From Acidobacteriota bacterium (GTDB lineage: Bacteria; Acidobacteriota; Terriglobia; Bryobacterales; Bryobacteraceae), in contig JANXSF010000041.1 in the NCBI GenBank assembly GCA_025352795.1, forward strand, positions 1 to 64,000: DNA of 64,000 nt, in the 5' to 3' direction. A model generated the notes under the pieces. That model worked only from the letters and a program-made list of their open reading frames with translations, searched no databases and was not told the DNA's origin. Below, in pieces: positions 1 through 64,000 of this stretch. Position 1 is the first letter of the stretch, and each line of letters starts with the position of its first letter. The position numbers and the translations under genes are program-made.

Positions 1-79
1 CTTCGCCCGACAACCCAAATCCGTCTTTTCCCGACTCACCCACCGGGTGAGTCTTCAGCAGAGCATTTTTCTCGGTCAT
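1..79 (-). CDS. possible N-terminal fragment of a gene running off the left edge
   Basis: An open frame on the minus strand starts at an ATG at 79-77 and stays open to the window edge, 26 codons beginning MTEKNALLKTHPVGESGK. GAGG lies directly against the ATG, too close to be a good ribosome binding site. The fragment is too short to recognise. A competing ATG near 115 in another frame stops after about 26 codons. It could be chance. Confidence 0.25.
   Translation of the reverse strand, partial: MTEKNALLKTHPVGESGKDGFGLSGE
33..53. repeat. 9-bp perfect inverted repeat with 3-nt loop
   Basis: GACTCACCC at 33-41 pairs exactly with GGGTGAGTC at 45-53 across a 3-nt loop (ACC). Neither side is followed by a T-run, so it is not a clear intrinsic terminator. 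It lies inside the doubtful left-edge reading frame. The rest of 80-274 shows nothing I can assign apart from the moeA promoter box. Confidence 0.5.
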
Positions 80-274
80 CCTCAACAGTATCAACCGTTT
101 CTGCTGCCGACATCATTTTCAACCGCCGTTTTTAGGTTCAAAGACCTGATACGCTTCGCTCCAACACTTGAAGCTGTCCGATTGCTGGGAAACTAAGTGG
201 CATTGGGCAGTTTCGCCTGTCCAATCCGTTCTGAAATCAACACTCGGTTTCAACCAAAACTCCCCAACACACGC

Positions 275-280
275 TACAAT
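275..280 (+). promoter_or_regulatory. -10-like box TACAAT, probable leaderless start of moeA
   Basis: TACAAT ends 6 nt before the GTG at 287, leaving no room for a leader with a ribosome binding site. The same geometry recurs at several other genes here. No good -35 was seen. The box supports GTG 287 as the true moeA start. Confidence 0.55.
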
Positions 281-286
281 CGCAAC

Positions 287-1480
287 GTGGCTATTCTTGA
301 ATTTCCTACGGCTCGCAAATTGGTGATCGACACCTTCCTTGCGCATCGCTCGACCCCTGAAATCGAGTTAATTCCACTGATCGATGCCAGCGGACGGGTC
401 TTGGCTCAATCTGCCACCGCTGACCGGGATTACCAACCATTTGACCGCTCCGTAAGAGACGGTTTTGCCATCCGATCCATAGATTTACCCGGCGAACTTC
501 GCGTTGTAGGTGAAGTGCAGGCAGGCCGAGTTTTTGCCGGAGATGTAGGTCCCGGCCAAGCAGTTGAAATCATGACCGGAGCCCCCGTCCCAGCCGGTGC
601 CGACCAAATCGTCATGGTGGAGCACGCCGAGTTCGATGCCGGGATCATGCGCACAACCCGCCCTCCCTGCCCCGGCGAATTCATCAATTACAAAGGCTGC
701 GAGTCAAAATCCGGAACCGAAGTTTTGTCCGCAGGGATCCGTCTGAACTATTCCTCGATTGCAGTGCTGGCAACAATTGGTCAAGAAAATGTTCCGGTTT
801 TCCGGAAGCCCAAAGTTGCTATCCTCGCCACAGGAGACGAAATTGTCCCTGTCGGATCGCAGCCGGAACCCCATCAAATCCGCGATTCCAATTCCTATTC
901 CATCGCCGCCCAAGTCTTACGAGCTGGCGGTATTCCCCACATTCTTCCCGTTGCCAAAGACAATTTAGCACAAACCAGAGCTTTGATCGAACAAGCTTTG
1001 GACTACGATTTAGTTCTACTTTCAGGCGGTGTATCGGCAGGAAAGTACGATTTCGTAGAGCCAGTGCTTGCCGCCTTGGGTGCCGAATTCTTTTTTGATG
1101 GCGTGCTGATCCAGCCTGGCAAGCCGCTAGTCTTTGGAAGAGTGCGCGACAAATTGTACTTTGGACTGCCCGGCAACCCGGCATCCACCATGGTCACATT
1201 TGAACTTTTTGCGCGCCCGGCAATCGAATTATTAGCAGGGCAAAGCCACAGTCATTTGCCAATTGTGGAGGCCAAACTCACTGTCCCGTTCCGCCATAGA
1301 ACAGGACTCACCCGCTTTCTTCCAGCAGTTTTAAGTTCAGCAAGGGCCAACGTTACACCAGTAGCATGGCAGGGATCTGGCGATGTGGTGGCACAGGCTC
1401 GGGCTAACTGCTTCCTAATTGCCGACCCCAATCGGGAATCATGGCAGGCGGCGGATTACATTCAGGTACTTCTTCAATGA
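287..1480 (+). CDS. moeA: molybdopterin molybdenumtransferase MoeA
   Basis: MoeA inserts molybdate into adenylated molybdopterin, the last step of molybdenum cofactor synthesis in the cytoplasm. The 397-aa product has the usual length and order: an N-terminal region with FDRSVRDGFA (about residues 52-61) and MTGAPVPAGAD (about 96-106), then the cofactor-binding fold with KVAILATGDE (about 176) and SGGVSAGKYD (about 246), then a C-terminal beta domain. An in-frame ATG at 197 would add 30 residues with no resemblance to the family. GTG 287 is preferred because it restores the family N-terminus and sits 6 nt after a TACAAT box. The gene ends in a 4-bp ATGA overlap with moaC, so translation is probably coupled. 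Confidence 0.93.
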   Translation: MAILEFPTARKLVIDTFLAHRSTPEIELIPLIDASGRVLAQSATADRDYQPFDRSVRDGFAIRSIDLPGELRVVGEVQAGRVFAGDVGPGQAVEIMTGAPVPAGADQIVMVEHAEFDAGIMRTTRPPCPGEFINYKGCESKSGTEVLSAGIRLNYSSIAVLATIGQENVPVFRKPKVAILATGDEIVPVGSQPEPHQIRDSNSYSIAAQVLRAGGIPHILPVAKDNLAQTRALIEQALDYDLVLLSGGVSAGKYDFVEPVLAALGAEFFFDGVLIQPGKPLVFGRVRDKLYFGLPGNPASTMVTFELFARPAIELLAGQSHSHLPIVEAKLTVPFRHRTGLTRFLPAVLSSARANVTPVAWQGSGDVVAQARANCFLIADPNRESWQAADYIQVLLQ

Positions 1481-1950
1481 ACAATCAACTCTCTCATTTC
1501 GACGAAGCGGGCCAAGCTCGCATGGTGGACGTTTCTGATAAAACGAATACTCTCAGAACGGCCAAAGCCGAAGCATTCGTAGCGCTAAGTGAATCTGTTA
1601 TCAAAGCTTTACCTAACAATCCTAAAGGCGATCCTCTGGAAATTGCACGCATCGCTGGCATCCTCGCCGCAAAGCGTACAAGCGAGCTGATTCCAATGTG
1701 CCACCCACTGGCTTTGTCGTTTGTTGACATTCAATTGCAAGTAACATTGAATGGAGTTTCTATTGTTGCCGAAGCACGAACAACAGGTCCCACTGGCGTC
1801 GAAATGGAAGCTTTAACTGCGGCATCTATCGCCGCATTGACTGTGTATGACATGACCAAGGCGTTGGACAAATCCATTGAAATTACTGGGGTCCGCTTAG
1901 TGGAAAAGACTGGTGGGAAAAGTGGCCATTACAAGCGGGAGGCCAAATGA
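1477..1950 (+). CDS. moaC: cyclic pyranopterin monophosphate synthase MoaC
   Basis: MoaC converts the MoaA product 3',8-cyclo-GTP to cyclic pyranopterin monophosphate, the first committed precursor of molybdenum cofactor. The 157-aa product has the family landmarks MVDVSDK near the N-terminus, MCHPLAL in the middle, and PTGVEMEALTA followed by DMTKALDK near the C-terminus. The ATG at 1477 overlaps the moeA stop by 4 bp. A longer in-frame start at 1441 would lie wholly inside moeA and is rejected. Its own stop overlaps the next start in the same way. The partner moaA is not in the window. Confidence 0.95.
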   Translation: MNNQLSHFDEAGQARMVDVSDKTNTLRTAKAEAFVALSESVIKALPNNPKGDPLEIARIAGILAAKRTSELIPMCHPLALSFVDIQLQVTLNGVSIVAEARTTGPTGVEMEALTAASIAALTVYDMTKALDKSIEITGVRLVEKTGGKSGHYKREAK

Positions 1951-2453
1951 CCGCGGCAGTGCTCACCATCAGCGATTCCGGATTTCTGAAAATGCGAAAA
2001 GACGAATCTGGACCGGCCGTCAAAGCTCGATTGGAACAGGCCGGGTTCACTGTCTTGATTAGTGAAGTGATTCCTGATGAAATCCATCTGATAGCAGACA
2101 AACTAAAAGAGATCGCTGATGGAAATTTAGTCCGAGCAATCATTTCTACAGGGGGAACCGGGGTGACCGAACGCGACGTCACGCCGGAAGCGCTGCGTCA
2201 GGTGCTGGACAAGGAAATGCCGGGGCTGGGGGAACTCATGCGTAGCGAAGGGTTAAAGAAGACCCCCTTGGCCGTCCTAAGCCGTTCCACGGGGGGTACC
2301 AGAGGGCGTTGTTTCCTGGCTGCGCTCCCAGGCAGCCCGAAGGGTGCCGTGGAATCGTTGGATGCTATTTTGAAGCTCGTGCCACACATTTTGGATTTGA
2401 TTGATGGAAACACGTCCCATGAGAATCCGGGGAAACTGCAACCACCGTCGTAA
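1947..2453 (+). CDS. mogA: molybdopterin adenylyltransferase MogA/MoaB type
   Basis: The product should adenylate molybdopterin before MoeA inserts molybdate. It is 168 aa, normal for the single-domain family. Motifs seen are TISDSG at the start, STGGTGVTERDVTPEA (about residues 69-84), and SRSTGGTRG with LPGSPKGAVE in the C-terminal half. It is third in a tightly overlapped operon with moeA and moaC. MogA and MoaB cannot be separated with confidence by motif alone, and the symbol reflects the likely role. The operon lacks moaA, moaD and moaE, which must lie elsewhere. Confidence 0.9.
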   Translation: MTAAVLTISDSGFLKMRKDESGPAVKARLEQAGFTVLISEVIPDEIHLIADKLKEIADGNLVRAIISTGGTGVTERDVTPEALRQVLDKEMPGLGELMRSEGLKKTPLAVLSRSTGGTRGRCFLAALPGSPKGAVESLDAILKLVPHILDLIDGNTSHENPGKLQPPS

Positions 2454-2474
2454 CGTCCATAAATGGTAACTATC

Positions 2475-3533
2475 ATGCGAATCGTTCTGTCCACTTTTCT
2501 CCTTCTTTCCGCTTTCGCTAACCTCCAAGGGCAGGAATCAACAATTCCAAGCTTTGTCGGCGAAGTGAAGAATGTCATTGCCCCAACCACCGTCACGTTC
2601 AAAGATGGACTGGGCGTCAACGATTTGAAACCTCACCAGTTCATGCTGTTTGATAACGGCAAGGAACAAAGCATTCGGGTTGACCAGCAGGTGATGCCTA
2701 TTTCCATTGTGGTTTGTGTGCAATCGAACAGCGCGGTTGAGCCAGTTCTGGACAAGATCAAGAAAATGGGACCACTGCTGGAAGCGCTGGTCATGGGCGA
2801 TTCCGGGGAAGCGGCTCTGATCGCGTTTGATGGCCGAGTCCGAGTGATGGAAGACTTCACTCATAGCGGCGAGAAAATTCAAGCAGCGCTGAATAAGATC
2901 AATCCCGGAGGTTCCACCAGCCGCATGGTGGATTCTGTGGTCAAGGCGGCCGATATGTTGAAGACTCGCCCCAGCGGGAATCGCCGAGTGATTTTGCTGA
3001 TCAGCGAGACTCAGGATAAATCGAGCGAGGCACCGGTGCGGGAGGCTTTGTATGCGCTGCAGTTTCAGAACATCAGTCTGTATTCCGTGAATATCAACCG
3101 GTTGATTGGAAAACTGTTGGCGAAGGCACCGCCTCCCCGCGATAGTCCAATCCCGTTAGGAGCTCAGCATTTGCCTCCAGGGGCCGCAATGACGCCTCAA
3201 AATGCGGTCAACTACAGCCCGCAAGGCAACGTTTTGCCGGTTTTTGCCGAGATTTTTAAGCAAGTGAAGTACATTTTCATCGACAATCCGCTGGAAGTGT
3301 TTACGAAATTCACCGGAGGCAAAGAGCGATCTTTCCTCAATCAGCGTGATTTAGAGCGGGTGATTGCCGAAATCGGCGAAGAGCTCCACAGCCAATATAT
3401 GCTGTCCTACGCACCTAGCGAGAGCGTCAAGATGGATGGTGGCTATCATGAAATCAAGGTTGCCATACGTGATCATCCAGAGCTGATTGCGCGCAGTCGT
3501 CCAGGATATTGGATGGCGGCCAGGCCCAAGTAA
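2475..3533 (+). CDS. secreted VWFA-related acidobacterial protein (TIGR03436 type)
   Basis: A 352-aa exported protein of unknown role, of a type common in Acidobacteria. The N-terminus MRIVLSTFLLLSAFANLQG is a signal peptide. An in-frame start four codons earlier (2463) is possible. A von Willebrand factor A fold covers about residues 70-220, with the strands VRVMEDF and RRVILLISETQ. The C-terminal segment QYMLSYAP...RSRPGYWMA is the family signature. The first metal-binding motif, normally DxSxS, reads VQSNSA here, so the aspartate is replaced by glutamine and the MIDAS site is probably degenerate. It follows mogA by 21 bp but is functionally unrelated to molybdenum cofactor synthesis as far as I can tell. 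Confidence 0.85.
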   Translation: MRIVLSTFLLLSAFANLQGQESTIPSFVGEVKNVIAPTTVTFKDGLGVNDLKPHQFMLFDNGKEQSIRVDQQVMPISIVVCVQSNSAVEPVLDKIKKMGPLLEALVMGDSGEAALIAFDGRVRVMEDFTHSGEKIQAALNKINPGGSTSRMVDSVVKAADMLKTRPSGNRRVILLISETQDKSSEAPVREALYALQFQNISLYSVNINRLIGKLLAKAPPPRDSPIPLGAQHLPPGAAMTPQNAVNYSPQGNVLPVFAEIFKQVKYIFIDNPLEVFTKFTGGKERSFLNQRDLERVIAEIGEELHSQYMLSYAPSESVKMDGGYHEIKVAIRDHPELIARSRPGYWMAARPK

Positions 3534-3688
3534 TAAAGACTTACAGCCAAAGAATCACGGAGCAGGTGTTTGGAAAGGTGATGGTTGGGTTATTCATAAG
3601 GTTGATACTTAGAAGAGTATTACGTAAACTCGCTGATCCCTATGGACCCAAAGTCCCAGTAGTCCTAAACGAAAATTGGAAGCTTGTA
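3534..3688. other. intergenic region, 155 bp, between convergent genes
   Basis: I see no gene, RNA or convincing terminator. A short inverted repeat (ATACT...AGTAT near 3607-3622) and a GTACT at 3686-3690, next to the stop of the hybrid kinase, are the only visible marks. Confidence 0.4.
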
Positions 3689-4879
3689 CTAAGATCCAGC
3701 TCTGACTGCCGTTCCGCAGAAGTTTTCAACAGTCGCCACCAGATCGGCAACATTCACTGGTTTCGCTAAAAACCCTTTGAAACCAGCCTTTTTGCACATT
3801 TCCCGATACTCAGAAGTTGAGTTTGCGGTGAATGCCACCACCGGAGTCTGTCTGCCGTTATCAAGCTTGCCAATGCGCAAGGCTGCTTCAATCCCATCCA
3901 TTCCCGGCATCTGTAAGTCCATCAAAATTAAATCAAATGGTCCGGAATTCACCCGATCTATGGCATCCGCTCCACTCAGTGCAGACACCACCCGATAGTT
4001 CCGTTTGGTCAAGGTTTTGCTGACAATTCTCTGCGCTACCTGGTTATCCTCGACTACAAGTACTGACGGAAAATGACTTCCACCCGCCCCAGCAGCCGCC
4101 GCCGCCGCCAACGGAGCCTCTTCCCGGATGGCTTCTTTGATGCAACCGAAATAAACTGGTACCTCAAAGCCGAAGGTACTGCCGAACCCCGGGCTGCTTT
4201 CAATGAACAGGGAACCATCCAATAACTGAATAATTTTTTGAGTCAGCGCCAAGCCTAACCCTAAACCAGAGAATTCCCGTGCCAACCCAGTTTCCAGTTG
4301 ATGGAACGCTTCAAAAACCACTTTCTGCCGATCCTGTGCAATCCCGATTCCCGAATCTCTGATTTGCACCTTCAATCGAAACTGTTCAGGGGTTTCGGCG
4401 GGTGCGCTGCTGACAAAGATTTCCACTTTGCCGGCATGTGTAAACTTGATCCCGTTGCTCAACAGATGACAAAAGACCTGTCGGATGCGCACAGCGTCCC
4501 CGATGGCGGTTTCTGGAACCGATTCATCGCACTGAAAGGTGATCGTCAGATTTTTAGCAAGGGTTTGCGCAGAATATTCATCGATGGCCGACCGCAACAA
4601 CTCCTCAATGTGGAATTCGGCCTCTTCCAAAGCAGCATTCCCAGCGGAAAGTGCCGAATATTCAAGCGTCGCATTCAGGACATTGAACAGGCTTTCGGCA
4701 CAAACTTTCAGCGACTGCGCGTACTCAATCTGGTCCCCTTTGAGGTCGGCCTCTAACAGCAAATCGGTCAATCCAAGAATACCGTTCAGCGGGGTCCGAA
4801 TCTCGTGATTGAGACTGGCCAGAAATAAAGATTTCAGTTCGTTCAAAGAATTAGGGGTCTGGCTAGTGAGTGGAATCAT
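3689..4879 (-). CDS. soluble hybrid histidine kinase with C-terminal receiver
   Basis: A 396-aa signalling protein for phosphotransfer. It begins almost at once with a dimerisation/phosphoacceptor domain (LNHEIRTPLNGILG, about residues 23-36, phosphorylated His in HEIRTP). An ATPase domain follows (DSGIGIA, about 175, and GLGLALTQKIIQLL). After a low-complexity alanine stretch near residue 260 comes a receiver domain (VLVVEDNQ to LAKPVN) with acceptor Asp in LMDLQMPGMDG. There is no membrane segment and no recognisable sensor domain, so the signal must arrive through a partner or an N-terminal 15-residue tail. No response regulator gene is adjacent. Confidence 0.92.
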   Translation of the reverse strand: MIPLTSQTPNSLNELKSLFLASLNHEIRTPLNGILGLTDLLLEADLKGDQIEYAQSLKVCAESLFNVLNATLEYSALSAGNAALEEAEFHIEELLRSAIDEYSAQTLAKNLTITFQCDESVPETAIGDAVRIRQVFCHLLSNGIKFTHAGKVEIFVSSAPAETPEQFRLKVQIRDSGIGIAQDRQKVVFEAFHQLETGLAREFSGLGLGLALTQKIIQLLDGSLFIESSPGFGSTFGFEVPVYFGCIKEAIREEAPLAAAAAAGAGGSHFPSVLVVEDNQVAQRIVSKTLTKRNYRVVSALSGADAIDRVNSGPFDLILMDLQMPGMDGIEAALRIGKLDNGRQTPVVAFTANSTSEYREMCKKAGFKGFLAKPVNVADLVATVENFCGTAVRAGS

Positions 4880-4993
4880 AGGATTCAGGTCCTGATGTAT
4901 TTATCGGCCAACGGAAAGCCGAAGTTTAGGTGTTTTCTAAGAAAAACACTTAGACAGAACCCTACCACCCTACAGACCTTGGTACTATGCGGC
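4880..4993. other. intergenic region with imperfect stem-loop
   Basis: An imperfect hairpin with GTGTTTT/AAAACAC arms and a 6-nt loop lies near 4932-4953. It could end transcription of the minus-strand AIM24-like gene upstream, but it is AT-only in the stem and not a classic terminator. A single GTACT lies at 4982-4986. Confidence 0.35.
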
Positions 4994-5857
4994 CTAATCC
5001 TCGCTGTTAAAAATTCGTCCAAGGCCACCCAAAGGGCTGTGTTCATCGCCACCGCGCTTGGAAGGAGCCAATTCCCGTCGCAACTTTTCCAGTGTCAAAC
5101 TCTGCACAATCACCCGACCCGGCCCGGTTAAAGTTGCCAAAAACAATCCTTCTCCACCGAACAGAGCAGTCTTGATTCCGCCTACCAATTGGATGTCGTA
5201 ATTCACCGATTCATCGAAGGCGACAACGCAGCCCGTATCGACCTGAATCATCTCACCGGGCTTCAGATTGAACTCCACAAAATCACCACCGCCGTGAACG
5301 AATACCGTACCTGGACCGGTGAGTTTTTCCAGGATGAAACCCTCTCCACCGAAAAATCCGGCACCCAACTTTTTAACCAGAGCCACGGTTAACTGAACGG
5401 TGGGCTGAGCGCACAAAAAGCCGTCGCGCTGCACTAAGATGCTTTGCCCTGGGGCCAAATCAAACGGCTGAATGCGTCCAGGGTAACTGCCTGCGAAGCC
5501 GACTTCGCCGTCGGTCTGGGCTCGGAAATAGGTAAGGAACAGACTTTCACCAGTGACCGTTCGGCGCAGTGCTCCAAGCAGCTTTTCTCCTATGGAATTG
5601 CCACTCATGCGAGTTTCCCAATCCACGTTGGCCGTCTTATAGACCATTTTCCCAGCTTCGGCATACACTTCCTGACCGGCCTTCAAGCGGATACGAACAA
5701 CTTGCAGGTTGTCGCCCTGAATTGAATAGTCAAGGGCAGGTACTTGTTGCGATGGTAGTGTTGGATTTTGAGGACCTGCGCCGAAAGAATTGCCGCAGGC
5801 CGGGCAAAAGCGAGCCTCGTCAGCTAATTTGTTACCGCAGGAAGTGCAGAATGGCAT
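4994..5857 (-). CDS. zinc-ribbon plus AIM24/TIGR00266-type protein
   Basis: A 287-aa cytoplasmic protein of unknown biochemical role. The first 25 residues form a treble-clef or zinc ribbon (CTSCG...CPACG). The rest, from about residue 45, is the beta-rich AIM24/TIGR00266 fold, recognised by repeated glycine-rich segments such as GEKLLGALRRTVTGES, VKKLGAGFFGGEGF and KTALFGGEGLF. No catalytic residues are known for the family. The start is the only ATG before the zinc ribbon; a GGAG lies about 14 nt upstream. The gene is divergent from the secreted metalloprotease-like gene, with only 48 bp between starts. Confidence 0.88.
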   Translation of the reverse strand: MPFCTSCGNKLADEARFCPACGNSFGAGPQNPTLPSQQVPALDYSIQGDNLQVVRIRLKAGQEVYAEAGKMVYKTANVDWETRMSGNSIGEKLLGALRRTVTGESLFLTYFRAQTDGEVGFAGSYPGRIQPFDLAPGQSILVQRDGFLCAQPTVQLTVALVKKLGAGFFGGEGFILEKLTGPGTVFVHGGGDFVEFNLKPGEMIQVDTGCVVAFDESVNYDIQLVGGIKTALFGGEGLFLATLTGPGRVIVQSLTLEKLRRELAPSKRGGDEHSPLGGLGRIFNSED

Positions 5858-5887
5858 GTGTTTAGTAATTCTCCAATGACTTAGGTA

Positions 5888-5896
5888 TTTTACAAT
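5888..5896. promoter_or_regulatory. overlapping divergent -10-like boxes
   Basis: TACAAT at 5891-5896 on the plus strand lies 9 nt before the ATG at 5906. On the minus strand the same bases give TAAAAT (5893-5888), pointing toward the AIM24-like gene. The two promoters would therefore share sequence and could exclude each other. No -35 was clear. Confidence 0.4.
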
Positions 5897-5905
5897 ACGA
5901 ACAGG

Positions 5906-8239
5906 ATGCGATTTTTGTTCACTCCTTGCCCGCTTACGATTCTTACCGCGTTAACCTGCTTGTTGTGGGGTCGGACGGAACCGGCTACTTGCGATTACCA
6001 TCCCTGGAAATTTCTTGAAGAGAAGGATCTTAGCGCCAAAGCGGCAATGCGTGCTGGTTCTCCGCGCAAACTGGCCTTGCGTGCGGCGCGTTCTAATGCT
6101 CGCGATGTGGGAAATATCGCTGTCCTGGAAGATTCTGGCGGAGTTGTTTCCCGCAGAAATTCGTTTAATCTTTCCCACCGTAAAGTTATTTTCGACGCCG
6201 TCAACGCCGAAGCAAGCTCCTACCGATTTAGAATCTCTGATCCCTTCTCCGATGAGGCGGCACTGGTGGGTGCGACAGGGGAAAACTTAGACTCGTTAGG
6301 CGATGATGATTCGCGCAGTGTGCCACTTCCCTTCCCTTTCCCATTTTTTGGGCAAAACTACAACAAAGTATTTGTGAATTCCGATGGCAACTTGACGTTC
6401 ACTGAGGCCGATTCATCGTCCCGAGCCAGGTCCTTAGGCCGGTTGTTAGCCGGGCCACCAAGGATCTCTCCACTCTTCACCGATCTTGACCCATCTAAGT
6501 CACCCGGCTCAGTAAAGGTAACTCGCCTTGCAGACAGGATTATTTTCTCCTGGGTGGATGTTGCCGTATATACCGACACGGGTTTGGGTCCACGGCAAAC
6601 CTTTGAAGTTATGTTGTGGGCCAGCGGACGGATTGAGATGACCTGGCTGGGCATTACAAGTTCCAGCGCGGTGGTTGGCATAGCGCCAGGGGGTTTGGAT
6701 AGTGTGCCTTCTTTGGTGACGTTCGCCGTAGGTTCAGAGCAGCAGTACGCTTCAGCAGTGGCCGAGCGGTTTGGAAATCTGGAAGAGCTAGACTTGCAAG
6801 TAGCTGCCCAACAGTTTTACCAAAATCATGAAGACGCCTACGATTACCTGGTGTTCTTCAACATCATCAACGTATCGCCAGGAGTGGGTGTGCTGGCGTT
6901 TGCCAATCCCGTACGCGACGTTTCCATGGGGAACGGTGCCCCACGAACTGGCGATTCCGGCGCGCTGTTTGGATCGAAAGACAAACTGAAAGCGGTACTA
7001 CATATGGGGACTTTGGACCAATACCCGGTTAACCCGAACGCCCTGGTTCCAGCACGCTTCGCTTCAGGAGACACATCGCTTACGGTGCTGGGGCATGAAG
7101 CAGGGCACTTGTTTTTGGCTTATACCAGTGTTCGGGATTCGGCAAATGCAACGTTACGGCCCATGTTGGGACGAAGCCTGTTCCACTGGAATTTCTTCTT
7201 CAATTCTGAGGCTTCGCTGCTGGAGGGAAACCGTATTGCCGACTTTGGGCAAGGCGTGTCCCCAAGATTCGCAACCACAGCCACCGTGCAAGGATATTCG
7301 TCACTGGATCAATACCTGATGGGATTGCTTCCGCCGGAACAGGTTGCTCCAACATTTTTGGTTGAGAAGCCAGACATCCCGCTGATTGGAACGGATCCCA
7401 GAGTTGGGGTTCGATTCAACGGCAATCGCCGCGAAGTGAAGGTAGAAGAAATTATTGGGGTGGAAGGACCGTTGAAGCCGGATCATACGGTGTCGCAAAG
7501 GCAGTTCCGTTTTGCTTTTGTGCTGATCGTAAAAGCGGGCGCCGCAGCAGATGCAAATGCAGTTCAGCAATTGGAGACTTTGCGATCCCAATTTGAGCCG
7601 GCGTTTGATCGGTTTACGGAAGGACGGGCGCAGGCCGTCACATCACTGAGCAGGAATCTGCGTCTGTCCATTGATCCTTACGCCGGGATTCCTTTGAACA
7701 AGCGAATGACGGCATCTTTGTACATTGATGTGCCGCAGTCTTCAGATTTAGATGTGGGGTTAGTCAGCGGATCGGGTCTGGTGGGCTTGCCTGAGAAAGT
7801 AGTGATTCCCGCAGGATCAAGGCGTGTGGATTTTGAAATGCAAGGCAACAGCGCTGGCGTGGATCAAATAACCGCAATAGCGTTCGAACGCTGGTTGCAA
7901 CCGGTGTTCCGGCCAAGTATTGCTAAGGTGCAAATTTTGGAACGGATCGCAGATTTGCTGTTGAAAATTGAGAGCGGTGATAAACAGGTGGGGGTAGACG
8001 GAGTGGAGTTAGCTGAGCCACTGAGTGTTCAATTGACCGATGGAAATGGCGTGCCCTATCCTGGCAGAACGATTCTGGTGAAGACTGCTCAGGAAGAGTT
8101 ACCCAGTCTGGTGACAAATGAAAAGGGCCGGATTCTGGTGCGCTGGACACCTGGACCCGGCCCTAACAATCAACTGACGTTTACTCTTGAAGATTCTGCA
8201 AGCGTGACGGTTTCAGCGACTACTGTTTCACCGAAATAG
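5906..8239 (+). CDS. large secreted protein with nidogen-like region, HExxH motif and Ig-like C-terminus
   Basis: A 777-aa exported protein I cannot assign to a named family. The first 25 residues look like a signal peptide (TILTALTCLLWG). Around residues 140-260 a segment resembles nidogen-like domains (PFPFFGQNYNKVFVNSDGNL). Around residue 395, GHEAGHLFLAY contains HEAGH, the HExxH zinc-protease signature, which suggests a gluzincin or metzincin-like peptidase, though no third ligand could be placed with confidence. The last 100 residues look like a bacterial Ig-like (Big_1) domain (LLKIESGDKQVGVDG, LVTNEKGRILVRWTPG). The 3' end overlaps the convergent NHL gene by 20 bp. Confidence 0.75.
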   Translation: MRFLFTPCPLTILTALTCLLWGRTEPATCDYHPWKFLEEKDLSAKAAMRAGSPRKLALRAARSNARDVGNIAVLEDSGGVVSRRNSFNLSHRKVIFDAVNAEASSYRFRISDPFSDEAALVGATGENLDSLGDDDSRSVPLPFPFPFFGQNYNKVFVNSDGNLTFTEADSSSRARSLGRLLAGPPRISPLFTDLDPSKSPGSVKVTRLADRIIFSWVDVAVYTDTGLGPRQTFEVMLWASGRIEMTWLGITSSSAVVGIAPGGLDSVPSLVTFAVGSEQQYASAVAERFGNLEELDLQVAAQQFYQNHEDAYDYLVFFNIINVSPGVGVLAFANPVRDVSMGNGAPRTGDSGALFGSKDKLKAVLHMGTLDQYPVNPNALVPARFASGDTSLTVLGHEAGHLFLAYTSVRDSANATLRPMLGRSLFHWNFFFNSEASLLEGNRIADFGQGVSPRFATTATVQGYSSLDQYLMGLLPPEQVAPTFLVEKPDIPLIGTDPRVGVRFNGNRREVKVEEIIGVEGPLKPDHTVSQRQFRFAFVLIVKAGAAADANAVQQLETLRSQFEPAFDRFTEGRAQAVTSLSRNLRLSIDPYAGIPLNKRMTASLYIDVPQSSDLDVGLVSGSGLVGLPEKVVIPAGSRRVDFEMQGNSAGVDQITAIAFERWLQPVFRPSIAKVQILERIADLLLKIESGDKQVGVDGVELAEPLSVQLTDGNGVPYPGRTILVKTAQEELPSLVTNEKGRILVRWTPGPGPNNQLTFTLEDSASVTVSATTVSPK

Positions 8240-11200
8240 TGGTGACAATCACTTGCCCATTGGAACTTTGGGTGCTGGGGATGTTGTTCACAATCACAGC
8301 GACTTGCACCGTTGGTCCGGGAAGAACCTTGTCGGGAATGCGGATATTGAGTTGCCACAGACCGACAAAGCCCGGTGCTAAACCGGAATAGAGAACATCA
8401 TCGCCGGAAAGTTCATCGGTTCCAACAAAGACTCTCGGTTTCACCGCAGATGGTGTTTGACCGGTTGCCGCTACTCCATCGGGTGGGGCGTTGGGAACGA
8501 AGCCCTGACCGGTCCCATACAACGAAATGATTCCTTTGCGGGCAATCTGGTTGGATGCAGAATTGATGGTGCCATCCTCGTTAATTGAGGCAATGGGTCC
8601 GCGTCCCGATTGGGCAGTGGTGAAGAAGCCGGGCGTAGCCGGAGCCATGGCAATTACCGCGCTGGCTAGAACTTGTTGCACCGATTTCTTTTGCACAATG
8701 AACTCTGAGGTTCCGGAAGTTGGTGCGCCCATAGGTATGTAGAAGTTGATTTGAGCAGGGTCCACAAAGTACAGCGGAGCTGCTACGCCATCGACCAACA
8801 CTTCAATATCGGCTAGTTCTTTGGGAAGAGGATAACCCGAGAATATTTTCTGCGTATCACCAAACTTAACGCCCTGCGGATACAACGACACAATCAAGCC
8901 GGGTGAAAGCGGACGGGACAGGTAGTGGGCGGCGCTCAATCCGACTACTGAAGGGAAATGGAAGACCACTCGATTTGAGGAATCGGCAATCAGCAAATTT
9001 CCCAAAGGGTCGAGGGTGAGCGAAAGCGGCTGGGCAGGCATGGGAAGCGTGTAGTTGGCCACGGGATTGACCACCAAGTTGTCGAATTTCGGGAAACGAA
9101 CGGCGCGACCGTTGGGTGTATCGGCAACCCAAATTTCCCCCGTCTTGTCACTAACCCAAATGCCTTGGGGATTTCGAATACGATCGTTGGGGCCAATAGA
9201 ACCGATAGAAAACACCGGTGAAGAGCCATTGGATGATTGCAGGATGCTGTTGAAAATGGCGATGCGGCTGTTGCCGGTATCGGCCACGTAAAGCCGATCA
9301 TCGCTATCCACAGACAGATGGTGCGGAGTATTCAACTTATCATCGCCATTGCCAGGAGAAGCTGTGGTGAAGTCACGCTGGCCCAATACAGTTGAGGCCG
9401 CCATGCCGTTAGTGAAATCGCCGGTGGCCAGTTTTTTGTAAAGGAGCACGCGATTGTATTGCGAATCAGCCACCACCAGATGCCCATCCACTGTGAGTGT
9501 GACACCCAGAGGGCGGCCCAAATTGGTGCGGGTGACGTCTTGTATTTTGAAGTTGAAACCGGATTGGCCAATGACCAAATTCGCCTGCTGGGAACGACCT
9601 TGGCTCTGGGCCAGGAATGGATTGGGATAGCGCACCACGCGTCCATTCAAACTATCGGCGATAAACAAGTTGCCATTGGCATCGACGGCTAAGCCAACGG
9701 GTTGAAACAGCCCAGTATCGGAGGTTTGATTGGCGTCAAACGTGGGCGAATTGGGAGCTGTCGTGAAAAAGTCTGCCTGACCGATTACCAAATCGGCAAC
9801 ATCTCCAGATTTCACTTTGCGGGCATCGGCGAAAGCCAGCACACGATTGTTATAAGTATCGGCAATGTAGAGCCGGGGAGGATTCGACTTCTGGTCGGTA
9901 ACCACCCCACTGCTTAAAGTTGCCGTGCCGCCAAAAAGAGGTAAATTTTGAGTGTTGGCGGCAATGAACAATTCCTTGCCCTCAACAAAATTTGCGGCAT
10001 TACGATTGACGGCGTTCTGACCCAGAACACGGCTGGCATCCGTAAGATTGTTGGACACAAGCGGGATAGAAAGAACGCGATTGTTGCCTGTATCGGCAAG
10101 CCATAGTTCACTTTGAAAAACCACCGCATCGTTCGGTTGTGAAAAGCTAACCCCGCTGGGCAGACGCTGATCGCGATTTTCGCGAAAACTGAGAAAATCC
10201 GATTGACCATAGACTGCCTTTGCCGCCGGAGAGGGAATGGCGATGGATTCGGGCTGCCAGGAATCGGCGGGATCGAATTTCACAATTCTGTGGGTGGCTG
10301 TATCAATGGCAAATAATTGGTTGTTTGAGGTGAACAAACCCTCAGCATCGGTAATGGTAAATTCGTTCACGGGTGGCTTGTTCCCGTTGTTTACATAAAC
10401 ACCCAGAACGCGAATACCTTCCGTTCCTGTGCGGAAAGGAGGCTGAAATACAACTACCCGATTGGTGTCAGAAACGTAGAGGCGCCCGTTGGTATCAAAG
10501 GCTAAGGCTGAAGGTACGCGGAATTTTGTTTTGTTGAGATTATCGTCCACCCTGGTAATCAACAATGGCTCACGAGAGTTGAAATCAAGCTGCCCTAATA
10601 CCAGGTCGGCGGAAGGCGCATTGGTGGCGCTGTCGGTTAAAACGGAGGCGTTGTAGCGCAAAACCCTATTGTTGCCGCCATCTGCCAGCCACAAGTTTCC
10701 ATCTGGATCAAAGATCAGGCGACTGCGAATAATTTGGCTATTCGATCGGGAAAACAATGTCTTTTCATTGGGCGTGGCTAATCCCTGATTAGGATTTTGG
10801 GCGCTCAATCCGGTTTGCCCAATCACCAAATCAGGTTGAATAAAATCACCCTGCTGGGAAAACGGCTTGGGATAGCGCAAAATGCGATTGTTGCCAGTAT
10901 CGAGAACGTACAGATTTCCGCGCTTATCGACGGCTACTGATGAAGGGCTGGACAATCCACTGGAGAAACCAGTACCCGGACCTTGCGGGAACGTAGTGAA
11001 AAAATCTCGTTGCCCCACCACGAGGTCGGCTGAAGCTCCTGAAGAGCTGCGGGCATTTTTCCAGACCATGACACGGTTATTAAACGTATCAGCTACATAG
11101 AGGATGGGCGGAGTTACGGAGGTATCTAAGGCCACTCCCGAAGGTCCGTTTAACTCTTTGCCCTCAACCAGATTCGGACTAGCCGTGGTTAGTTCTCTTC

Positions 11201-11390
11201 TAGCGTGGCCAAACACACGAGTGGGACTGGGGTTCAAAGTGACAGGCGACTGGGCCCATGCAACAGAGGTTGCGCAAACAGAGGTTGCGATGCAAAATGC
11301 AGTAGCCACAACAGAAGGGCTTATGTAGGAACGACTCTGTATAAAATGTAGAAACGTGGAACCCTTTGCGGGCTTCTGGGAGATTTTCAT
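8220..11390 (-). CDS. secreted NHL-repeat protein with TIGR03437-type C-terminal domain
   Basis: A 1056-aa exported beta-propeller protein, role unknown. A signal sequence ends near residue 47 (TSVAWAQ). About twelve NHL-type repeats follow, each with a core like LYVADTGNNRV. Most are followed by a second recurring element of the form DLVIGQxDF. Residues about 60-140 are similar to about 457-550 (NLVEGKEL/NFVEGKEL, PPILYVADTFNNRV/PPRLYIADTYNNRV, VVGQRDFFTT/VIGQADFFTT), showing an old internal duplication. From about residue 815 the C-terminus matches the Solibacter-type TIGR03437 domain (YGTGQGFVPNAPPDG, QLNIRIPD). ATG 11390 is chosen because GAGGA lies 7-8 nt upstream; an in-frame ATG at 11507 would bury the signal peptide. 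Confidence 0.88.
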   Translation of the reverse strand: MKISQKPAKGSTFLHFIQSRSYISPSVVATAFCIATSVCATSVAWAQSPVTLNPSPTRVFGHARRELTTASPNLVEGKELNGPSGVALDTSVTPPILYVADTFNNRVMVWKNARSSSGASADLVVGQRDFFTTFPQGPGTGFSSGLSSPSSVAVDKRGNLYVLDTGNNRILRYPKPFSQQGDFIQPDLVIGQTGLSAQNPNQGLATPNEKTLFSRSNSQIIRSRLIFDPDGNLWLADGGNNRVLRYNASVLTDSATNAPSADLVLGQLDFNSREPLLITRVDDNLNKTKFRVPSALAFDTNGRLYVSDTNRVVVFQPPFRTGTEGIRVLGVYVNNGNKPPVNEFTITDAEGLFTSNNQLFAIDTATHRIVKFDPADSWQPESIAIPSPAAKAVYGQSDFLSFRENRDQRLPSGVSFSQPNDAVVFQSELWLADTGNNRVLSIPLVSNNLTDASRVLGQNAVNRNAANFVEGKELFIAANTQNLPLFGGTATLSSGVVTDQKSNPPRLYIADTYNNRVLAFADARKVKSGDVADLVIGQADFFTTAPNSPTFDANQTSDTGLFQPVGLAVDANGNLFIADSLNGRVVRYPNPFLAQSQGRSQQANLVIGQSGFNFKIQDVTRTNLGRPLGVTLTVDGHLVVADSQYNRVLLYKKLATGDFTNGMAASTVLGQRDFTTASPGNGDDKLNTPHHLSVDSDDRLYVADTGNSRIAIFNSILQSSNGSSPVFSIGSIGPNDRIRNPQGIWVSDKTGEIWVADTPNGRAVRFPKFDNLVVNPVANYTLPMPAQPLSLTLDPLGNLLIADSSNRVVFHFPSVVGLSAAHYLSRPLSPGLIVSLYPQGVKFGDTQKIFSGYPLPKELADIEVLVDGVAAPLYFVDPAQINFYIPMGAPTSGTSEFIVQKKSVQQVLASAVIAMAPATPGFFTTAQSGRGPIASINEDGTINSASNQIARKGIISLYGTGQGFVPNAPPDGVAATGQTPSAVKPRVFVGTDELSGDDVLYSGLAPGFVGLWQLNIRIPDKVLPGPTVQVAVIVNNIPSTQSSNGQVIVTTISVKQ

Positions 11391-11434
11391 ATGTTTTTCC
11401 TCGCGGAGCCTGCGGGAAAGGCCTATTCGAAAAA

Positions 11435-11536
11435 GTACCACATTTCCCACAGTACTTGCCGTACTTGGCCGTCCGACGTACTTGCCGGAGGCTCTATATT
11501 GACTCATCGGCTGATTCGCCGAGTCCTTATAGTACT
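11435..11536. promoter_or_regulatory. cluster of GTAC boxes between the NHL gene and mqnA
   Basis: Five GTAC sites lie in the 248-bp divergent gap, at 11435, 11452, 11461, 11478 and 11532. Three of them are in GTACTTGCC or GTACTTGGCC (11452-11460, 11461-11470, 11478-11486). Spacings are 17, 9, 17 and 54 bp. About one GTAC would be expected by chance, so this is a candidate regulator-binding array. Confidence 0.45.
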
Positions 11537-11598
11537 CTACAACAAAAAGTGCCTAATATTGCAGTGTCGCATCCAATCGTTACAGAAGCGAACTTTTC

Positions 11599-11626
11599 TT
11601 AACAACGCTTACTTCGTTGCTAAACT
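11599..11626 (+). promoter_or_regulatory. candidate promoter of the mqnA-mqnC operon
   Basis: TTAACA (11599-11604) and TAAACT (11621-11626) are separated by 16 bp, close to the sigma-70 pattern. The -10 lies 12 nt before the mqnA ATG at 11639, leaving a very short leader. Confidence 0.45.
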
Positions 11627-11638
11627 AGCTATTTGGTT

Positions 11639-12463
11639 ATGCAGAAACCCATTTACAGAGGTCATAAACCCAAAGTTGCTGCAGTCAGTTATCTGAATAC
11701 GGTTCCTTTAGTTTGGGGCGCGCTGCATGGCCCGCAACGGGACGACATGCAGCTTGAATTCAGGGTTCCGTCAGAATGTGCGGATATGCTTCGATCAGGG
11801 CTGTCTAACATCGGCATACTTCCGGTGATTGAAATTGCCCGACAGGGTTTGGAAATTTTCCCTGGGACTGGAATCGCCTGTCATGGGCCGGTGCGCAGCA
11901 TCCTGTTGATTTCCAAGGTGCCGTTTAACCAGATTCGACGCTTATCCTGTGACCGCGGTTCGCGTACATCGGTCATGTTGGCTCGATTGATTTTACGGGA
12001 ACGGTTCGGCGTGGAACCGGAGTTCCTGCCGCCAGCGACGCCGCTGCTGGGCGGTATGTTGCTTTCAGCAGATGCGGCATTGGTGATTGGCGATCCGGCA
12101 TTGGCCATTCAGCCGGAGACGCTGGGTTACGAATGGCTGGATCTAGGCGAGCAGTGGGTGCAGATGACGGGATTGCCGATGGTGTTTGCAATGTGGGCTG
12201 GCCCAGCCGATTGGGTGACCCCGGCACTTGAGCAATCTTTTCGGGATTCCCTGGAGTTCGGGTTGACGAACCTTGACTGGATTGTGGAACAGGAAGCTAT
12301 CAGTCGGCCGTTCTCTGAAGCGGTCATCCGGGATTATTTGACCAAGAATATTGTGTTCCGCCTGGGAGCGAAGGATTACGAAGGCATGCGGACATTTCTG
12401 CGCTTGGTTTCGGAGATTGAGCCCGGTTTGAAATGTCCTGTGATGGAGAATGTACTGGTATGA
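11639..12463 (+). CDS. mqnA: chorismate dehydratase MqnA, futalosine menaquinone pathway
   Basis: MqnA removes water from chorismate to give 3-enolpyruvylbenzoate, the entry step of the futalosine route to menaquinone. The 274-aa product starts with the family segment KVAAVSYLNTVPLVWG and contains the typical SCDRGSRTSVMLARL (about residues 104-118) and ALVIGDPAL (about 143-151). The periplasmic-binding-protein-like fold is expected to be cytoplasmic. An in-frame TTG at 11633 adds two residues; the ATG at 11639 is preferred. It is joined to mqnC by a 4-bp ATGA overlap. The intermediate genes mqnE and mqnB are not in the window. Confidence 0.92.
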   Translation: MQKPIYRGHKPKVAAVSYLNTVPLVWGALHGPQRDDMQLEFRVPSECADMLRSGLSNIGILPVIEIARQGLEIFPGTGIACHGPVRSILLISKVPFNQIRRLSCDRGSRTSVMLARLILRERFGVEPEFLPPATPLLGGMLLSADAALVIGDPALAIQPETLGYEWLDLGEQWVQMTGLPMVFAMWAGPADWVTPALEQSFRDSLEFGLTNLDWIVEQEAISRPFSEAVIRDYLTKNIVFRLGAKDYEGMRTFLRLVSEIEPGLKCPVMENVLV

Positions 12464-13494
12464 GAATTACTGACGAACAGGCACTGGACATGTTCCATAG
12501 TGACGATTTGATCGGCCTGGGTATGGAAGCGGATGGTTTACGACGCAAATTGCACCCCGGCGGGGTAGCATCGTACATCATTGACCGCAACATCAATTAC
12601 ACAAATTTTTGCACAGAATATTGCAGTTTTTGTGCATTTTATCGGCCCATGGGGCACAAAGAAGGCTACGTACTGAGTCGGGAAACCTTGCATGAAAAAA
12701 TCCAGGAAACGATTGATTTGGGCGGCACAGGCGTCCTGATGCAAGGCGGTTTGCATCCGCACTTGAAGATTGAATGGTATGAAGAGCTGATGCGGGATTT
12801 GAAGCAGAATTTCAAGATCCATCTGCATGCGTTGTCTGCTCCGGAGATTTTGAACATCGCGGAAATTAGCGGCATCACGATTGAACAGACCATTGCACGG
12901 TTGCAGGCATCGGGCCTGGATTCGATTCCAGGGGCTGGTGCTGAAATTCTGGATGACGAAGTTCGGTACAAAATTGCCCGGTTGAAGTGCCGATCGTCAG
13001 AATGGATTGATGTGCATCGGACGGCTCATAAACTGGGGATGCGCACCACCGCTACGATGATGTTTGGATGCGGAGAAAATTTGCAGCAGCGGGTGAATCA
13101 TTTGCGTTTGCTGCGTGAGTTACAGGATGAAACAGGCGGGTTTACTGCTTTTATTCCGTGGAGCTTCCAGCGGGAAAACACGTCGCTGGGTCGGTTTGTG
13201 AAAGAGGAAACAACGTCTGTGGAATTTCTGCGGACATTGGCGATTTGCCGTATTTATCTGGATAATATTTTGAACGTGCAGACATCCTGGGTGACCCAAG
13301 GGTTGAAGGTTTGCCAACTGGGCTTACGCTTCGGCGGGAACGACGTGGGGAGCATCATGATTGAGGAAAATGTGGTTTCTCAGGCAGGTGCAAGGAATCA
13401 GGCGACGGAAGAGGATTTGCGGCGGATTATAAGGGATGCAGGATTTGTGCCGAAGCAGCGGGATAGTTTGTATCGGACTTATTTTCTGAACTAG
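12460..13494 (+). CDS. mqnC: cyclic dehypoxanthinyl futalosine synthase MqnC (radical SAM)
   Basis: MqnC cyclises dehypoxanthine futalosine by radical SAM chemistry. The 344-aa product has the conserved lead-in RNINYTNFC and the [4Fe-4S] motif CTEYCSFC, which is CxxxCxxC (about residues 51-58). SIPGAGAEIL and TTATMMFGCGE, together with PWSFQRENT, point to MqnC and not its paralogue MqnE. The start at 12460 overlaps the mqnA stop; a start at 12433 would add nine residues translated inside mqnA. The pairing of mqnA and mqnC supports menaquinone-based respiration made by the futalosine route. Confidence 0.92.
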   Translation: MRITDEQALDMFHSDDLIGLGMEADGLRRKLHPGGVASYIIDRNINYTNFCTEYCSFCAFYRPMGHKEGYVLSRETLHEKIQETIDLGGTGVLMQGGLHPHLKIEWYEELMRDLKQNFKIHLHALSAPEILNIAEISGITIEQTIARLQASGLDSIPGAGAEILDDEVRYKIARLKCRSSEWIDVHRTAHKLGMRTTATMMFGCGENLQQRVNHLRLLRELQDETGGFTAFIPWSFQRENTSLGRFVKEETTSVEFLRTLAICRIYLDNILNVQTSWVTQGLKVCQLGLRFGGNDVGSIMIEENVVSQAGARNQATEEDLRRIIRDAGFVPKQRDSLYRTYFLN

Positions 13495-13497
13495 CGG

Positions 13498-13503
13498 TAA
13501 GAT
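13498..13503 (+). promoter_or_regulatory. -10-like box TAAGAT upstream of hicB
   Basis: TAAGAT ends exactly 6 nt before the hicB ATG at 13510 and begins just 3 nt after the mqnC stop, suggesting the toxin-antitoxin pair has its own leaderless promoter. Confidence 0.5.
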
Positions 13504-13509
13504 ACAGAT

Positions 13510-13725
13510 ATGCGCAACGAATTCACCGCGATTGTCGAGCAAGACGGACCATGGCACATCGCCTATTGCGCTGAAGTTCCAGGTGCCAACGGTCAGGGTG
13601 CGTCACGCGAAGAATGCCTGAATAACTTGCGTGAAGCAATCGCGATGATTTTAGAGCACAGGCGAGAGGAGTCGTTGCGGGCTCTTCCTCCCGAAGCGAA
13701 ACAAGAGCTTGTCGTAGTTGGATGA
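13510..13725 (+). CDS. hicB: HicB-like antitoxin
   Basis: A 71-aa protein with the partial RNase-H-like fold of HicB antitoxins, which bind and neutralise HicA. Visible landmarks are FTAIVEQDGPWHIAYCAEVPG and a downstream ASREECLNNLREAIAMIL helix. There is no obvious DNA-binding extension at the C-terminus, so autoregulation may need another element. It overlaps hicA by 4 bp (ATGA). The antitoxin lies first, the reverse of the classic hicA-hicB order but seen in many pairs. Confidence 0.85.
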   Translation: MRNEFTAIVEQDGPWHIAYCAEVPGANGQGASREECLNNLREAIAMILEHRREESLRALPPEAKQELVVVG

Positions 13726-13913
13726 AACGCGAAGCTCTACTGCGGTACCTTCGGCGCTCAGGATGCGTGCTTCGGAGGGAAGGCAAAGAACATTCGTTTT
13801 GGGAAAACCCTCAAACTGGTCATGCCGAAGCGGTTCCGCGACATATGGAAATCGCGAACCAACTGGCTAAGAGAATCTGCCGCAGGCTTTCCATTCCCGA
13901 TCCGCCTCGATAG
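13722..13913 (+). CDS. hicA: HicA-like mRNA interferase toxin
   Basis: A 63-aa protein of the HicA double-stranded-RNA-binding-like fold, which cleaves mRNA when not bound by HicB. Family features are the N-terminal KREALLRYLRRSGCVLRREG, the active-site region GKEHSFW with His about residue 24, and AVPRHMEIANQLAKRI. The length is typical. It follows hicB with an ATGA overlap. A weak G3/C3 stem followed by six T (about 13930-13947) lies downstream and might stop transcription before the next gene. Confidence 0.85.
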   Translation: MKREALLRYLRRSGCVLRREGKEHSFWENPQTGHAEAVPRHMEIANQLAKRICRRLSIPDPPR

Positions 13914-13982
13914 GAAATTAGGACAGGCTGGGACAAACCCCTTTTTTCCCTGGAGCATCTGGCTGCGTTGCTGGTCGCATGA

Positions 13983-13988
13983 TAGAAT
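13983..13988 (+). promoter_or_regulatory. -10-like box TAGAAT before the Gfo/Idh/MocA gene
   Basis: TAGAAT lies 8 nt before ATG 13997. If it is a -10, the upstream ATG at 13979 would not be transcribed, which supports the downstream start. Confidence 0.45.
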
Positions 13989-13996
13989 TACCAACG

Positions 13997-15295
13997 ATGA
14001 CGAACTTCAAAAATCCACGCAGAGACTTTCTTACCAAGTCCGCTGCTGCTTTATTCACCACCAATATTTTTACAGGCCAAGTGCGCGGTGCCAACGATAA
14101 AATCAACGCTGCTTTTATTGGCGTTGGACGCATGGGACAAGGCAACTTGGGCTCCGCTATGAAACAGGACAACCTGGAAGTTGTCGCTATCTGCGACATC
14201 TACAAACCTAACCTGGAGAAAGCAGTGGGCATGACTAAGGGTCGGGCCAGGGGTTTGACAGATTTTCGTGAAGTGCTGGCGGATCGCTCCATTGACGTGG
14301 TCAACATTTCTACCCCTGATCATTGGCATCCTTACATGACCATTGAGGCGTGCAAGGCGGGGAAAGATGTCTACGTGGAGAAGCCGATTTGCGTGACCAT
14401 TGAGGAAGGTCAGAAGATGGTGCAGGCCGCCAGGAAGTATAAGCGGGTGGTGCAAGCAGGCACCATGCAACGGTCTGGCACTCATTTTCAGGAAGCCACA
14501 AAACTGGTGATGGACGGGGCCATTGGCAAGGTGACCGCGATCAAGACTTGGAACTACGGGCTTGCCAACCCTGCTGGCATCGGAAATCCTCCTGATGGTG
14601 CTCCGATTCCTGAGGGTCTTGATTGGGACATGTGGTTGGGCCCTGCACCGAAGCGTCCGTTCAACGCCAACCGATGGGGCGTGGATCCCAAAGCATTCTC
14701 ACACTTCCGCTGGTTCTGGGATTATGCAGGCGGCATGATGACCGATTGGGGCGTGCACGTTCTGGACATCGCCCAAATGGGCATGAACGATGTGATGCCC
14801 AAGTCCGTTAACTCTTTTGGTGGAAAACTTTGGTATACCGACAATCGTGAGACTGCCGATACCATTATGGCTACCTACGATTACCCCGGCTTTGTGGCAA
14901 CGTATGAGCATCGAAGTGGGAACGCCAATTCCATGTTCGGCAAAAGCTACGGAACGATGTTCCACGGTTCCAAGGCGACGCTCTTCGTCGACCGCAGCCT
15001 GTACCATGTGTACCCGGAAAAAGGGAGTGCAGTGGAAGAGGTGGAAGTTAAGTCATCGAACAATTCCGGGGTGGCACATTGGGCCAATTTCCTGCAATGC
15101 GTGAAGACTCGGGAAAAGCCCATCAGCGATATAGAAGTCTGCTACAAGTCGACTGTGACTTGCCTGCTGGCGAACATTTCACTGCGGTCTGGTAAGAGAG
15201 TGGATTGGGATGCGGCGAAGGATACGATTGTGCAGCCTGATCTTAAAAAGTGGATGCGAAGGGAAGAACGGGCTCCGTGGAAGCTGGTGGTGTAG
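13997..15295 (+). CDS. Tat-exported Gfo/Idh/MocA family oxidoreductase
   Basis: A 432-aa NAD(P)-dependent oxidoreductase of the Gfo/Idh/MocA family, probably acting on a sugar or sugar acid in the periplasm. The N-terminus carries a Tat-type signal (PRRDFLTKSAAALF). The Rossmann motif FIGVGRMGQGN follows (about residues 40-50), then STPDHWH and VEKPICVTIEEG, the usual substrate/cofactor loop with EKP. The aromatic-rich segment GGMMTDWGVHVLDIA in the second half is typical of the secreted subgroup abundant in Acidobacteria and Planctomycetes. No transporter or sugar gene is adjacent, so the substrate cannot be inferred. Confidence 0.9.
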   Translation: MTNFKNPRRDFLTKSAAALFTTNIFTGQVRGANDKINAAFIGVGRMGQGNLGSAMKQDNLEVVAICDIYKPNLEKAVGMTKGRARGLTDFREVLADRSIDVVNISTPDHWHPYMTIEACKAGKDVYVEKPICVTIEEGQKMVQAARKYKRVVQAGTMQRSGTHFQEATKLVMDGAIGKVTAIKTWNYGLANPAGIGNPPDGAPIPEGLDWDMWLGPAPKRPFNANRWGVDPKAFSHFRWFWDYAGGMMTDWGVHVLDIAQMGMNDVMPKSVNSFGGKLWYTDNRETADTIMATYDYPGFVATYEHRSGNANSMFGKSYGTMFHGSKATLFVDRSLYHVYPEKGSAVEEVEVKSSNNSGVAHWANFLQCVKTREKPISDIEVCYKSTVTCLLANISLRSGKRVDWDAAKDTIVQPDLKKWMRREERAPWKLVV

Positions 15296-15296
15296 G

Positions 15297-15356
15297 GTAC
15301 GCGTCACATTCAAGTACTAGCGCCTTTTTGAACCTGTACTGTGTCGGATTGGTACT
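15297..15356. promoter_or_regulatory. GTAC box cluster upstream of the DUF5658-like gene
   Basis: Four GTAC sites (15297, 15314, 15336, 15352) fall within 60 bp, spaced 17, 22 and 16 bp. The segment TTCAAGTACTAGC resembles TTCAAAAGTACCAGC at 46361-46375. They are candidate binding sites for a shared regulator. Confidence 0.45.
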
Positions 15357-15410
15357 TCACCCGTTCAAGTTTGTTCCTTATTCTTGGACATCGAACGGGC
15401 AAACCAAAAC

Positions 15411-15713
15411 ATGACACAACTGATGTTTCAGTACGGCTACCTTCAAATATTGGACTTCCTCACCACCATCGCCTTCTTACTCAACGGAGTCCAAGAAGGC
15501 AACCCGGTAGTTAAGTGGGCCATCAACGCTTTTCCGAACCCGATTATTGGACTGGCATTCATTAAGATTTTAGCGGTGGCATTGGGGATTAGTTGTTGGT
15601 ATCGGGGTCGGGATCGACTGCTGAGCCGCATCAATATTGGGTTTGCGGTGCTAGTGGCATGGAATTTGGTTTCATTGATCATGAAATCGGTTCATGTGGC
15701 TGGTATGGCGTAG
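15411..15713 (+). CDS. small DUF5658-like membrane protein
   Basis: A 100-aa integral membrane protein with about three hydrophobic segments: ILDFLTTIAFLL, IIGLAFIKILAVALGI and FAVLVAWNLVSLIM. The motif LDFLTT followed by GVQEGNPVVKW is typical of DUF5658-type proteins, whose role is unknown. An in-frame TTG at 15384 would add nine residues; ATG 15411 fits the family better. The upstream gap carries GTAC boxes. Confidence 0.8.
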   Translation: MTQLMFQYGYLQILDFLTTIAFLLNGVQEGNPVVKWAINAFPNPIIGLAFIKILAVALGISCWYRGRDRLLSRINIGFAVLVAWNLVSLIMKSVHVAGMA

Positions 15714-15770
15714 AGCTCCCCCCCGTTTATTCCCTTCACTTGCAATGTGATTACAAACGGAGGAAGAAAT

Positions 15771-16088
15771 ATGCCCCTTACCCATGACTTCAAAGAAACG
15801 ATTCAGGCACGTGCGCGGACCGATCAAAAATTCCGGCAAGCGCTTTTGTGTGAAGCCGTGGAGAGCTATCTAAACGGTGATCTTGAAACCGGCAAGGCTG
15901 TGTTGCGGGACTATGTGAATGCGACCGTGGGATTTCAAGCGCTGGAGGAACAGACGGGTATTCCGGCTAAGAGCCTGATGCGTATGTTAGGACCGAAGGG
16001 CAGCCCGACCGCAGCTAATCTGTCCGACATTCTGACCGCGTTGCAGAAAACGGAAGGCGTTCATTTTGAGCTTTCATTGCGACGATAA
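15771..16088 (+). CDS. HigA-like putative addiction-module antidote (HTH)
   Basis: A 105-aa DNA-binding protein of the putative addiction-module antidote family. The conserved core is TGKAVLRDYVNATVGFQALEEQTG followed by a helix-turn-helix with KSLMRMLGPKGSP (about residues 70-82), broken here for clarity: first TGKAVLRDYVNATVGF, then QALEEQTGIPAKSL. A strong GGAGG lies 7 nt before ATG 15771, so the in-frame GTG at 15747 is rejected. No RelE/ParE-type toxin is next to it; the neighbour downstream is a decayed SAP-domain gene. It may act in trans or be an orphan. Confidence 0.82.
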   Translation: MPLTHDFKETIQARARTDQKFRQALLCEAVESYLNGDLETGKAVLRDYVNATVGFQALEEQTGIPAKSLMRMLGPKGSPTAANLSDILTALQKTEGVHFELSLRR

Positions 16089-16180
16089 ATTTTCTTCTTA
16101 TGATTCTTTAGGCCAAAAATGCTTGCCCTCATGCGGTCCGAAACGCGTCCCAATTCCACGACGCTCTGCCAGCGTTTATT

Positions 16181-16813
16181 TTATCGAAGACGATCATTGC
16201 GCGGTCCAAATTCGCTGTTCTTCCATGTTTCGTAAGTCTTCAGGCCTTCGACGCGTTTGACCTCTGCCATGCACGAACTGCATCTGAATGCTTGGCGCCT
16301 GGATTGGCAGCCATAAAGTCGGAAATGAAATTTATGTACCGGCCGTGTTCCAGCCTTAAGGGTCCGGATTTTGTTTGATTGAGAGTTAGGGACTGTTGGA
16401 CCAAGTCTCGATAGGTCAATTTCCCGCCTTCGGCCATTTGTTCTTCGCGCCACCGATTCAGGAGATACCGCGTTCCAGATTTGTGTGTGAAGCCAGGATC
16501 GATTTTCCTTGCCTCATGGATGATAAAGTCCTTAATGGTCGTGTTGCTCGTGTAATTGGTGATCGGGAGGTCCAACCGCAACCCGAGTTCGAAGTCGCGG
16601 ACTCCGTACTTTTTAGGTGAATTGTTTTGACGTTGAATCACGCCTGAAAGCAGCCATGTCCTGATGGCTTTCTCAAGCTGGTCTTTCATCATTGCGGAGG
16701 CGCGCTTGATCCCCAAATCTCGAGCAAAGGACTTCAGTTCGTCCAGCGTACCAATAACCGTTGTCGAACTGCTCTTCGGTCATTGTTCGCGTCAAGGGCT
16801 GCTTGTTTCCCAT
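16181..16813 (-). pseudogene. frameshifted SAP-domain protein (DUF6434-like)
   Basis: Read from ATG 16813, preceded by AAGGGA 6 nt upstream, the frame gives MTEEQFDNGYWYA and then runs out of phase. Removing one base at 16743/16744 joins it to DELKSFARDLGIKR, giving a normal SAP domain. The frame then runs through WLLSGVIQ and GTRYLLNRWREEQ to a stop at 16240. A second shift near 16262-16266 would bypass that stop and continue with VKRVEGLKTYETWK to 16181, which suits the end of the family better. The first shift is clear, the second probable. Either the gene is decayed or the assembly has two indels. An in-frame TTG makes a shorter frame (16240-16716) that lacks most of the SAP helix. Function unknown; SAP motifs bind nucleic acid. 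Confidence 0.75.
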
Positions 16814-17014
16814 ACGTATTCCCTTCTATGCTGCGCCCTCATCCCTACAGGACCGGGGCAAGATTCTTGAGTGTTGCTGATAAAAGGCGCGGTTTTCCGT
16901 TCCAGCCTTTCATGTCTAAGTCGCACTGGTTATCTCGTAAAGGGTCCTTTGTGCAATGATAAGGAGAAAATTTTTGGGAATAGCGCTGCCCAACATTGTA
17001 AAAAACTACGCATC
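16814..17014. other. intergenic region, 201 bp
   Basis: Divergent gap between the SAP-domain pseudogene and a putative lipoprotein. A plus-strand open frame begins at 16871 but its first 48 codons look non-coding. I see no clear promoter pair or RNA. Confidence 0.35.
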
Positions 17015-17542
17015 ATGAGTTCCGTCATAGTAGCAATCAACCGTACGCTCAAGTTGATTAGTCTTGCTCTTCCTCTTTGCTTGGTGTTTTTTGGATCCAC
17101 CTCATGCAAATCTCCCGCTGCTGCTCCTATCACAGAAGCGAAGTCTGCTGGCAGCATTATTAACAAAAAAGAAGGCACAATCGATTTGCAGCCCCTGATT
17201 CGCGCCAAATCCCTCCGATGCATATTCCCAGACATGGGGAACGATCCAATCAATTTCGATGCAATTTCAGTACCGGAAGGGAAGAGTTACGGTACAGCTA
17301 GGATAATTTCAATGTTTGCGGACAGCATCAATGTGGTCTCCCACCCCAGCGGGGGCTTCACGTTTTTGGAATTTCCTCCGGCGGGTTACGTCAACTTCAC
17401 CACAGTGTTTCCGGTTCTCAAAAATGAGCCCGATGCGCAGTTGATTGCTCCGGAGTTCTGGGCCGTTCATTCCCGTCACTCTGGATTTGCGAATACCATC
17501 CTGCCCCAACAATACATTGGAACCTGCACAATCTCAGAATAG
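17015..17542 (+). CDS. exported protein or lipoprotein, unknown function
   Basis: A 175-aa protein that I do not recognise. From ATG 17015 it has a basic start, a hydrophobic core (LISLALPLCLVFFG) and then STSC, a weak lipobox because the -3 residue is Ser and not Leu/Val. It may be a lipoprotein or simply secreted. The mature part has no known motif; it is beta-rich by appearance with one conserved-looking Cys in SLRCIFP and one in GTCTISE that may form a disulphide. An in-frame start at 16871 adds 48 residues that mask the signal peptide and is rejected. Confidence 0.6.
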   Translation: MSSVIVAINRTLKLISLALPLCLVFFGSTSCKSPAAAPITEAKSAGSIINKKEGTIDLQPLIRAKSLRCIFPDMGNDPINFDAISVPEGKSYGTARIISMFADSINVVSHPSGGFTFLEFPPAGYVNFTTVFPVLKNEPDAQLIAPEFWAVHSRHSGFANTILPQQYIGTCTISE

Positions 17543-17719
17543 GCTGATTGTTGTCCAGATTAAAGTGGCTCAGCATTCTGACATTACCTCATTTGACGAA
17601 AACACTTTTTGAAGTTGACAGAAAATATGGCGTCATGGGTGATGTGTACCGAAATGGGTAATTTTCGGAGGAGCCACAGAGATAAATCAACTTTTAGAAG
17701 CCAGTAAGAGCATGTAGGG
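17543..17719. other. intergenic region between convergent genes
   Basis: I see nothing assignable in this stretch. A short frame around 17670-17715 was considered as a gene remnant and not accepted. Confidence 0.3.
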
Positions 17720-18571
17720 CTAAGCTTTACGGGCGTCGAGACCGAAGTCCCGCTGCACCACGTCGTACCAGGCATCGTCGCTTAAAGCGTTCCAGTCAAC
17801 CCACTGCTCGTCAGTCATCGACGCTCTATAGTCGACGAACGGCGCTGCATTCGGACCGGGCAGGTGACGCAATTGCCAAGTGCCGCTCTCAATGACTTGG
17901 CGGATGGCAGTGGCGGTGGCATCGGGAGATATCGGGTTGGCCAGCGACGCGCGGAACAGGGCGGAAAATCGGTCCACCTGAGGATAGATTGATCGCGGTC
18001 CTTTGGCGATATCGTGGGCCATGCGGGTATCCTGAATACCCGGCTCTATCAGAGCAACTCTGATATTGAATGACTTTACTTCGCCGGCGAGCGCTTCACT
18101 GAACGCTTCCAGTGCGAACTTAGAAGCGCAATAGGCGCTGAACGGAGAATTGGCGATTCTGCCTGAGATCGATGAGACGTTCACAATGCAACCAGATTGG
18201 CGTTCACGCATTTGAGGAAGCAGGGCCTTTATGCAGCGTACCGCGCCAAAGCAGTTTGTGTTCATGACGGCGATCATGGAGGACATGGACAACTCCTCCA
18301 CTGATCCATGAATCTCGATGCCCGCATTGTTGACCAGCACGTCGATTGGTTCTGCGATGAGCTTGAAGCACGAACTCACGGATTCGTCCGAATCGACATC
18401 CAATGGTAAAATCTTGATCGGCAATTTCTGGTTTACGGCGGTCTCCTCAAGTTGCGGTGCCCGATCGGGATGACGCATGGTGGCAAAAACCTGGTGCCCC
18501 GCACGAGCGAGCTCGAGCGCAGTTGCAAAACCGATTCCCGAACTACAGCCGGTGACAATAACATTTGACAT
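17720..18571 (-). CDS. classical short-chain dehydrogenase/reductase
   Basis: A 283-aa NAD(P)-dependent oxidoreductase of the classical SDR family. The cofactor motif is TGCSSGIG (about residues 7-14), NNAGIE marks the central beta strand (about 86), and the catalytic Ser-Tyr-Lys is in NVSSISG and SAYCASKFALEAF (about 131-156). The substrate is not evident. The sequence resembles the subgroup of steroid- or retinol-type SDRs by its MRHP after strand two, which suggests NADP preference. TACAAT lies 6 nt before the ATG, so it is probably leaderless and transcribed alone. Confidence 0.9.
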   Translation of the reverse strand: MSNVIVTGCSSGIGFATALELARAGHQVFATMRHPDRAPQLEETAVNQKLPIKILPLDVDSDESVSSCFKLIAEPIDVLVNNAGIEIHGSVEELSMSSMIAVMNTNCFGAVRCIKALLPQMRERQSGCIVNVSSISGRIANSPFSAYCASKFALEAFSEALAGEVKSFNIRVALIEPGIQDTRMAHDIAKGPRSIYPQVDRFSALFRASLANPISPDATATAIRQVIESGTWQLRHLPGPNAAPFVDYRASMTDEQWVDWNALSDDAWYDVVQRDFGLDARKA

Positions 18572-18577
18572 TGGGAA

Positions 18578-18583
18578 ATTGTA
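18578..18583 (-). promoter_or_regulatory. -10-like box TACAAT before the SDR gene
   Basis: On the minus strand TACAAT ends exactly 6 nt before the ATG at 18571, the same spacing as at moeA, hicB, the VOC gene and the carboxypeptidase-regulatory-domain gene. Confidence 0.5.
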
Positions 18584-18675
18584 GCAAAAGAAAGGCCCAG
18601 CGTTGGAATCTTATTTGCGTCCCGAAATACCTAGGATTCAAGGCGGAAAACGCGATTGATGACAACAGTGGTTAC

Positions 18676-18689
18676 ACCGTCATGACGGT
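18676..18689. promoter_or_regulatory. 14-bp perfect palindrome ACCGTCATGACGGT
   Basis: A perfect 14-bp palindrome in the 208-bp gap upstream of the SDR gene, about 105 bp from its start codon. The size and symmetry suit a dimeric repressor operator. No regulator gene of that kind is adjacent. The rest of the gap shows nothing. Confidence 0.45.
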
Positions 18690-18779
18690 AGCGAGCAAGG
18701 CCAACTCTTTAGAAAAAGCATTGCCTACCACGGGACCATTGCTACAGAATGTCGATTGATTAAGTGCAGTGAAACGCCC

Positions 18780-19295
18780 TTAAGGCTTTTTGGGCATCGG
18801 CTGCCAGAGTTCAATTTTATTCCCATCCAGGTCATAGATCCAGGCAAAGCGACCGTAGGATTCATCCATTCGTTTGGCGTCAATTTTTACACCCTCTTGC
18901 TTTAGGCGGTCGAGCAAAGCATCCATATCGTCCACGATGTAGTTGACCATGAACGGTGCGGGGCTGGGATCGAAATAATCAGTGGACGCGGGAAAAACAG
19001 TCCAAACTGTGACGTGTTCCTTTTGCGGATCGGCGTGTTCGCGCCACGGAAGCATAGCGCCATGACCTTTATCCGCGAGTCCAAGATGCTTCGAATACCA
19101 TTCGCGCATCTGATCGCGGTTAGCGGATTTGAAAAAGACACCGCCGATTCCAAGGATGCGCCCGCGCTGCTCCACTTCGACAGGCGGCTTCGACTTTTCA
19201 GGTTGCTGAGATTCCACTTTTTGCCCTCCTTTTGAGCTGACCGAGATGAGCAACAGCGCGCCAAGCGCAATTGTGATCCAGGGTATTTTTTGCAT
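18780..19295 (-). CDS. secreted VOC-family (glyoxalase-like) protein
   Basis: A 171-aa protein with a signal peptide (WITIALGALLLISVSS) and a single vicinal-oxygen-chelate domain from about residue 48 (GIGGVFFKS) to the end (WIYDLDGNKIELWQP). One module of the beta-alpha-beta-beta-beta type is complete, with Glu in KIELWQP at the usual metal-ligand position. Most VOC proteins of this kind are cytoplasmic, so export is unusual. The reaction cannot be inferred. TATAAT lies 6 nt upstream of the ATG. It is divergent from the next gene, 101 bp away. Confidence 0.85.
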   Translation of the reverse strand: MQKIPWITIALGALLLISVSSKGGQKVESQQPEKSKPPVEVEQRGRILGIGGVFFKSANRDQMREWYSKHLGLADKGHGAMLPWREHADPQKEHVTVWTVFPASTDYFDPSPAPFMVNYIVDDMDALLDRLKQEGVKIDAKRMDESYGRFAWIYDLDGNKIELWQPMPKKP

Positions 19296-19301
19296 CTATG
19301 G

Positions 19302-19307
19302 ATTATA
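19302..19307 (-). promoter_or_regulatory. -10 box TATAAT before the VOC gene
   Basis: Consensus TATAAT on the minus strand, 6 nt before ATG 19295. It is the best match to consensus among the start-proximal boxes in the window. Confidence 0.6.
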
Positions 19308-19351
19308 TCCGTTTCGATTCGGGAGAAAACGGTTCGCTCAAAGCGCCATAA

Positions 19352-19368
19352 AGGAATGTGACATTCCT
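19352..19368. promoter_or_regulatory. 17-bp palindromic operator candidate
   Basis: AGGAATGT at 19352-19359 and ACATTCCT at 19361-19368 are exact complements around one G. The site covers the expected -35 position of the -10 box at 19385-19390, and also lies about 45 bp upstream of the VOC -10 box on the other strand. This placement is typical of a repressor or activator site. Confidence 0.55.
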
Positions 19369-19384
19369 ATCATCTGGAAGCGAG

Positions 19385-19390
19385 TATTAT
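19385..19390 (+). promoter_or_regulatory. -10-like box TATTAT
   Basis: TATTAT ends 6 nt before GTG 19397 and supports that codon as the start of the following gene, over the GTG at 19358. Confidence 0.45.
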
Positions 19391-19396
19391 GATGGG

Positions 19397-21058
19397 GTGC
19401 AACGTCTTTCAGCGACATTTCTGTTTCTTTCCTGTTTGACCTTCGGCCAGACTCCATCCACACCTGCATCCCGTTTGGACGGCGTTGTCACCGATGCATT
19501 GAGTGGTGCGCCGGTGCGCCGTGCGACCCTCACTCTTACCCCAACTCGGGGGAATGCAGGGACCATCATTGCGTCATCCGATGGTGACGGGAAGTTTTCA
19601 ATCACCGGCATTGCGGCAGGCGTCTACAAGCTGTTTCTGGAAAAATCAGGCTACTTGAATCAGGAATACGGTTCGAAGAACTATCAATTCGCTGGTGAGG
19701 CGATCACGCTGGGGGCGGGCGAAACAAAATCGGACTTGCAATTCAAGGCTATGAAGCAATCTGTGATTACGGGCAAAGTGATTGACGAAGATGGGGACCC
19801 AGTAACGCAATCATCCGTTTCAGCAATGCAAAAATCACGGTGGAACACCCGCAGTGGTGGAACCAACGGCAATACAAACGATATTGGCGAGTTCCGCATT
19901 GCCGGGCTCACGCCAGGTAAATACATTGTGGTTGCTAACTCCTTCAATCGCAGAATGAACCGTTCCACCACCGGCATGATTAACGGGGTGATGCGCACTA
20001 TTCGATCAAACGTGACGCAGCAACCGTCTGCGCAGGAAGAGGATTTTGCGCCAACGTTTTTCCCTTCGGCAAATGACGAAGCATCGGCTTCCGTCATCGA
20101 TATCCTTCCGGGCCAACAGATGGATAATATCGTGATTCGGATGCGGAAGATTGCAGTGTATAGCATCCGCGGAACAGCCCAGTATATTGGTTCCAAACCG
20201 CCGACGGAGCAAGGTGTGCAGGTGCAGTTGATCCCAAAGGATGCAGTAGCACTTTCCAAAGGATTTGGAGCTCGGCAAATTAGCACCATGCTTCAAAAAG
20301 ACGGAACATTCGAGTTTCAAGCAGTGGCCCCTGGGTCGTATAACGTTGTCGCTCTGCGACATGATCTGGCGCAATGGCCGTTGGGGTCCACGCCGATTGA
20401 TGTGCATGGCAATGTTGAAAATTTAGGGATCACGTTTGGAGATCCAGCTAAATTGGCGGTGGAAGTTATTTGGGAAGACAAAGAAGAAACCAAACCCGTC
20501 AATGGATACGTGATGCTTACATCCATAACCGTTGGCAATTTTGTAACGCCTACATTGATGGTCAAAGAAGGAAAGCTTCCGGTTACGGGTGTACCTGGGG
20601 GAACCTATTCGGCACAATTTCAATCCAGCGATGCGATGGCCTACGTGAAACAGGTAAGGGACAAATCAGGTACAGATCTTGGGCGTCAACTGACCATCGT
20701 TGAGAATACAAATCCGGAATTGACGTTGGTATTGAGCACCAAGATGGCTCGATTGGAAGGTTCGGTTTCAGCGGACGGCAAAGCGGCAGGCAATACGACG
20801 GTGGTGTTGTTTCCGGATGGGGAAAATCGCGGCAGCATGGGAAGGCTTCGGACATACAAGACGGATGCTGGTGGAAGATTCAAAATGGAACGAGTGGTGC
20901 CGGGATCGTATAAGCTTTTCGCGTTTGAAGAAGAGATTCCGGGTAACGTTTTTTTGAATGGTGCCCCACCGCAATTTCTTGAAAATAAGGGAACTGTGGT
21001 TACTGTGAAGGAAGAGTCCACGGAGAAGGTTGATTTGACCATTACGAAAGTAGAATAG
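19397..21058 (+). CDS. secreted protein with carboxypeptidase-regulatory-like domains
   Basis: A 553-aa exported protein with several carboxypeptidase-D regulatory-like (prealbumin-type) modules. From GTG 19397 the N-terminus reads as a signal peptide (QRLSATFLFLSCLTFGQ). Modules: about residues 25-110 (DGVVTDALSGAPVRRAT), about 120-190 (SVITGKVIDEDGDPV) and near the C-terminus (RLEGSVSADGKAAGNTTV), each ending in an element like GxYxLxF (GVYKLFLEKSG, GSYKLFAFEE). Proteins like this are very common in Acidobacteria, and their role is unknown; carbohydrate or surface binding is a guess. No TonB-dependent receptor barrel is attached. The in-frame GTG at 19358 lies inside the palindrome and is rejected. 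Confidence 0.82.
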   Translation: MQRLSATFLFLSCLTFGQTPSTPASRLDGVVTDALSGAPVRRATLTLTPTRGNAGTIIASSDGDGKFSITGIAAGVYKLFLEKSGYLNQEYGSKNYQFAGEAITLGAGETKSDLQFKAMKQSVITGKVIDEDGDPVTQSSVSAMQKSRWNTRSGGTNGNTNDIGEFRIAGLTPGKYIVVANSFNRRMNRSTTGMINGVMRTIRSNVTQQPSAQEEDFAPTFFPSANDEASASVIDILPGQQMDNIVIRMRKIAVYSIRGTAQYIGSKPPTEQGVQVQLIPKDAVALSKGFGARQISTMLQKDGTFEFQAVAPGSYNVVALRHDLAQWPLGSTPIDVHGNVENLGITFGDPAKLAVEVIWEDKEETKPVNGYVMLTSITVGNFVTPTLMVKEGKLPVTGVPGGTYSAQFQSSDAMAYVKQVRDKSGTDLGRQLTIVENTNPELTLVLSTKMARLEGSVSADGKAAGNTTVVLFPDGENRGSMGRLRTYKTDAGGRFKMERVVPGSYKLFAFEEEIPGNVFLNGAPPQFLENKGTVVTVKEESTEKVDLTITKVE

Positions 21059-21108
21059 ATTGTTGCCCTAGTGCCCGCCAACATGGTCCAATGGATGAAA
21101 CCCCACCC

Positions 21109-21113
21109 GGAGG
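21109..21113 (+). promoter_or_regulatory. ribosome binding site GGAGG deciding the carA start
   Basis: GGAGG ends 10 nt before the TTG at 21124. It lies inside the frame that would be translated from ATG 21091, so it favours the TTG start. Confidence 0.5.
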
Positions 21114-21123
21114 ACCAAGCGAG

Positions 21124-22269
21124 TTGAACAAAGCAATCCTCGCCCTGGAAGATGGAACAATCTTCGAGGGTAAGGCATTTGGTGCGTCCATTGAAAGAAG
21201 TGGCGAAGTAGTCTTCAATACTTCTATTACCGGCTATCAGGAAATCTTCACAGACCCTTCCTACTCCGGACAGATTGTTGTTCTCACTTATCCACAAATT
21301 GGCAACTACGGTGCCAATGAACAGGATTCCGAATCCAGTCAGCCATACATTGAAGGATTGGTGGTTCGCGACTTTTCGCCGAACACCAGCAACTGGCGAT
21401 CAGACGAATCTGCGGATCAGTTTCTGGCAAAGAATAATATTCCTGTTGCAGCTTCCATTGATACGCGAAAGTTGGTGAAACATCTGCGCACGCGTGGAGT
21501 GATGCGCGGTGTGTTGTCCACGGTGGAGAGCAATCCCGACACCTTAGTCCAGCGGGCGCGAGCCATTCCATCCATGGCCGGACTAGACCTGGCCACACGA
21601 GTTTCCACTTTGAAGCAGTATGAGTGGTCAAAGGGCGTGGAGCCATGTTCGCCTTCCGAACGACTGGCCCATGTGCGTACTTTAAAAGACGGCGAACAAC
21701 CGTTGCACGTGGTGGCTTACGATTACGGCATCAAACGGAATATTCTGCGCAGGCTTGTATCAAGCGGGTGCCGCGTGACGGTGGTGCCGTCGCTGACAAG
21801 TGCGGAAGACGTGCTTTCGCTCAATCCAGACGGTGTGTTTCTTTCAAACGGTCCGGGCGACCCGGAGCCTTTGGTTGCGCAGGCGGCGCAGATCAAAAAC
21901 CTGATCGGCAGAACTCCAGTATTCGGAATTTGCCTGGGACACCAGATGCTGGCATTGGCCTGCGGGGCGAAGACCTTCAAATTAAAGTTTGGCCATCGCG
22001 GCGGTAATCATCCGGTGATCAACCATCTGACGAAAAAGGTGGAAATCACGGCGCAAAATCATGGCTTCGCCGTGGACCCCGATTCGCTGAAAGCTAGCGA
22101 CGTGGAACTGACGCACGAGAATTTGAACGATCATACGCTGGAAGGATTTCGGCTGAAAAATGCTCCGGCTTTCTGCGTGCAATATCATCCGGAGGCTGCA
22201 CCGGGCCCGCACGATTCGCTTTACCTGTTCGACGATTTTATAACACTGATGCGCGAGCACAAACACTAA
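21124..22269 (+). CDS. carA: carbamoyl-phosphate synthase small subunit CarA
   Basis: CarA hydrolyses glutamine and passes ammonia to CarB to make carbamoyl phosphate for arginine and pyrimidines. The 381-aa product starts [18 protein letters not shown], the usual N-terminus, when read from TTG 21124. ATG 21091 would add 11 residues ([11 protein letters not shown]) unlike the family. The N-terminal CPSase domain has [16 protein letters not shown]. The class I glutaminase holds the nucleophile Cys in FGICLGHQ (about residue 267) and the His-Glu pair in [10 protein letters not shown]. It is 7 bp upstream of carB, so the two are co-transcribed. Confidence 0.95.
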
Positions 22270-22276
22270 ACGTACA

Positions 22277-25200
22277 ATGCCCAGACGCAACGATATCCAC
22301 CGCATTATGATCATCGGTTCTGGCCCAATTATTATTGGCCAGGCTTGTGAATTCGATTATTCTGGAACCCAGGCGTGCAAGGCGCTAAGGGCTGATGGCT
22401 ATGAAGTTGTGTTGGTGAATTCCAACCCGGCCACCATTATGACAGACCCCGATTTGGCGGATCGAACGTATGTAGAACCGCTGCATCGGGACTATCTTGA
22501 AAAGATCATTGAGCGCGAGCGTCCCGACGCATTGCTGTCCACTGTGGGCGGGCAGACGGGCTTGAATCTGTCCATTGAATTGGCCGAAGCAGGCATTTTA
22601 GAAAAGTACGGCGTGGAACTAATTGGGGCCAAGATAGACGCCATCAAGAAAGCTGAAGATCGCTTGTTGTTCAAAGATGCGATGAAGAAAATCGGCTTGG
22701 AAACGCCGCAATCGCAATTGGTGAACAGTCTTCCTGGGGCGCTTAGGTTTGCTGAAAAAGTTGGATATCCGTTAATTCTACGGGCCAGTTTCACCATGGG
22801 TGGAAGCGGCGGCGGCATCGCTTATAATCGTGAAGATCTGGAAGCGATTTTGGCGCGTGGCTTGGATCTTTCTCCAGTGCATGAAGTGCTGATTGAAGAG
22901 AGCGTTTTGGGTTGGAAAGAGTTTGAGCTGGAAGTGATGCGAGACCAGGCAGACAACTGCATTATTGTCTGCTCCATTGAAAACTTTGATCCAATGGGAG
23001 TGCACACCGGTGATTCAATTACCGTTGCTCCCGTGCAAACATTGACGGATCGTGAATATCAAATGATGCGCGATGGAGCGCTGCGCTGCTTGCGGGAAAT
23101 CGGCGTGGATACAGGCGGTTCCAACGTGCAGTTCGCCATCAATCCAGTAGACGGGCGCATGGTGGTTGTGGAGATGAATCCGCGCGTGTCACGGTCGTCG
23201 GCATTGGCATCGAAGGCGACAGGATTTCCGATTGCCAAGATCGCGGCGAAGCTGGCGGTTGGATACAGACTGGACGAAATTCCGAACGACATTACGCGCT
23301 TAACGCCAGCCTGTTTTGAGCCGACCATCGATTACGTGGTGGTGAAAATTCCTCGCTGGCAATTTGAAAAGTTCCCTGGCTCTGATCCGACACTTGGCAC
23401 CCAAATGAAGTCGGTGGGTGAAGTGATGGCCATTGGGCGGACGTTCCAGGAGGCCCTGGGCAAAGGGATTCGCAGCTTAGAGACAGGGAAATCGGCGACC
23501 AAAGTGGACGCGATGGATGTGGCCTTGATCCCACAGAAACTCATCACACCAACGCCGGATCGTCTGAACTATATTCTGTTCGCAATGGAGCAGGGTTGGA
23601 CGGTGGAACAGATCCACGAGCATTGCCAGGTGGACCCCTGGTTCCTGAAGCAGTTGCTTGACCATGTGACGCTGACCATGCAAGTGGGCGCACTCAGCTT
23701 CGACACGATTGATAGCGAAACCATGAGGGAAGCCAAGCGTCGCGGCATTGCCGATACGACCATGGCCAGGCTATGGGGCAAGGATTCGCTGGAGATTCGT
23801 GTTAAGCGTAAGCAGTTGGGTGTGACGCCCAATTTCAGCCGCGTGGACACATGCGCAGCGGAATTTGAGAGCTTCACGCCCTACCTGTATTCGACGTATG
23901 AATCGGAGTGCGAAGCGGATGTTTCCAGTCGCAAGAAAGTAATTATTTTGGGCAGTGGGCCGAACAGAATTGGCCAGGGCATTGAGTTCGATTATTGTTG
24001 CTGCCATGCTTCGTACGCATTACAAGGCTTCGATCATGAATCGATCATGGTGAACTGCAATCCAGAAACGGTGTCGACAGATTACGATACTTCGGATCGA
24101 CTTTACTTCGAGCCGCTGACACTGGAAGACGTATTAAATATTTGTGATATTGAAAAGCCTGACGGTGTGATTGTTCAGTTCGGCGGACAGACTCCGTTGA
24201 ACCTGGCGCTTCCCTTGAAAGCCCAAGGCGTGCCGATTATCGGAACTGATCCTGAAAATATTGACTTAGCTGAAGATCGTAAACGTTTCGGAAAACTGCT
24301 GGTGGATTTAGGTATTCCCTGCCCCGAAAATGGCACGGCGACCAGTGTTGCAGAGGCTTGCGCAGTGGCTCGTCGTCTGGGATTCCCCGTGCTGATTCGC
24401 CCCAGCTACGTGCTGGGTGGACGGGCAATGGTGATTGCCTACGAAGAAGCCAGCGTGGAACGGTACATGAAAGAGGCCGTGGTATTTTCACAGGAACGGC
24501 CGGTGCTGATTGATCGCTTTTTGGAAGAGGCCGTTGAAGTGGACGTGGATTGCCTGTCTGATGGCACCGATGTGCTGATCGCCGGCATTATGGAACACAT
24601 TGAAGAAGCGGGGGTGCATTCCGGTGATAGTTCCTGCGTGCTGCCACCGTTTTCATTGAAAGATTCCGTGCGCCAGACGATTGAAAAATATTCCGTGAAG
24701 CTTGCTCTGGCACTGAATGTCATCGGCTTGATGAACGTTCAATACGCGATTAAAGATGGCAAAGTTTATGTGTTAGAAGTGAACCCACGGGCGTCACGAA
24801 CGGTGCCTTTTGTGAGCAAGGCTACAGGTGTGCCGCTTCCGAAAATTGCGGTGGGCTTGATGTTGGGGAAGAAGTTGAAGGACTTTGTTCATCTTACAGG
24901 CGGACGGATTTCGGGTGTTCTGCCGGTGCCTCAATACTTCGTAAAATCACCTGTGTTCCCGTTCAATAAGTTCATTGGAGTTGACCCGGTGTTGGGTCCG
25001 GAGATGCGTTCTACTGGCGAAGTAATGGGTGTTGGCGACAACTTCGGCGAGGCGTTTTCAAAGGCACAACTCAGTGCCGGTTCGCCGCTGCCAGATCATG
25101 GCATGGTGTTCATCAGCGTGAATGAACGGGATAAGAACGATGCCGTTGAGATCGCCAAAAAGTTCGCTGAGCTGGGTTATGAACTGGCAGCAACACGCGG

Positions 25201-25525
25201 CACGGCATCGGCTTTGACTGCGGCCGGGTTGAAATGCAAGACCGTGTTCAAGGTGAACGAAGGTCGTCCGAATGCAGTGGATTTATTGAAAGGTGGCCAA
25301 GTGCAACTGGCGATTTATACGACCACTGGTAGCCATTCGTTCAGCGATGAAAAGGCGTTACGACGGGCTGCGGTGGCATATCGGATTCCGTGCATCACGA
25401 CGATGAGCGCAGCGAAGGCAGCAGCGGAAGCGGCAGCGAGTAGACGTCGCGATCCGATCCGAGTGTGGAACTTGCAGGAGATCCACGCGGCTAATTCTTT
25501 GAAGGCCATTTTACCGGGTGAATGA
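22277..25525 (+). CDS. carB: carbamoyl-phosphate synthase large subunit CarB
   Basis: The 1082-aa large subunit phosphorylates bicarbonate and carbamate to give carbamoyl phosphate. It shows the standard duplicated architecture: an N-terminal half with [20 protein letters not shown] and an ATP-grasp domain ([27 protein letters not shown]), then a second half with [20 protein letters not shown] and another ATP-grasp domain ([18 protein letters not shown]). A methylglyoxal-synthase-like allosteric domain ends the protein ([18 protein letters not shown]-like [10 protein letters not shown]). The length is normal and no key residues are missing as far as can be seen. Confidence 0.97.
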
Positions 25526-25543
25526 TCTCCAGAGTTGGGAAGC

Positions 25544-25565
25544 GGACAGGCCAGGAGGCCTATCC
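25544..25565. repeat. REP-like hairpin after carB
   Basis: GGACAGGCC and GGCCTATCC form a 9-bp stem with one mismatch around the loop AGGA. No T-run follows, so it is not a classic terminator; it looks like the GGACAGGC-type intergenic hairpins common in GC-rich soil bacteria. It is the only copy noticed in the window. Confidence 0.4.
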
Positions 25566-25588
25566 CACAAGGTTCCGAAATTGTGTAT

Positions 25589-25798
25589 ATGAGATCATGT
25601 AAAACAAAAGCACAAGGGTTTGCTATTTGCATCAGCAATGTCGGATATCCCGCCTCGTTAGAAGTGCAAAAGCTGTATCCGATAGTGGATGACCCACTTG
25701 CGCAAGCGAATGATCTAATTCGTGTAATCGACGAATCGGGTGAGGATTATGTCTATCCAAACTCTAATTTTCTGAAGGCCGTTCCAACCGCTCAATAA
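25589..25798 (+). CDS. small conserved-looking cytoplasmic protein, unknown function
   Basis: A 69-aa protein beginning MRSCKTKAQGFAICISN. The pattern CISNxGYxASLEVxKLY followed by RVIDESGEDYVYP is one I recall from short uncharacterised proteins in diverse bacteria; it looks like a small beta-barrel. An in-frame upstream start at 25535 would run through the REP-like hairpin and is rejected. The last 35 bp overlap the end of the convergent TIGR03435-type gene. I cannot suggest a function. Confidence 0.6.
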   Translation: MRSCKTKAQGFAICISNVGYPASLEVQKLYPIVDDPLAQANDLIRVIDESGEDYVYPNSNFLKAVPTAQ

Positions 25799-26524
25799 CG
25801 AACGTCGGAACCGGACCTTTCTTCGATTCCAGCTTGAGCCCCAGTTGTTCCTGCAGCGCAGTGAAGATGGACGGACCAGCTTGCTCTGCCGATGACGTTG
25901 GGCCAAGATCCGCGGACCACTTCATTTCAAAATCGAACGTGCCATCCAAGCCGGTTTCATTTGTTACTGGACGCCCCAGAACATTGCCCAGCAAATCTCC
26001 GAGACCTTTGAGCGTAGTCCGTTGGGCACTGAGTGTGCCGTTACCGTTGTTCTGACTTGAGCGTATGCTCGCACCGCCACCGGGATCAACAGACTTCAGC
26101 TTGGTCCATTTTTACCAATGGTAATGGTGTATGTGGGAAGTTCTTTGGACTCTTCTCGAAGCTTTAATTGAAATCGATCACTTAACAAACTGCGCAACCG
26201 AGCCTTTGTCTCAGCGGTCTCGGCTTTAGCAGAAAGCTTTACGGCGCCTTCTGGTTGATCGAACTTTGCCCCAATGTCGTAACCGTCCGTCCGCATCCAA
26301 CCTGGCCCACCAATAATTTGATAGGGCTGCAGGGAGTAGGCAAATTGCAGCAGTTGAATCACTTTTGCATTGTGCGTACTCATTCCACCATTTTTTTGAT
26401 TGAGACCTGAGTTGCCGCCGGTTTCCTGTGTGGGGCGGATGGAAGCTACATCGAAAATGAGGTTGCCCTCCTGTGCGTGCAGTGCGATGGCAGCGAAGCA
26501 TAGCGTGAATTTGGGTAGTGTCAT
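25764..26524 (-). pseudogene. frameshifted TIGR03435-type exported protein
   Basis: From ATG 26524 the frame reads a short signal peptide and FDVASIRPTQ, the typical start of the TIGR03435 family, through TYTITIGKNGP and then a stop at 26096. Adding one base near 26102-26105 (a short A-run on the minus strand) restores the frame and gives KLKSVDPGGG, then GNVLGRPVTNETGLDGTF and the family end VIERLERPSEN at 25764. The whole gene would then code for about 254 aa, the usual length. This is either a recent inactivating deletion or a homopolymer assembly error. It follows the TIM-barrel gene by 3 bp, in the same direction. Confidence 0.85.
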
Positions 26525-26527
26525 AGT

Positions 26528-27441
<914 letters not shown>

Positions 27442-27445
<4 letters not shown>

Positions 27446-29019
27446 GTGGTTTTCCCTCTTAACTCTCTTCGCAGAAACTTGCCCGATGCAGTTTTCGGTA
27501 TTTCCGTTACGAACTCAACAATGCGCGGGTACTTGTAGGATGCCATGCGCTGACGGGTGAAGTCGATGATATCGGCTTCGGTGACCGTTGCTACAAACTC
27601 TGGGCGCAGGGCAATTACCGCCTTCACTGTTTCGCCGCGGTAAGCGTTGGGAACACCCACCACAGCAGCTTCGCGAACGGCAGGATGCTGATACAACACA
27701 TCCTCTACATCACGCGGCCACACCTTGTAGCCTGAGGCGACAATCATGTCTTTCTTACGATCAACAATGTAGAACCAGCCATCGGAATCCATCTTGGCCA
27801 CGTCGCCAGTAAGGAACCAACTATCGTGAAAAGCGCTGGCAGTCGCTTCGGGCTTATCCCAATAACCAGCAAATAGGAACGGCCCCTTCAAAGCGATTTC
27901 ACCGGACTCGCCGGATTGCAACACCTTACTGGGATCAGCTAAATCGACAATGCGCGCTTCACAACCAGGGATGGGCAAGCCGATAGCCAGAGCACCGGAA
28001 TCGCAATCAACACGACCCTCCATTCCAAGTGGAGTCAGGTGGCTGGGCGAATTCACTTCAGTCAATCCATAGGTATTGTGGATCTGCACTCCGAAGCGAT
28101 TGCGAAATTCTTCGACAACCGTTGGAGCGACCGGAGCACCGCCTGTGCAGCATTTGGTGAATGAGGAAAGATCGGCTGTGTGGGGATCACGCAGCATGGC
28201 GATGTAAGCAGTAATGGCAGCTACTGCCATGGTGGCTTTCCACTTTTCAATGAGCCGAAACGTTTCCTTGCTATCGAAGCGATGATACAAAATCAGCGGC
28301 ACGCCAGTAAGGGCCGAAAGCGCCATTTGCGCCACGATTCCGGTGATGTGAAACAGCGGAGCGATGCCTAAAATCACGTCTCCCGGTCCAATATTGAACC
28401 AGGTGCGAAAGGTGTTTGCGTTATAGGCGATGTGGCGATGCAGACTGATGGAACCTTTGGGCGGGCCGGTTGTGCCGGAGGTATAAACCAGGCATGCAAC
28501 ATCGTCCGGGGACACTGCAATGCGATGGTTTAGGAACGCGGTTGCCGTTTCAAGAGTGCTTGCAAAGTCGCTCAAAGGAACAACGTGCTGTACCTGCGTT
28601 TCAGCCAGTATATTGTTGGCTTCGTTCTGTAGAATGGCATCTTCAGCGACATAAACTTTAGCGCCACAATCAGCCAACTGGTAGCCGATTTCTTTCTTCT
28701 TGAACATAGGACTGAGCGGCACAACAATGGCGCCGCGCTTCCAGGTGCCGTATTGCGCGATCAGAAATTCAGGATCGTTCTGAATGGAGATGGCAACGCG
28801 GTCACCATGGCCGATGCCCCAACTGGCAAGCAACGCGGCAAACTGATCGGAACGCTGATTGAGTTCTGCAAAGGTGATGGTCTGGTCAAAGTAGTGGATC
28901 GCTGGTGAATGTGGATGTGCCGCAGCGGTCTGCTCAAAAACGTCGATCATGCTGAGTTGCGGCGCAGGCAGTTCCGCCGGAACAAAATGGGAATATTGGG
29001 ACAGCCAGGGCTTTGACAT
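27442..29019 (-). CDS. AMP-forming acyl-CoA synthetase/ligase
   Basis: A 525-aa adenylate-forming enzyme that should activate a carboxylic acid, probably a fatty acid, to its CoA thioester. The ATP-binding P-loop-like motif is [13 protein letters not shown] (about residues 172-184). Other motifs are [33 protein letters not shown] (about 400) and the catalytic lysine near the C-terminus in [16 protein letters not shown]. Chain length cannot be read from the sequence. It sits 27 bp downstream of a haem-c protein gene and overlaps the TIM-barrel gene. Confidence 0.92.
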
Positions 29020-29046
29020 GGAAGCCTTTCAGTTTATCGGTTTCGG

Positions 29047-30336
29047 CTAGCGGCTTGCAGTCCAATAACTGGGTAGATCTTTTTTGGTGTCGCGCAGAAT
29101 TTCCAGCACTGCCTGCCGATCCTGTCGGCTCAACGAACGGAAATCCTTACTATTATCGGCACCGGTCAGCACTTCCCACAGTCGTTGATAAAGGTAATCA
29201 CGGGCCGGTTTTGGAATGGCATCGAAGGCTTGTGAATAGATGAGATAGCTGCATGGGTAACGGAATGTTTTGTGCTTCAGGTCGAAGTCCCTTAAAGACC
29301 GACCTTTCGAATCGTGCGGGCCGTTTGTGGCAAAACTTTGCTCCATTCCAGAAGTTCCATGCACCGGCCCAAGCAGCGCAGGCTCGTCTACAAACAGCAG
29401 GTAACGCAGCAACGTTTCTACGGGGTTATAGATTCGGCGTCTAGTAGAATCGCTCCACTCTCGAATGGGCCGACCTAACGCCTGATTCATTTCACGTTGC
29501 GAAAGCAAAGCAACTTTGGTTTCGTAACTGACCCTGGTAAACAGATTGTGCATACGAGTCTGATGTTCCAGCACCATCAGCGCGACAATATCGCTGTGCC
29601 TGGTTAGATAGGGCCCAACGTCAAGTAGGCCTTTGAGGTCAATAATATTCGCCCCTGCTTCCACATTCAAATGATCGGGGTGGGTCTTATCTTCCACCAG
29701 CACGTTTCCCATATGACGTTGCTTGCCATGGGTGCCAGTTACATACCAGCCTCCCCAGCGCTCTGCAAAGGGGCTGCGATGATCGGTCACAAAGCCACCA
29801 GCCTGCGTTTGAGGGAAGCCTTCGTCATCGGTATAAACGGATCTTACAAGGTGCCCGGGAACACCCAGTGTTCTGGGGGAAGCGTGGCATTGCAGGCACT
29901 CATCACGACGTTCAAAGCGGGGCTTGACGGCTTGTTTCTGATCTAGCGAATAAAAGATGGCGCCACGCTCGGGATCCACTGCGGAAACCTCTACCACCTC
30001 GCCATTGGGAACCCACCCGACATACACATCGTCATTGAAGTATAGGGCTCTGGGCGTGGCTGGGGAAATTTTCCCGAACTGAAAGCTGGTCTTCGAAAAC
30101 ACCAGCATTTGTGTTTGTTCGGAAACTCCCAACGCTTTCAGAACAGCAGGCAGATAACCATGCTGTTGATCGAACGCTAAGGAAACTTGGCCCGAGTCAA
30201 TTTTCCTTTGCAATACGGCAACTGGGTCACGCGTGGCTGGGGCGGCATACTTTATGGCATCGCTATCCAGGGGAAACGTGAAGGATCCGCTGAGGTCGGA
30301 AACCTGCGCTAAAAGCATTACCGTGAAACAAGTCAT
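29047..30336 (-). CDS. exported single-haem c-type protein, unknown function
   Basis: A 429-aa protein with a short signal peptide (TCFTVMLLAQ) when started at ATG 30336. It has one haem-c motif, CLQCH (about residue 150), followed by ASPRTLGVPGHLVRS. The rest has no domain I can name; QTRMHNLFTRVSYE and a late segment FRYPCSYLIYS look conserved. Similar proteins occur, from memory, in Acidobacteria and Planctomycetes without a known role. A single CxxCH with an N-terminal signal suggests a periplasmic redox protein. An in-frame start at 30402 adds 22 residues across the divergent promoter and is rejected. It leads a minus-strand run with the ligase and TIM-barrel genes. Confidence 0.7.
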   Translation of the reverse strand: MTCFTVMLLAQVSDLSGSFTFPLDSDAIKYAAPATRDPVAVLQRKIDSGQVSLAFDQQHGYLPAVLKALGVSEQTQMLVFSKTSFQFGKISPATPRALYFNDDVYVGWVPNGEVVEVSAVDPERGAIFYSLDQKQAVKPRFERRDECLQCHASPRTLGVPGHLVRSVYTDDEGFPQTQAGGFVTDHRSPFAERWGGWYVTGTHGKQRHMGNVLVEDKTHPDHLNVEAGANIIDLKGLLDVGPYLTRHSDIVALMVLEHQTRMHNLFTRVSYETKVALLSQREMNQALGRPIREWSDSTRRRIYNPVETLLRYLLFVDEPALLGPVHGTSGMEQSFATNGPHDSKGRSLRDFDLKHKTFRYPCSYLIYSQAFDAIPKPARDYLYQRLWEVLTGADNSKDFRSLSRQDRQAVLEILRDTKKDLPSYWTASR

Positions 30337-30390
30337 AGAGCCACTTCCAACTTGGGATGAACTGGCAGTGATACTTTCAAACAGTAGGAC

Positions 30391-32127
30391 ATGAACATCC
30401 ACAATATTACACCCGAAGTCTTCCAGGTTAAAACGGAATTAGAAATCCTTCACACAGGCCATATAAAGCATGAGATACTGCCTCCAGTGACCCGTCAACT
30501 CAGCATTAAATCATCGAAAGAAGGAATCCGAACCGTTGTTCTGGAAGGTACGCGGCTTTTGCTTGGCCGGTCAGAATCTGCCTTCTTTTCTTATCCTGAC
30601 GATACATTGCTCTCTCGTTCACATTTGGCATTTGAACCAGGCGAAGAAGAATGGAGCGTTACAGACTTGGGCAGCACCAACGGATCTATGCTCAATGGGC
30701 AAAAGATTACCGGTAAGCGAAACCTAAAGCCTGGCGATAGAGTCACGGCAGGCAACCTTACCATCCTTTATTTAACAACCACGCCCACGGGATTGCAGAG
30801 TTCGGGATTAGAGTTTACATCGGATCCAATCTCCAGCACTGGAACCGTTGCCATGACGCTGGAACGGGTTCTGGCGATGGCCAAAGAGAGCTCGTCGTCA
30901 AACAGAGAGCTCCACACGCAGCATGCCATGCGGGCACTGATGGATGCCGGCAGAGAGTTAGCTGCGCATCGTCCGCTGGAAGATTTGTTTCAGGTGATCA
31001 TTCAACTGGCAACCTCTGCGGTATTGGCTAAACGTGGAGTGCTGATGACCTTCGATGGTCCTGAGCTGGTTGTAAGCGCGGCCATCGGCGAGGGATTCCG
31101 AATCAGCCGGGCGGTGCGGACAAGAGTGGTGGAAGAGCGGAATTCAATTCTGATTGCAGACACTTCCCTTGATACAGAATTTCGCGAAGCCAGAACGATT
31201 GTGGAACAGCGAGTTCGGAGTCTGATTGCGGTCCCGTTGCAAACCGAATCGAAGGTAATTGGACTGATCTATGTGGATTCGCCCGATGTGATTCGTCGGT
31301 TCTCTGCGGATGACTTGAGTTTGCTGACGGTGATGGGCAACATTGCTGCGGTGCGTATTGAACATTCCCGACTCTTAATCGTAGAGCGTGCTGAGCAGTT
31401 GATGGCCAAAGAATTGTCGCAAGCTGCGGAAATTCAGAATGGACTTTTCCCGCAGACGGCCCCCGTTATGCCGCAGTTGCAACTGGCCGGGAAAAGCGTC
31501 CCGTGTCGTTCCGTAGGAGGGGATTACTTTGACTACCTTCCCCTGCCCGATGGTAAGCTGGTGATCCTTGTGGGTGACGTGGCGGGCAAAGGCATGCCTG
31601 CATCGCTATTAATGACCAGCCTGCAGGCGCGGGTGCATTCCCTGGTTGAACATTATGGGGACATGGCTCAACTGACGACGGTGCTGAACAAGGGAGTAAC
31701 TGCCAAATGTCCTCCGGGAAAATTCATTACGTTTTTCATTGCGTTGCTTGATCCGACGGCGGGCACAATTTCCTATTCCAATGCTGGCCATAACCCACCC
31801 ATGTTGATTAAAAGTAATGGCGAACTGACAACCCTCTGCGTGGGTGGGCCTGTTTTGGGAGTTCTGAAATCGTTCACTTATGAAGGGGAAACGGTTCCCT
31901 GGGAAGTTGGTGATACGCTGCTGTTGTACAGCGACGGAGTATCGGAAGCGATGAATCCGAAAGAAGACGAATACGGCGAAGATACGCTGGCCGAATTCTT
32001 GTCGAAGAATAGGAATCAATCGGCCAGCCAGCTATTGGACAGCATTTATGAAAGTGTAACAGCGTTCATGGATGGGGCTTTGGCTGCGGACGATATTACG
32101 GTTGTGGTTGCTAAACGCACCGCATAA
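30391..32127 (+). CDS. FHA-GAF-SpoIIE-type protein phosphatase (PP2C)
   Basis: A 578-aa cytoplasmic signalling protein. An FHA domain at about residues 40-130 has the phosphothreonine-binding marks LLLGRSE, LSRSHLAF and LGSTNGSMLNG. A GAF domain follows at about 190-335. The C-terminus from about 350 is a SpoIIE/RsbU-type PP2C phosphatase with AAEIQNGLFP, GGDYFDY, GDVAGKGMPASLLM, YSNAGHNPP, YSDGVSEA and ADDITVVV, so the metal-binding Asp residues are intact. It would sense phosphopeptides and a small ligand and dephosphorylate a partner, for example an anti-anti-sigma factor, but none is nearby. Confidence 0.93.
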   Translation: MNIHNITPEVFQVKTELEILHTGHIKHEILPPVTRQLSIKSSKEGIRTVVLEGTRLLLGRSESAFFSYPDDTLLSRSHLAFEPGEEEWSVTDLGSTNGSMLNGQKITGKRNLKPGDRVTAGNLTILYLTTTPTGLQSSGLEFTSDPISSTGTVAMTLERVLAMAKESSSSNRELHTQHAMRALMDAGRELAAHRPLEDLFQVIIQLATSAVLAKRGVLMTFDGPELVVSAAIGEGFRISRAVRTRVVEERNSILIADTSLDTEFREARTIVEQRVRSLIAVPLQTESKVIGLIYVDSPDVIRRFSADDLSLLTVMGNIAAVRIEHSRLLIVERAEQLMAKELSQAAEIQNGLFPQTAPVMPQLQLAGKSVPCRSVGGDYFDYLPLPDGKLVILVGDVAGKGMPASLLMTSLQARVHSLVEHYGDMAQLTTVLNKGVTAKCPPGKFITFFIALLDPTAGTISYSNAGHNPPMLIKSNGELTTLCVGGPVLGVLKSFTYEGETVPWEVGDTLLLYSDGVSEAMNPKEDEYGEDTLAEFLSKNRNQSASQLLDSIYESVTAFMDGALAADDITVVVAKRTA

Positions 32128-32134
32128 CTTTGCG

Positions 32135-32818
32135 TCACCGTTTACGTTTTTTAACAGGCCGACCGTTCTCTGGACCTGGAATTCGTTCGGCGTGAACGCG
32201 AGCCAGGTCGGCATCCAAACCATGAATCGGTGGATCGCCTGGATAACGCCATTTATCTGGATCACTGGGTGGTTTGAATTCTTCGGTGCTGAAAACGCGC
32301 GGGGCTTCGCCGGGTCCGGCCACTTCAAGAGAAAGGGCAACGGTTGTGCGAGGTCCCTGAAAGTAGGGGAGGCGAATGGTGTGCATGCCGCCTTCTAATC
32401 GGACGCTGCCGAGCCGCACCATAGTGGAATGGACACCGTCATTATCGGCAATCAATTGACCATCAATGTAGAGCATGGCACCATCATCAGAAACGAGTCG
32501 GAAACGGTATAAACCGGGCTTTTCAATCCAAAATTTGCCGGTATAGTTGATGGCGAACCACTCAAACCGCGAAGTAACTCCTGGAAATCCGATAAGACAA
32601 TCCTGCGGTGGCACGTTCAAAGAAGTTGTGTAGATGGTCCCAACTGACTTATAGCTGGGCAGATCGGCCAGCGTTTGAGTTCCTTCGGCAATGTGGAAAA
32701 TTTCGCCGCGAAGGCCAGAAGGGATGACCACCGTTGTTCCGAAAACGGCCATCGGCTGCTGCTGTGCTGAGCTAACCACAGCGCTTAGAACGGGGATGAA
32801 AACCAGAAGGAATCGCAT
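32135..32818 (-). CDS. secreted PA14-domain protein
   Basis: A 227-aa exported protein. The signal peptide is FLLVFIPVLSAVVSSAQ. A PA14 domain covers about residues 35-165 with the typical core FRLVSDDGAMLYIDGQLI (about 105-122) and GGMHTIRLPYFQGP. PA14 domains often bind carbohydrate. The last 60 residues are charged and proline-rich and end KKRKR. No enzyme domain is attached. The 3' end is 7 bp from that of the phosphatase gene on the other strand. Function unknown. Confidence 0.85.
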   Translation of the reverse strand: MRFLLVFIPVLSAVVSSAQQQPMAVFGTTVVIPSGLRGEIFHIAEGTQTLADLPSYKSVGTIYTTSLNVPPQDCLIGFPGVTSRFEWFAINYTGKFWIEKPGLYRFRLVSDDGAMLYIDGQLIADNDGVHSTMVRLGSVRLEGGMHTIRLPYFQGPRTTVALSLEVAGPGEAPRVFSTEEFKPPSDPDKWRYPGDPPIHGLDADLARVHAERIPGPENGRPVKKRKR

Positions 32819-33074
32819 GTCAATTTAAGTAATACGAGTGGGCCATCTACCCGGTTGCAACAAACTTACTGCATCTGGCAAAACACATTCACACACACAA
32901 TTACGATTTATCGTGGCGCTATCCTACTGATTTTAAGCCTGTTGCTATCCACTTACAGGACACTCACCATCTGCGTCTACAATACCGCAACTTACTCTGA
33001 AGACGGCTGAAGCAGTTACTTTTCACCCGGTCTGAAGAATAATCTTTCAGATTGGGTTCTTTCTGGAGGCGGTT
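32819..33074. other. 256-bp divergent gap between PA14 and surface-protein genes
   Basis: A SD GGAGG (33064-33068) precedes ATG 33075. TACAAT near 32977-32983 could be a -10 with about 90 nt of leader. CTGAAG occurs three times between 32996 and 33037, and TCTGAA/TTCAGA (33031-33036, 33046-33051) form a 6-bp stem with a 9-nt loop in the leader. No riboswitch family was recognised. Confidence 0.35.
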
Positions 33075-34418
33075 ATGACACAACTAAACAACATCCTAGA
33101 GGGAAGAATCTGGTCAAGACGGGTGTTCTTCGCTCTTTTCCTTATCCTTTCCGGGCAGGCATTTGCTGCACTGCCATTGGCAACAATTCAAGATGTGATT
33201 TTCAATGCAGACGGTACCCGTTTCAATGGGGTGGCCAGTGTGGAATGGAAATCCTTTCAAGCATCCGATGGGTCTATTGTCGCTGCACAATCGGTGAGTG
33301 TGACCATCGTAAATGGAAACCTTCGCGTACGACTTGTTCCTACCGCGAATGCCAGCGCTGGGGCAAAGTATACGGTGCGCTACTCCAGTGGTGGCAGGAT
33401 TTTATTCACGGAATATTGGTCCGTTCCGGTAAGCACCGTTGTCCTGAAACTTCGCGATGTTCGATCCACGGCAACTGGTCAATTACTGGGCAGTGCAACC
33501 ACAGTAGAAATCGCTGATGTGGGCGGGCTGCAGGATGAATTGGATTCAAGACCTGTAAAGGGTTTTGGATTCGCACCCAATCGGGTGATGGTCGCTGGGG
33601 CCACGGGCGCATTGGAAGCGGCATCGGGAAGCCTGACAGATTGTGTCCACGTGGATGGAACGGCGGGCCCTTGCGGAGGGTCCGGTTCAACAGGGTCATC
33701 AGGTCCGGGCTTTGTGGATTTTGAAGTTCCCGCTGGTCCGGTGAATGGGACAAATACTTCCTTCTCCCTTGCACAGGCTCCATCCCCCAGTTCCAGCTTG
33801 CAGCTCTTTCGCAATGGCATTGTATTGAAGCAGGGGCTGGATTACACACTGTCAGGAAATGTGGTTTCGTTTTCCAGCGGGTCGATTCCCCGGCTGGACG
33901 ATATCATCGCCGCATCCTACCGGCTGGCGACGGCGGGGCAGATTTCCATTTTACAAAACGGCACTTTGGTGGTGCCACAAGTAATCTGTTCGGCACCGGG
34001 ATCCACTTCGTCGTCTAACCTTCCTACAGTGATTGGCACCTGCACTATTCCGGCAAGCGTACTGCAGGTTGGGGATCGAATAGAAATTCAATACCGAGTG
34101 GCACATGCGGGAAATAGTTCGATAACCACTTTGATTTTGAAATGGGGCGATTCGGTGGTTGCCACCCAATCCTTAGTGGCATTGGAAGCAGCAGCGGTGG
34201 GCAAAATCAGCGTGTCACTTTCAAGCTCCAGCAGCCTTTACGCTACTCAATTGTGGGGAGGCAGGTCTGCACAGGTTTCTTCAGCAGGCTTGATTCAGTC
34301 AGGCTTAGGGCAACTGACGCCCATTACTCTGGAAGCCCAGGTACCAGGGCAAGGAACAGATTCGGTGATGCTTCAGCATTTCAGCATTGTACGGTACCCA
34401 AACACTATGGTTCCCTGA
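33075..34418 (+). CDS. secreted surface-type protein, unknown function
   Basis: A 447-aa exported protein with a clear signal peptide (RVFFALFLILSGQAFA). It begins with a beta-rich module containing DVIFNADGTRFNG and LKLRDVRS. A glycine/serine linker near residue 215 (GGSGSTGSSGPG) follows, and then a segment (LQLFRNGIVLKQGLDYTL, about 255-272) like those seen in phage tail fibre or adhesin proteins, ending in a jelly-roll-like region. I do not recognise a named family. A strong GGAGG ribosome site precedes the start. It is followed by an Flp pilin gene, but linkage to pili is only positional. Confidence 0.65.
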   Translation: MTQLNNILEGRIWSRRVFFALFLILSGQAFAALPLATIQDVIFNADGTRFNGVASVEWKSFQASDGSIVAAQSVSVTIVNGNLRVRLVPTANASAGAKYTVRYSSGGRILFTEYWSVPVSTVVLKLRDVRSTATGQLLGSATTVEIADVGGLQDELDSRPVKGFGFAPNRVMVAGATGALEAASGSLTDCVHVDGTAGPCGGSGSTGSSGPGFVDFEVPAGPVNGTNTSFSLAQAPSPSSSLQLFRNGIVLKQGLDYTLSGNVVSFSSGSIPRLDDIIAASYRLATAGQISILQNGTLVVPQVICSAPGSTSSSNLPTVIGTCTIPASVLQVGDRIEIQYRVAHAGNSSITTLILKWGDSVVATQSLVALEAAAVGKISVSLSSSSSLYATQLWGGRSAQVSSAGLIQSGLGQLTPITLEAQVPGQGTDSVMLQHFSIVRYPNTMVP

Positions 34419-34425
34419 GTTTTCA

Positions 34426-34469
34426 GTACTCCTTTTGTGGATTCGTCTAAGTGCGAATTCTTTAGTACA
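34426..34469. promoter_or_regulatory. two GTAC boxes upstream of the Flp pilin gene
   Basis: GTACT at 34426-34430 and GTACA at 34465-34469 in a 115-bp gap. They resemble the denser GTAC clusters at 11435-11536 and 15297-15356, but two sites are weak evidence alone. Confidence 0.3.
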
Positions 34470-34533
34470 TACAGTTATATTGCTGTTGTTCGTTTTGCAG
34501 TTTTCGTGGAAGATATAGAAGAGGAGAGAAGCT

Positions 34534-34752
34534 ATGAGCAAGGGAGCTCATTCTATCTTGGGGAAACTAACGTCCGGCTTTTTCCGCTTATTGCGAGATC
34601 GAAAGGGTCAGGACCTCATTGAATATGCCATGCTTGCGGCGTTTATGACTGTAGCAGCCGCCGCAGTAATGCCTTCTAATATACAATCGACAACCAGCAC
34701 TATTTTTTCGCGACTGAATGGATCTTTGATTACAGTGGCGAATGGTAGCTAA
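34534..34752 (+). CDS. Flp-type IVb pilin
   Basis: A 72-aa pilin subunit for a Tad/Flp pilus. After a 25-residue basic leader comes GQDLIEYAMLAAFM, which holds the prepilin peptidase site after Gly and the invariant Glu at +5. A single hydrophobic helix follows, then a short polar tail. A GAGGAG ribosome site precedes the ATG. No tad or cpa assembly genes lie in the window, so this is an isolated pilin gene. The long leader is unusual but seen in other acidobacterial Flp pilins from memory. Confidence 0.9.
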   Translation: MSKGAHSILGKLTSGFFRLLRDRKGQDLIEYAMLAAFMTVAAAAVMPSNIQSTTSTIFSRLNGSLITVANGS

Positions 34753-34763
34753 CTAACCGTGAC

Positions 34764-34797
34764 TCTGATCGCTGCGAAGAAATTCGCAGTGATCGGA
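34764..34797. terminator. strong GAAA-loop hairpin between convergent genes
   Basis: GATCGCTGCGAA at 34767-34778 and TTCGCAGTGATC at 34783-34794 form a 12-bp stem with one G-U pair, closed by a GAAA tetraloop. Three more pairs extend it outwards. It sits 12 bp after the pilin stop and just before the end of the convergent sugar-binding gene. There is no T-run, so it may be a bidirectional or RNA-stabilising terminator. Confidence 0.7.
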
Positions 34798-34802
34798 CAA
34801 CG

Positions 34803-35768
34803 CTATTCTAAATACTTCTTCAAATCAGGGTTAATCTGTTCCTGAACCTCCGCTGTCTCCAAATTTTCTTTGGTCAGCAGCTTAGGACTCAAATTATTGA
34901 TTTTCTCCACCTTTTCACCCTTCAAATGCTTCACCGAAGCGATGACCGATTCGTAACCCATCTTAAACGGATGTTGTGCCACCAGCGAATCAATCAGCCC
35001 TTTTTTCAAATCCTCTAACAGTGTAGGACTCCAATCAAAACCCACCATCTTGATTTTGCTGCCTCGTGTTTTGATGGCCTGCCCTGCCCCAACTGCACTG
35101 GATTCATTGGAAGCGAATAGTCCGACCGCTTCCGGATGCGCCGTCAACATATTCTCAGCCACGGCCATGGACTTGGCAAAATCGGCCATTCCGTACCGCT
35201 TATCCACAATTTCAATACCAGAAAATGCCGCCTTGATCTTATCCTCAAAACCCTGTTCCCTGGCCATAGTGGATGCAGCACCGGGTTGCACGGCCACAAC
35301 AATCACTTTCCCTTTGCCGTCCAGAATTTTACCCATGCGCTCTGCCGCTAATTGACCAGCCTGATAATTATCGGTGGCTACTTGAGAAATAAATTTATCA
35401 GTATCTACAGGGGAATCGAAAATGATCACTGGAATGTTCTGGCTGGCCGCACGTTCCACAATGCTGACCATCACTTTCTTATCAATGGGAGCAAGGCAAA
35501 TGGCATCTACACGACGATTGATGAATGCGTCCACAATCTGAATCTGACCATTGTAATCAGTCTCCGTCGTTGGACCATTCCACAGAATTTCCACATCGCT
35601 TTCTCTAGCCGCTTTCACGGCACCGGCATGTACCGATTGCCAAAACAAATGAGCGCGACCTTTGGGCACCACGCCGATCTGCTTCTTCTTACTGCCGCCG
35701 CAACCGTTCAACGCGAATAGCGCCGCACCCACCGGGGCGATGTTGGTCAAAAATGTTCGTCTAATCAT
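34803..35768 (-). CDS. sugar ABC-type substrate-binding lipoprotein
   Basis: A 321-aa periplasmic binding protein of the ribose/galactose (type I) class. The signal MIRRTFLTNIAPVGAALFAL is Tat-like (RRTFL) and ends in a lipobox-like LNGC, so it is probably a lipoprotein. The mature part has DAICLAPIDKKVM, VIIFDSPVDTD and FASNESSAVGAGQAIK, the typical sugar-contact strands. No permease or ATPase gene is present. Its ATG overlaps the stop of the cytochrome c peroxidase gene (ATGA), an odd coupling. It could serve a chemoreceptor or a transporter encoded elsewhere. Confidence 0.88.
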   Translation of the reverse strand: MIRRTFLTNIAPVGAALFALNGCGGSKKKQIGVVPKGRAHLFWQSVHAGAVKAARESDVEILWNGPTTETDYNGQIQIVDAFINRRVDAICLAPIDKKVMVSIVERAASQNIPVIIFDSPVDTDKFISQVATDNYQAGQLAAERMGKILDGKGKVIVVAVQPGAASTMAREQGFEDKIKAAFSGIEIVDKRYGMADFAKSMAVAENMLTAHPEAVGLFASNESSAVGAGQAIKTRGSKIKMVGFDWSPTLLEDLKKGLIDSLVAQHPFKMGYESVIASVKHLKGEKVEKINNLSPKLLTKENLETAEVQEQINPDLKKYLE

Positions 35769-36781
35769 TGTGGAAATTTCGATGGTTCTTTAATGGATTG
35801 CCAACTGTTTCCGTCAAGCGACTTTAGGAATTCAACAAGATCCTTTTTCTCATCCTTGTTCAAATTCAGTTTCTTCAACTTGTCATCCAGGTTCTTGTTG
35901 GGAAGGCCGCCTTTGTCATAGAAATCAACCACTTCATCCAGCGTCTTCAAACTTCCATCGTGCATGTATGGCCCGGTTTTAGAAATATCACGAAGGGTTG
36001 GAGTCTTGAAAGTACCCCAATCTGCCGGGTTCTTGGTCACCGCAAATCGCCCTTCATCGGGACTCGGCTTATCTGTTCCGACGCCCAAATTGTGATATGC
36101 GTTAGTAGTGAAATTAATGCCTTCATGGCACTGATCACACTTTGCTTTCCCTTCAAATACATGCAGCCCACGATACTGCGCATCGGTGAGGGCCTTTTTG
36201 TTGCCAGCCTTGAATTTGTCATAGGCCGAATCACCACTCAGCAGCGTCCGTTCAAACGTGGCGATAGCCATGGCCACATGATCAATGGTGAGATCTTCAG
36301 TTCCGAAAACTTTCTTAAACATTGCTCGGTAGCCCGCGATGCCTCGCAACGTTTGCACCACATTTTCATGGGTGTTTCCCATTTCAATGGCGTTCTGAAT
36401 TGGACCCTTCGCCTGATCTTCCAGGGTCCCTGCCCTACCGTCCCAAAATTGATTCAGACTGTAGGCACGGTTAAGAACGGTGGGCGCGCTGCGTCCCCCT
36501 TTCTGCCCACGAATGCCAGTAGAAGTTGCCCCACCATCGGTAAATGCATGGTCAGGATGATGGCAACTCGCGCAGGAAACTGTGTTATCAGAAGAAAGTC
36601 TCTTGTCGAAATACAATAGCTTCCCCAACTCCACTTTTTCAGGAGTGTAAGGATTTTCTCTGGGAAATTGAATCGGCAGCAGGCCAAGGGGTTCTTTAAT
36701 CCCCTTAGCATCTGCGCCAAAAAATAGCACGGGTAACACAACGGCTAAGCCGCCGACCCAAAAAAACCGCGTGGAACTCAT
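35765..36781 (-). CDS. dihaem cytochrome c peroxidase
   Basis: A 338-aa periplasmic peroxidase that reduces hydrogen peroxide with electrons from cytochromes. After a signal peptide (FFWVGGLAVVLPVLFFGADA) it has two haem-c motifs, CASCHH (about residue 75) and CDQCHE (about 216), the usual PTVLNRAYSLNQFWDGRA segment and the C-terminal KTPTLRDISKTGPYMHDGS. Length is typical of the CcpA/MauG family. It lies 15 bp downstream of a small secreted Cys protein and overlaps the sugar-binding lipoprotein gene by 4 bp, forming a three-gene operon. Confidence 0.93.
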   Translation of the reverse strand: MSSTRFFWVGGLAVVLPVLFFGADAKGIKEPLGLLPIQFPRENPYTPEKVELGKLLYFDKRLSSDNTVSCASCHHPDHAFTDGGATSTGIRGQKGGRSAPTVLNRAYSLNQFWDGRAGTLEDQAKGPIQNAIEMGNTHENVVQTLRGIAGYRAMFKKVFGTEDLTIDHVAMAIATFERTLLSGDSAYDKFKAGNKKALTDAQYRGLHVFEGKAKCDQCHEGINFTTNAYHNLGVGTDKPSPDEGRFAVTKNPADWGTFKTPTLRDISKTGPYMHDGSLKTLDEVVDFYDKGGLPNKNLDDKLKKLNLNKDEKKDLVEFLKSLDGNSWQSIKEPSKFPQ

Positions 36782-36796
36782 CTGGTCTCCCGACTC

Positions 36797-37339
36797 TTAT
36801 TTCTTCAAGTAGCCCTGAACGTAAATGGCTTTCATGCCTGCCTGTTCCGACATTGTGCCGGTAACTTCCATGATGTGAGCGGTGTGTTCCACTGCCGCCG
36901 AACGGAAATCAGTCATGCCGTCACGACGCAAGTCATGCTCTTCGTCCATCAACATATAAAGATTGCCATCTTTCGTTAGAAGCCCGATGGGTTGCCCATT
37001 CTTGAAACATTTCTGACCACAGGAGCGATGCTTTTCACCATGTTTGCCGATTTGCAAATAGCAGGAAAAATCCACAATTTCACCGGTCATGGTCACAATC
37101 TTGGCCATGTTCGGTTTACCGTCAACGGACGCACCCATCGTGGTTGCAGTCCATGCACTATCGGGCTTGGTTCCAATGGAGCCCATCGGCTTTTCGTAAC
37201 TACCACCTTCCACAACCATTTGCGGCTGCAGAATGCCAGGCGCTGAAGCCATAACTTTTTTCTTATCTTTGGCACCCATCGTCAAAGTCATGGCCAATGC
37301 CGCGACCAATCCAATGCTTACTTTCCCTAACTTTGTCAT
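36797..37339 (-). CDS. small secreted cysteine-containing protein, unknown function
   Basis: A 180-aa exported protein. The signal peptide is VSIGLVAALAMTLTMGA. The mature part carries TGEIVDFSCYLQIGKHG and then SCGQKCFKNGQPIGLLTKDG, an arrangement of one Cys and a CxxxC that looks conserved in acidobacterial secreted proteins and may bind a metal or form a disulphide. The fold looks like a small OB-type barrel. AAGGAG lies about 10 nt upstream of ATG 37339, so the in-frame start at 37375 is rejected. It is first in an operon with the peroxidase. Confidence 0.7.
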   Translation of the reverse strand: MTKLGKVSIGLVAALAMTLTMGAKDKKKVMASAPGILQPQMVVEGGSYEKPMGSIGTKPDSAWTATTMGASVDGKPNMAKIVTMTGEIVDFSCYLQIGKHGEKHRSCGQKCFKNGQPIGLLTKDGNLYMLMDEEHDLRRDGMTDFRSAAVEHTAHIMEVTGTMSEQAGMKAIYVQGYLKK

Positions 37340-37373
37340 CTTATGAATCTCCTTAGTTAATCCAAACGTTACC

Positions 37374-37390
37374 ACAGCGCGCTACGCTGT
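37374..37390. promoter_or_regulatory. inverted repeat in the divergent gap before ggt
   Basis: ACAGCG (37374-37379) and CGCTGT (37385-37390) are exact complements with a 5-nt loop, in the 109-bp gap between two divergent genes. It could be an operator or a leader hairpin of the minus-strand operon. Confidence 0.35.
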
Positions 37391-37433
37391 TGTTGGTTCA
37401 CTGATTGTCAAGCTATGTCTACCTTATACGATA

Positions 37434-37439
37434 TAGAAT
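37434..37439 (+). promoter_or_regulatory. -10-like box TAGAAT before ggt
   Basis: TAGAAT ends 9 nt before ATG 37449; no ribosome binding site is visible, so leaderless or near-leaderless initiation is likely. Confidence 0.4.
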
Positions 37440-37448
37440 AGACCATCA

Positions 37449-39146
37449 ATGAAGAAGCTTTTCCTTACCATCGTAATTCCATTTCTGGCTATTGGACAAG
37501 AGCGCTGGCAAGCCCGATCCATGGTGATTTCAACTCAGGGAATTGCCGCTACAAGCCAGACACTTGCGTCACAAGCAGCAGCGCAGATACTGGCTCGTGG
37601 AGGTTCGGCAGTGGATGCGGCGATTGCTGCCAACGCCGTTCTGGCCGTGGTGGAACCGATGATGTGCGGAATGGGTGGCGATCTGTTTGCTATCCATTGG
37701 GATGCGAAGCTGAACAAGCTTACCGGCATGAATGCCAGCGGCCCCACACCGAAGGGCATGACCATTGCAGCACTGAAGGCCAAAGGGCATTACAACATGC
37801 CTGCCTCTGGAATCCACACCGTCTCAGTTCCAGGTGCAGTGGATGGATGGGCGAAAATGCATCAACGCTTTGGCCGCTTGCCTTGGCGCGACCTGTTTGA
37901 ACCGGCCATTCACTATGCTCGCACTGGATTTCCAGTAACTGAAATTATTCAATATGATTGGTCTCACACGGTCGGCAAATTGGAATCGGATCAGAATGCC
38001 CGGCTTAGCCACTTAATTAAAGGTCGCGCCCCGGAGGTTGGTGAAAAGTTCCACAACCCGCAATTGGCCAATGCCTTTGAGCTGCTGTCCAAAAACGGCC
38101 GCGATGCGTATTACAAAGGTCCCATTGCCCAGTCGATTTTGAAAACATCGAAGCGCCTGGGTGGCACCATGACAGCTAGCGATTTGGCCAGTTTCCAATC
38201 GGAATGGATCGACCCCATCTCAACGATATATCGGGGCTGGAAGGTTTACGAAATGCCTCCCAATGGCCAAGGCATTGCCGTTCTGATGATGTTGAACATT
38301 ATGGAAAAGTTCCCTCTTCCAGAAAAAGATGCCTTGAGTGCCGATGCGTTTCACTTGAAGATTGAGGCGCAAAAGTTGGCCTATCAGGATCTGCGCGCTT
38401 ACAATGCCGACCCATTGGTTGTCAGTGTTCCTACCCAAGGAATGCTTTCTAAAACCTATGCCACTGAGCGGTCAAAATTGATCGATGCAGAAAAAGCCAC
38501 TTGCAGTGTCTCGCAAGGGGAGCCCAATAAAGGCTCGCATACTATCTATCTTTCCGTGGTGGATACGGAAGGAAATATTGTCTCTTGGATTCAAAGCATT
38601 TCCGATCTGTGGGGCTCTGGCGTTGTAGTGGATGACTTTGGGTTTCATCTGCACGACCGCGCTGGTGGCTTCACGTTTGAGGCGCAACATCCCAATGTAC
38701 TGGCACCTGGCAAGCGTCCCTTTCACACCATCATTCCTGGCTTCATGGAAAAAGATGATCAGAAGATTGGGTTTGGAATCATGCGTGGGGCAAACCAGGC
38801 GATGGCCCATGCGCAATTTGTTTCGAATATCGTTGACCACGGCATGAACATTCAAGCAGCACTTGAGGCACCCCGCTTCACTCGCCAAACACTAGGTGGT
38901 TGTGACGTACTCATTGAAAGCAGGGTTCCCGCAGCCGCAAGAGAAGAGCTTACTAAACGCGGTCATTACCTGGACGTTCGCGGCGAATATTCTGGTCAGA
39001 TGGGCGGTGGCCAAGCGGTGCTAACAGACACCTCAAAGAAAATGCACTATGGGGCGTCGTCACCTAGAAAAGATGGGGCAGCAATTCCAGAACCTATTGA
39101 TTTTTGGAAAGGTCAGCCAGCACCAGCCGGATCTCGCCGAAACTGA
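37449..39146 (+). CDS. ggt: gamma-glutamyltransferase
   Basis: A 565-aa N-terminal-nucleophile hydrolase that transfers or hydrolyses gamma-glutamyl groups of glutathione and related compounds in the periplasm. A short signal peptide (LFLTIVIPFLAIGQ) precedes the precursor. The substrate-binding region has MMCGMGGDLFAI (about residue 70). The self-cleavage site and nucleophile Thr lie in SHTIYLSVVDTEGNIVSW (about residues 360-377), with Thr four residues before SVVD, as in the family. GFGIMRGANQ is near the C-terminus. The precursor should split into a large and a small subunit. The last 53 bp overlap recQ on the other strand. Confidence 0.9.
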   Translation: MKKLFLTIVIPFLAIGQERWQARSMVISTQGIAATSQTLASQAAAQILARGGSAVDAAIAANAVLAVVEPMMCGMGGDLFAIHWDAKLNKLTGMNASGPTPKGMTIAALKAKGHYNMPASGIHTVSVPGAVDGWAKMHQRFGRLPWRDLFEPAIHYARTGFPVTEIIQYDWSHTVGKLESDQNARLSHLIKGRAPEVGEKFHNPQLANAFELLSKNGRDAYYKGPIAQSILKTSKRLGGTMTASDLASFQSEWIDPISTIYRGWKVYEMPPNGQGIAVLMMLNIMEKFPLPEKDALSADAFHLKIEAQKLAYQDLRAYNADPLVVSVPTQGMLSKTYATERSKLIDAEKATCSVSQGEPNKGSHTIYLSVVDTEGNIVSWIQSISDLWGSGVVVDDFGFHLHDRAGGFTFEAQHPNVLAPGKRPFHTIIPGFMEKDDQKIGFGIMRGANQAMAHAQFVSNIVDHGMNIQAALEAPRFTRQTLGGCDVLIESRVPAAAREELTKRGHYLDVRGEYSGQMGGGQAVLTDTSKKMHYGASSPRKDGAAIPEPIDFWKGQPAPAGSRRN

Positions 39147-40947
39147 TTTCGGGTGGAAGTATTTCTTTAATCGGACTGGCTTTTTCAAAACCCATTTGAT
39201 GGGCGGCAGCTTCAATCAACTTACGACGTTCTGCCGTCATCCAAGTTGGCTGCCACTCAATTTTTCCTAAAGACACCAAAGAACAAATTGTGCTGATGAT
39301 GGTTTCCACTTTTCGATCGCGAATTTGAGCAATCTCGGCAATGGATTTCCCACCTTGAAGAAGCTGCAGCGTGATTTCAGCAGGCGAGAGCTTGGGTCCA
39401 TGCTGATCAGGATCGTCCAGCCTGTGGCCGTTTTCAAACGACTGGATGGCCGCCAAAATTTCAGCACCTAATTTTTCAGCCTTCGCTTGCCCAATGCCAA
39501 ACACTTTCAACAGATCTGGAAATTTGTGCGGAACGCGTCGAGCCAAATCGTCAATGGTGGCATCGTGAAGAATGATAAACGCTGGTTGCTTGGTTTGCTT
39601 TGCCATTGCCAAACGCCACTTGCGCAGATAGTCCCGCAAGCCTTCGTCTACTGACGTTTCCGACTCCAATGGAAGCAACTTCTTTTCTGTAACCAGAGTC
39701 TTTGCATCCAGCCATGCCAGCGTGTAGCCGCAAACATCGCAGGCTCCGCAGCTTTCCCACTTGGGAGTTTCGCCAAAGTATTTGCAGAGGGTGCGGGGCC
39801 TGCAGGCAGATCCTTCCACGAATTCGCGCATCACGCTATAGCGAGCCCAAGCGCGGTTGCGTTCTTCTTTGTCCTTCAACTGTTCAATGAAATAAGCCAG
39901 CAGACCAATATCTTTTTTCTGCCACAATAACAAGCAATCCGCCGCTTCCCCATCACGACCCGCACGACCCGCTTCCTGGTAAAACTGCTCTAACGATTTA
40001 GGAAGTGCCAAGTGGATCACAGCCCGCACATGTGGCTTATTGATGCCCAAGCCAAAGGCCAACGTTCCGACGAGCACGCGTACTTCATCGGCCATCCACA
40101 GGTTCTGATTGCGCCTGCGCGCTTCAGCCCCCATCTGCCCGTGATAGGCGACGGCCTCAATTCCGTTTTGCCCCAAATCATCCACAGTGGTTTCAACCGC
40201 AGAAATAGTTGGTGCATAAATGATCACCGTGCTGCCTTCATGCGCCTTCAACGTTTTCAGTAGAAGATCGAACTGAGTTTTGGAATCGCACTGTCGAATT
40301 ACAAAGTGAAGATTGGGGCGGTGGAAACTGCGAATGTATTTGCCAGGCTGATCCAGCCCCAACTGCTGAATAATATCGTGCCGAACTTTTTGCGTGGCAG
40401 ATGCTGTGAACGCGGCGATTGGGACATCAGGAAAGTTGTTCCGCAGCCGACCCAGCATTCTATACTCTGGACGGAACTCGTGCCCCCATTCGGAAATGCA
40501 GTGCGCCTCATCAATGGCAAAAAGCGCCAGTGGGATATTATGCAGCCAATCAATCGTACCTTCACGAGCCATCCGTTCTGGCGATAAATACAGCAACCGA
40601 TAAACCCCACGCTTGGCATCCCACATCACTTTTTGTTGTTCTGCGAAAGGCATGCTGCTGTTCAGCACTGCGGAAGAAATTCCCATTTGTGCAAGTTGTT
40701 CGGCCTGATCATGCATTAGGGCAATGAGTGGAGAGATCACCACCGTGGTCCCGTTGCCAACCAAAGAGGGCAACTGATAGCACAGCGATTTTCCACCGCC
40801 AGTGGGCATTACAACTGCGGCATCCCGCCCAGCAAGAAGGCAGCGAATGATGGCTTCTTGTTGCGGTCTAAATTCGTCAAATCCCCAAAACTGGCGTAGC
40901 AGCCCATGAAGATCAATCTCAGGTAAAGTCGTGTCCAACACAATCAT
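39094..40947 (-). CDS. recQ: ATP-dependent DNA helicase RecQ
   Basis: A 617-aa 3'-5' DNA helicase for recombination and replication repair. The helicase core has FRPQQEAI (Q motif), MPTGGGKS (Walker A, about residues 47-54), DEAHCISEWGHEFRPEY (Walker B) and QEAGRAGRDGE (motif VI). A zinc-binding set CRPRTLC...SCGACDVC follows. The C-terminus has an HRDC domain (LHDATIDDLARR, about 500) and a last helix-turn-helix (GGKSIAEIAQIRDRKVETI). ATG 40947 gives the usual N-terminus; an ATG at 41088 would add 47 residues lying over the divergent gene. The spacing of 29 bp to the divergent gene is tight. Confidence 0.95.
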   Translation of the reverse strand: MIVLDTTLPEIDLHGLLRQFWGFDEFRPQQEAIIRCLLAGRDAAVVMPTGGGKSLCYQLPSLVGNGTTVVISPLIALMHDQAEQLAQMGISSAVLNSSMPFAEQQKVMWDAKRGVYRLLYLSPERMAREGTIDWLHNIPLALFAIDEAHCISEWGHEFRPEYRMLGRLRNNFPDVPIAAFTASATQKVRHDIIQQLGLDQPGKYIRSFHRPNLHFVIRQCDSKTQFDLLLKTLKAHEGSTVIIYAPTISAVETTVDDLGQNGIEAVAYHGQMGAEARRRNQNLWMADEVRVLVGTLAFGLGINKPHVRAVIHLALPKSLEQFYQEAGRAGRDGEAADCLLLWQKKDIGLLAYFIEQLKDKEERNRAWARYSVMREFVEGSACRPRTLCKYFGETPKWESCGACDVCGYTLAWLDAKTLVTEKKLLPLESETSVDEGLRDYLRKWRLAMAKQTKQPAFIILHDATIDDLARRVPHKFPDLLKVFGIGQAKAEKLGAEILAAIQSFENGHRLDDPDQHGPKLSPAEITLQLLQGGKSIAEIAQIRDRKVETIISTICSLVSLGKIEWQPTWMTAERRKLIEAAAHQMGFEKASPIKEILPPEISFGEIRLVLADLSKNQ

Positions 40948-40976
40948 TGTAGCTTCGATAGAATGGGCATGGACCC

Positions 40977-41519
40977 ATGAAAACTCGCCGACAAGCAATT
41001 CAAACTGCACTGGCAGCTGCCGCTGTGCCTTTGGCCGTCGCTCAGGAACATCAACATGAAGCGCCTTTGGTTGAATTGAAAGCCACAAAGAAGGTGGCCA
41101 AATTCTTCAGCGCTGATGAGATGAAGACGCTGTCCCGCTTGGTGGATCTGATCATCCCACGCACCGATACCCCAGGTGCTGCCGACGCCAGCGTGCACTT
41201 TATCATCGACGGGAATTCACGAGCGCGAGCCAAGCTGGGCGCAGATTTCCGACGAGGCATTGCTTCATTGAACGGCGATGCTCGTAAAAAAGATGGCAAA
41301 GCTTTCGTGGATTTATCGGAGCCGGAACAGGTGGCCATGCTCACCGCGTTCAGTAAAGAAGAAGGCACCAGCCGCGCCGCATTTTTCAAGTTGTTGAAGG
41401 ACGCAACGGTGGATGGTTACTATTCCACCAAAGAAGGTTTGCAACAGGAACTTGGCTGGAACGCCAATACATTCTTGAAAGAATTCCCCGGCTGCACGCA
41501 CCCGGAGCATCAGGTGTAA
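40977..41519 (+). CDS. gluconate 2-dehydrogenase subunit 3 family protein
   Basis: A 180-aa exported small subunit of a membrane-bound GMC-type dehydrogenase. The N-terminus TRRQAIQTALAAAAVP is Tat-like, which would let the folded flavoprotein partner be co-exported. The body has FFSADEMKTLSRLVDLIIPRTDTPGAADA in pieces (SADEMKTLSRLVDL; IIPRTDTPGAADA), typical for the family. It is 3 bp upstream of the GMC flavoprotein gene. A cytochrome c subunit, often third in such complexes, is absent. Confidence 0.9.
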   Translation: MKTRRQAIQTALAAAAVPLAVAQEHQHEAPLVELKATKKVAKFFSADEMKTLSRLVDLIIPRTDTPGAADASVHFIIDGNSRARAKLGADFRRGIASLNGDARKKDGKAFVDLSEPEQVAMLTAFSKEEGTSRAAFFKLLKDATVDGYYSTKEGLQQELGWNANTFLKEFPGCTHPEHQV

Positions 41520-41522
41520 ACC

Positions 41523-43169
41523 ATGTACCCACAAACATCGCAAAAGAAACATGACGTGGTAATTATCGGCAGCGGTGCCGCAGGCGGCATGACGGCCTGG
41601 AACCTGACCCGGTTGGGCGTCAACGTAACTGTGCTAGATGCTGGTCAAAAATTCAACAAGGCACAGTTCTGGTCACACGTAAAACCGTGGGAGTGGCGCG
41701 ACCGTTTGGAGCGCGGCTTACGACCTCCGCAAATGGTACTCGATACGAAAGAGCAACCGTTTGAAACGCCCGCAGGACAGCCGTTTGACTTGACTCGTGT
41801 GTGGGGTCGTGGTGGGAAGACCAACATTTGGGGCCGAGTCTCGCTACGCTATTCCGACGTCGATTTCACTGGTCCAGAAAAGGATGGTTGGGAGATCCCG
41901 TGGCCGTTACGCTATGCCGACATTTCCCCTTATTACGATAAAGTGGAACAGTTGATTGGCGTGTGCGGTGGCACTGACGATCAGGATTCCCTGCCCGGCA
42001 GCAAGTACATGCTTCCCGCCCCAAGCCCACGGTGCGGTGAACGGTTGATGCAGAAAGCGGCCAAGAGCATTGGCGTTTCCATTGTTGCTGGCAGGCGTGC
42101 AGTTCTTACGAAAGAGCACAACGGTCGCGCGCCCTGCCACTATTGCGGCGCTTGCGGCAAAGGTTGCGACATTGGAGCATTCTTTAACTCCACTGACTAT
42201 CTTTTGGAACCTGCGATGAAGACCGGCAAGCTGCAGGTAATCGACAATGCGGTGGTGGCTCGGGTGTTGGTGGACGACAAAGGTCTGGCCAGCGGCGTGC
42301 AATATTTCGACCGCAACACCAAGCAGGAACATACAATTCAAGCACGCATCGTGGTGATGGCCGCGTCGTGCATTGATTCTACGCGTATTTTGTTAAACTC
42401 GAAATCGTCGAAATATCCCAATGGCATTGCGAATTCAAATGATGTCATTGGTCGTTATCTGACAGAGCAAACCCGCTTCCACATGTACGGCTTCGTTCCC
42501 GAATTGCGTGGTGGCAAAACACAAAATGACGATGGCATTGGCGGTGAGCATATCTACATGCCCAGGTTCAATCATCGGGATGGTCGCAAGCGTGATTATC
42601 TGCGCGGATTCGGATCGCAATTCTGGTCCACCGGTGCACAAGCCAGTGCAGAATTCGCGAAGTCTCTGCCCGGCTTTGGAGTGGACTTCAAAAAGTCTGT
42701 GAAGAATCGTTACCCAGCCATGGTGGCGTTGCATCCGTATGGTGAAGTTCTGCCGCGCGCTGACAATCGGGTGACGGTGGATGGGACGGCCAAGGATCGT
42801 TACGGCGTGCCCGTTGTGCGGATTGACTTCAAGATCTCCGATAACGAACGCAAGATGGTAGATGAGATGTACGATACGGCGGAATCTATTCTGCGTGCGG
42901 CGAAGGCAGAGATCCTGCCATTTAAACGCGGTGAACTGGCGCTGCCGGGCAGTGCGATTCATGAACATGGAACAGTGCGCATGGGCAGCGATCCAAAACG
43001 GAGTGCGGTGAGTAGCTTCGGGCAAGCGCATGAGGTGAAGAATTTGTACGTGATGGACGGCGCAATTTTCCCAACGGCAACAGAGAAGAATCCGACGCTA
43101 ACCATTTTGGCTGTGGCGTGGAGGGGAAGTGATCAGTTGGCGGAAGAGTTTAGGAAGGGGAATATTTAG
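41523..43169 (+). CDS. GMC-family FAD oxidoreductase (gluconate dehydrogenase-like)
   Basis: A 548-aa flavoprotein, probably oxidising a sugar or sugar acid with the subunit 3 product encoded just upstream. The FAD motif is [15 protein letters not shown] (about residues 12-26). [11 protein letters not shown] (about 98) and a Cys-rich stretch [12 protein letters not shown] (about 207) follow. The catalytic His region is [12 protein letters not shown] near residue 480, with [10 protein letters not shown] close to the end. The Cys-rich stretch is usual in the two-subunit group. Nothing in the sequence sets the substrate. Confidence 0.92.
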
Positions 43170-43176
43170 GATCGGG

Positions 43177-44781
43177 TCACGTCACCGGTCCAGGATTGAA
43201 CGGGGCTAGTGCGTTGTGCAGGCCCCAATGATCTGCCCAAGTTTTCTTGCGCCCACTGGCCACATCCAAAATGAAGCGATACAGTTCCCAACCAACGCTT
43301 TCAATCGTTGCCTGGCCCGTGGCAATGCGCCCTGCATCCACGTCAATCAAATCATGCCATCGTTCTGCCAGTGCAGTGCGCGAAGAAACTTTCACCACTG
43401 GAACGAGTGCCAAGCCATAGGGCGTTCCCTCGCCTGTGGTGAATACGTGCATGTTCATTGATGCTAACTGCTGCGTTCCGCAAATAAAATCGCTGGCTGG
43501 TGTGGCTGCAAACGTCAGACCTTTCGCGGTCACTTTATCGCCATGACTGGCCACCATGCTGATAGCACTGGTGCCGGCTTTTGCCACAGAGCCCAATGCC
43601 TTTTCCACTACGTTCGATAAACCACCACGCTTATTGCCTGGTGTTGGATTCGCGCTACGATCAGCACCGCCTCGTCCCAGGTATTCGTCATACCAACGCA
43701 TTTCACGAATCAGATCGCGTGCTATGTCTTGCGTTGCGCAGCGTGGCGTCAACAAATGAACGGCATCGCGAACTTCGGTCACTTCAGAAAACATCACACT
43801 CGCACCGGATCGCACTAAGAGATCAGCCGCATAACCAACAGCCGGGTTACAGGTCACTCCAGAAAATGCGTCACTCCCTCCGCACTGCAATCCGACGTTC
43901 AATTCCGATGCGGGACAAGTGGTACGCTGCCTACGATTCAACTCTTCCAATCGCTTTTCGGCAAAGCGCATAATGGCCGAGATCATGTCCCCAAACCCGC
44001 GCAGGTCTGCATCTTGAAGACGAACCACATAGGGATCTTCATTGAAAATCGGGAATGTTGAGTTGTTGAACGGACGCAGATTTTCGCCTGGCAACAACCG
44101 CATCGGCTGCAATTTCTCGCAACCAAGACTGACCACCAATGGCGAACCTCCGAAATTTGCGTGTCGACTAATGTGGCCCAAAGTGCGGACTGGAATACCG
44201 GCGCCTGGCGCGTCAATCGCCACCCCACAACCATATGTGTGCGTGATGGCCACCACATCATCCACGTTGGGAAAGCGCGGTAGCAGCTCCGCTTTGATGC
44301 GGCGCACCGCGTAATCCACAGTAGGCGCGACGCACTGTACTGTTGTTGTGATGCCCAAAATATTTTTCGTGCCCACAGTGCCGTCTGCATTGCGATAGCC
44401 CTCAAACGTCTGCCCTGCCAGCGGTGCGAGTGGTTGCGGAACGGCTGTGGCCAAGGCTAATTGATCCAGTGGAGGAGCCACGGGAAGGTTCAGCATATCT
44501 TCACGAATCCAACCACCAACCGGAATTTCACGATTGGCCGTGCCGATCACTTCGCCATAGCGGATAATCAGGTCGCCAGGAGCGAATCGCTTCAAAGCAA
44601 CTTTGTGCGATTGGGGAATGCTCTCCACCAATTTCAATCCATCAGAAAAAGCGACTCCAGCGGCCAGCCCTTCCGGGTTCACTACGATGGCAACATTGTC
44701 TTTGGAATGCACTTGAATACGAAGAGGGTCCACGCATCGGAGAGTAACACAATTAGGCCTTTGAATCACGCTTAGTCCCAT
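43177..44781 (-). CDS. UxaA-family altronate/galactarate-type dehydratase
   Basis: A 534-aa metal-dependent dehydratase that removes water from a sugar acid such as altronate or galactarate. The N-terminal SAF domain is seen in [16 protein letters not shown] and [20 protein letters not shown], split here. The C-terminal catalytic part has [46 protein letters not shown] and SHGDKV. Start is uncertain: ATG 44781 and ATG 44823 are in frame and lie in or above a tandem 14-bp repeat; GTG 44733 (VDPLRIQVH) is also possible. No adjacent uronate transporter or kinase. Confidence 0.88.
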
Positions 44782-44798
44782 CCACTTAGTCCCATCCA
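44771..44798. repeat. two perfect tandem copies of a 14-bp unit
   Basis: CTTAGTCCCATCCA occurs twice in a row, 44771-44784 and 44785-44798. 14 bp is not a multiple of three, so a third copy or a loss would shift the frame at the start of the dehydratase gene and change which start codon is used. Confidence 0.6.
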
Positions 44799-44878
44799 AA
44801 ATTGTTCCAGCAACGGCAGGCAATTGGACGTTTTGTGGTTTGCCTGTGAATTCCCAGTCTTTGGATACACTACTAAGC

Positions 44879-45601
44879 TCAGCGGAACAACAAAATAGTG
44901 GAAGCAGCGGTTAGAACAATCACCATTGCCTCAAAAACATTGGTCGGAATGCGTCCTAACAACCACCGTCCAGTGAGTGCTCCCAGTAAGACCGCCGGGA
45001 CAAGCACCGCATCAAAAATCAAGGAAGTACGACTGAATAACCCATGCCAGGTGTAGATTGGGATCTTTGCCAAATTGATTACAAAAAAGAACCAGGCTCC
45101 TGTGGCGATGAATTCTTCTTTGGGCAACTCCTTGGTGAGCAGGTAAAGATTCATCACCGGGCCTGCTGCATTGGCCACGGTTGTGGCAAACCCAGCAGCC
45201 ATGCCGTAGAGTCCGCTGTGCGCCGGACGAAGGTCACTCTTCATGCGGCGGTATAGATACAGCACCAGCATGATCAGCACAATCGTACCGACCAACGGTC
45301 GCAATATATATTCAGGTAGATAAAGTGCAGCCGCCCCGCCAGCCATGCCGACAACTACCCAAGGGGCCATCGCAAATAATTTATTTGCCGCAGCGTGCCT
45401 TCGCCAGTAAAAAACAGCAAATAGATCCGCAGTGCAAAGAATGGGTAGCAACCAACCTGCGGAATGTTTTGTATCCCCGGCAGTAAGCACCATCAAGGGA
45501 ATTGCCAAAATGCCAACACCGGGCATTCCAGTTTTGGCAACACCAATCATGAAGGCACACAAAGCACCGAGTATCCATTGCCAAGGGGCGAGATTAGGCA
45601 T
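44879..45601 (-). CDS. TauE/SafE-family membrane transporter
   Basis: A 240-aa inner-membrane protein with seven or eight hydrophobic segments, such as [22 protein letters not shown], seen here in parts ([18 protein letters not shown]), and [20 protein letters not shown] at the end. This family exports or takes up sulphonates and sulphite-like anions or other small organic anions. The substrate cannot be inferred, as the next genes are unrelated. TATAAT lies on the minus strand at 45624-45619, 17 nt before the ATG, next to a GCGTC/GACGC stem. Confidence 0.88.
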
Positions 45602-45618
45602 GTAAAGACGAATTGGTG

Positions 45619-45624
45619 ATTATA
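45619..45624 (-). promoter_or_regulatory. -10 box TATAAT before the TauE/SafE gene
   Basis: Consensus TATAAT on the minus strand, 17 nt upstream of ATG 45601. No -35 consensus was seen. A 5-bp inverted repeat (GCGTC...GACGC) overlaps the spacer. Confidence 0.45.
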
Positions 45625-45654
45625 GCGCGTCTGGACGCTGTTTACCGTTCCATC

Positions 45655-46317
45655 TTAGAATCTTGTGGATTCCTGGCCACCTGTGCGACATCCCCGACAA
45701 ATGCCGTAGCCGCTTCCGTTGCCTATGATGTTGGCGCATCGATTCGTAATGGAAGCCAAGTCACCAGCGCTAAGTGTCGCTAAAAGAAATGGCCGTTCTG
45801 TAAGTGCATAGGGGCCGCCAAGCACCGGGGTTGCATGCAGAGTGGTTCCCCAAGCTTGCGATCCTGAAGCAAAGGGTAATGCTGCCGATCCCACAAAAGC
45901 CGCGGAGTTATTACAGCTTGTGCCTGTGAAAGTAGGCACTCCTTGAATTGCGCCCGTAGCCGTGGTGATCAGTTTTACCGTTGCCGAGTTTGCCCGGATG
46001 CCAGTCAACGTATTGTTCATCAGATCGTTTGTCACGGATAGCGAAACCAGGCCGTTGGGCGTTATCACGCAGGAACAGCAGGTCACTAATTGTTCATCAG
46101 GAGAGAAGGCGTATAGGTTGACACAAATATTTCCGACGGGACCGAACCCTGGGCCGGACAGCGAAACTCCATTCACACCTGTATTCGTTATATTTACGAT
46201 GGAATCCCCTTTTTCCAAGTTTGCGGCATAGAGCACTTGGACGGTTGATTGGGCGTGAACCGTAGTGATGAATAGCGCTGCAAGAAGAGTAAGAAGAGTT
46301 AACTTTTGACGGCTCAT
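45655..46317 (-). CDS. secreted cysteine-rich protein, unknown function
   Basis: A 220-aa exported protein. The signal peptide is KLTLLTLLAALFITTVHA. The mature part has VQVLYAANLEKGDSIVNITN, an element YAFSPDEQLVTCCSCVITPN with a CCxC cluster, and SLSVTNDLMNNTLT. It ends with IIGNGSGYGICRGC. Sequences with FSPDEQLVxCCSC are, from memory, frequent in acidobacterial genomes and uncharacterised. Five to seven cysteines suggest disulphides or metal binding. Upstream lie two GTAC boxes (46368, 46388). Confidence 0.65.
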   Translation of the reverse strand: MSRQKLTLLTLLAALFITTVHAQSTVQVLYAANLEKGDSIVNITNTGVNGVSLSGPGFGPVGNICVNLYAFSPDEQLVTCCSCVITPNGLVSLSVTNDLMNNTLTGIRANSATVKLITTATGAIQGVPTFTGTSCNNSAAFVGSAALPFASGSQAWGTTLHATPVLGGPYALTERPFLLATLSAGDLASITNRCANIIGNGSGYGICRGCRTGGQESTRF

Positions 46318-46464
46318 TTGGGATGGTCCTTACTTCCAGACAATTTTCCTGGTAAGTGAATTCAAAAGTACCAGCAAAAAAGGTTCAGTACAATCCCCAA
46401 AAAGCAGTAATCGAATGGGTTACTAAACTTTGTAAGTCCTGATAGTCCTGGGACTAACATCAAC
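46318..46464. promoter_or_regulatory. 147-bp upstream gap with two GTAC boxes
   Basis: GTACC at 46368 and GTACA at 46388 lie 20 bp apart. TTCAAAAGTACCAGC at 46361-46375 resembles TTCAAGTACTAGC at 15310-15322, where the next GTAC follows 22 bp later. The match of both core and spacing suggests a common site. Confidence 0.4.
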
Positions 46465-48963
46465 TTATAGTACTTTCAAATACTTATTAGAGACGAGCAG
46501 ACTTCCCTCCGTGACGCCTTGGGGGCTGTTCCTTTTCAACGCATCATGCAATTCGACTGAGGAACTCTCGCCATCCAAGAACCTTCCAAAGGCTTTAGAG
46601 ATATTGAAAAGTTGCGTGGGCTGCTCATGCACAAACTCCAAACGAAAATGCTCAATACCCGCGCTGATCCAGGTATCCATGTATCTACTGGCTTGCTGTG
46701 ATTGAGCGCCAAACACAGTATTTCGACAGCCCACATCAGCCATTACAGGATGTTCCCGACCGTTTTCATCGCGCAAAGAAAGACGATGGGTTTCACAAGG
46801 ATGTCCGCAATCCTCGAACGTTGTCCCCGTTGAAAGAAAGCGACAAAACACGCAATGCTCCATGTGGAAAACAGGAAGATGGTGATAGGCAATTACTTCA
46901 AGGTTACTTGCCCCAGCGCTGGCGGCAAGCCTTGTAACTTGATCCGCATTTAAATCATGCGCAGGAGTAAGCCGGGTTAGTCCTAATTGGAGTAACATCC
47001 CGGCAGTGATGGCATTCGCTGCATTTAAACTGAAGTCGCCAATTAGTTGTGGATGCTTTCCGGTTGTAAGTGTATCTAACAACCCGCCGGAACGAACAAC
47101 AATGGGACATTCCAACTTTCGCAGAAAGTGTACAATCCGCTCTTCACTCGGCTTAAGAATCCGGGGACTGGCAACACGCGCCTCAATCCCGGCATTCTTA
47201 ATTTTCTCAACCGAATCTCGAAGTCCATACAATTCCAGATAGTCAAGAGTGATGCTCGCTGGTCTCAACTCCATTGCGGCATCCAATTGCGTTGCTGTTC
47301 GAGTTAACAAATGCAACTTCTTGCCACCAGAACCTTTGCCTGTGGTAACGGCTTCATCCAAAGCGGATCGGACGCATTGGACTGGGTCCGCTGTGGCTAT
47401 TGAATGAACAGTGCTCTGGAGTTTTACAAGCTCTTCCACCGCTTGTCGACGATGCAGGTTCAGTAATGAAGTTGGGACAAACGGGCTGCCTTCAATCTCA
47501 GTTTCAACCGAATGCAGTGCGTAGGGAGTATTTCCTAAACGGGCCACCTGCTCCTTCACCGAATCGTTTGTGAGGGAATGATTCTGCGCGGCAGCAAGCG
47601 GTTCATCCGACGTTATCCGAACCAGCAATTCTCCAAGCTTCCATTCTGATACAAGCGGTTTCCCACTTTGTGCTTTCACTGTTACTTGCAATGGCTGCTT
47701 TGCAATTGGCGATACAGCTTCTAAATACGGTCGTGCTGCTTTGTCGATATCGGGATCATGAGTGCGCCAAATTGGATCACCTGGATGCACTCGTTCGAAG
47801 TCAATTGCCCCATTGGCAAAGCCAAGTTCAATGTTGCCGTCCCCCAGTTCAATGACCGTAAAAATCCGCCCGCCTTCTTCTTTTTCCTGCGGACTCAGCC
47901 GATCAGCCCCATCGAATACGACGCCATCACCGGGCTTGATGGCAGCTAGAAAATGAGCGGCTGATGGCTGGATAGTAATGGCCTCGTTCAAGCAACCAAC
48001 CACTTCACCCATCCGCACGCCGCGATGCCGTGGAGCCCTTCCATTCACCACGGTCTGATGATTGGTTCCAGAAAGGAAATGTGGTGCCAAGCCCCGTGAA
48101 TAGACCTGTTCCAGTTGCAGATCCTCCAGCTTGGTTGCACCTAATGGCAGGCCAGCCCATGCTTCATCCACTGCCTTTCGATAGGCTGTGGTTGTCAGCG
48201 CCACGTAATCAGAATCCTTGTAACGGCCTTCAATTTTGAGGGAAGAAATTCCTATCTCAACCAGCTCTGGAACTTGGTGCAACGCAAATAAATCTCCAGG
48301 CGAAAGCAGGTAGCGGGCGTCACCCAGTGGCTTCAAAACATCGTCCACGATCAGTTCATAGGGCAATCGGCACGCCTGCGCGCACTGGCCACGATTCGCA
48401 CTACGACCACCCCACGCTTCCGATGAAAAGCACTGCCCCGAATAGGAAACACACAATGCCCCATGAACAAACATTTCCAGTTCGCAATCGGTTTTGGCAC
48501 GAATGGTGCGGATGTCACTCAGGGAAAGTTCCCTGGCCATCACCACACGGCTCACCCCATGACGCATGGCCAAAGCAATTCCCTCAGCGCTGGTAATGCT
48601 CATTTGTGTGCTGCCGTGAATGGCAAGATTTGGTGCAATCAGCCTTGCCAATTTAACCATGCCAAGGTCTTGCACAATAATGGAATCGGCCCCAGACTTG
48701 GCGATGGATTCCAAGGTCCTGGCTGCCGTCTCCAGTTCAGAATCGTATACCAGCGTGTTGAATGTTACGTATCCTCGCACGCCGCGGGCATGCAATGTTC
48801 GCATCACTTCGGGAAGCTCAGATACTGTAAAGCCAACCTTTGCCCGAGCACTAAAATGATCCAGCCCAAAATACACAGCATCCGCGCCTGCTTCAATGGC
48901 AGCGTGCAATTGCGGCCAATGCCCGGCCGGACTCATTACTTCCGGTTTGTTGGGAATGATCAC
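46465..48963 (-). CDS. peptidase U32-family protein (RlhA-like, long form)
   Basis: An 832-aa cytoplasmic protein of the U32 family with GTG start. Despite the name, members such as RlhA and the TrhP group act in hydroxylation of RNA bases, not proteolysis. The N-terminal domain has VMSPAGHWPQLHAAIEAGADAVYFGL in parts (SPAGHWPQLHAAIEAGADA), and the Cys set SYSGQCFSSEAWGGRSANRGQCAQACRLPY, again in parts (SYSGQCFSSE; NRGQCAQACRLPY). A DUF3656-like middle follows. A second U32-type half at the C-terminus has HMEHCVFCRFLS and CGHPCETHR, Cys that may hold an iron-sulphur cluster. It is the longest gene in this stretch and lies alone. Confidence 0.88.
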   Translation of the reverse strand: MIIPNKPEVMSPAGHWPQLHAAIEAGADAVYFGLDHFSARAKVGFTVSELPEVMRTLHARGVRGYVTFNTLVYDSELETAARTLESIAKSGADSIIVQDLGMVKLARLIAPNLAIHGSTQMSITSAEGIALAMRHGVSRVVMARELSLSDIRTIRAKTDCELEMFVHGALCVSYSGQCFSSEAWGGRSANRGQCAQACRLPYELIVDDVLKPLGDARYLLSPGDLFALHQVPELVEIGISSLKIEGRYKDSDYVALTTTAYRKAVDEAWAGLPLGATKLEDLQLEQVYSRGLAPHFLSGTNHQTVVNGRAPRHRGVRMGEVVGCLNEAITIQPSAAHFLAAIKPGDGVVFDGADRLSPQEKEEGGRIFTVIELGDGNIELGFANGAIDFERVHPGDPIWRTHDPDIDKAARPYLEAVSPIAKQPLQVTVKAQSGKPLVSEWKLGELLVRITSDEPLAAAQNHSLTNDSVKEQVARLGNTPYALHSVETEIEGSPFVPTSLLNLHRRQAVEELVKLQSTVHSIATADPVQCVRSALDEAVTTGKGSGGKKLHLLTRTATQLDAAMELRPASITLDYLELYGLRDSVEKIKNAGIEARVASPRILKPSEERIVHFLRKLECPIVVRSGGLLDTLTTGKHPQLIGDFSLNAANAITAGMLLQLGLTRLTPAHDLNADQVTRLAASAGASNLEVIAYHHLPVFHMEHCVFCRFLSTGTTFEDCGHPCETHRLSLRDENGREHPVMADVGCRNTVFGAQSQQASRYMDTWISAGIEHFRLEFVHEQPTQLFNISKAFGRFLDGESSSVELHDALKRNSPQGVTEGSLLVSNKYLKVL

Positions 48964-48983
48964 AATCTTAGGATATCGTGCGA

Positions 48984-49925
48984 CTACTTTTTCGGGACAG
49001 AAATTGTGATGTTGCGGAATCGAAGCAACCCTTTGTGATCGCCCTGCAGGAAGAAAGGTCCAGGTTCATCTTCATTGGAATCCAGTGCTCCGCCGGTGAT
49101 CCCTTCCATTTCCTGCTTGTCATGGATCATCACTCCGTTGTGGATTACCGTTACCTGACGGCCGATCAAAGTTACATCGTAAGTCTGCCATTCATTCGGT
49201 CGGGCAGGAACCTCCTTTGCAGGGGCATGATATCCGTAGATCGCCCCCATTTCATGACTAGGCAGTTTCCCGCCTTCGGTACCAATTTGTATTTCATAAC
49301 GACCGCGCAGGTAAATGCCGCTGTTACCATGTTCCGGACAATTGAATTCAATATGAAGCTTAAAGTCATCAAACTTACGTGTGGATTTTAGATTTGCGCC
49401 ACTTTCAGGATTTACCAATTCCCCATCTTTCACTTCCCAACGGCTTGGTCGTCGATTGGCGATTGGTTCCCAACCAGTCAAATCTTTCCCATTGAAAAGT
49501 TTTTCAGGACGTCCCCAGGCATTGGGCTCGTCCCTGCGTAAAGCTGGAGCACGAACTCCAGTAAGTTTTGCATCAATGACACCACCAGTTTTCTGGACGC
49601 CGGTGAATGTTTTTCCATCTGGAATGGAAAGTTCCCAAAGTACTTCTGGACGATCGCCGACTCGTGGCACCAAAGTAATCACAAGGCGCGCGCCGTCCCA
49701 TTTGGCACTGGTTGCTCGTCGAACAGCACCTCCACGAGGTTGAATGCGAATGGGGTAACCATCTTCTTCTTTCACCTCCATCCATTGCGGATAGGTTTCC
49801 GTAGATGTGGTTACGTTCAAATCCCAACGGCCCAAGAATACCTTGGTCTGCGCTTCACTGGGTTGCACTTGAAAAGCTAGCGCTGAAATCGCCGATATTG
49901 TGAACATCACAATGGAATGCTTCAT
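48984..49925 (-). CDS. secreted DUF1080 (3-keto-disaccharide hydrolase-like) protein
   Basis: A 313-aa exported protein. The signal peptide is SIVMFTISAISALAFQV. The C-terminal part from about residue 125 is a DUF1080 jelly-roll domain with LFNGKDLTGWE, FDDFKLHIEFNCPEHGNSGIYLRGRYEIQI (seen in parts) and GAIYGYHAPAKE. Families of this kind are concanavalin-like and some hydrolyse 3-ketoglycosides. The first 120 residues hold a beta-rich region typical of the acidobacterial form. TAAACT plus AGGGGGA lies just before the ATG. Confidence 0.88.
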   Translation of the reverse strand: MKHSIVMFTISAISALAFQVQPSEAQTKVFLGRWDLNVTTSTETYPQWMEVKEEDGYPIRIQPRGGAVRRATSAKWDGARLVITLVPRVGDRPEVLWELSIPDGKTFTGVQKTGGVIDAKLTGVRAPALRRDEPNAWGRPEKLFNGKDLTGWEPIANRRPSRWEVKDGELVNPESGANLKSTRKFDDFKLHIEFNCPEHGNSGIYLRGRYEIQIGTEGGKLPSHEMGAIYGYHAPAKEVPARPNEWQTYDVTLIGRQVTVIHNGVMIHDKQEMEGITGGALDSNEDEPGPFFLQGDHKGLLRFRNITISVPKK

Positions 49926-50014
49926 TCCCCCTAGTTTACCTTCTTAATATTCTTGATCAGCACTTAACGAAGCCTTATCACTACCGCGATGTTTCAGTTG
50001 CGATACTTTCAAAT

Positions 50015-51724
50015 GTGGACACAAACAGAGGCCAAACCGTTTTCCTATGGTTATTTGTAGGATTGCTTGCAGCGTCCACATTATTGTTGGCGGGGTTGCA
50101 ATACCGCTGGATCAATGAGGTGAGCGCCAGTGAACAGGATCGTCGACAAAGACGTTTGCAGGCCGATATCGACCGATTGGCAAGGGATTTCGATGACGAC
50201 ATTTCAAACATCTTTACAGCCATCGCAACTAACAACCGCGATTGGAGCGAACTGGATGATGCAACAATTGAAGCCGGATATTTGCAGCAGTTTGAGGCGT
50301 GGCGGGAATCGGCCAAACACGAACAGTTGGTGCGTCGCCTGGTAAGAGTGATCCCCAAAGGTGATTCCTTTGTTCTGAGGGAAGCCAACCCGCTTCGTAA
50401 AGAATTTCAAACTGTGGATTGGCCCCCCGGTTGGGAGAGGTTTCGAGAACGAATGAATGCCCGATTGAGAGGAGATGGTTCAAGGCCCGGACCCATGGAC
50501 GGCGGCACAATTAACGTCATTGAAATTCCGCGCTGGCGAAGTCGCGAAAGGATTGAAGGAAATGGAATTCGCGAATGGCTTGCCGTGGAACTTGATCTTC
50601 CATTAATTCAAAAGGAATGGATTCCAGAACTGCTGAAACATCATTTGGGCAGCACTGGTCCTTTGGAATATGATGCCGAAATCACCATGAGCGAAGAGCC
50701 GGAACGGATTGTATTCGCTTCTAACTCGACCGGGGAAACAATCGGCACCGCAGCCGATGCCACCTGCCAACTGTTCCGATTGAAATTTCCTCGTGGTCGT
50801 TTTGGGCCAGGGGGTGGACGTGGAAATTCCGAACAAGGCCGCTGGCAGTTGGCGGTGCGCCACAAACAAGGATCGCTGGAAGTGGCCGTGAGTCGGGCTA
50901 GAACACGAAATCTGGCTTTGACAACAGCCATTCTGGCATTGATGTTAGTGACCATTGGCGCGCTGGTTTGGTTAACAAGGCGAGCCCAGCAGTTGGCTTA
51001 TTTGCAAATGGAATTCGTCGCAGGTGTCTCACATGAATTGCGCACTCCGTTAACAGTGATTGGAACAGCAGCGTTTAACATGGGGAGTGGCATAGTGAAG
51101 TTTAATAATCAGCCCCAACTGGAACGCTACGGAACATTGATTCAGGATCAGACAAAAAAGTTGGGTGCCATTGTTGAGCAAGTACTTCGTTTCGCTGGGG
51201 CACGCCCAGATCAGGCTCATTGGAAACGGGAAGTAGTGATGGTGGACCAATTGGTTGACGATGCCCTGGCCGCCTCTGCCCAGGCAATTGCGGAATCGGG
51301 ATGCACTGTGAATTGGAACATTCCAACTGATCCCATTGCTGTGATTGGAGACGCTACTGGGCTCCAACATGTATTGCAGAATTTGATCAGCAATGCCGCC
51401 AAATATGGTGCCAGCGGCGGGCAAATTGAAATTGCTGCACTGTTAACTTCTGGTAACGTAGAAATCACCGTGAAAGATTATGGCATGGGCATTTCAAAAA
51501 GCGAGGCGGGTAAAATTTTCGAACCATTTTTTAGAGGCAAAAAAGCAGTTGCCGATCAGATTCATGGCACTGGGTTGGGCTTAAGCTTGGCCAAGAGAAT
51601 TGTTGAGGGCAATGGTGGAAAGATTTTTGTGAAGAGCCAGGAAGGGAAAGGGAGCGAATTTATAGTGCGTTTGCCAGCAGCCCCCAAGGAGTCGATGAGT
51701 GAATTCACGGATCCTGTTAATTGA
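50015..51724 (+). CDS. membrane sensor histidine kinase
   Basis: A 569-aa two-component sensor. One transmembrane segment near the N-terminus (VFLWLFVGLLAASTLLLAGL) and a second around residue 305 (LALTTAILALMLVTIGALVW) enclose a periplasmic region of about 260 residues without a named domain. The dimerisation domain has FVAGVSHELRTPLTVIG (about 340) with the phosphoacceptor His. The ATPase domain has VLQNLISNAAKYG, DYGMGIS and GLGLSLAKRIVEG. It overlaps the response regulator by 26 bp. The start is GTG 50015, 5 nt after TACTTT. Confidence 0.93.
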   Translation: MDTNRGQTVFLWLFVGLLAASTLLLAGLQYRWINEVSASEQDRRQRRLQADIDRLARDFDDDISNIFTAIATNNRDWSELDDATIEAGYLQQFEAWRESAKHEQLVRRLVRVIPKGDSFVLREANPLRKEFQTVDWPPGWERFRERMNARLRGDGSRPGPMDGGTINVIEIPRWRSRERIEGNGIREWLAVELDLPLIQKEWIPELLKHHLGSTGPLEYDAEITMSEEPERIVFASNSTGETIGTAADATCQLFRLKFPRGRFGPGGGRGNSEQGRWQLAVRHKQGSLEVAVSRARTRNLALTTAILALMLVTIGALVWLTRRAQQLAYLQMEFVAGVSHELRTPLTVIGTAAFNMGSGIVKFNNQPQLERYGTLIQDQTKKLGAIVEQVLRFAGARPDQAHWKREVVMVDQLVDDALAASAQAIAESGCTVNWNIPTDPIAVIGDATGLQHVLQNLISNAAKYGASGGQIEIAALLTSGNVEITVKDYGMGISKSEAGKIFEPFFRGKKAVADQIHGTGLGLSLAKRIVEGNGGKIFVKSQEGKGSEFIVRLPAAPKESMSEFTDPVN

Positions 51725-52385
51725 AGACGAACCAGGCTTGGCCCTGACTCTTTCCGACTTGCTTTCGTCCAGCGGTTACGACGTGGATACAGCCGGGGAT
51801 GGTATTTCCGGGCTCGCTAAGGCGAAAGGAAATCCTTACCACTTGATCCTGTTAGACGTGATGCTTCCTGGTCGCAGTGGGATTGAAGTGTGTAGAGAGC
51901 TGCGTCAGTCTGGATCGGATGTTGCCATTTTAATGCTCACTGCCCGTTCGCAAATTGTGGATCGTGTAGTGGGTTTGCGCACCGGTGCCGATGACTACCT
52001 CACCAAGCCTTTTGATCCATCTGAATTGTTGGCTAGGGTGGAAGCATTGCTGCGCAGGGTTCACAAGGAAAATCCAATTGCCGTAGTGCGGTTTGAGTTT
52101 GGCACGGTTCAAGTAGATTTTGAAAAGACAGAAATCTTGCGCAATGGAAAGCAAGTTAGTCTGGCAGGCAAAGAAGTGCAACTGCTTCGATACCTAATTG
52201 AGCATCGCGATAGGGTCCTTTCTCGTGATCAGATTCTGAGCGACGTGTGGGAATATCAACCCAACATTACAACTAGAACAGTGGACGTCCATGTTTCCTG
52301 GTTAAGGCAAAAGCTTGAGGAAAACGCCCAGTTTCCCAAACATATTCTCACCGTCCGCGGCGTTGGCTATCGATTTTCTGCATAA
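51699..52385 (+). CDS. OmpR/PhoB-family response regulator
   Basis: A 228-aa DNA-binding response regulator, the partner of the upstream kinase. The receiver has IEDEP at the start, the phosphoacceptor Asp in LILLDVMLPGRSG (about residue 52) and TKPFDPSELLARV. The C-terminal winged helix has LAGKEVQLLRYLIEH, RDQILSDVWEY and TVDVHVSWLRQKLE. It starts with GTG inside the kinase gene, 26 bp before its stop. It may control the redox genes that follow. Confidence 0.94.
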   Translation: MNSRILLIEDEPGLALTLSDLLSSSGYDVDTAGDGISGLAKAKGNPYHLILLDVMLPGRSGIEVCRELRQSGSDVAILMLTARSQIVDRVVGLRTGADDYLTKPFDPSELLARVEALLRRVHKENPIAVVRFEFGTVQVDFEKTEILRNGKQVSLAGKEVQLLRYLIEHRDRVLSRDQILSDVWEYQPNITTRTVDVHVSWLRQKLEENAQFPKHILTVRGVGYRFSA

Positions 52386-52425
52386 CCAACCAGGTCAAAT
52401 TCCATGGAACCGTGTTTGAAATTGC

Positions 52426-54237
52426 ATGGGACGTTTAATCTTAAGTTTCGGATTGTTCGCATTGTCGGCATGGGGTCAGGGTAGAGGTGGACAGGGAACA
52501 ATTCCGCTTGTTTCTCTAAAGACTATTGCTATTCCTGAAGTTCCAAACCTTAGTGACTACGTACAAGATCGTACCGCCCTCATCGTTTTAGGGAAAGCAT
52601 TTTTTTGGGACGTGCAAGCAGGTAGCGACGGTCGAACCGCTTGTGCCACTTGTCATTTCCACGCTGGTGGCGATCATCGGTCGCAAAACCAACTGGCCAG
52701 CCCGGCTTCACTTACTGGCGCGATTCCCGCAAATTTATTGCTTGCTCTAAACGATTTTCCTTTTCGCAAATTGTCCGATGCAAACAACAATCGATCCGCC
52801 GTTCTACAGAATAAACGTCAAGTTGCCGGATCTGCCGGTGTGGTGCATCGTAGCTTTTTTGGTTCCATTGCGGAAACATCCGAAGAAGACGGCGCTGACA
52901 TTGGCGGAGAAGCCGCCTTTTCAATTAATGGAATTAGAGTGAGGCAAGTAACAGCCCGGAACACTCCTTCCGTCATCAATGCAGTTTTTAATGTTCGTAA
53001 TTTTTGGGATGGACGGGCTCAAAGTCTTTTCAATGGAGCAACCCCATTTGGTGATTCCGATCCAGGCCTTCACTCGACTGTTTGGAAAAATGAACAGTTG
53101 ACCCAAACAAAAGTTCGATTGGCAAATTCCAGCTTGGCATCGCAAGCCGTCGGACCTGCATTGAACTCAACCGAAATGTCCTACGAAGGGCGCAACTGGC
53201 CCCTGTTTGCGAAAAAGATGTTGAATTTGACGCCTCTTGGTCGTCAGAAAGTTGCTGACAGTGATAGCGTATTAGGCGAGTTGGCGAACCCCGAAGGCAA
53301 TGGCTTGAACGCCCAATACACCGCTTTGATTCGTACTGCTTTTCAACCAGAGTATTGGGCCAGCCCGACACTGGTTGATGTTTCTGGAACTTCTTTCACA
53401 CAAATGGAAAGCAACTTTGCACTTTTCTGGGGCCTGGCGATTCAGGCTTACGAATCGACGCTGGTTTCTAACGACTCTCCCTTTGATCGATTCATGGAAG
53501 GCAATACCCAAGCGCTAACCAACTTTGAGCAACAGGGATTGCAGGAATTTCGCGGTGGCGGTTCGCAATGCACGCAATGCCATCAAGGTGGGGAATTTAC
53601 AGCAGCATCTTATTCCAACACCAGACGGGTCAATGCGAATACGAACGATCCGCAAGCCATGGGCTTCTTTCGCACCGGGGTCAGCCAAATTTCTGAAGAC
53701 GTTGGGTTAGCTGGAAAAGATGGATTTGGAGTGGCCTTGTTCCCCAATGCTCGAGCTGGTTCTTCTGCCGGATCGTTCAAATCCCCAGGGCTGCGGAATG
53801 TAGAATTAACCGGACCTTATTTCCATGACGGCAGTCAAGCCACGCTGGAACAGGTGTTAGACTTTTACGGTCGCAACGGAGATTTTCCTGGGGACGGAAA
53901 TCTGGGTAACGGCATTGGCCAAATCCGACTCACTGCACAGGAAAAATCACAAATGGTAAGTTTCCTGAAAGCCTTGACCGATGAGCGGGTTCGCTTTGAA
54001 AAAGCCCCTTTCGATCATCCTGCACTCTGCGTTCCCATCGGACATGCTGAACTTTCCCCAGGCGTGCTTCAACTGGACAATTCTGATCCCAGGTTTGCTT
54101 TAAGCGCTATAGACAAATGGGCACTGGTTCCAGCAGTTGGCAAGACCGGTTCCACTGCTCCGCTGCAAACGTTTGAAGAATTGCTACGAGGCGACACGGC
54201 TAAGGCTCACAGCATGACGGAATCCTGTCAACCGTAG
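52426..54237 (+). CDS. long dihaem cytochrome c peroxidase/MauG-family protein
   Basis: A 603-aa exported protein of the CCP/MauG family, longer than the usual 330-400 aa. After a signal peptide (LILSFGLFALSAWG) there are two haem-c motifs, CATCH (about residue 68) and CTQCH (about 383), with NTPSVINAVFNVRNFWDGRA and SPGLRNVELTGPYFHDGS, the family landmarks. Inserts between these explain the extra length. MauG-like members oxidise protein side chains through a high-valent iron state, while others are peroxidases; the role here is open. It sits 40 bp after the response regulator. Confidence 0.9.
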   Translation: MGRLILSFGLFALSAWGQGRGGQGTIPLVSLKTIAIPEVPNLSDYVQDRTALIVLGKAFFWDVQAGSDGRTACATCHFHAGGDHRSQNQLASPASLTGAIPANLLLALNDFPFRKLSDANNNRSAVLQNKRQVAGSAGVVHRSFFGSIAETSEEDGADIGGEAAFSINGIRVRQVTARNTPSVINAVFNVRNFWDGRAQSLFNGATPFGDSDPGLHSTVWKNEQLTQTKVRLANSSLASQAVGPALNSTEMSYEGRNWPLFAKKMLNLTPLGRQKVADSDSVLGELANPEGNGLNAQYTALIRTAFQPEYWASPTLVDVSGTSFTQMESNFALFWGLAIQAYESTLVSNDSPFDRFMEGNTQALTNFEQQGLQEFRGGGSQCTQCHQGGEFTAASYSNTRRVNANTNDPQAMGFFRTGVSQISEDVGLAGKDGFGVALFPNARAGSSAGSFKSPGLRNVELTGPYFHDGSQATLEQVLDFYGRNGDFPGDGNLGNGIGQIRLTAQEKSQMVSFLKALTDERVRFEKAPFDHPALCVPIGHAELSPGVLQLDNSDPRFALSAIDKWALVPAVGKTGSTAPLQTFEELLRGDTAKAHSMTESCQP

Positions 54238-54252
54238 CGCTCCATTTGAGCG
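54238..54252 (+). terminator. short hairpin after the peroxidase gene
   Basis: CGCTC and GAGCG pair around the loop CATTT directly after the peroxidase stop. It is a short stem with no T-run, so termination is doubtful. Confidence 0.25.
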
Positions 54253-54257
54253 ACTCC

Positions 54258-54289
54258 GAAGTATTCAGAATACTGAAGTATGCTGAATA
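54258..54289 (+). promoter_or_regulatory. tandem 15-bp repeat that also folds into a hairpin at the DUF1592 gene start
   Basis: GAAGTATTCAGAATA (54258-54272) and GAAGTATGCTGAATA (54275-54289) are direct repeats, 17 bp apart, each nearly palindromic. The same bases form a long stem: TATTCAG and ATAC pair with GTAT and CTGAATA around a TGAA loop, with one A-G mismatch. The hairpin ends 3 bp before ATG 54293. It could be a response-regulator site or a translational control element. Confidence 0.6.
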
Positions 54290-54292
54290 TGG

Positions 54293-56137
54293 ATGCTTCG
54301 CTACGCAATTTTCTTAACCTCCATTGGTGCTGCTTTTGCTGGAACTAATTCCTTTGAAACGGCGCAGGATTTCCTAAAGCGGAATTGCGAAAAGTGTCAC
54401 CATGAAAAAGCTGCCGCAGGGGGATTTAAACTTAACCTCGTCAGCACGAAAACCAGCTTGCAGACCGATGGGGAAAAGTGGAAGTCTCTTGCCCTGCGCG
54501 TGAAAAATGGTGAAATGCCTCCGCGTGGTGGTGCCGTTCCAACGCTGGATGATCGTGAACAGTTCTCGCAGTGGGTGGAAAGTGCAGTGCGCGCGGAAGC
54601 CTGCTCGGCTGGCATCGGTGCTGGACCCTCTCCCATCCGTCGCTTGAATCGCGATGAGTACTCCGCAACATTGCGCGATCTTCTGGATATGCACCTGGAT
54701 ATCGGCCATGCGCTGCCTGTTGATGGTGCTGGCGGCGAAGGGTTTGACAACGCAGCGGAAACTTTGTTTCTATCTCCATTGCATTCGGAAAAATACATGG
54801 AAGCGGCCAAGTTCGCCACGGATTTTGCGGCCAAGGAATATAAATCGCATGGCATGATTTTTGAGAAAAAAGATCACCCCCCGCAGTTGGTGTTGAAACG
54901 TTTTCTTACTCGCGCCTTCCGCAGGCCAGTAACCGATGCCGAGGTTGCACCCTACTTAACTTTGTTCCAGGCAGCGCAAAAGCAGGGCGAACCAGTGCAA
55001 CCGTCCATCCTTTTTGCCTTGCGAGCGGCATTGGTTTCACCAATGTTTCTTTACCGCTTTGAGCCAGCCAACGAAAGCAAAGAGCCCCGATTACTGGACC
55101 AATACGCATTAGCATCGCGACTCTCTTATTTTCTATGGGGAAGTATGCCCGATGAATTTCTGTTCGATATTGCCGCTGCCGGAAAGTTGCAGGACCCGGA
55201 AGTCTTGCAACAGATTATTCCCCGAATGATGAAGAACGATAGGTCACTTGGTTTTACCCAAAGATTCGCCGAACAGTGGTTGCGCACCAGAGAGTTGAGC
55301 ACCGATAAGGTTCCCGATGCGAAACTTTTCCCCACCTATGCCGCCAGTGAAGATCTGCGCTCCGATATTCGATTGCAACCTGTCTTGTTTCTGCGCGAGA
55401 TATTTTTACAAAATCTATCACTGCTGAATTTGATTGATTCCACCCACACCATTGCCACCAAACAATTGGCCACTCTCTTCGATGAAAAGTTGCCGTTGAA
55501 CCCCAACGCTGCCTCGCAACCACAGTGGGTGGAATTACCCAAAGGCAGCAGACGCGGTGGATTGTTGGGGATGCCCGCAGTGCTGACCGTTTCATCCTAC
55601 CCCTACCGCACCAGTCCTGTATTGCGCGGCGCCTGGATTCTGGAATCGATGCTGGGAACTCCACCACCGCCTCCGCCGCCCAATGTCCCTGCTCTTGAGG
55701 AAACAAATCCCGGTTCAACCAAAATGACCGTTCGAGAAAGACTGGCGCAGCACCGGCAAAATCCCAACTGCGCGGGATGTCATAGCCGCATTGACCCAAT
55801 GGGATTCGCTCTGGAAAATTACGATGCCATCGGTCGTTGGCGTGATCAGGATGAAGGCAAACCAGTGGATAATTCCGGCGAACTATTGGATGGAACCGAA
55901 TTCAATGGGCCCGCAGAATTGAAGCAGGTACTACTGGATCGTAAAGATTTATTTGTTCGGAATCTGGCCAGCAAAATGTTAGGCTACGCCCTGGGTCGTG
56001 GACTGACGTTGAAGGATGGCTGCGCGATTGATAGCATAGTGGCACAAGTTAAGAGCAAAGATTACAAAGCACAGGCGCTGTTAGAAGCCATTGTGCTGAG
56101 CGTTCCGTTTCGATATCAGGCAGGTTTGAAGCAATGA
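54293..56137 (+). CDS. DUF1592-type dihaem-c protein
   Basis: A 614-aa exported protein of the Planctomycete/Acidobacteria DUF1592 group, role unknown. A signal peptide precedes a haem-c motif CEKCH near residue 34. The following region has RRLNRDEYSATLRDLL, the usual DUF1587 mark (about residue 116). Later RLSYFLWGSMPDE and FRRPVTDAEV belong to the DUF1592/1595 region, TSPVLRGAWILE to the DUF1588 region, and a second haem motif CAGCH is followed by DPMGFALENYD (about 500-515). The C-terminus GYALGRGLTLKDGCAID belongs to DUF1585. It shares a 4-bp overlap with the DUF1552 gene, a pairing typical for both families. Confidence 0.92.
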   Translation: MLRYAIFLTSIGAAFAGTNSFETAQDFLKRNCEKCHHEKAAAGGFKLNLVSTKTSLQTDGEKWKSLALRVKNGEMPPRGGAVPTLDDREQFSQWVESAVRAEACSAGIGAGPSPIRRLNRDEYSATLRDLLDMHLDIGHALPVDGAGGEGFDNAAETLFLSPLHSEKYMEAAKFATDFAAKEYKSHGMIFEKKDHPPQLVLKRFLTRAFRRPVTDAEVAPYLTLFQAAQKQGEPVQPSILFALRAALVSPMFLYRFEPANESKEPRLLDQYALASRLSYFLWGSMPDEFLFDIAAAGKLQDPEVLQQIIPRMMKNDRSLGFTQRFAEQWLRTRELSTDKVPDAKLFPTYAASEDLRSDIRLQPVLFLREIFLQNLSLLNLIDSTHTIATKQLATLFDEKLPLNPNAASQPQWVELPKGSRRGGLLGMPAVLTVSSYPYRTSPVLRGAWILESMLGTPPPPPPPNVPALEETNPGSTKMTVRERLAQHRQNPNCAGCHSRIDPMGFALENYDAIGRWRDQDEGKPVDNSGELLDGTEFNGPAELKQVLLDRKDLFVRNLASKMLGYALGRGLTLKDGCAIDSIVAQVKSKDYKAQALLEAIVLSVPFRYQAGLKQ

Positions 56138-57474
56138 ATATCAACTTAGACAAAGCACGCATTTCACGACGCACTCTTTTGAAAGGTGCAGGTGTGGGGT
56201 TAGGACTTCCCTGGTTGGAATCCATGGCGGCCTCACCAGTTACTTCCGCAAGTCCAAATCGACTGGCTGTGTTGTATATGCCGAACGGCGTCAACGTAAC
56301 AGCCTGGACCCCGGAAGGCACCGGTCGCGATTTCAAACTGTCTCCAACCCTTGCCCCGCTTGAAGATTTGAAAGATCGCATCACAGTGGTCAGCAATCTT
56401 TGGAACGCAAATTCAAAAGGTGGTGACGGGCACTACGTCAAAGAAGCGGCCATTCTTACCTGCTCCACAATTAAGAAAACTCCTGGGGCTGATTTGGCTA
56501 ACGCCATTTCCATGGATCAGGTTTGTGCCCAAAAAGTAGCGTTGCAAACGCCACTCGCTTCGCTGGAACTGGGTGTCACACCAGTGGCCATCGGTGTGGA
56601 TGCAGTGGTGGGTTACACACGCGTGTATGGATCGCACATTGCCTGGAGCAACGCTTCCACTCCGCTGGCTCGTGAAATTAACCCACGCTCAGTTTACGAA
56701 CGTTTGTTTCGCGCCGCAAACGTTGGGAAAGGGAATCAGTCGAAACAAGATACTCTGCTGCTGGATCGTGTTCTGGGCGATGCCAAGCGTCTGCGAGCCC
56801 AAGTGAATTCTGCCGACAAGCTTCGCATTGACGAGTATATGTCGGTAATGCGTTCGCTTGAAGAACGCGTCACCCGATCAAGTAGCGGTGCTCAGCAAAG
56901 TTGGAAGCCGAAGGTTGCTCTGGCCTTGAAAGACGCGCCCACAGACCGGCCAACTGATCATGCCGAACACGTGCGGCTAATGATGGATATGATCGCTGTG
57001 GCTTTCCAAAGTGATACAACGCGTGTGGCCACGTTCATGTTCGGCAATGCCGTAAGCAATGTCAGCTTTCGCTTTCTGGAAGGCGTCACCGCTGGCCATC
57101 ACGATGTTTCCCATCATCAGAAAGAAGCCGATAAACTTCGTCAATATCAGTTGATCAATCGTTGGCACATTGAACAGTATGCCTACTTGCTGCGGAAGTT
57201 GGCGGCAATGAAGGAAGGCGAAACTAACGTGCTGGATAGTTCCATGGTGCTGTTTGCCTCAGCGTTGAGCGATGGTAACAGTCATAATCCGCACAAGCTG
57301 CCGTTAGTGCTGGCGGGTCGTGGCGGCGGCAGGATCGATTCCGGTCAGCACTTGGTATTCGGCGAGGATACCCCCGTCGCCAATTTGTACATGGGCATGC
57401 TAGAGGCCTTTGGCGCCCCTGTGGAACGATTCGCCGATAGCACTGGCGTGTTGCCCGGATTGTTGCGAGGTTAA
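56134..57474 (+). CDS. DUF1552 Tat-exported protein
   Basis: A 446-aa protein of the DUF1552 family, whose members are the usual partners of DUF1592 proteins. The N-terminus has a Tat signal (SRRTLLKGAGVGLGLPWLE). Family landmarks are LYMPNGVNVTAWTPEG, SSGAQQSWKPK-like linker and GVTAGHHDVSHH, ending with VLPGLLRG. Some sulphatase/phosphatase-like folding is suspected for the family but no catalytic set could be assigned. Its ATG overlaps the stop of the DUF1592 gene (ATGA), so the two products should be made together. Confidence 0.92.
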   Translation: MNINLDKARISRRTLLKGAGVGLGLPWLESMAASPVTSASPNRLAVLYMPNGVNVTAWTPEGTGRDFKLSPTLAPLEDLKDRITVVSNLWNANSKGGDGHYVKEAAILTCSTIKKTPGADLANAISMDQVCAQKVALQTPLASLELGVTPVAIGVDAVVGYTRVYGSHIAWSNASTPLAREINPRSVYERLFRAANVGKGNQSKQDTLLLDRVLGDAKRLRAQVNSADKLRIDEYMSVMRSLEERVTRSSSGAQQSWKPKVALALKDAPTDRPTDHAEHVRLMMDMIAVAFQSDTTRVATFMFGNAVSNVSFRFLEGVTAGHHDVSHHQKEADKLRQYQLINRWHIEQYAYLLRKLAAMKEGETNVLDSSMVLFASALSDGNSHNPHKLPLVLAGRGGGRIDSGQHLVFGEDTPVANLYMGMLEAFGAPVERFADSTGVLPGLLRG

Positions 57475-57475
57475 T

Positions 57476-57883
57476 ATGAGGCTGGCTCTGTTTATAATTG
57501 CCACCACTTTACTGGCCGATGATTTTTCTGGAACATGGATAGGACAATTCCCCACCAGAAACGGAGAGACGCAAGACATTGCGTTTCAGTTTTCGCAAGA
57601 TGGAGCAAAGCTGACCGGCAAATTATACGGTGACTACCGCAGTACGCCGATTGTGGAAGGCAGAATTTCAGGCAACGTTTTGGCTTTCGCCACCGCATCG
57701 CAAGAGCAAGCTGGTAACCAGATCAACGAAACCAGATTCCGTTTTAGTGGCAGATTAACCGAAGGCAAAATCGAACTCACCCGAGAGCGAGAAACGGCCA
57801 AGAATGCCGGGAATGGTGGCAATGTTCAGTTCAAAGGAAGTACGCGAGTGACGTTTACTCTGAAGCAAATTATCCGCAAATGA
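57476..57883 (+). CDS. small secreted beta-barrel-like protein, unknown function
   Basis: A 135-aa exported protein. From ATG 57476 it has a signal peptide (LALFIIATTLLADD) and then FSGTWIGQFPTRNG, a pattern of alternating beta strands with FQFSQDGAKLTGKLYG and LTEGKIELTRE, like a small lipocalin-type barrel. GAGG lies 6 nt upstream, inside the end of the DUF1552 gene, one base pair after its stop. It is the last gene of the co-directional set. I cannot name its family. Confidence 0.65.
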   Translation: MRLALFIIATTLLADDFSGTWIGQFPTRNGETQDIAFQFSQDGAKLTGKLYGDYRSTPIVEGRISGNVLAFATASQEQAGNQINETRFRFSGRLTEGKIELTRERETAKNAGNGGNVQFKGSTRVTFTLKQIIRK

Positions 57884-57889
57884 ACCGCA

Positions 57890-58285
57890 CTACTGCCGAT
57901 GCAACGCTACGTGATCCTTCAAGATGCATCGGTCCATTACCACGGTAATCCCCGCCTCTCGAGCCTTTTGCGCAGCCTGCTCATGCACTACCCCTTCCTG
58001 CATCCACACGCACTTTACACCAATTTGAATCGCTTCATCCACAATCGCTGGTACAAACTCAGCCCGACGAAAAATATTCACGATGTCGATTTTATCAGGC
58101 ACATCCAGAAGCGTAGGGTGGCTCACTTCCCCCAACACTTCGGTTTCTTGCGGATTCACTGGCACAATGCGATAGCCATGCTTTTGCATATATTGCGCCA
58201 CACCAAAGCTGGGGCGCAATTTGTTGGAAGACAACCCCGCTACTGCGATGGTTTTTGAGTTACTGAGGATCTCTTCAATTGTCAT
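57890..58285 (-). CDS. CoA-binding domain protein (YccU type)
   Basis: A 131-aa cytoplasmic protein of the CoA-binding Rossmann family. It has TIAVAGLSSNKLRPSFGVAQYMQ at the start, in parts (KTIAVAGLSSNKLRPS), VPVNPQETEVLGE (about 39-51), VWMQEGVVHEQAAQKAREAG and a terminal VMDRCILKDH. The fold matches the succinyl-CoA synthetase alpha N-terminal domain but lacks a catalytic domain. The role is unknown. Its start lies 11 bp inside the rluB 3' end, so it is last in the scpA-scpB-rluB operon. Confidence 0.88.
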   Translation of the reverse strand: MTIEEILSNSKTIAVAGLSSNKLRPSFGVAQYMQKHGYRIVPVNPQETEVLGEVSHPTLLDVPDKIDIVNIFRRAEFVPAIVDEAIQIGVKCVWMQEGVVHEQAAQKAREAGITVVMDRCILKDHVALHRQ

Positions 58286-59018
58286 GGCCGGGTTCTGGCA
58301 TCTTCAACAGTTTACGAAAACGTTCCATTTCACGAGTAGTCAAGTGACGGCATTTGCCCGGTGGAATTCCTTCCAGCCCAATAAAACCAATGCGCACCCG
58401 ACGCAGCTTTTCCACCAACCGACCAAAGTGGCTGAACATCAACTTAATTTGATTAGTGCGACCTTCAATCAACTTCACTTCATACCAGGGATTTTCCTGT
58501 GGACGAATTAATTTCAAACCAGCCGGTGCCGTGCGATTACCGTGGATCGGAACGCCCCTGCGGAACTGCTCGCATTGATCATCAGTAAGCTGTCCGGTGA
58601 CCTTCACCACATACACTTTTTCCAGTTTCGATTTCGCTGAAGTCACTCGGTTGGCAAAGTCGCCATCATTGGTGAACAGCAACAGCCCTTCCGTGTTGTA
58701 ATCCAAACGACCGACGGGAACCACACGTTCCTTCATGCCGCGGACGAGCTTCATCACCGTGGGTCTGCCTTCTGGATCTTCCGTAGTAGTTACGCAGCCC
58801 TTGGGCTTGTTCAACGCAATATAGATCAGGTTTTTGGGTGCATGCAACAGTTTGCCATCCACCTTGATGTGGTCCTGATCCAGGTCGGCCTTGCTGCCCA
58901 GCTCCATCACCACTTTGCCATTCACCGTGACCATGCCCTGCACAATCAGGTCTTCGGCCTTGCGGCGGCTTGCCACACCAGCGCGGGATAAGATTTTTTG
59001 TAAACGTTCTACGGCCAT
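58275..59018 (-). CDS. rluB: RluB-type 23S rRNA/ribosomal pseudouridine synthase
   Basis: A 247-aa pseudouridine synthase of the RsuA/RluB/E/F group, probably modifying large-subunit rRNA. An S4 RNA-binding domain at the start has RLQKILSRAGVASRRKAEDL in parts (LQKILSRAGVASRRKAE). The catalytic Asp is in VGRLDYNTEGLLLFTNDG (about residues 97-114). The end has EGRTNQIKLMFSHFGRLVEKL-type residues. AAGGAA precedes the start. Genome neighbours scpA, scpB and rluB form a classic conserved trio. Confidence 0.93.
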   Translation of the reverse strand: MAVERLQKILSRAGVASRRKAEDLIVQGMVTVNGKVVMELGSKADLDQDHIKVDGKLLHAPKNLIYIALNKPKGCVTTTEDPEGRPTVMKLVRGMKERVVPVGRLDYNTEGLLLFTNDGDFANRVTSAKSKLEKVYVVKVTGQLTDDQCEQFRRGVPIHGNRTAPAGLKLIRPQENPWYEVKLIEGRTNQIKLMFSHFGRLVEKLRRVRIGFIGLEGIPPGKCRHLTTREMERFRKLLKMPEPGHDN

Positions 59019-59032
59019 GATGGAACAGTTCC

Positions 59033-59866
59033 TTACTGCTGATTTCCTTCTACTGCGGCTTTCGCCAATTCTTCTGCCGCCTCTGGTGCTAGCTCTTCGA
59101 CAGTTTCCACTGCGGGCTGATCGCTTTCTGAGGAAGCTTCCGCCTCAGTCTTAATCTCTACGACTTCCGTAGACGCGGCTTCCACAATTTCTTCGTCAAT
59201 CGCCAGACGACGCAACTCTTCAAATTCCTTCAACGTGGGCAGCTCGTTGATGCCACTCAAACCGAACTGTACCAGGAACTCGCGAGTCGTTTTGTAAAGG
59301 ATCGGCTTGCCCACCACATTCTTGCGGCCGGACGTCATGATCAACTTCCGTTCCAGCAGCGTCTTCAACACGCCTGCACCTTGCACACCGCGTATCTCCA
59401 TAATCTCTGGCGCCGTAATCGGTTGCTTGTATGCAATCACGGCCAACGTTTCCAGCGCCGCCAATGACAATTTCAAAGGCTGTTTCAGATTTTTAACGAA
59501 CTGCCGGATCACGTCGTGATGTTCCGGCTTGGTGCCCATCTTAAATCCGCCAGCCACTTCTTTAATAATTACGCCACGCTCGGGTCGCGAACAATCTTCC
59601 AGCAAAGCAGCGATCACCGTTTGAATGCGCGTCTTGTCCTGCTGCAAAGCAATGGCGATTTGTTCAATAGACAGAGGCTCTTCAGTGATGTAGACAACGG
59701 CTTCCACTACCGCGCGCAGATCAAGGTCACTCATTTCCGTCGGAGCGACTGCCTCCTCACCCAAGACAATCTGTTCCGGGACGATCTCTTCCTGTACGAC
59801 CTCTTCAGTCACGACGGGTTCTGGAATCGCTTCCGCTTGCTGCTGTTCTTCTTGCTCTTCCATCAC
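59033..59866 (-). CDS. scpB: segregation and condensation protein ScpB
   Basis: A 277-aa subunit of the SMC-ScpA-ScpB condensin complex. The core, about residues 45-205, holds two winged helices with VEAVVYITEEPLSIEQIAIAL (in parts, VVEAVVYITEEPLSIEQIA), AALETLAVIAYKQPITAPEI and KTLLERKLIMTSGRK. Acidic low-complexity tails lie at both ends (EEQEEQQQAEAIPEP and the final EELAPEAAEELAKAAVEG), longer than usual for the family. It follows scpA by 2 bp and precedes rluB by 14 bp. Confidence 0.94.
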   Translation of the reverse strand: MMEEQEEQQQAEAIPEPVVTEEVVQEEIVPEQIVLGEEAVAPTEMSDLDLRAVVEAVVYITEEPLSIEQIAIALQQDKTRIQTVIAALLEDCSRPERGVIIKEVAGGFKMGTKPEHHDVIRQFVKNLKQPLKLSLAALETLAVIAYKQPITAPEIMEIRGVQGAGVLKTLLERKLIMTSGRKNVVGKPILYKTTREFLVQFGLSGINELPTLKEFEELRRLAIDEEIVEAASTEVVEIKTEAEASSESDQPAVETVEELAPEAAEELAKAAVEGNQQ

Positions 59867-59868
59867 TA

Positions 59869-60657
59869 TTAAATGTAATCCCCTTCCAATTGAGAAATGG
59901 CCTGTTCATCTTCTGAAACTTCATCAAACTTATCGCCACGCTTCAGGACAATGTCCCCAAATTCATCTTTCTGCGCCAAGCTCACGGCCTGCAATTTTAC
60001 CAGTTCCAGGATAGCCAGAAACAGGCAAATCATCGCTCTACGGCTGCGTTGCCGTTCAAATAAATCTGTAGCCGAAACCGGTTCGCTCTTACGGGAGTTC
60101 CCCAGCACATTACGCAGAAAGTGGATCATGTCCGGAACGCTGACATCCTCTTTCGTAATCTCAAACGCCGGACGCAGCTTCGTTCTTTCTAAAATCTTTT
60201 GCAGAGTCTGAACCAAGTCGAAAAGCGTGACGTCCAACCCTGGGTCATCATCCTCGCTCATGAAATTCTTCAACTGAGGATTAGACCAAATCACTTCTTC
60301 CACCAAACGTTTCTGTTGCAGCATTTCCGCCGCATTCTTGAACCTTTCGTGTTCAATCAACTGGTCCACCAGCTCTTTGCGCGGATCTTCCTCGGGGTCC
60401 ATTTTCTGAAGCTCAGGGTCCCTGGGCAACAACGTTTTAGACTTTATGTGGATCAGCGTAGCTGCCATGTATACGAACTCGCTAGACAACTCAAAATCAA
60501 GTTGCAGGGCGCTTTCCATATACTTCAGGTACTGGGCTGTTATGTCTGAGATGGGGATATCATAGATATCTATCTGCTGTTTGCGAATCAAATCCAGCAA
60601 CAGGTCCAATGGCCCATCGTACTGCTCTAAATGAAAATTAAGGGGCGATGACGACAC
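59869..60657 (-). CDS. scpA: segregation and condensation protein ScpA
   Basis: A 262-aa kleisin that joins SMC heads with ScpB. The N-terminus FHLEQYDGPLDLLLDLIRKQQIDIYDIPIS, seen in parts (YDGPLDLLLDLIRKQQ), is family specific. Helices with LDFELSSEFVYMAATLIHIKSKTLLPR, in parts (SSEFVYMAATLIHIKSKTLL), and a C-terminal winged helix (FLAILELVKLQAVSLAQ) follow. Start is uncertain: GTG 60657 gives the normal length, whereas ATG-type starts upstream to 60783 would run into the S9 peptidase gene. The gap to that gene is about 49 bp. Confidence 0.93.
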   Translation of the reverse strand: MSSSPLNFHLEQYDGPLDLLLDLIRKQQIDIYDIPISDITAQYLKYMESALQLDFELSSEFVYMAATLIHIKSKTLLPRDPELQKMDPEEDPRKELVDQLIEHERFKNAAEMLQQKRLVEEVIWSNPQLKNFMSEDDDPGLDVTLFDLVQTLQKILERTKLRPAFEITKEDVSVPDMIHFLRNVLGNSRKSEPVSATDLFERQRSRRAMICLFLAILELVKLQAVSLAQKDEFGDIVLKRGDKFDEVSEDEQAISQLEGDYI

Positions 60658-60706
60658 TACTTCAATAGGGTAACATTGACGCTTGTGGAAAACCCTCAAA
60701 AGCGGC

Positions 60707-62773
60707 TTATTTACCCTGCTCCTTTGGCTTTTCTCTGGTCCATTCTCCAATCCATTCCAGAAACGTGCGGTACCACAATTCACTATTTTGTGGCTTACCC
60801 ACCCAGTGGCCTTCGTCTGGAAAAACTAATAGCTTGGATGGCACTTTTTTCATCTGCAATGCAGTGTAAAGCTGCAGCCCCTGCCCATAGGGCACACGGT
60901 AATCTTTTTCCCCATGAATCACTAAGGTTGGCGTTTTGAAATCGCTCACGTAATAGCTGGGGGACATGCGGGCGTACAAATCAGGGTTGTCCCAGGGCAT
61001 CCCCTTGAACTCCCAAAGTGGGAACCATACTTCTTCTGTTTCGCCAGCCATGCTGCGCAAATCAAATACTCCGGCATGGGAAACGAATGCCTTAAAACGC
61101 TGCGTATGACCCAGCATCCAGTTCACCATGTAGCCGCCGTAGGAACCACCAGCCGCCGCAAAACGCTCCGGATCTGCCCACTCTTTGGCAGCCACCGCAT
61201 CAACTGAGCTCATAATGTCTTCGTACACCTTGCCGTTCCAATCGCTGTTGATCTCGTCCGTGAACTTCTGCCCATATCCAGTTGAACCCCGCGGATTCGG
61301 CATCACCACCACGAAGCCTGCTCCAGCGAAAACTTGCGGATTCCAACGATAGCCCCAATTTTCGTGCCAGGCACCTTGCGGCCCTCCATGAATCAGGAAC
61401 AGTACCGGATATTTCTTCTTCGCATCAAACCCGGCAGGTTTCAAAATGAAGCTGTGAACCTTCGCTCCTTCCGCCCCAGTCGTGTAGATTTCTTCCATCG
61501 GCGGCAATGCATATTCAGCCAGCAGCGCATCGTTGAGGCGGGTCAATTGCACCGGCGCACCACCTGCTGACGATACTTTGAACAACTCCGGCGGATGCCC
61601 AGCGCTCTGCTCGCTGTAGACCATGGTCTTCGCATCGGGAGCCAGGCGAAGGTCGTCGAACGTGCTGTTTCCAGTGATAATGGAACGGGCCGCACCGCCA
61701 TTCACATTGATCATTTGAACCGACTGACGTCCACGATCTTCAACTGTATAAAACAGTCGAGCCGAGTCAGGACTCCAAATCATGCTTCCCACATTACGAT
61801 CCAGCGTCTCAGTCACTTCCTTAGTTTTTCCATTGGCTCGGTCCATCACCATCAAGCGCCATCGATCAGACTCGTAGCCCGCCGTGCGTTGCGCCAACCA
61901 GGCCAGGCTCTTACCGTCAGGGGAATAAACAGGACCAGTATCGGCACCAAATCCAGAAGTAACTCGTTGCGGATCACCACCATTGGCCAGTACCGTGTAT
62001 AGATCGGAATTGGTGCTGGTGGAGGGATCACCATCGGCATTCAGCACATAACAAACTTCCTGCGAATCGGGCGAAATCGCGTAGCCTTCCGGCCCACCCA
62101 ATGAAAAGCTGGGGACATCACGATTGCCAGGAGTAATGTCTTTAACTCGCCCACCATCAATGCTGACTATCAGCAGATGCTTACGACGTTTGGATTGCCA
62201 CTGATCCCAATGTCGGTAAAGCAGCCCCGTATAAGTACGGGCTTTCACCTTGCTGACTTTTTCTTTTTCTAAAGCAGCTTTGTTGCAGTCCTCAGAATCG
62301 CATTGCGGGTAAACTTCACTGGTAAATAAAACGTGCTTGCCATCGGGAAAGAACAGAACACCATCGGCTTCTGTGGCAAGGTTGGTCACGCTCTTGACGT
62401 TGCCGCCATCGGCATCCATCTGCCAAATTTGCGTGGTCTCGCTGCGGTCGGAAAGGAATACCAGATTTTTCGAATCTGGAGACCAACGGGGTCGCTCGTT
62501 GTTGCCTTGTGTTGTGATTTGCTTGGGCGCCCCACCGGCCAGTTCCACCATCCAGATTTGTCTGGGCTTAGTGTTCTTGTCCATATCAACGGTCTGAACG
62601 GTGAAGGCCACCCGCTTCCCATCAGGGGAAATTTGGGGATCAGTCAGCCGTTGCACTTTCATCAGAGCCTCGAACGTAAAGTTCTTTTGCGCGAGCGCCA
62701 CTGACGGGATGGCCAGCACAATTAAACCCAGGACAATTTGGCCCAGGGCTATTTGAAAATGAAGCTTCCGCAT
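60707..62773 (-). CDS. secreted S9-family prolyl oligopeptidase-type peptidase
   Basis: A 688-aa exported serine peptidase, dipeptidyl- or acylaminoacyl-peptidase type. The signal peptide is LGQIVLGLIVLAIPSVALAQ. A seven-bladed propeller (about residues 50-390) has repeated DPQISPDGKRVAF-like strands. The alpha/beta hydrolase domain from about 430 has the nucleophile in GGSYGGYMVNWMLGH (about 547-561), then the acid in IHGEKDYRVPYGQ and His in FPDEGHW. ATG 62773 has GAGAGG 3-8 nt upstream and TACAAT 9 nt upstream; the longer frame to 63016 overlaps the divergent SDR gene and is rejected. Confidence 0.94.
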   Translation of the reverse strand: MRKLHFQIALGQIVLGLIVLAIPSVALAQKNFTFEALMKVQRLTDPQISPDGKRVAFTVQTVDMDKNTKPRQIWMVELAGGAPKQITTQGNNERPRWSPDSKNLVFLSDRSETTQIWQMDADGGNVKSVTNLATEADGVLFFPDGKHVLFTSEVYPQCDSEDCNKAALEKEKVSKVKARTYTGLLYRHWDQWQSKRRKHLLIVSIDGGRVKDITPGNRDVPSFSLGGPEGYAISPDSQEVCYVLNADGDPSTSTNSDLYTVLANGGDPQRVTSGFGADTGPVYSPDGKSLAWLAQRTAGYESDRWRLMVMDRANGKTKEVTETLDRNVGSMIWSPDSARLFYTVEDRGRQSVQMINVNGGAARSIITGNSTFDDLRLAPDAKTMVYSEQSAGHPPELFKVSSAGGAPVQLTRLNDALLAEYALPPMEEIYTTGAEGAKVHSFILKPAGFDAKKKYPVLFLIHGGPQGAWHENWGYRWNPQVFAGAGFVVVMPNPRGSTGYGQKFTDEINSDWNGKVYEDIMSSVDAVAAKEWADPERFAAAGGSYGGYMVNWMLGHTQRFKAFVSHAGVFDLRSMAGETEEVWFPLWEFKGMPWDNPDLYARMSPSYYVSDFKTPTLVIHGEKDYRVPYGQGLQLYTALQMKKVPSKLLVFPDEGHWVGKPQNSELWYRTFLEWIGEWTREKPKEQGK

Positions 62774-62778
62774 AACCT

Positions 62779-62791
62779 CTCTATTGTAGAG
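62779..62791. promoter_or_regulatory. inverted repeat at the S9 peptidase -10 box
   Basis: CTCTA and TAGAG (62779-62783, 62787-62791) flank TTG, and the minus-strand TACAAT box (62788-62783) lies within it, 9 nt before ATG 62773. This could be a small operator over the -10. Confidence 0.3.
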
Positions 62792-62920
62792 TTTCTCAGG
62801 TGCTTTCAGAAATCGAGGAGAGCGATTTATTACGCGTATCGTGTCATCTTGTTCAGAAGAAAGAAGAACGCCTTTCTCCCGAATGCAAGCTTTTTGGCGA
62901 CGCCAAGCCCATCCCACTTG

Positions 62921-62926
62921 TAAACT
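62921..62926 (+). promoter_or_regulatory. -10-like box TAAACT at the SDR gene start
   Basis: TAAACT touches ATG 62927 and lies exactly 6 nt before the in-frame GTG 62933. Since 6 nt is the recurrent spacing here, the real start may be GTG 62933, two codons later. Confidence 0.4.
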
Positions 62927-63670
62927 ATGAAGGTGGATAAACCTGTTGCCCTCATCACCGGTGCCAGTCGCGGTATTGGACGCGGCGTTGCCCTGGAACT
63001 TGCCCGAACTCATCAACTGGTTGCGACCTATCGAGATCGTAAAGATGCCGCTGAATCCTTAGCCGCTGCCACTGGTGCCAGCATTTTTCAATGCGATATT
63101 GGGGTAGTCGCCGACCGTGCAAATTTGTTGGCCTTCACCAAAGCAAAGTTCGGCAGATTAGATTTACTGGTGAATAATGCAGGCATGGCTCCACGCCTCC
63201 GTCAGGATATGCTCAATGCCACCGAAGAAAGTTTTGATGAACTAATCAATACCAACTTAAAGGGACCCCACTTTCTCACCCAGGCAGTTGCCCACTGGAT
63301 GCTGGAACAAGGCAGCGGCCGCATCGCATTTGTCACCTCCATCAGTGCCTACACTTCCTCAGTCAATCGCGCCGATTACTGCCTATCGAAGGCCGCCCTC
63401 AGCATGTCCGTCGCACTCTACGCCGCACGCCTGGCTGAAGCAGGCATCAAAGTTTTTGAAATTCGTCCCGGCATCATTCGCACCGACATGATCTCCGCCG
63501 TGGAATCTGTCTATGAAGAAAAAATTGCCAACGGCTTGCTGCCCCAACGTCGCATGGGCGAAACCTCCGATATCGCCAAAGCCATTCGTGCCATTGCCGA
63601 CGGTTTGCTGGATTATTCCACCGGCCAAGTGATCAACGTCGATGGCGGATTTCACTTGAGGACATTGTAG
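62927..63670 (+). CDS. 3-ketoacyl-type short-chain dehydrogenase/reductase
   Basis: A 247-aa NAD(P)-dependent SDR in the FabG-like group. The cofactor motif is TGASRGIGRGVALE (about residues 11-24). NNAGMAPR (about 86) and the catalytic set in FVTSISAYTSSVNRADYCLSKAAL, in parts (TSISAYTSSVNRADYCLSK, about 136-154), follow, and the C-terminus ends GQVINVDGGFHLRTL. The substrate is unknown; fatty acid or polyol-type substrates are both possible. The start is ATG 62927 or GTG 62933. It is divergent from the S9 peptidase gene, 153 bp away. Confidence 0.92.
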   Translation: MKVDKPVALITGASRGIGRGVALELARTHQLVATYRDRKDAAESLAAATGASIFQCDIGVVADRANLLAFTKAKFGRLDLLVNNAGMAPRLRQDMLNATEESFDELINTNLKGPHFLTQAVAHWMLEQGSGRIAFVTSISAYTSSVNRADYCLSKAALSMSVALYAARLAEAGIKVFEIRPGIIRTDMISAVESVYEEKIANGLLPQRRMGETSDIAKAIRAIADGLLDYSTGQVINVDGGFHLRTL

Positions 63671-63699
63671 AGACAACCATTTGGTGGTAGCCTACGGCC

Positions 63700-64000
63700 A
63701 TGTGGATTCGTAAAGCCGCCCGCGACAAGAAAAAAGGGATCGATTGCCCGGTTCCCACCCAACCAGTTTCCAATGAAGAATTTATCCCCCGTGCCCAAAG
63801 CACGCGGCAGAAACAACTGGAAGCATTAATTGGCGATATGTCCCAAGCCAATGCCCAGAAGTTAGGCATGGATCGCCGAGCTTTCATGACCACCTCCATG
63901 GGGTTAGCCACTTGTTGGTGCGCCACAAATCAGGTTTACGGAAAGTCGCTGGACGTCGAAGAAGCTGAAATGTTTGAACCGGCAGCGACAGCTGAAAAGT
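63700..64000 (+). CDS. partial exported protein (amidohydrolase-like N-terminus), cut by window edge
   Basis: The frame from ATG 63700 runs to the right edge, 100 codons. It starts [20 protein letters not shown] and has a Tat-like signal in [18 protein letters not shown] (about residues 65-82), set unusually far from the N-terminus. [16 protein letters not shown] follows. I recall this pattern before amidohydrolase-family proteins in Acidobacteria, so that is the suggestion, but the catalytic part is outside the window. Confidence 0.6.

Follow-up and report, generated by a model that had tools for sequence, protein, structure and literature searches.

Six genes lie between positions 50015 and 57883 on the plus strand of the window, the whole stretch of 64,000 nucleotides analysed here. 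The first, which begins with GTG, encodes a sensor histidine kinase (50015–51724; Pfam HisKA and HATPase_c) and overlaps by 26 bp, at 51699–51724, the gene of an OmpR/PhoB-type response regulator (51699–52385; Response_reg and Trans_reg_C). A gap of 40 bp separates the regulator from a long di-haem protein of the CCP/MauG superfamily (52426–54237; Pfam CCP_MauG), which has 603 amino acids and the two CxxCH motifs CATCH and CTQCH. The next gap, of 55 bp, contains a near-perfect dyad of 28 bp without strand assignment (54262–54289, 12 of 13 pairs), located just 5′ of the start of a gene for a DUF1592 protein of 614 amino acids (54293–56137). Two CxxCH motifs and five domains (DUF1587/1595/1592/1588/1585, in Pfam PSD3-PSD5-PSD4-PSCyt3-PSD2, all over cut-off) were found in this protein. 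Its gene overlaps, in an ATGA, that of a DUF1552 (HXXSHH) protein with the Tat-type motif SRRTLLKG (56134–57474). The last gene encodes a small, probably secreted protein of 135 amino acids (57476–57883); we place its start at the ATG at 57476, one base past the DUF1552 stop, instead of the TTG at 57410 given in the open-reading-frame list. Signal peptides were assessed by eye.

The original prediction had described six co-directional genes with short gaps or overlaps, the kinase–regulator overlap, the CCP/MauG and DUF1592 proteins with two CxxCH motifs each, and a Tat-exported DUF1552 protein coupled by ATGA. All of this was recovered with Pfam support, the Tat export as a putative property read from the motif; the small protein has no Pfam family match at E ≤ 0.001. 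The CCP, DUF1592, DUF1552 and small proteins all have relatives in which residues are conserved, and the kinase and the regulator have homologues.

Conservation of the two halves and of the join

Close homologues of the CCP occur in 48 of the 237 family genomes (57 places, tabulated as 55 loci, as the tandem second copies in G134 and G136 share the locus of the first copy), and those of the DUF1552 protein in 63 (67 places). Close relatives of both proteins are present in 38 of the genomes searched besides the source, and they are neighbours in none of these 38. The flanks of the 54 other CCP loci, examined up to about 8 kb and often less, contain a single DUF1592/DUF1552 pair, which is not the same one and is inverted. 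The only same-genus genome in the list (G013) carries the kinase–regulator pair, the CCP and the DUF trio on three contigs. There the kinase–regulator pair adjoins the counterpart of the U32 peptidase gene that flanks it in the window (69% identity), and the trio is followed by CoA-binding, pseudouridine-synthase and ScpB genes, also as in the window, but has no CCP before it. Some joins may go unseen in draft contigs.

A pattern scan gave 4 promoter-like sites (7.1 in shuffled sequence) and 12 terminator-like ones (10.9 in shuffled sequence); in view of these counts it was used only for absence in the gaps of the six-gene run, where it found no terminator. Since the genes are also co-directional and the gaps short, co-transcription of all six in the source genome is possible. 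The same features, together with the two overlaps, speak for one six-gene system, in which the kinase and regulator would control a MauG-like oxidase, and this oxidase, together with the DUF1592 and DUF1552 proteins, would mature or oxidise a substrate. Against it stand the 38 genomes that hold both ends apart, the division of the pieces over three contigs in the congener, and the CCP flanks, whose single pair is a different, inverted one; on this gene-order evidence we rejected the single system, which is very improbable.

An order unique to one genome would, according to the original prediction, make the set a chance neighbourhood. The six-gene order is indeed unique among the genomes searched, but the halves are not chance, because 24 of the 55 CCP loci have a related kinase and/or regulator upstream and the trio recurs as a unit (11 of 11 loci). 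From the regulated periplasmic redox system that had been proposed, the sensor-linked MauG-like periplasmic haem protein is thus supported, whereas a link to the DUF1592/DUF1552 set lacks support apart from possible co-transcription in the source genome. The run probably consists of two independently conserved modules, A (50015–54237) and B (54293–57883), which adjoin by happenstance in the source genome. Since the genome is a draft of 140 contigs and the join is seen nowhere else, misassembly could also account for it; however, the run sits in a contig of 195,603 bases, the G+C content is even over 44000–62999 (0.47–0.54 per kb) and neither side of the join has a disrupted gene end, so that an error of this kind is scarcely credible.

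The two-module explanation is refined, and not excluded, by a history in which a rearrangement set the old DUF trio 3′ of the sensor–CCP operon. The trio would now be expressed by read-through from this operon or under the regulator, for which the dyad is a possible site. The 55-bp gap and the common direction fit such a capture, and the dyad occurs once in the genome; in 10 relatives, the 160 bases preceding DUF1592 contain nothing comparable. The dyad could equally end the upstream transcript. In one other genome (G004, L171), a distantly related (30–40%) kinase–regulator pair is located directly before the DUF trio, which gives the adjacency of trio and sensor a second instance. We regard this history as possible but on the doubtful side. 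As a conserved operator, the dyad was rejected for want of a counterpart in the 10 relatives.

Sensor linkage and haem site of the long CCP

Within 5 kb upstream of the CCP, a related kinase and/or regulator is encoded in those 24 of the 55 loci, window included, 13 in the direction of the CCP and 11 divergent. The share is 23 of 42 among the loci with at least 4.5 kb of upstream sequence, again with the window. These counts were 26/55 and 24/42 in the script output, from which two weak downstream matches (G223 and G132) were removed by hand, only G223 belonging to the 42-locus set. In three of the 24 linked loci (G126, G129 and G170) the kinase–regulator pair lies 2.4–4.4 kb from the CCP. With the sensor region of the kinase alone as the query, at least 17 of the 47 further genomes with a CCP show a match near it (hand count among the matches listed). 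The most widespread clusters of CCP neighbours are the regulator (24 loci) and the kinase (23 loci); as a control, the same queries were run on 20 loci of the DUF trio and hit a neighbouring kinase or regulator at one of them. The CCP can occur without the sensor beside it, since of the 41 other CCP loci that extend 4.5 kb or more upstream, 19, among them that of the congener, are without such a kinase or regulator there. One locus sample comprised the best 80 of 127 loci. Many recurrent open-reading-frame clusters near the CCP were discarded on visual inspection, as they look like antisense artefacts of the ORF calling. Of the four papers that a literature search on bCCP and two-component systems listed, none has a title on such a link.

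The N-terminal region of the kinase, of about 265 amino acids, was taken by eye as an extracytoplasmic sensor; this region (50120–50910) matches no Pfam family at E ≤ 1. A kinase homologue of 61% identity occurs in the congener at a separate location, and the 26-bp overlap with the regulator is repeated in five relatives (L208, L217, L218, L229 and L041). In a tree of kinase–regulator pairs, from which L231 dropped out and G151 was left out, the pair of the window is sister to the unlinked pair of the congener, and the CCP-linked pairs are spread over several branches, with some deep nodes poorly supported. The link between sensor and CCP may therefore have arisen or been lost repeatedly.

The CCP scores 84.5 bits against the CCP_MauG superfamily cut-off of 25.6. 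It was rejected as MauG proper of TTQ biosynthesis (NCBIfam TIGR03791, 96.3 bits against a cut-off of 443.9) and as MbnH (TIGR04039, 126.1 against 362.9). The long CCP family is characterised by about 600 amino acids, 309 residues between the haem histidines, and conserved GSxG and FDHP motifs. In a MauG-type site, a Tyr is the distal ligand of the second haem, a Trp lies between the haems, and Gln and Glu are located at the first haem. Among 91 distinct sequences from the 108 kept (50 of them from L069–L118, mostly Pseudomonas), His77, His386, Glu250 and Tyr481 are present in all 91, Trp194 in 90 and Gln240 in 89; without the mostly Pseudomonas half (n = 41), the respective counts are 41, 40 and 39. 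Tyr481 aligns opposite a Tyr of the MauG-like 6e1c and opposite the Met of the bCCP 1nml. His531, conserved in 90 of the 91 sequences, could replace Tyr481 as the distal haem ligand. Because the family keeps the MauG/MbnH-like residues Trp194, Gln240, Glu250 and Tyr481, the CCP is likely to carry out haem chemistry driven by peroxide in the periplasm.

The AlphaFold model of the CCP (pLDDT 79.2, pTM 0.86) matches 6e1c with Z 21.5, MauG with 18.6 and BthA with 16.5. The canonical peroxidases YhjA and MacA score equal to 6e1c and above MauG and BthA, so the structural ranking does not single out MauG. The best profile match of the family is likewise a bCCP (1iqc), and the profile also finds MbnH-like proteins, MauG and BthA. 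In common with the MauG/MbnH/BthA group, the CCP has two CxxCH haem motifs and the same core fold, and its conserved residues include a Glu that would lie at the peroxidatic haem, a Trp that would lie between the haems and a Tyr that aligns with the distal ligand of the second haem, but it differs in its length, its 309-residue spacing, its GSxG and FDHP motifs and its tie to a two-component system in many loci. PMC6405878, a source for some of these residue roles, gives a Ser in place of the Trp between the haems in BthA. Compared with canonical bCCPs, whose profile and structural matches are as strong as any, the CCP is much longer and has Tyr481 where 1nml has Met.

The long CCP has also to be weighed as a lipid oxygenase, like the oleate 10S-dioxygenase/diol synthase of P. 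aeruginosa (FadCcp) or RoxA, in which case the sensor would answer fatty acids or oxylipins. PMC4496055 describes FadCcp (PA2077/PA2078) and RoxA as long periplasmic di-haem proteins related to bCCP that have a MauG-type PYFHxG motif, and the similar length and motif favour this reading, as do tandem CCP copies in some loci and, in three long homologues, weak matches to RoxA-like_Cyt-c that stay below the cut-off. The comparison with FadCcp was made by the published spacing and motif description only; by the same paper the haem spacing differs (H130–H375 in PA2077, His77–His386 here) and the distal ligand in FadCcp and RoxA is a C-terminal His. Gln240, Glu250 and Tyr481 fit peroxide-reactive members, and the family profile gave no RoxA chain at E ≤ 0.001; RoxA is not listed among the structural matches of the CCP model either, an absence which does not exclude it. 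Taken together, a lipid oxygenase is improbable.

The DUF1592–DUF1552–small protein trio

Both CxxCH motifs of the DUF1592 protein are invariant among 17 aligned sequences. The DUF1552 protein scores 324.1 bits with PF07586 against a cut-off of 30 and contains the HxxSHH motif; in 23 sequences His323, His327, His328 and the Tat-type Arg12-Arg13 are invariant, and Ser326 is kept in at least 90%. The three genes follow in order in all 11 of the closest loci (L169–L179) in a 61-genome sample. The source genome contains 11 copies of DUF1592–DUF1552 pairs, the trio among them, and 43 copies of DUF1501, which is related to DUF1552. In the part of PMC5615132 that bears on them, planctomycete-type PSCyt3/PSD genes possess the same PSD3/5/4–PSCyt3–PSD2 set and a fixed neighbour, which, from the literature listing, would be DUF1552. 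The trio clade differs from these in the addition of the small secreted third gene.

By sequence, neither DUF1592 nor DUF1552 has a solved relative at E ≤ 1, and the small protein gave one match to solved structures (E 0.073), taken as chance. The DUF1552 model (mean pLDDT 76.5) matches 483 of 999 structure chains at Z ≥ 8 and is predicted to adopt the fold of the alkaline-phosphatase/sulfatase superfamily (Z up to 16.7, rmsd 3.5, about 250 residues aligned). Its C-terminal half aligns with the DUF1501 profile (E 1.2e-4, probability 55), which in turn aligns with sulfatases (E 6.4e-6, probability 85); the direct profile link between DUF1552 and sulfatases failed (probability 2). The literature search found nothing that joins DUF1501 to the alkaline phosphatase superfamily. 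The model places DUF1552 with the sulfatases and nucleotide pyrophosphatases in fold. In contrast to the superfamily, DUF1552 shows by eye no evident nucleophile of the usual kind and no clear counterparts of several metal ligands, and HHDVSHH and DGNSH stand out; for this catalytic-site comparison, the profile alignments reach the C-terminal half only.

Proposed roles of the two modules

In module A, the membrane kinase may sense an envelope or oxidative signal, and the OmpR-type regulator would drive its own operon and the CCP. The exported CCP would react with H2O2 and, because its residues resemble those of the MauG/MbnH type (the Tyr at the aligned distal position, Trp, Gln and Glu), would probably hold a pair of oxidising equivalents in a high-valent state of the two haems, to be passed to peroxide reduction or to the oxidation of a periplasmic substrate. 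A Spy/CpxP-like protein encoded 67–81 bp upstream of the CCP in 5 loci (Metal_resist over cut-off in one of two scanned) fits a role in envelope stress. In module B, the DUF1592 protein may serve as an exported electron carrier with two putatively ligated haems, and the DUF1552 protein as a Tat-exported metalloprotein with putative metal ligation in its alkaline-phosphatase/sulfatase-like fold, both acting jointly on a substrate, perhaps a carbohydrate.

A broader picture, which as a whole we put forward as speculative and rather unlikely, is that the long Tyr-type di-haem CCPs form a distinct and widespread branch of the CCP/MauG superfamily, which acquired two-component control more than once in Bryobacteraceae-like bacteria and acts in envelope stress as an inducible oxidant in the periplasm, and that, separately, the DUF1592–DUF1552 pairs form a large class of exported enzymes whose metalloprotein, of alkaline-phosphatase fold with a remodelled His-rich site, works with a di-haem cytochrome and so gives this fold a redox role.

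The analysis removes a tempting single-pathway account that lacked support and leaves two testable ones. The recurrent link between sensor and CCP offers a genetic-switch handle on a large uncharacterised MauG-like group, and the predicted alkaline-phosphatase fold of DUF1552 provides a structural hypothesis for a pair that the source genome carries so many times over.

Composition and conservation of the run

The six genes lie on the forward strand as originally predicted: a kinase (50015-51724), a regulator (51699-52385), a long di-haem CCP (52426-54237), a DUF1592 protein (54293-56137), a DUF1552 protein (56134-57474), and a small protein (57476-57883), whose ATG at 57476 is one base past the DUF1552 stop. 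Pfam confirms the named domains in five of the six, including HisKA and HATPase_c in the kinase; the small protein has no Pfam family, and the N-terminal region of the kinase has no Pfam match at E ≤ 1. A near-perfect 28-bp dyad (54262-54289) lies between the CCP and DUF1592 genes, and its pattern occurs once in the genome, allowing up to 3 mismatches.

We searched 237 same-family genomes, the source genome counted in, and found CCP matches (E ≤ 1e-130) at 57 places in 48 genomes and DUF1552 matches (E ≤ 1e-190) at 67 places in 63 genomes. Both are present in 39 of the 237, and in none of the 38 besides the source genome are they adjacent; in genome G122 they share a contig with 1.68 Mb between them. 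A few joins could be masked by draft contigs, but hardly as many as 38. The flanks of the 55 CCP loci examined, which reach ~8 kb at most and are often shorter, contain a DUF1592/DUF1552 pair in two cases: the window itself, and G074, whose pair is a different one (44% and 32% identity) and is inverted. The proposal of a single regulated periplasmic redox system is supported in part, for a sensor-linked periplasmic haem enzyme and not for the inclusion of the DUF1592/DUF1552 pair, given that the two ends are adjacent in 0 of 38 other genomes. The run is a neighbourhood of two known kinds and in that respect ordinary.

The sensor pair and the CCP

Of the 55 loci, the window counted in, 24 have a related kinase and/or regulator upstream of the CCP; these genes are co-directional with it in 13 and divergent in 11. 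The queries were the whole kinase and whole regulator, which may catch other OmpR-type pairs. Upstream sequence extends for 4.5 kb or more in 42 loci, of which 23 have such genes and 19, the congener's included, do not; the raw totals of 26 and 24 took in weak downstream matches, which were taken out. In G126, G129, and G170 the genes are 2.4-4.4 kb from the CCP. The regulator (24 loci) and the kinase (23 loci) are the commonest neighbour clusters, and the same queries applied as a control to the DUF1592-DUF1552-small protein trio find a kinase or regulator nearby in one of 20 loci (L171), where the pair is distantly related. When the sensor region alone served as query, a match near the CCP was listed for at least 17 of the 47 remaining CCP genomes, and each genome with any match had one to four listed in total. 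The kinase and regulator genes also overlap by 26 bp in L208, L217, L218, L229, and L041. In a tree of 31 kinase-regulator pairs, the window pair stands beside the congener's unlinked pair, near those of G170-172 and G077, which are linked; pairs linked in either orientation are spread over several branches, some deep nodes being poorly supported. A Spy/CpxP-like protein is encoded 67-81 bp upstream of the CCP in five loci, and Metal_resist is over its cut-off in one of two such proteins scanned. From this neighbourhood evidence, the Spy/CpxP-like neighbours included, we read the kinase, regulator, and CCP as a putative envelope-stress sensor that would control a periplasmic haem enzyme. One CCP locus with an upstream kinase-regulator pair (L259:6835-13325) is followed, on the opposite strand, by DUF4198 and DUF4331 genes.

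The congener G013 is the sole same-genus genome among those listed by the searches. Downstream of its DUF trio (73%, 82%, and 73% identity) stand the counterparts of the three genes that follow the trio in the window (CoA-binding, pseudouridine synthase, and ScpB), while the 5' genes (L169) differ. Its kinase-regulator pair (61% and 85% identity) is on a separate contig (L208), beside the counterpart of the window's U32 peptidase gene (69% identity), and is followed by an acyl-CoA dehydrogenase fragment, judged by eye; a third contig carries the CCP. Therefore, the synteny breaks of the window fall on each side of the CCP. A divergent 3-keto-disaccharide hydrolase (PF06439) family gene (48984-49925, reverse strand) lies 5' of the window's kinase; the congener has its U32 peptidase gene immediately next to the kinase instead.

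The long CCP as an enzyme

Among the best 80 of 127 loci, members of the long CCP family come from Acidobacteriota, with more distant ones from cyanobacteria, Opitutae, Planctomycetes, Pseudomonas, and other groups. The haem-motif His77 and His386, Glu250, His467, and Tyr481 are invariant in 91 of 91 distinct sequences, and Trp194 (90), Gln240 (89), and His531 (90) nearly so. Pseudomonas makes up most of one half of these sequences; among the remaining 41, the five residues are present in 41 each and the latter three in 40, 39, and 40, respectively. The predicted model (pLDDT 79.2, pTM 0.86) matches YhjA (Z 21.9, rmsd 2.5, 281 aligned), MacA (21.5, 2.6, 289), the MauG-like 6e1c (21.5, 2.9, 320), MauG 4l3g (18.6, 2.7, 295), and BthA (16.5, 3.2, 314); thus, the fold cannot separate MauG-like from canonical peroxidases. 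Tyr481 aligns with the Met of one canonical bacterial cytochrome c peroxidase and with a Tyr of 6e1c. PMC6405878 describes such a Tyr as used by BthA and MauG, and BthA as able to form a bis-Fe(IV) state even as it works as a peroxidase. The case for the putative MauG-like chemistry rests on Tyr481. We rank lower the alternative of a lipid oxygenase, like the P. aeruginosa oleate dioxygenase/diol synthase PA2077/PA2078 described in PMC4496055. As MauG or MbnH proper the CCP was rejected, falling under both curated model cut-offs.

A second di-haem protein, of ordinary length (338 aa; 35765-36781, reverse strand), adjoins a sugar-type periplasmic binding protein (34803-36781 together, reverse strand). 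Against the NCBIfam models it reaches 264 bits for MauG and 256 for MbnH, under both cut-offs, and it shares 36% identity with the C-terminal half of the long CCP over 196 columns. Elsewhere, long CCP domains are fused with galactose-oxidase-like, discoidin-type, and repeated Ig domains in open frames of 1722-2223 aa (L073:5478-12146, L062:5337-11444, and L064:197-5362), possibly placing peroxide-making and peroxide-using domains in one protein. Tandem long CCPs occur as two copies in L048 (7908-11637), two in L049, and three in L063, the last truncated by the locus edge.

The DUF trio and the predicted DUF1552 fold

The order DUF1592-DUF1552-small protein is kept in all 11 closest DUF1552 matches outside the source genome in a 61-genome sample (L169-L179); the eight more distant loci (L180-L187) have no small gene downstream, two of them having <300 bases of downstream sequence. 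The source genome (6 Mb) contains 11 PSCyt3 and 11 DUF1552 genes, paired by position, and 43 DUF1501 genes over the cut-off. For Verrucomicrobia, PMC5615132 describes PSCyt genes as usually neighboured by members of two uncharacterised families, often with sulfatases encoded close by.

The top Foldseek matches of the DUF1552 model (pLDDT 76.5, pTM 0.77) are sulfatases (1p49, E 2.3e-7), and a second structural comparison gave Z 16.7 to a nucleotide pyrophosphatase-type phosphodiesterase and 16.5 to iduronate-2-sulfatase. Sequence profile comparisons back the chain from DUF1552 to DUF1501 and from DUF1501 to sulfatase, and do not support a direct DUF1552-sulfatase link. We infer that the DUF1592/DUF1552 pair may combine a redox partner with a hydrolase fold. 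The run is of moderate interest for its recurring sensor-CCP link and for the fold predicted for DUF1552.
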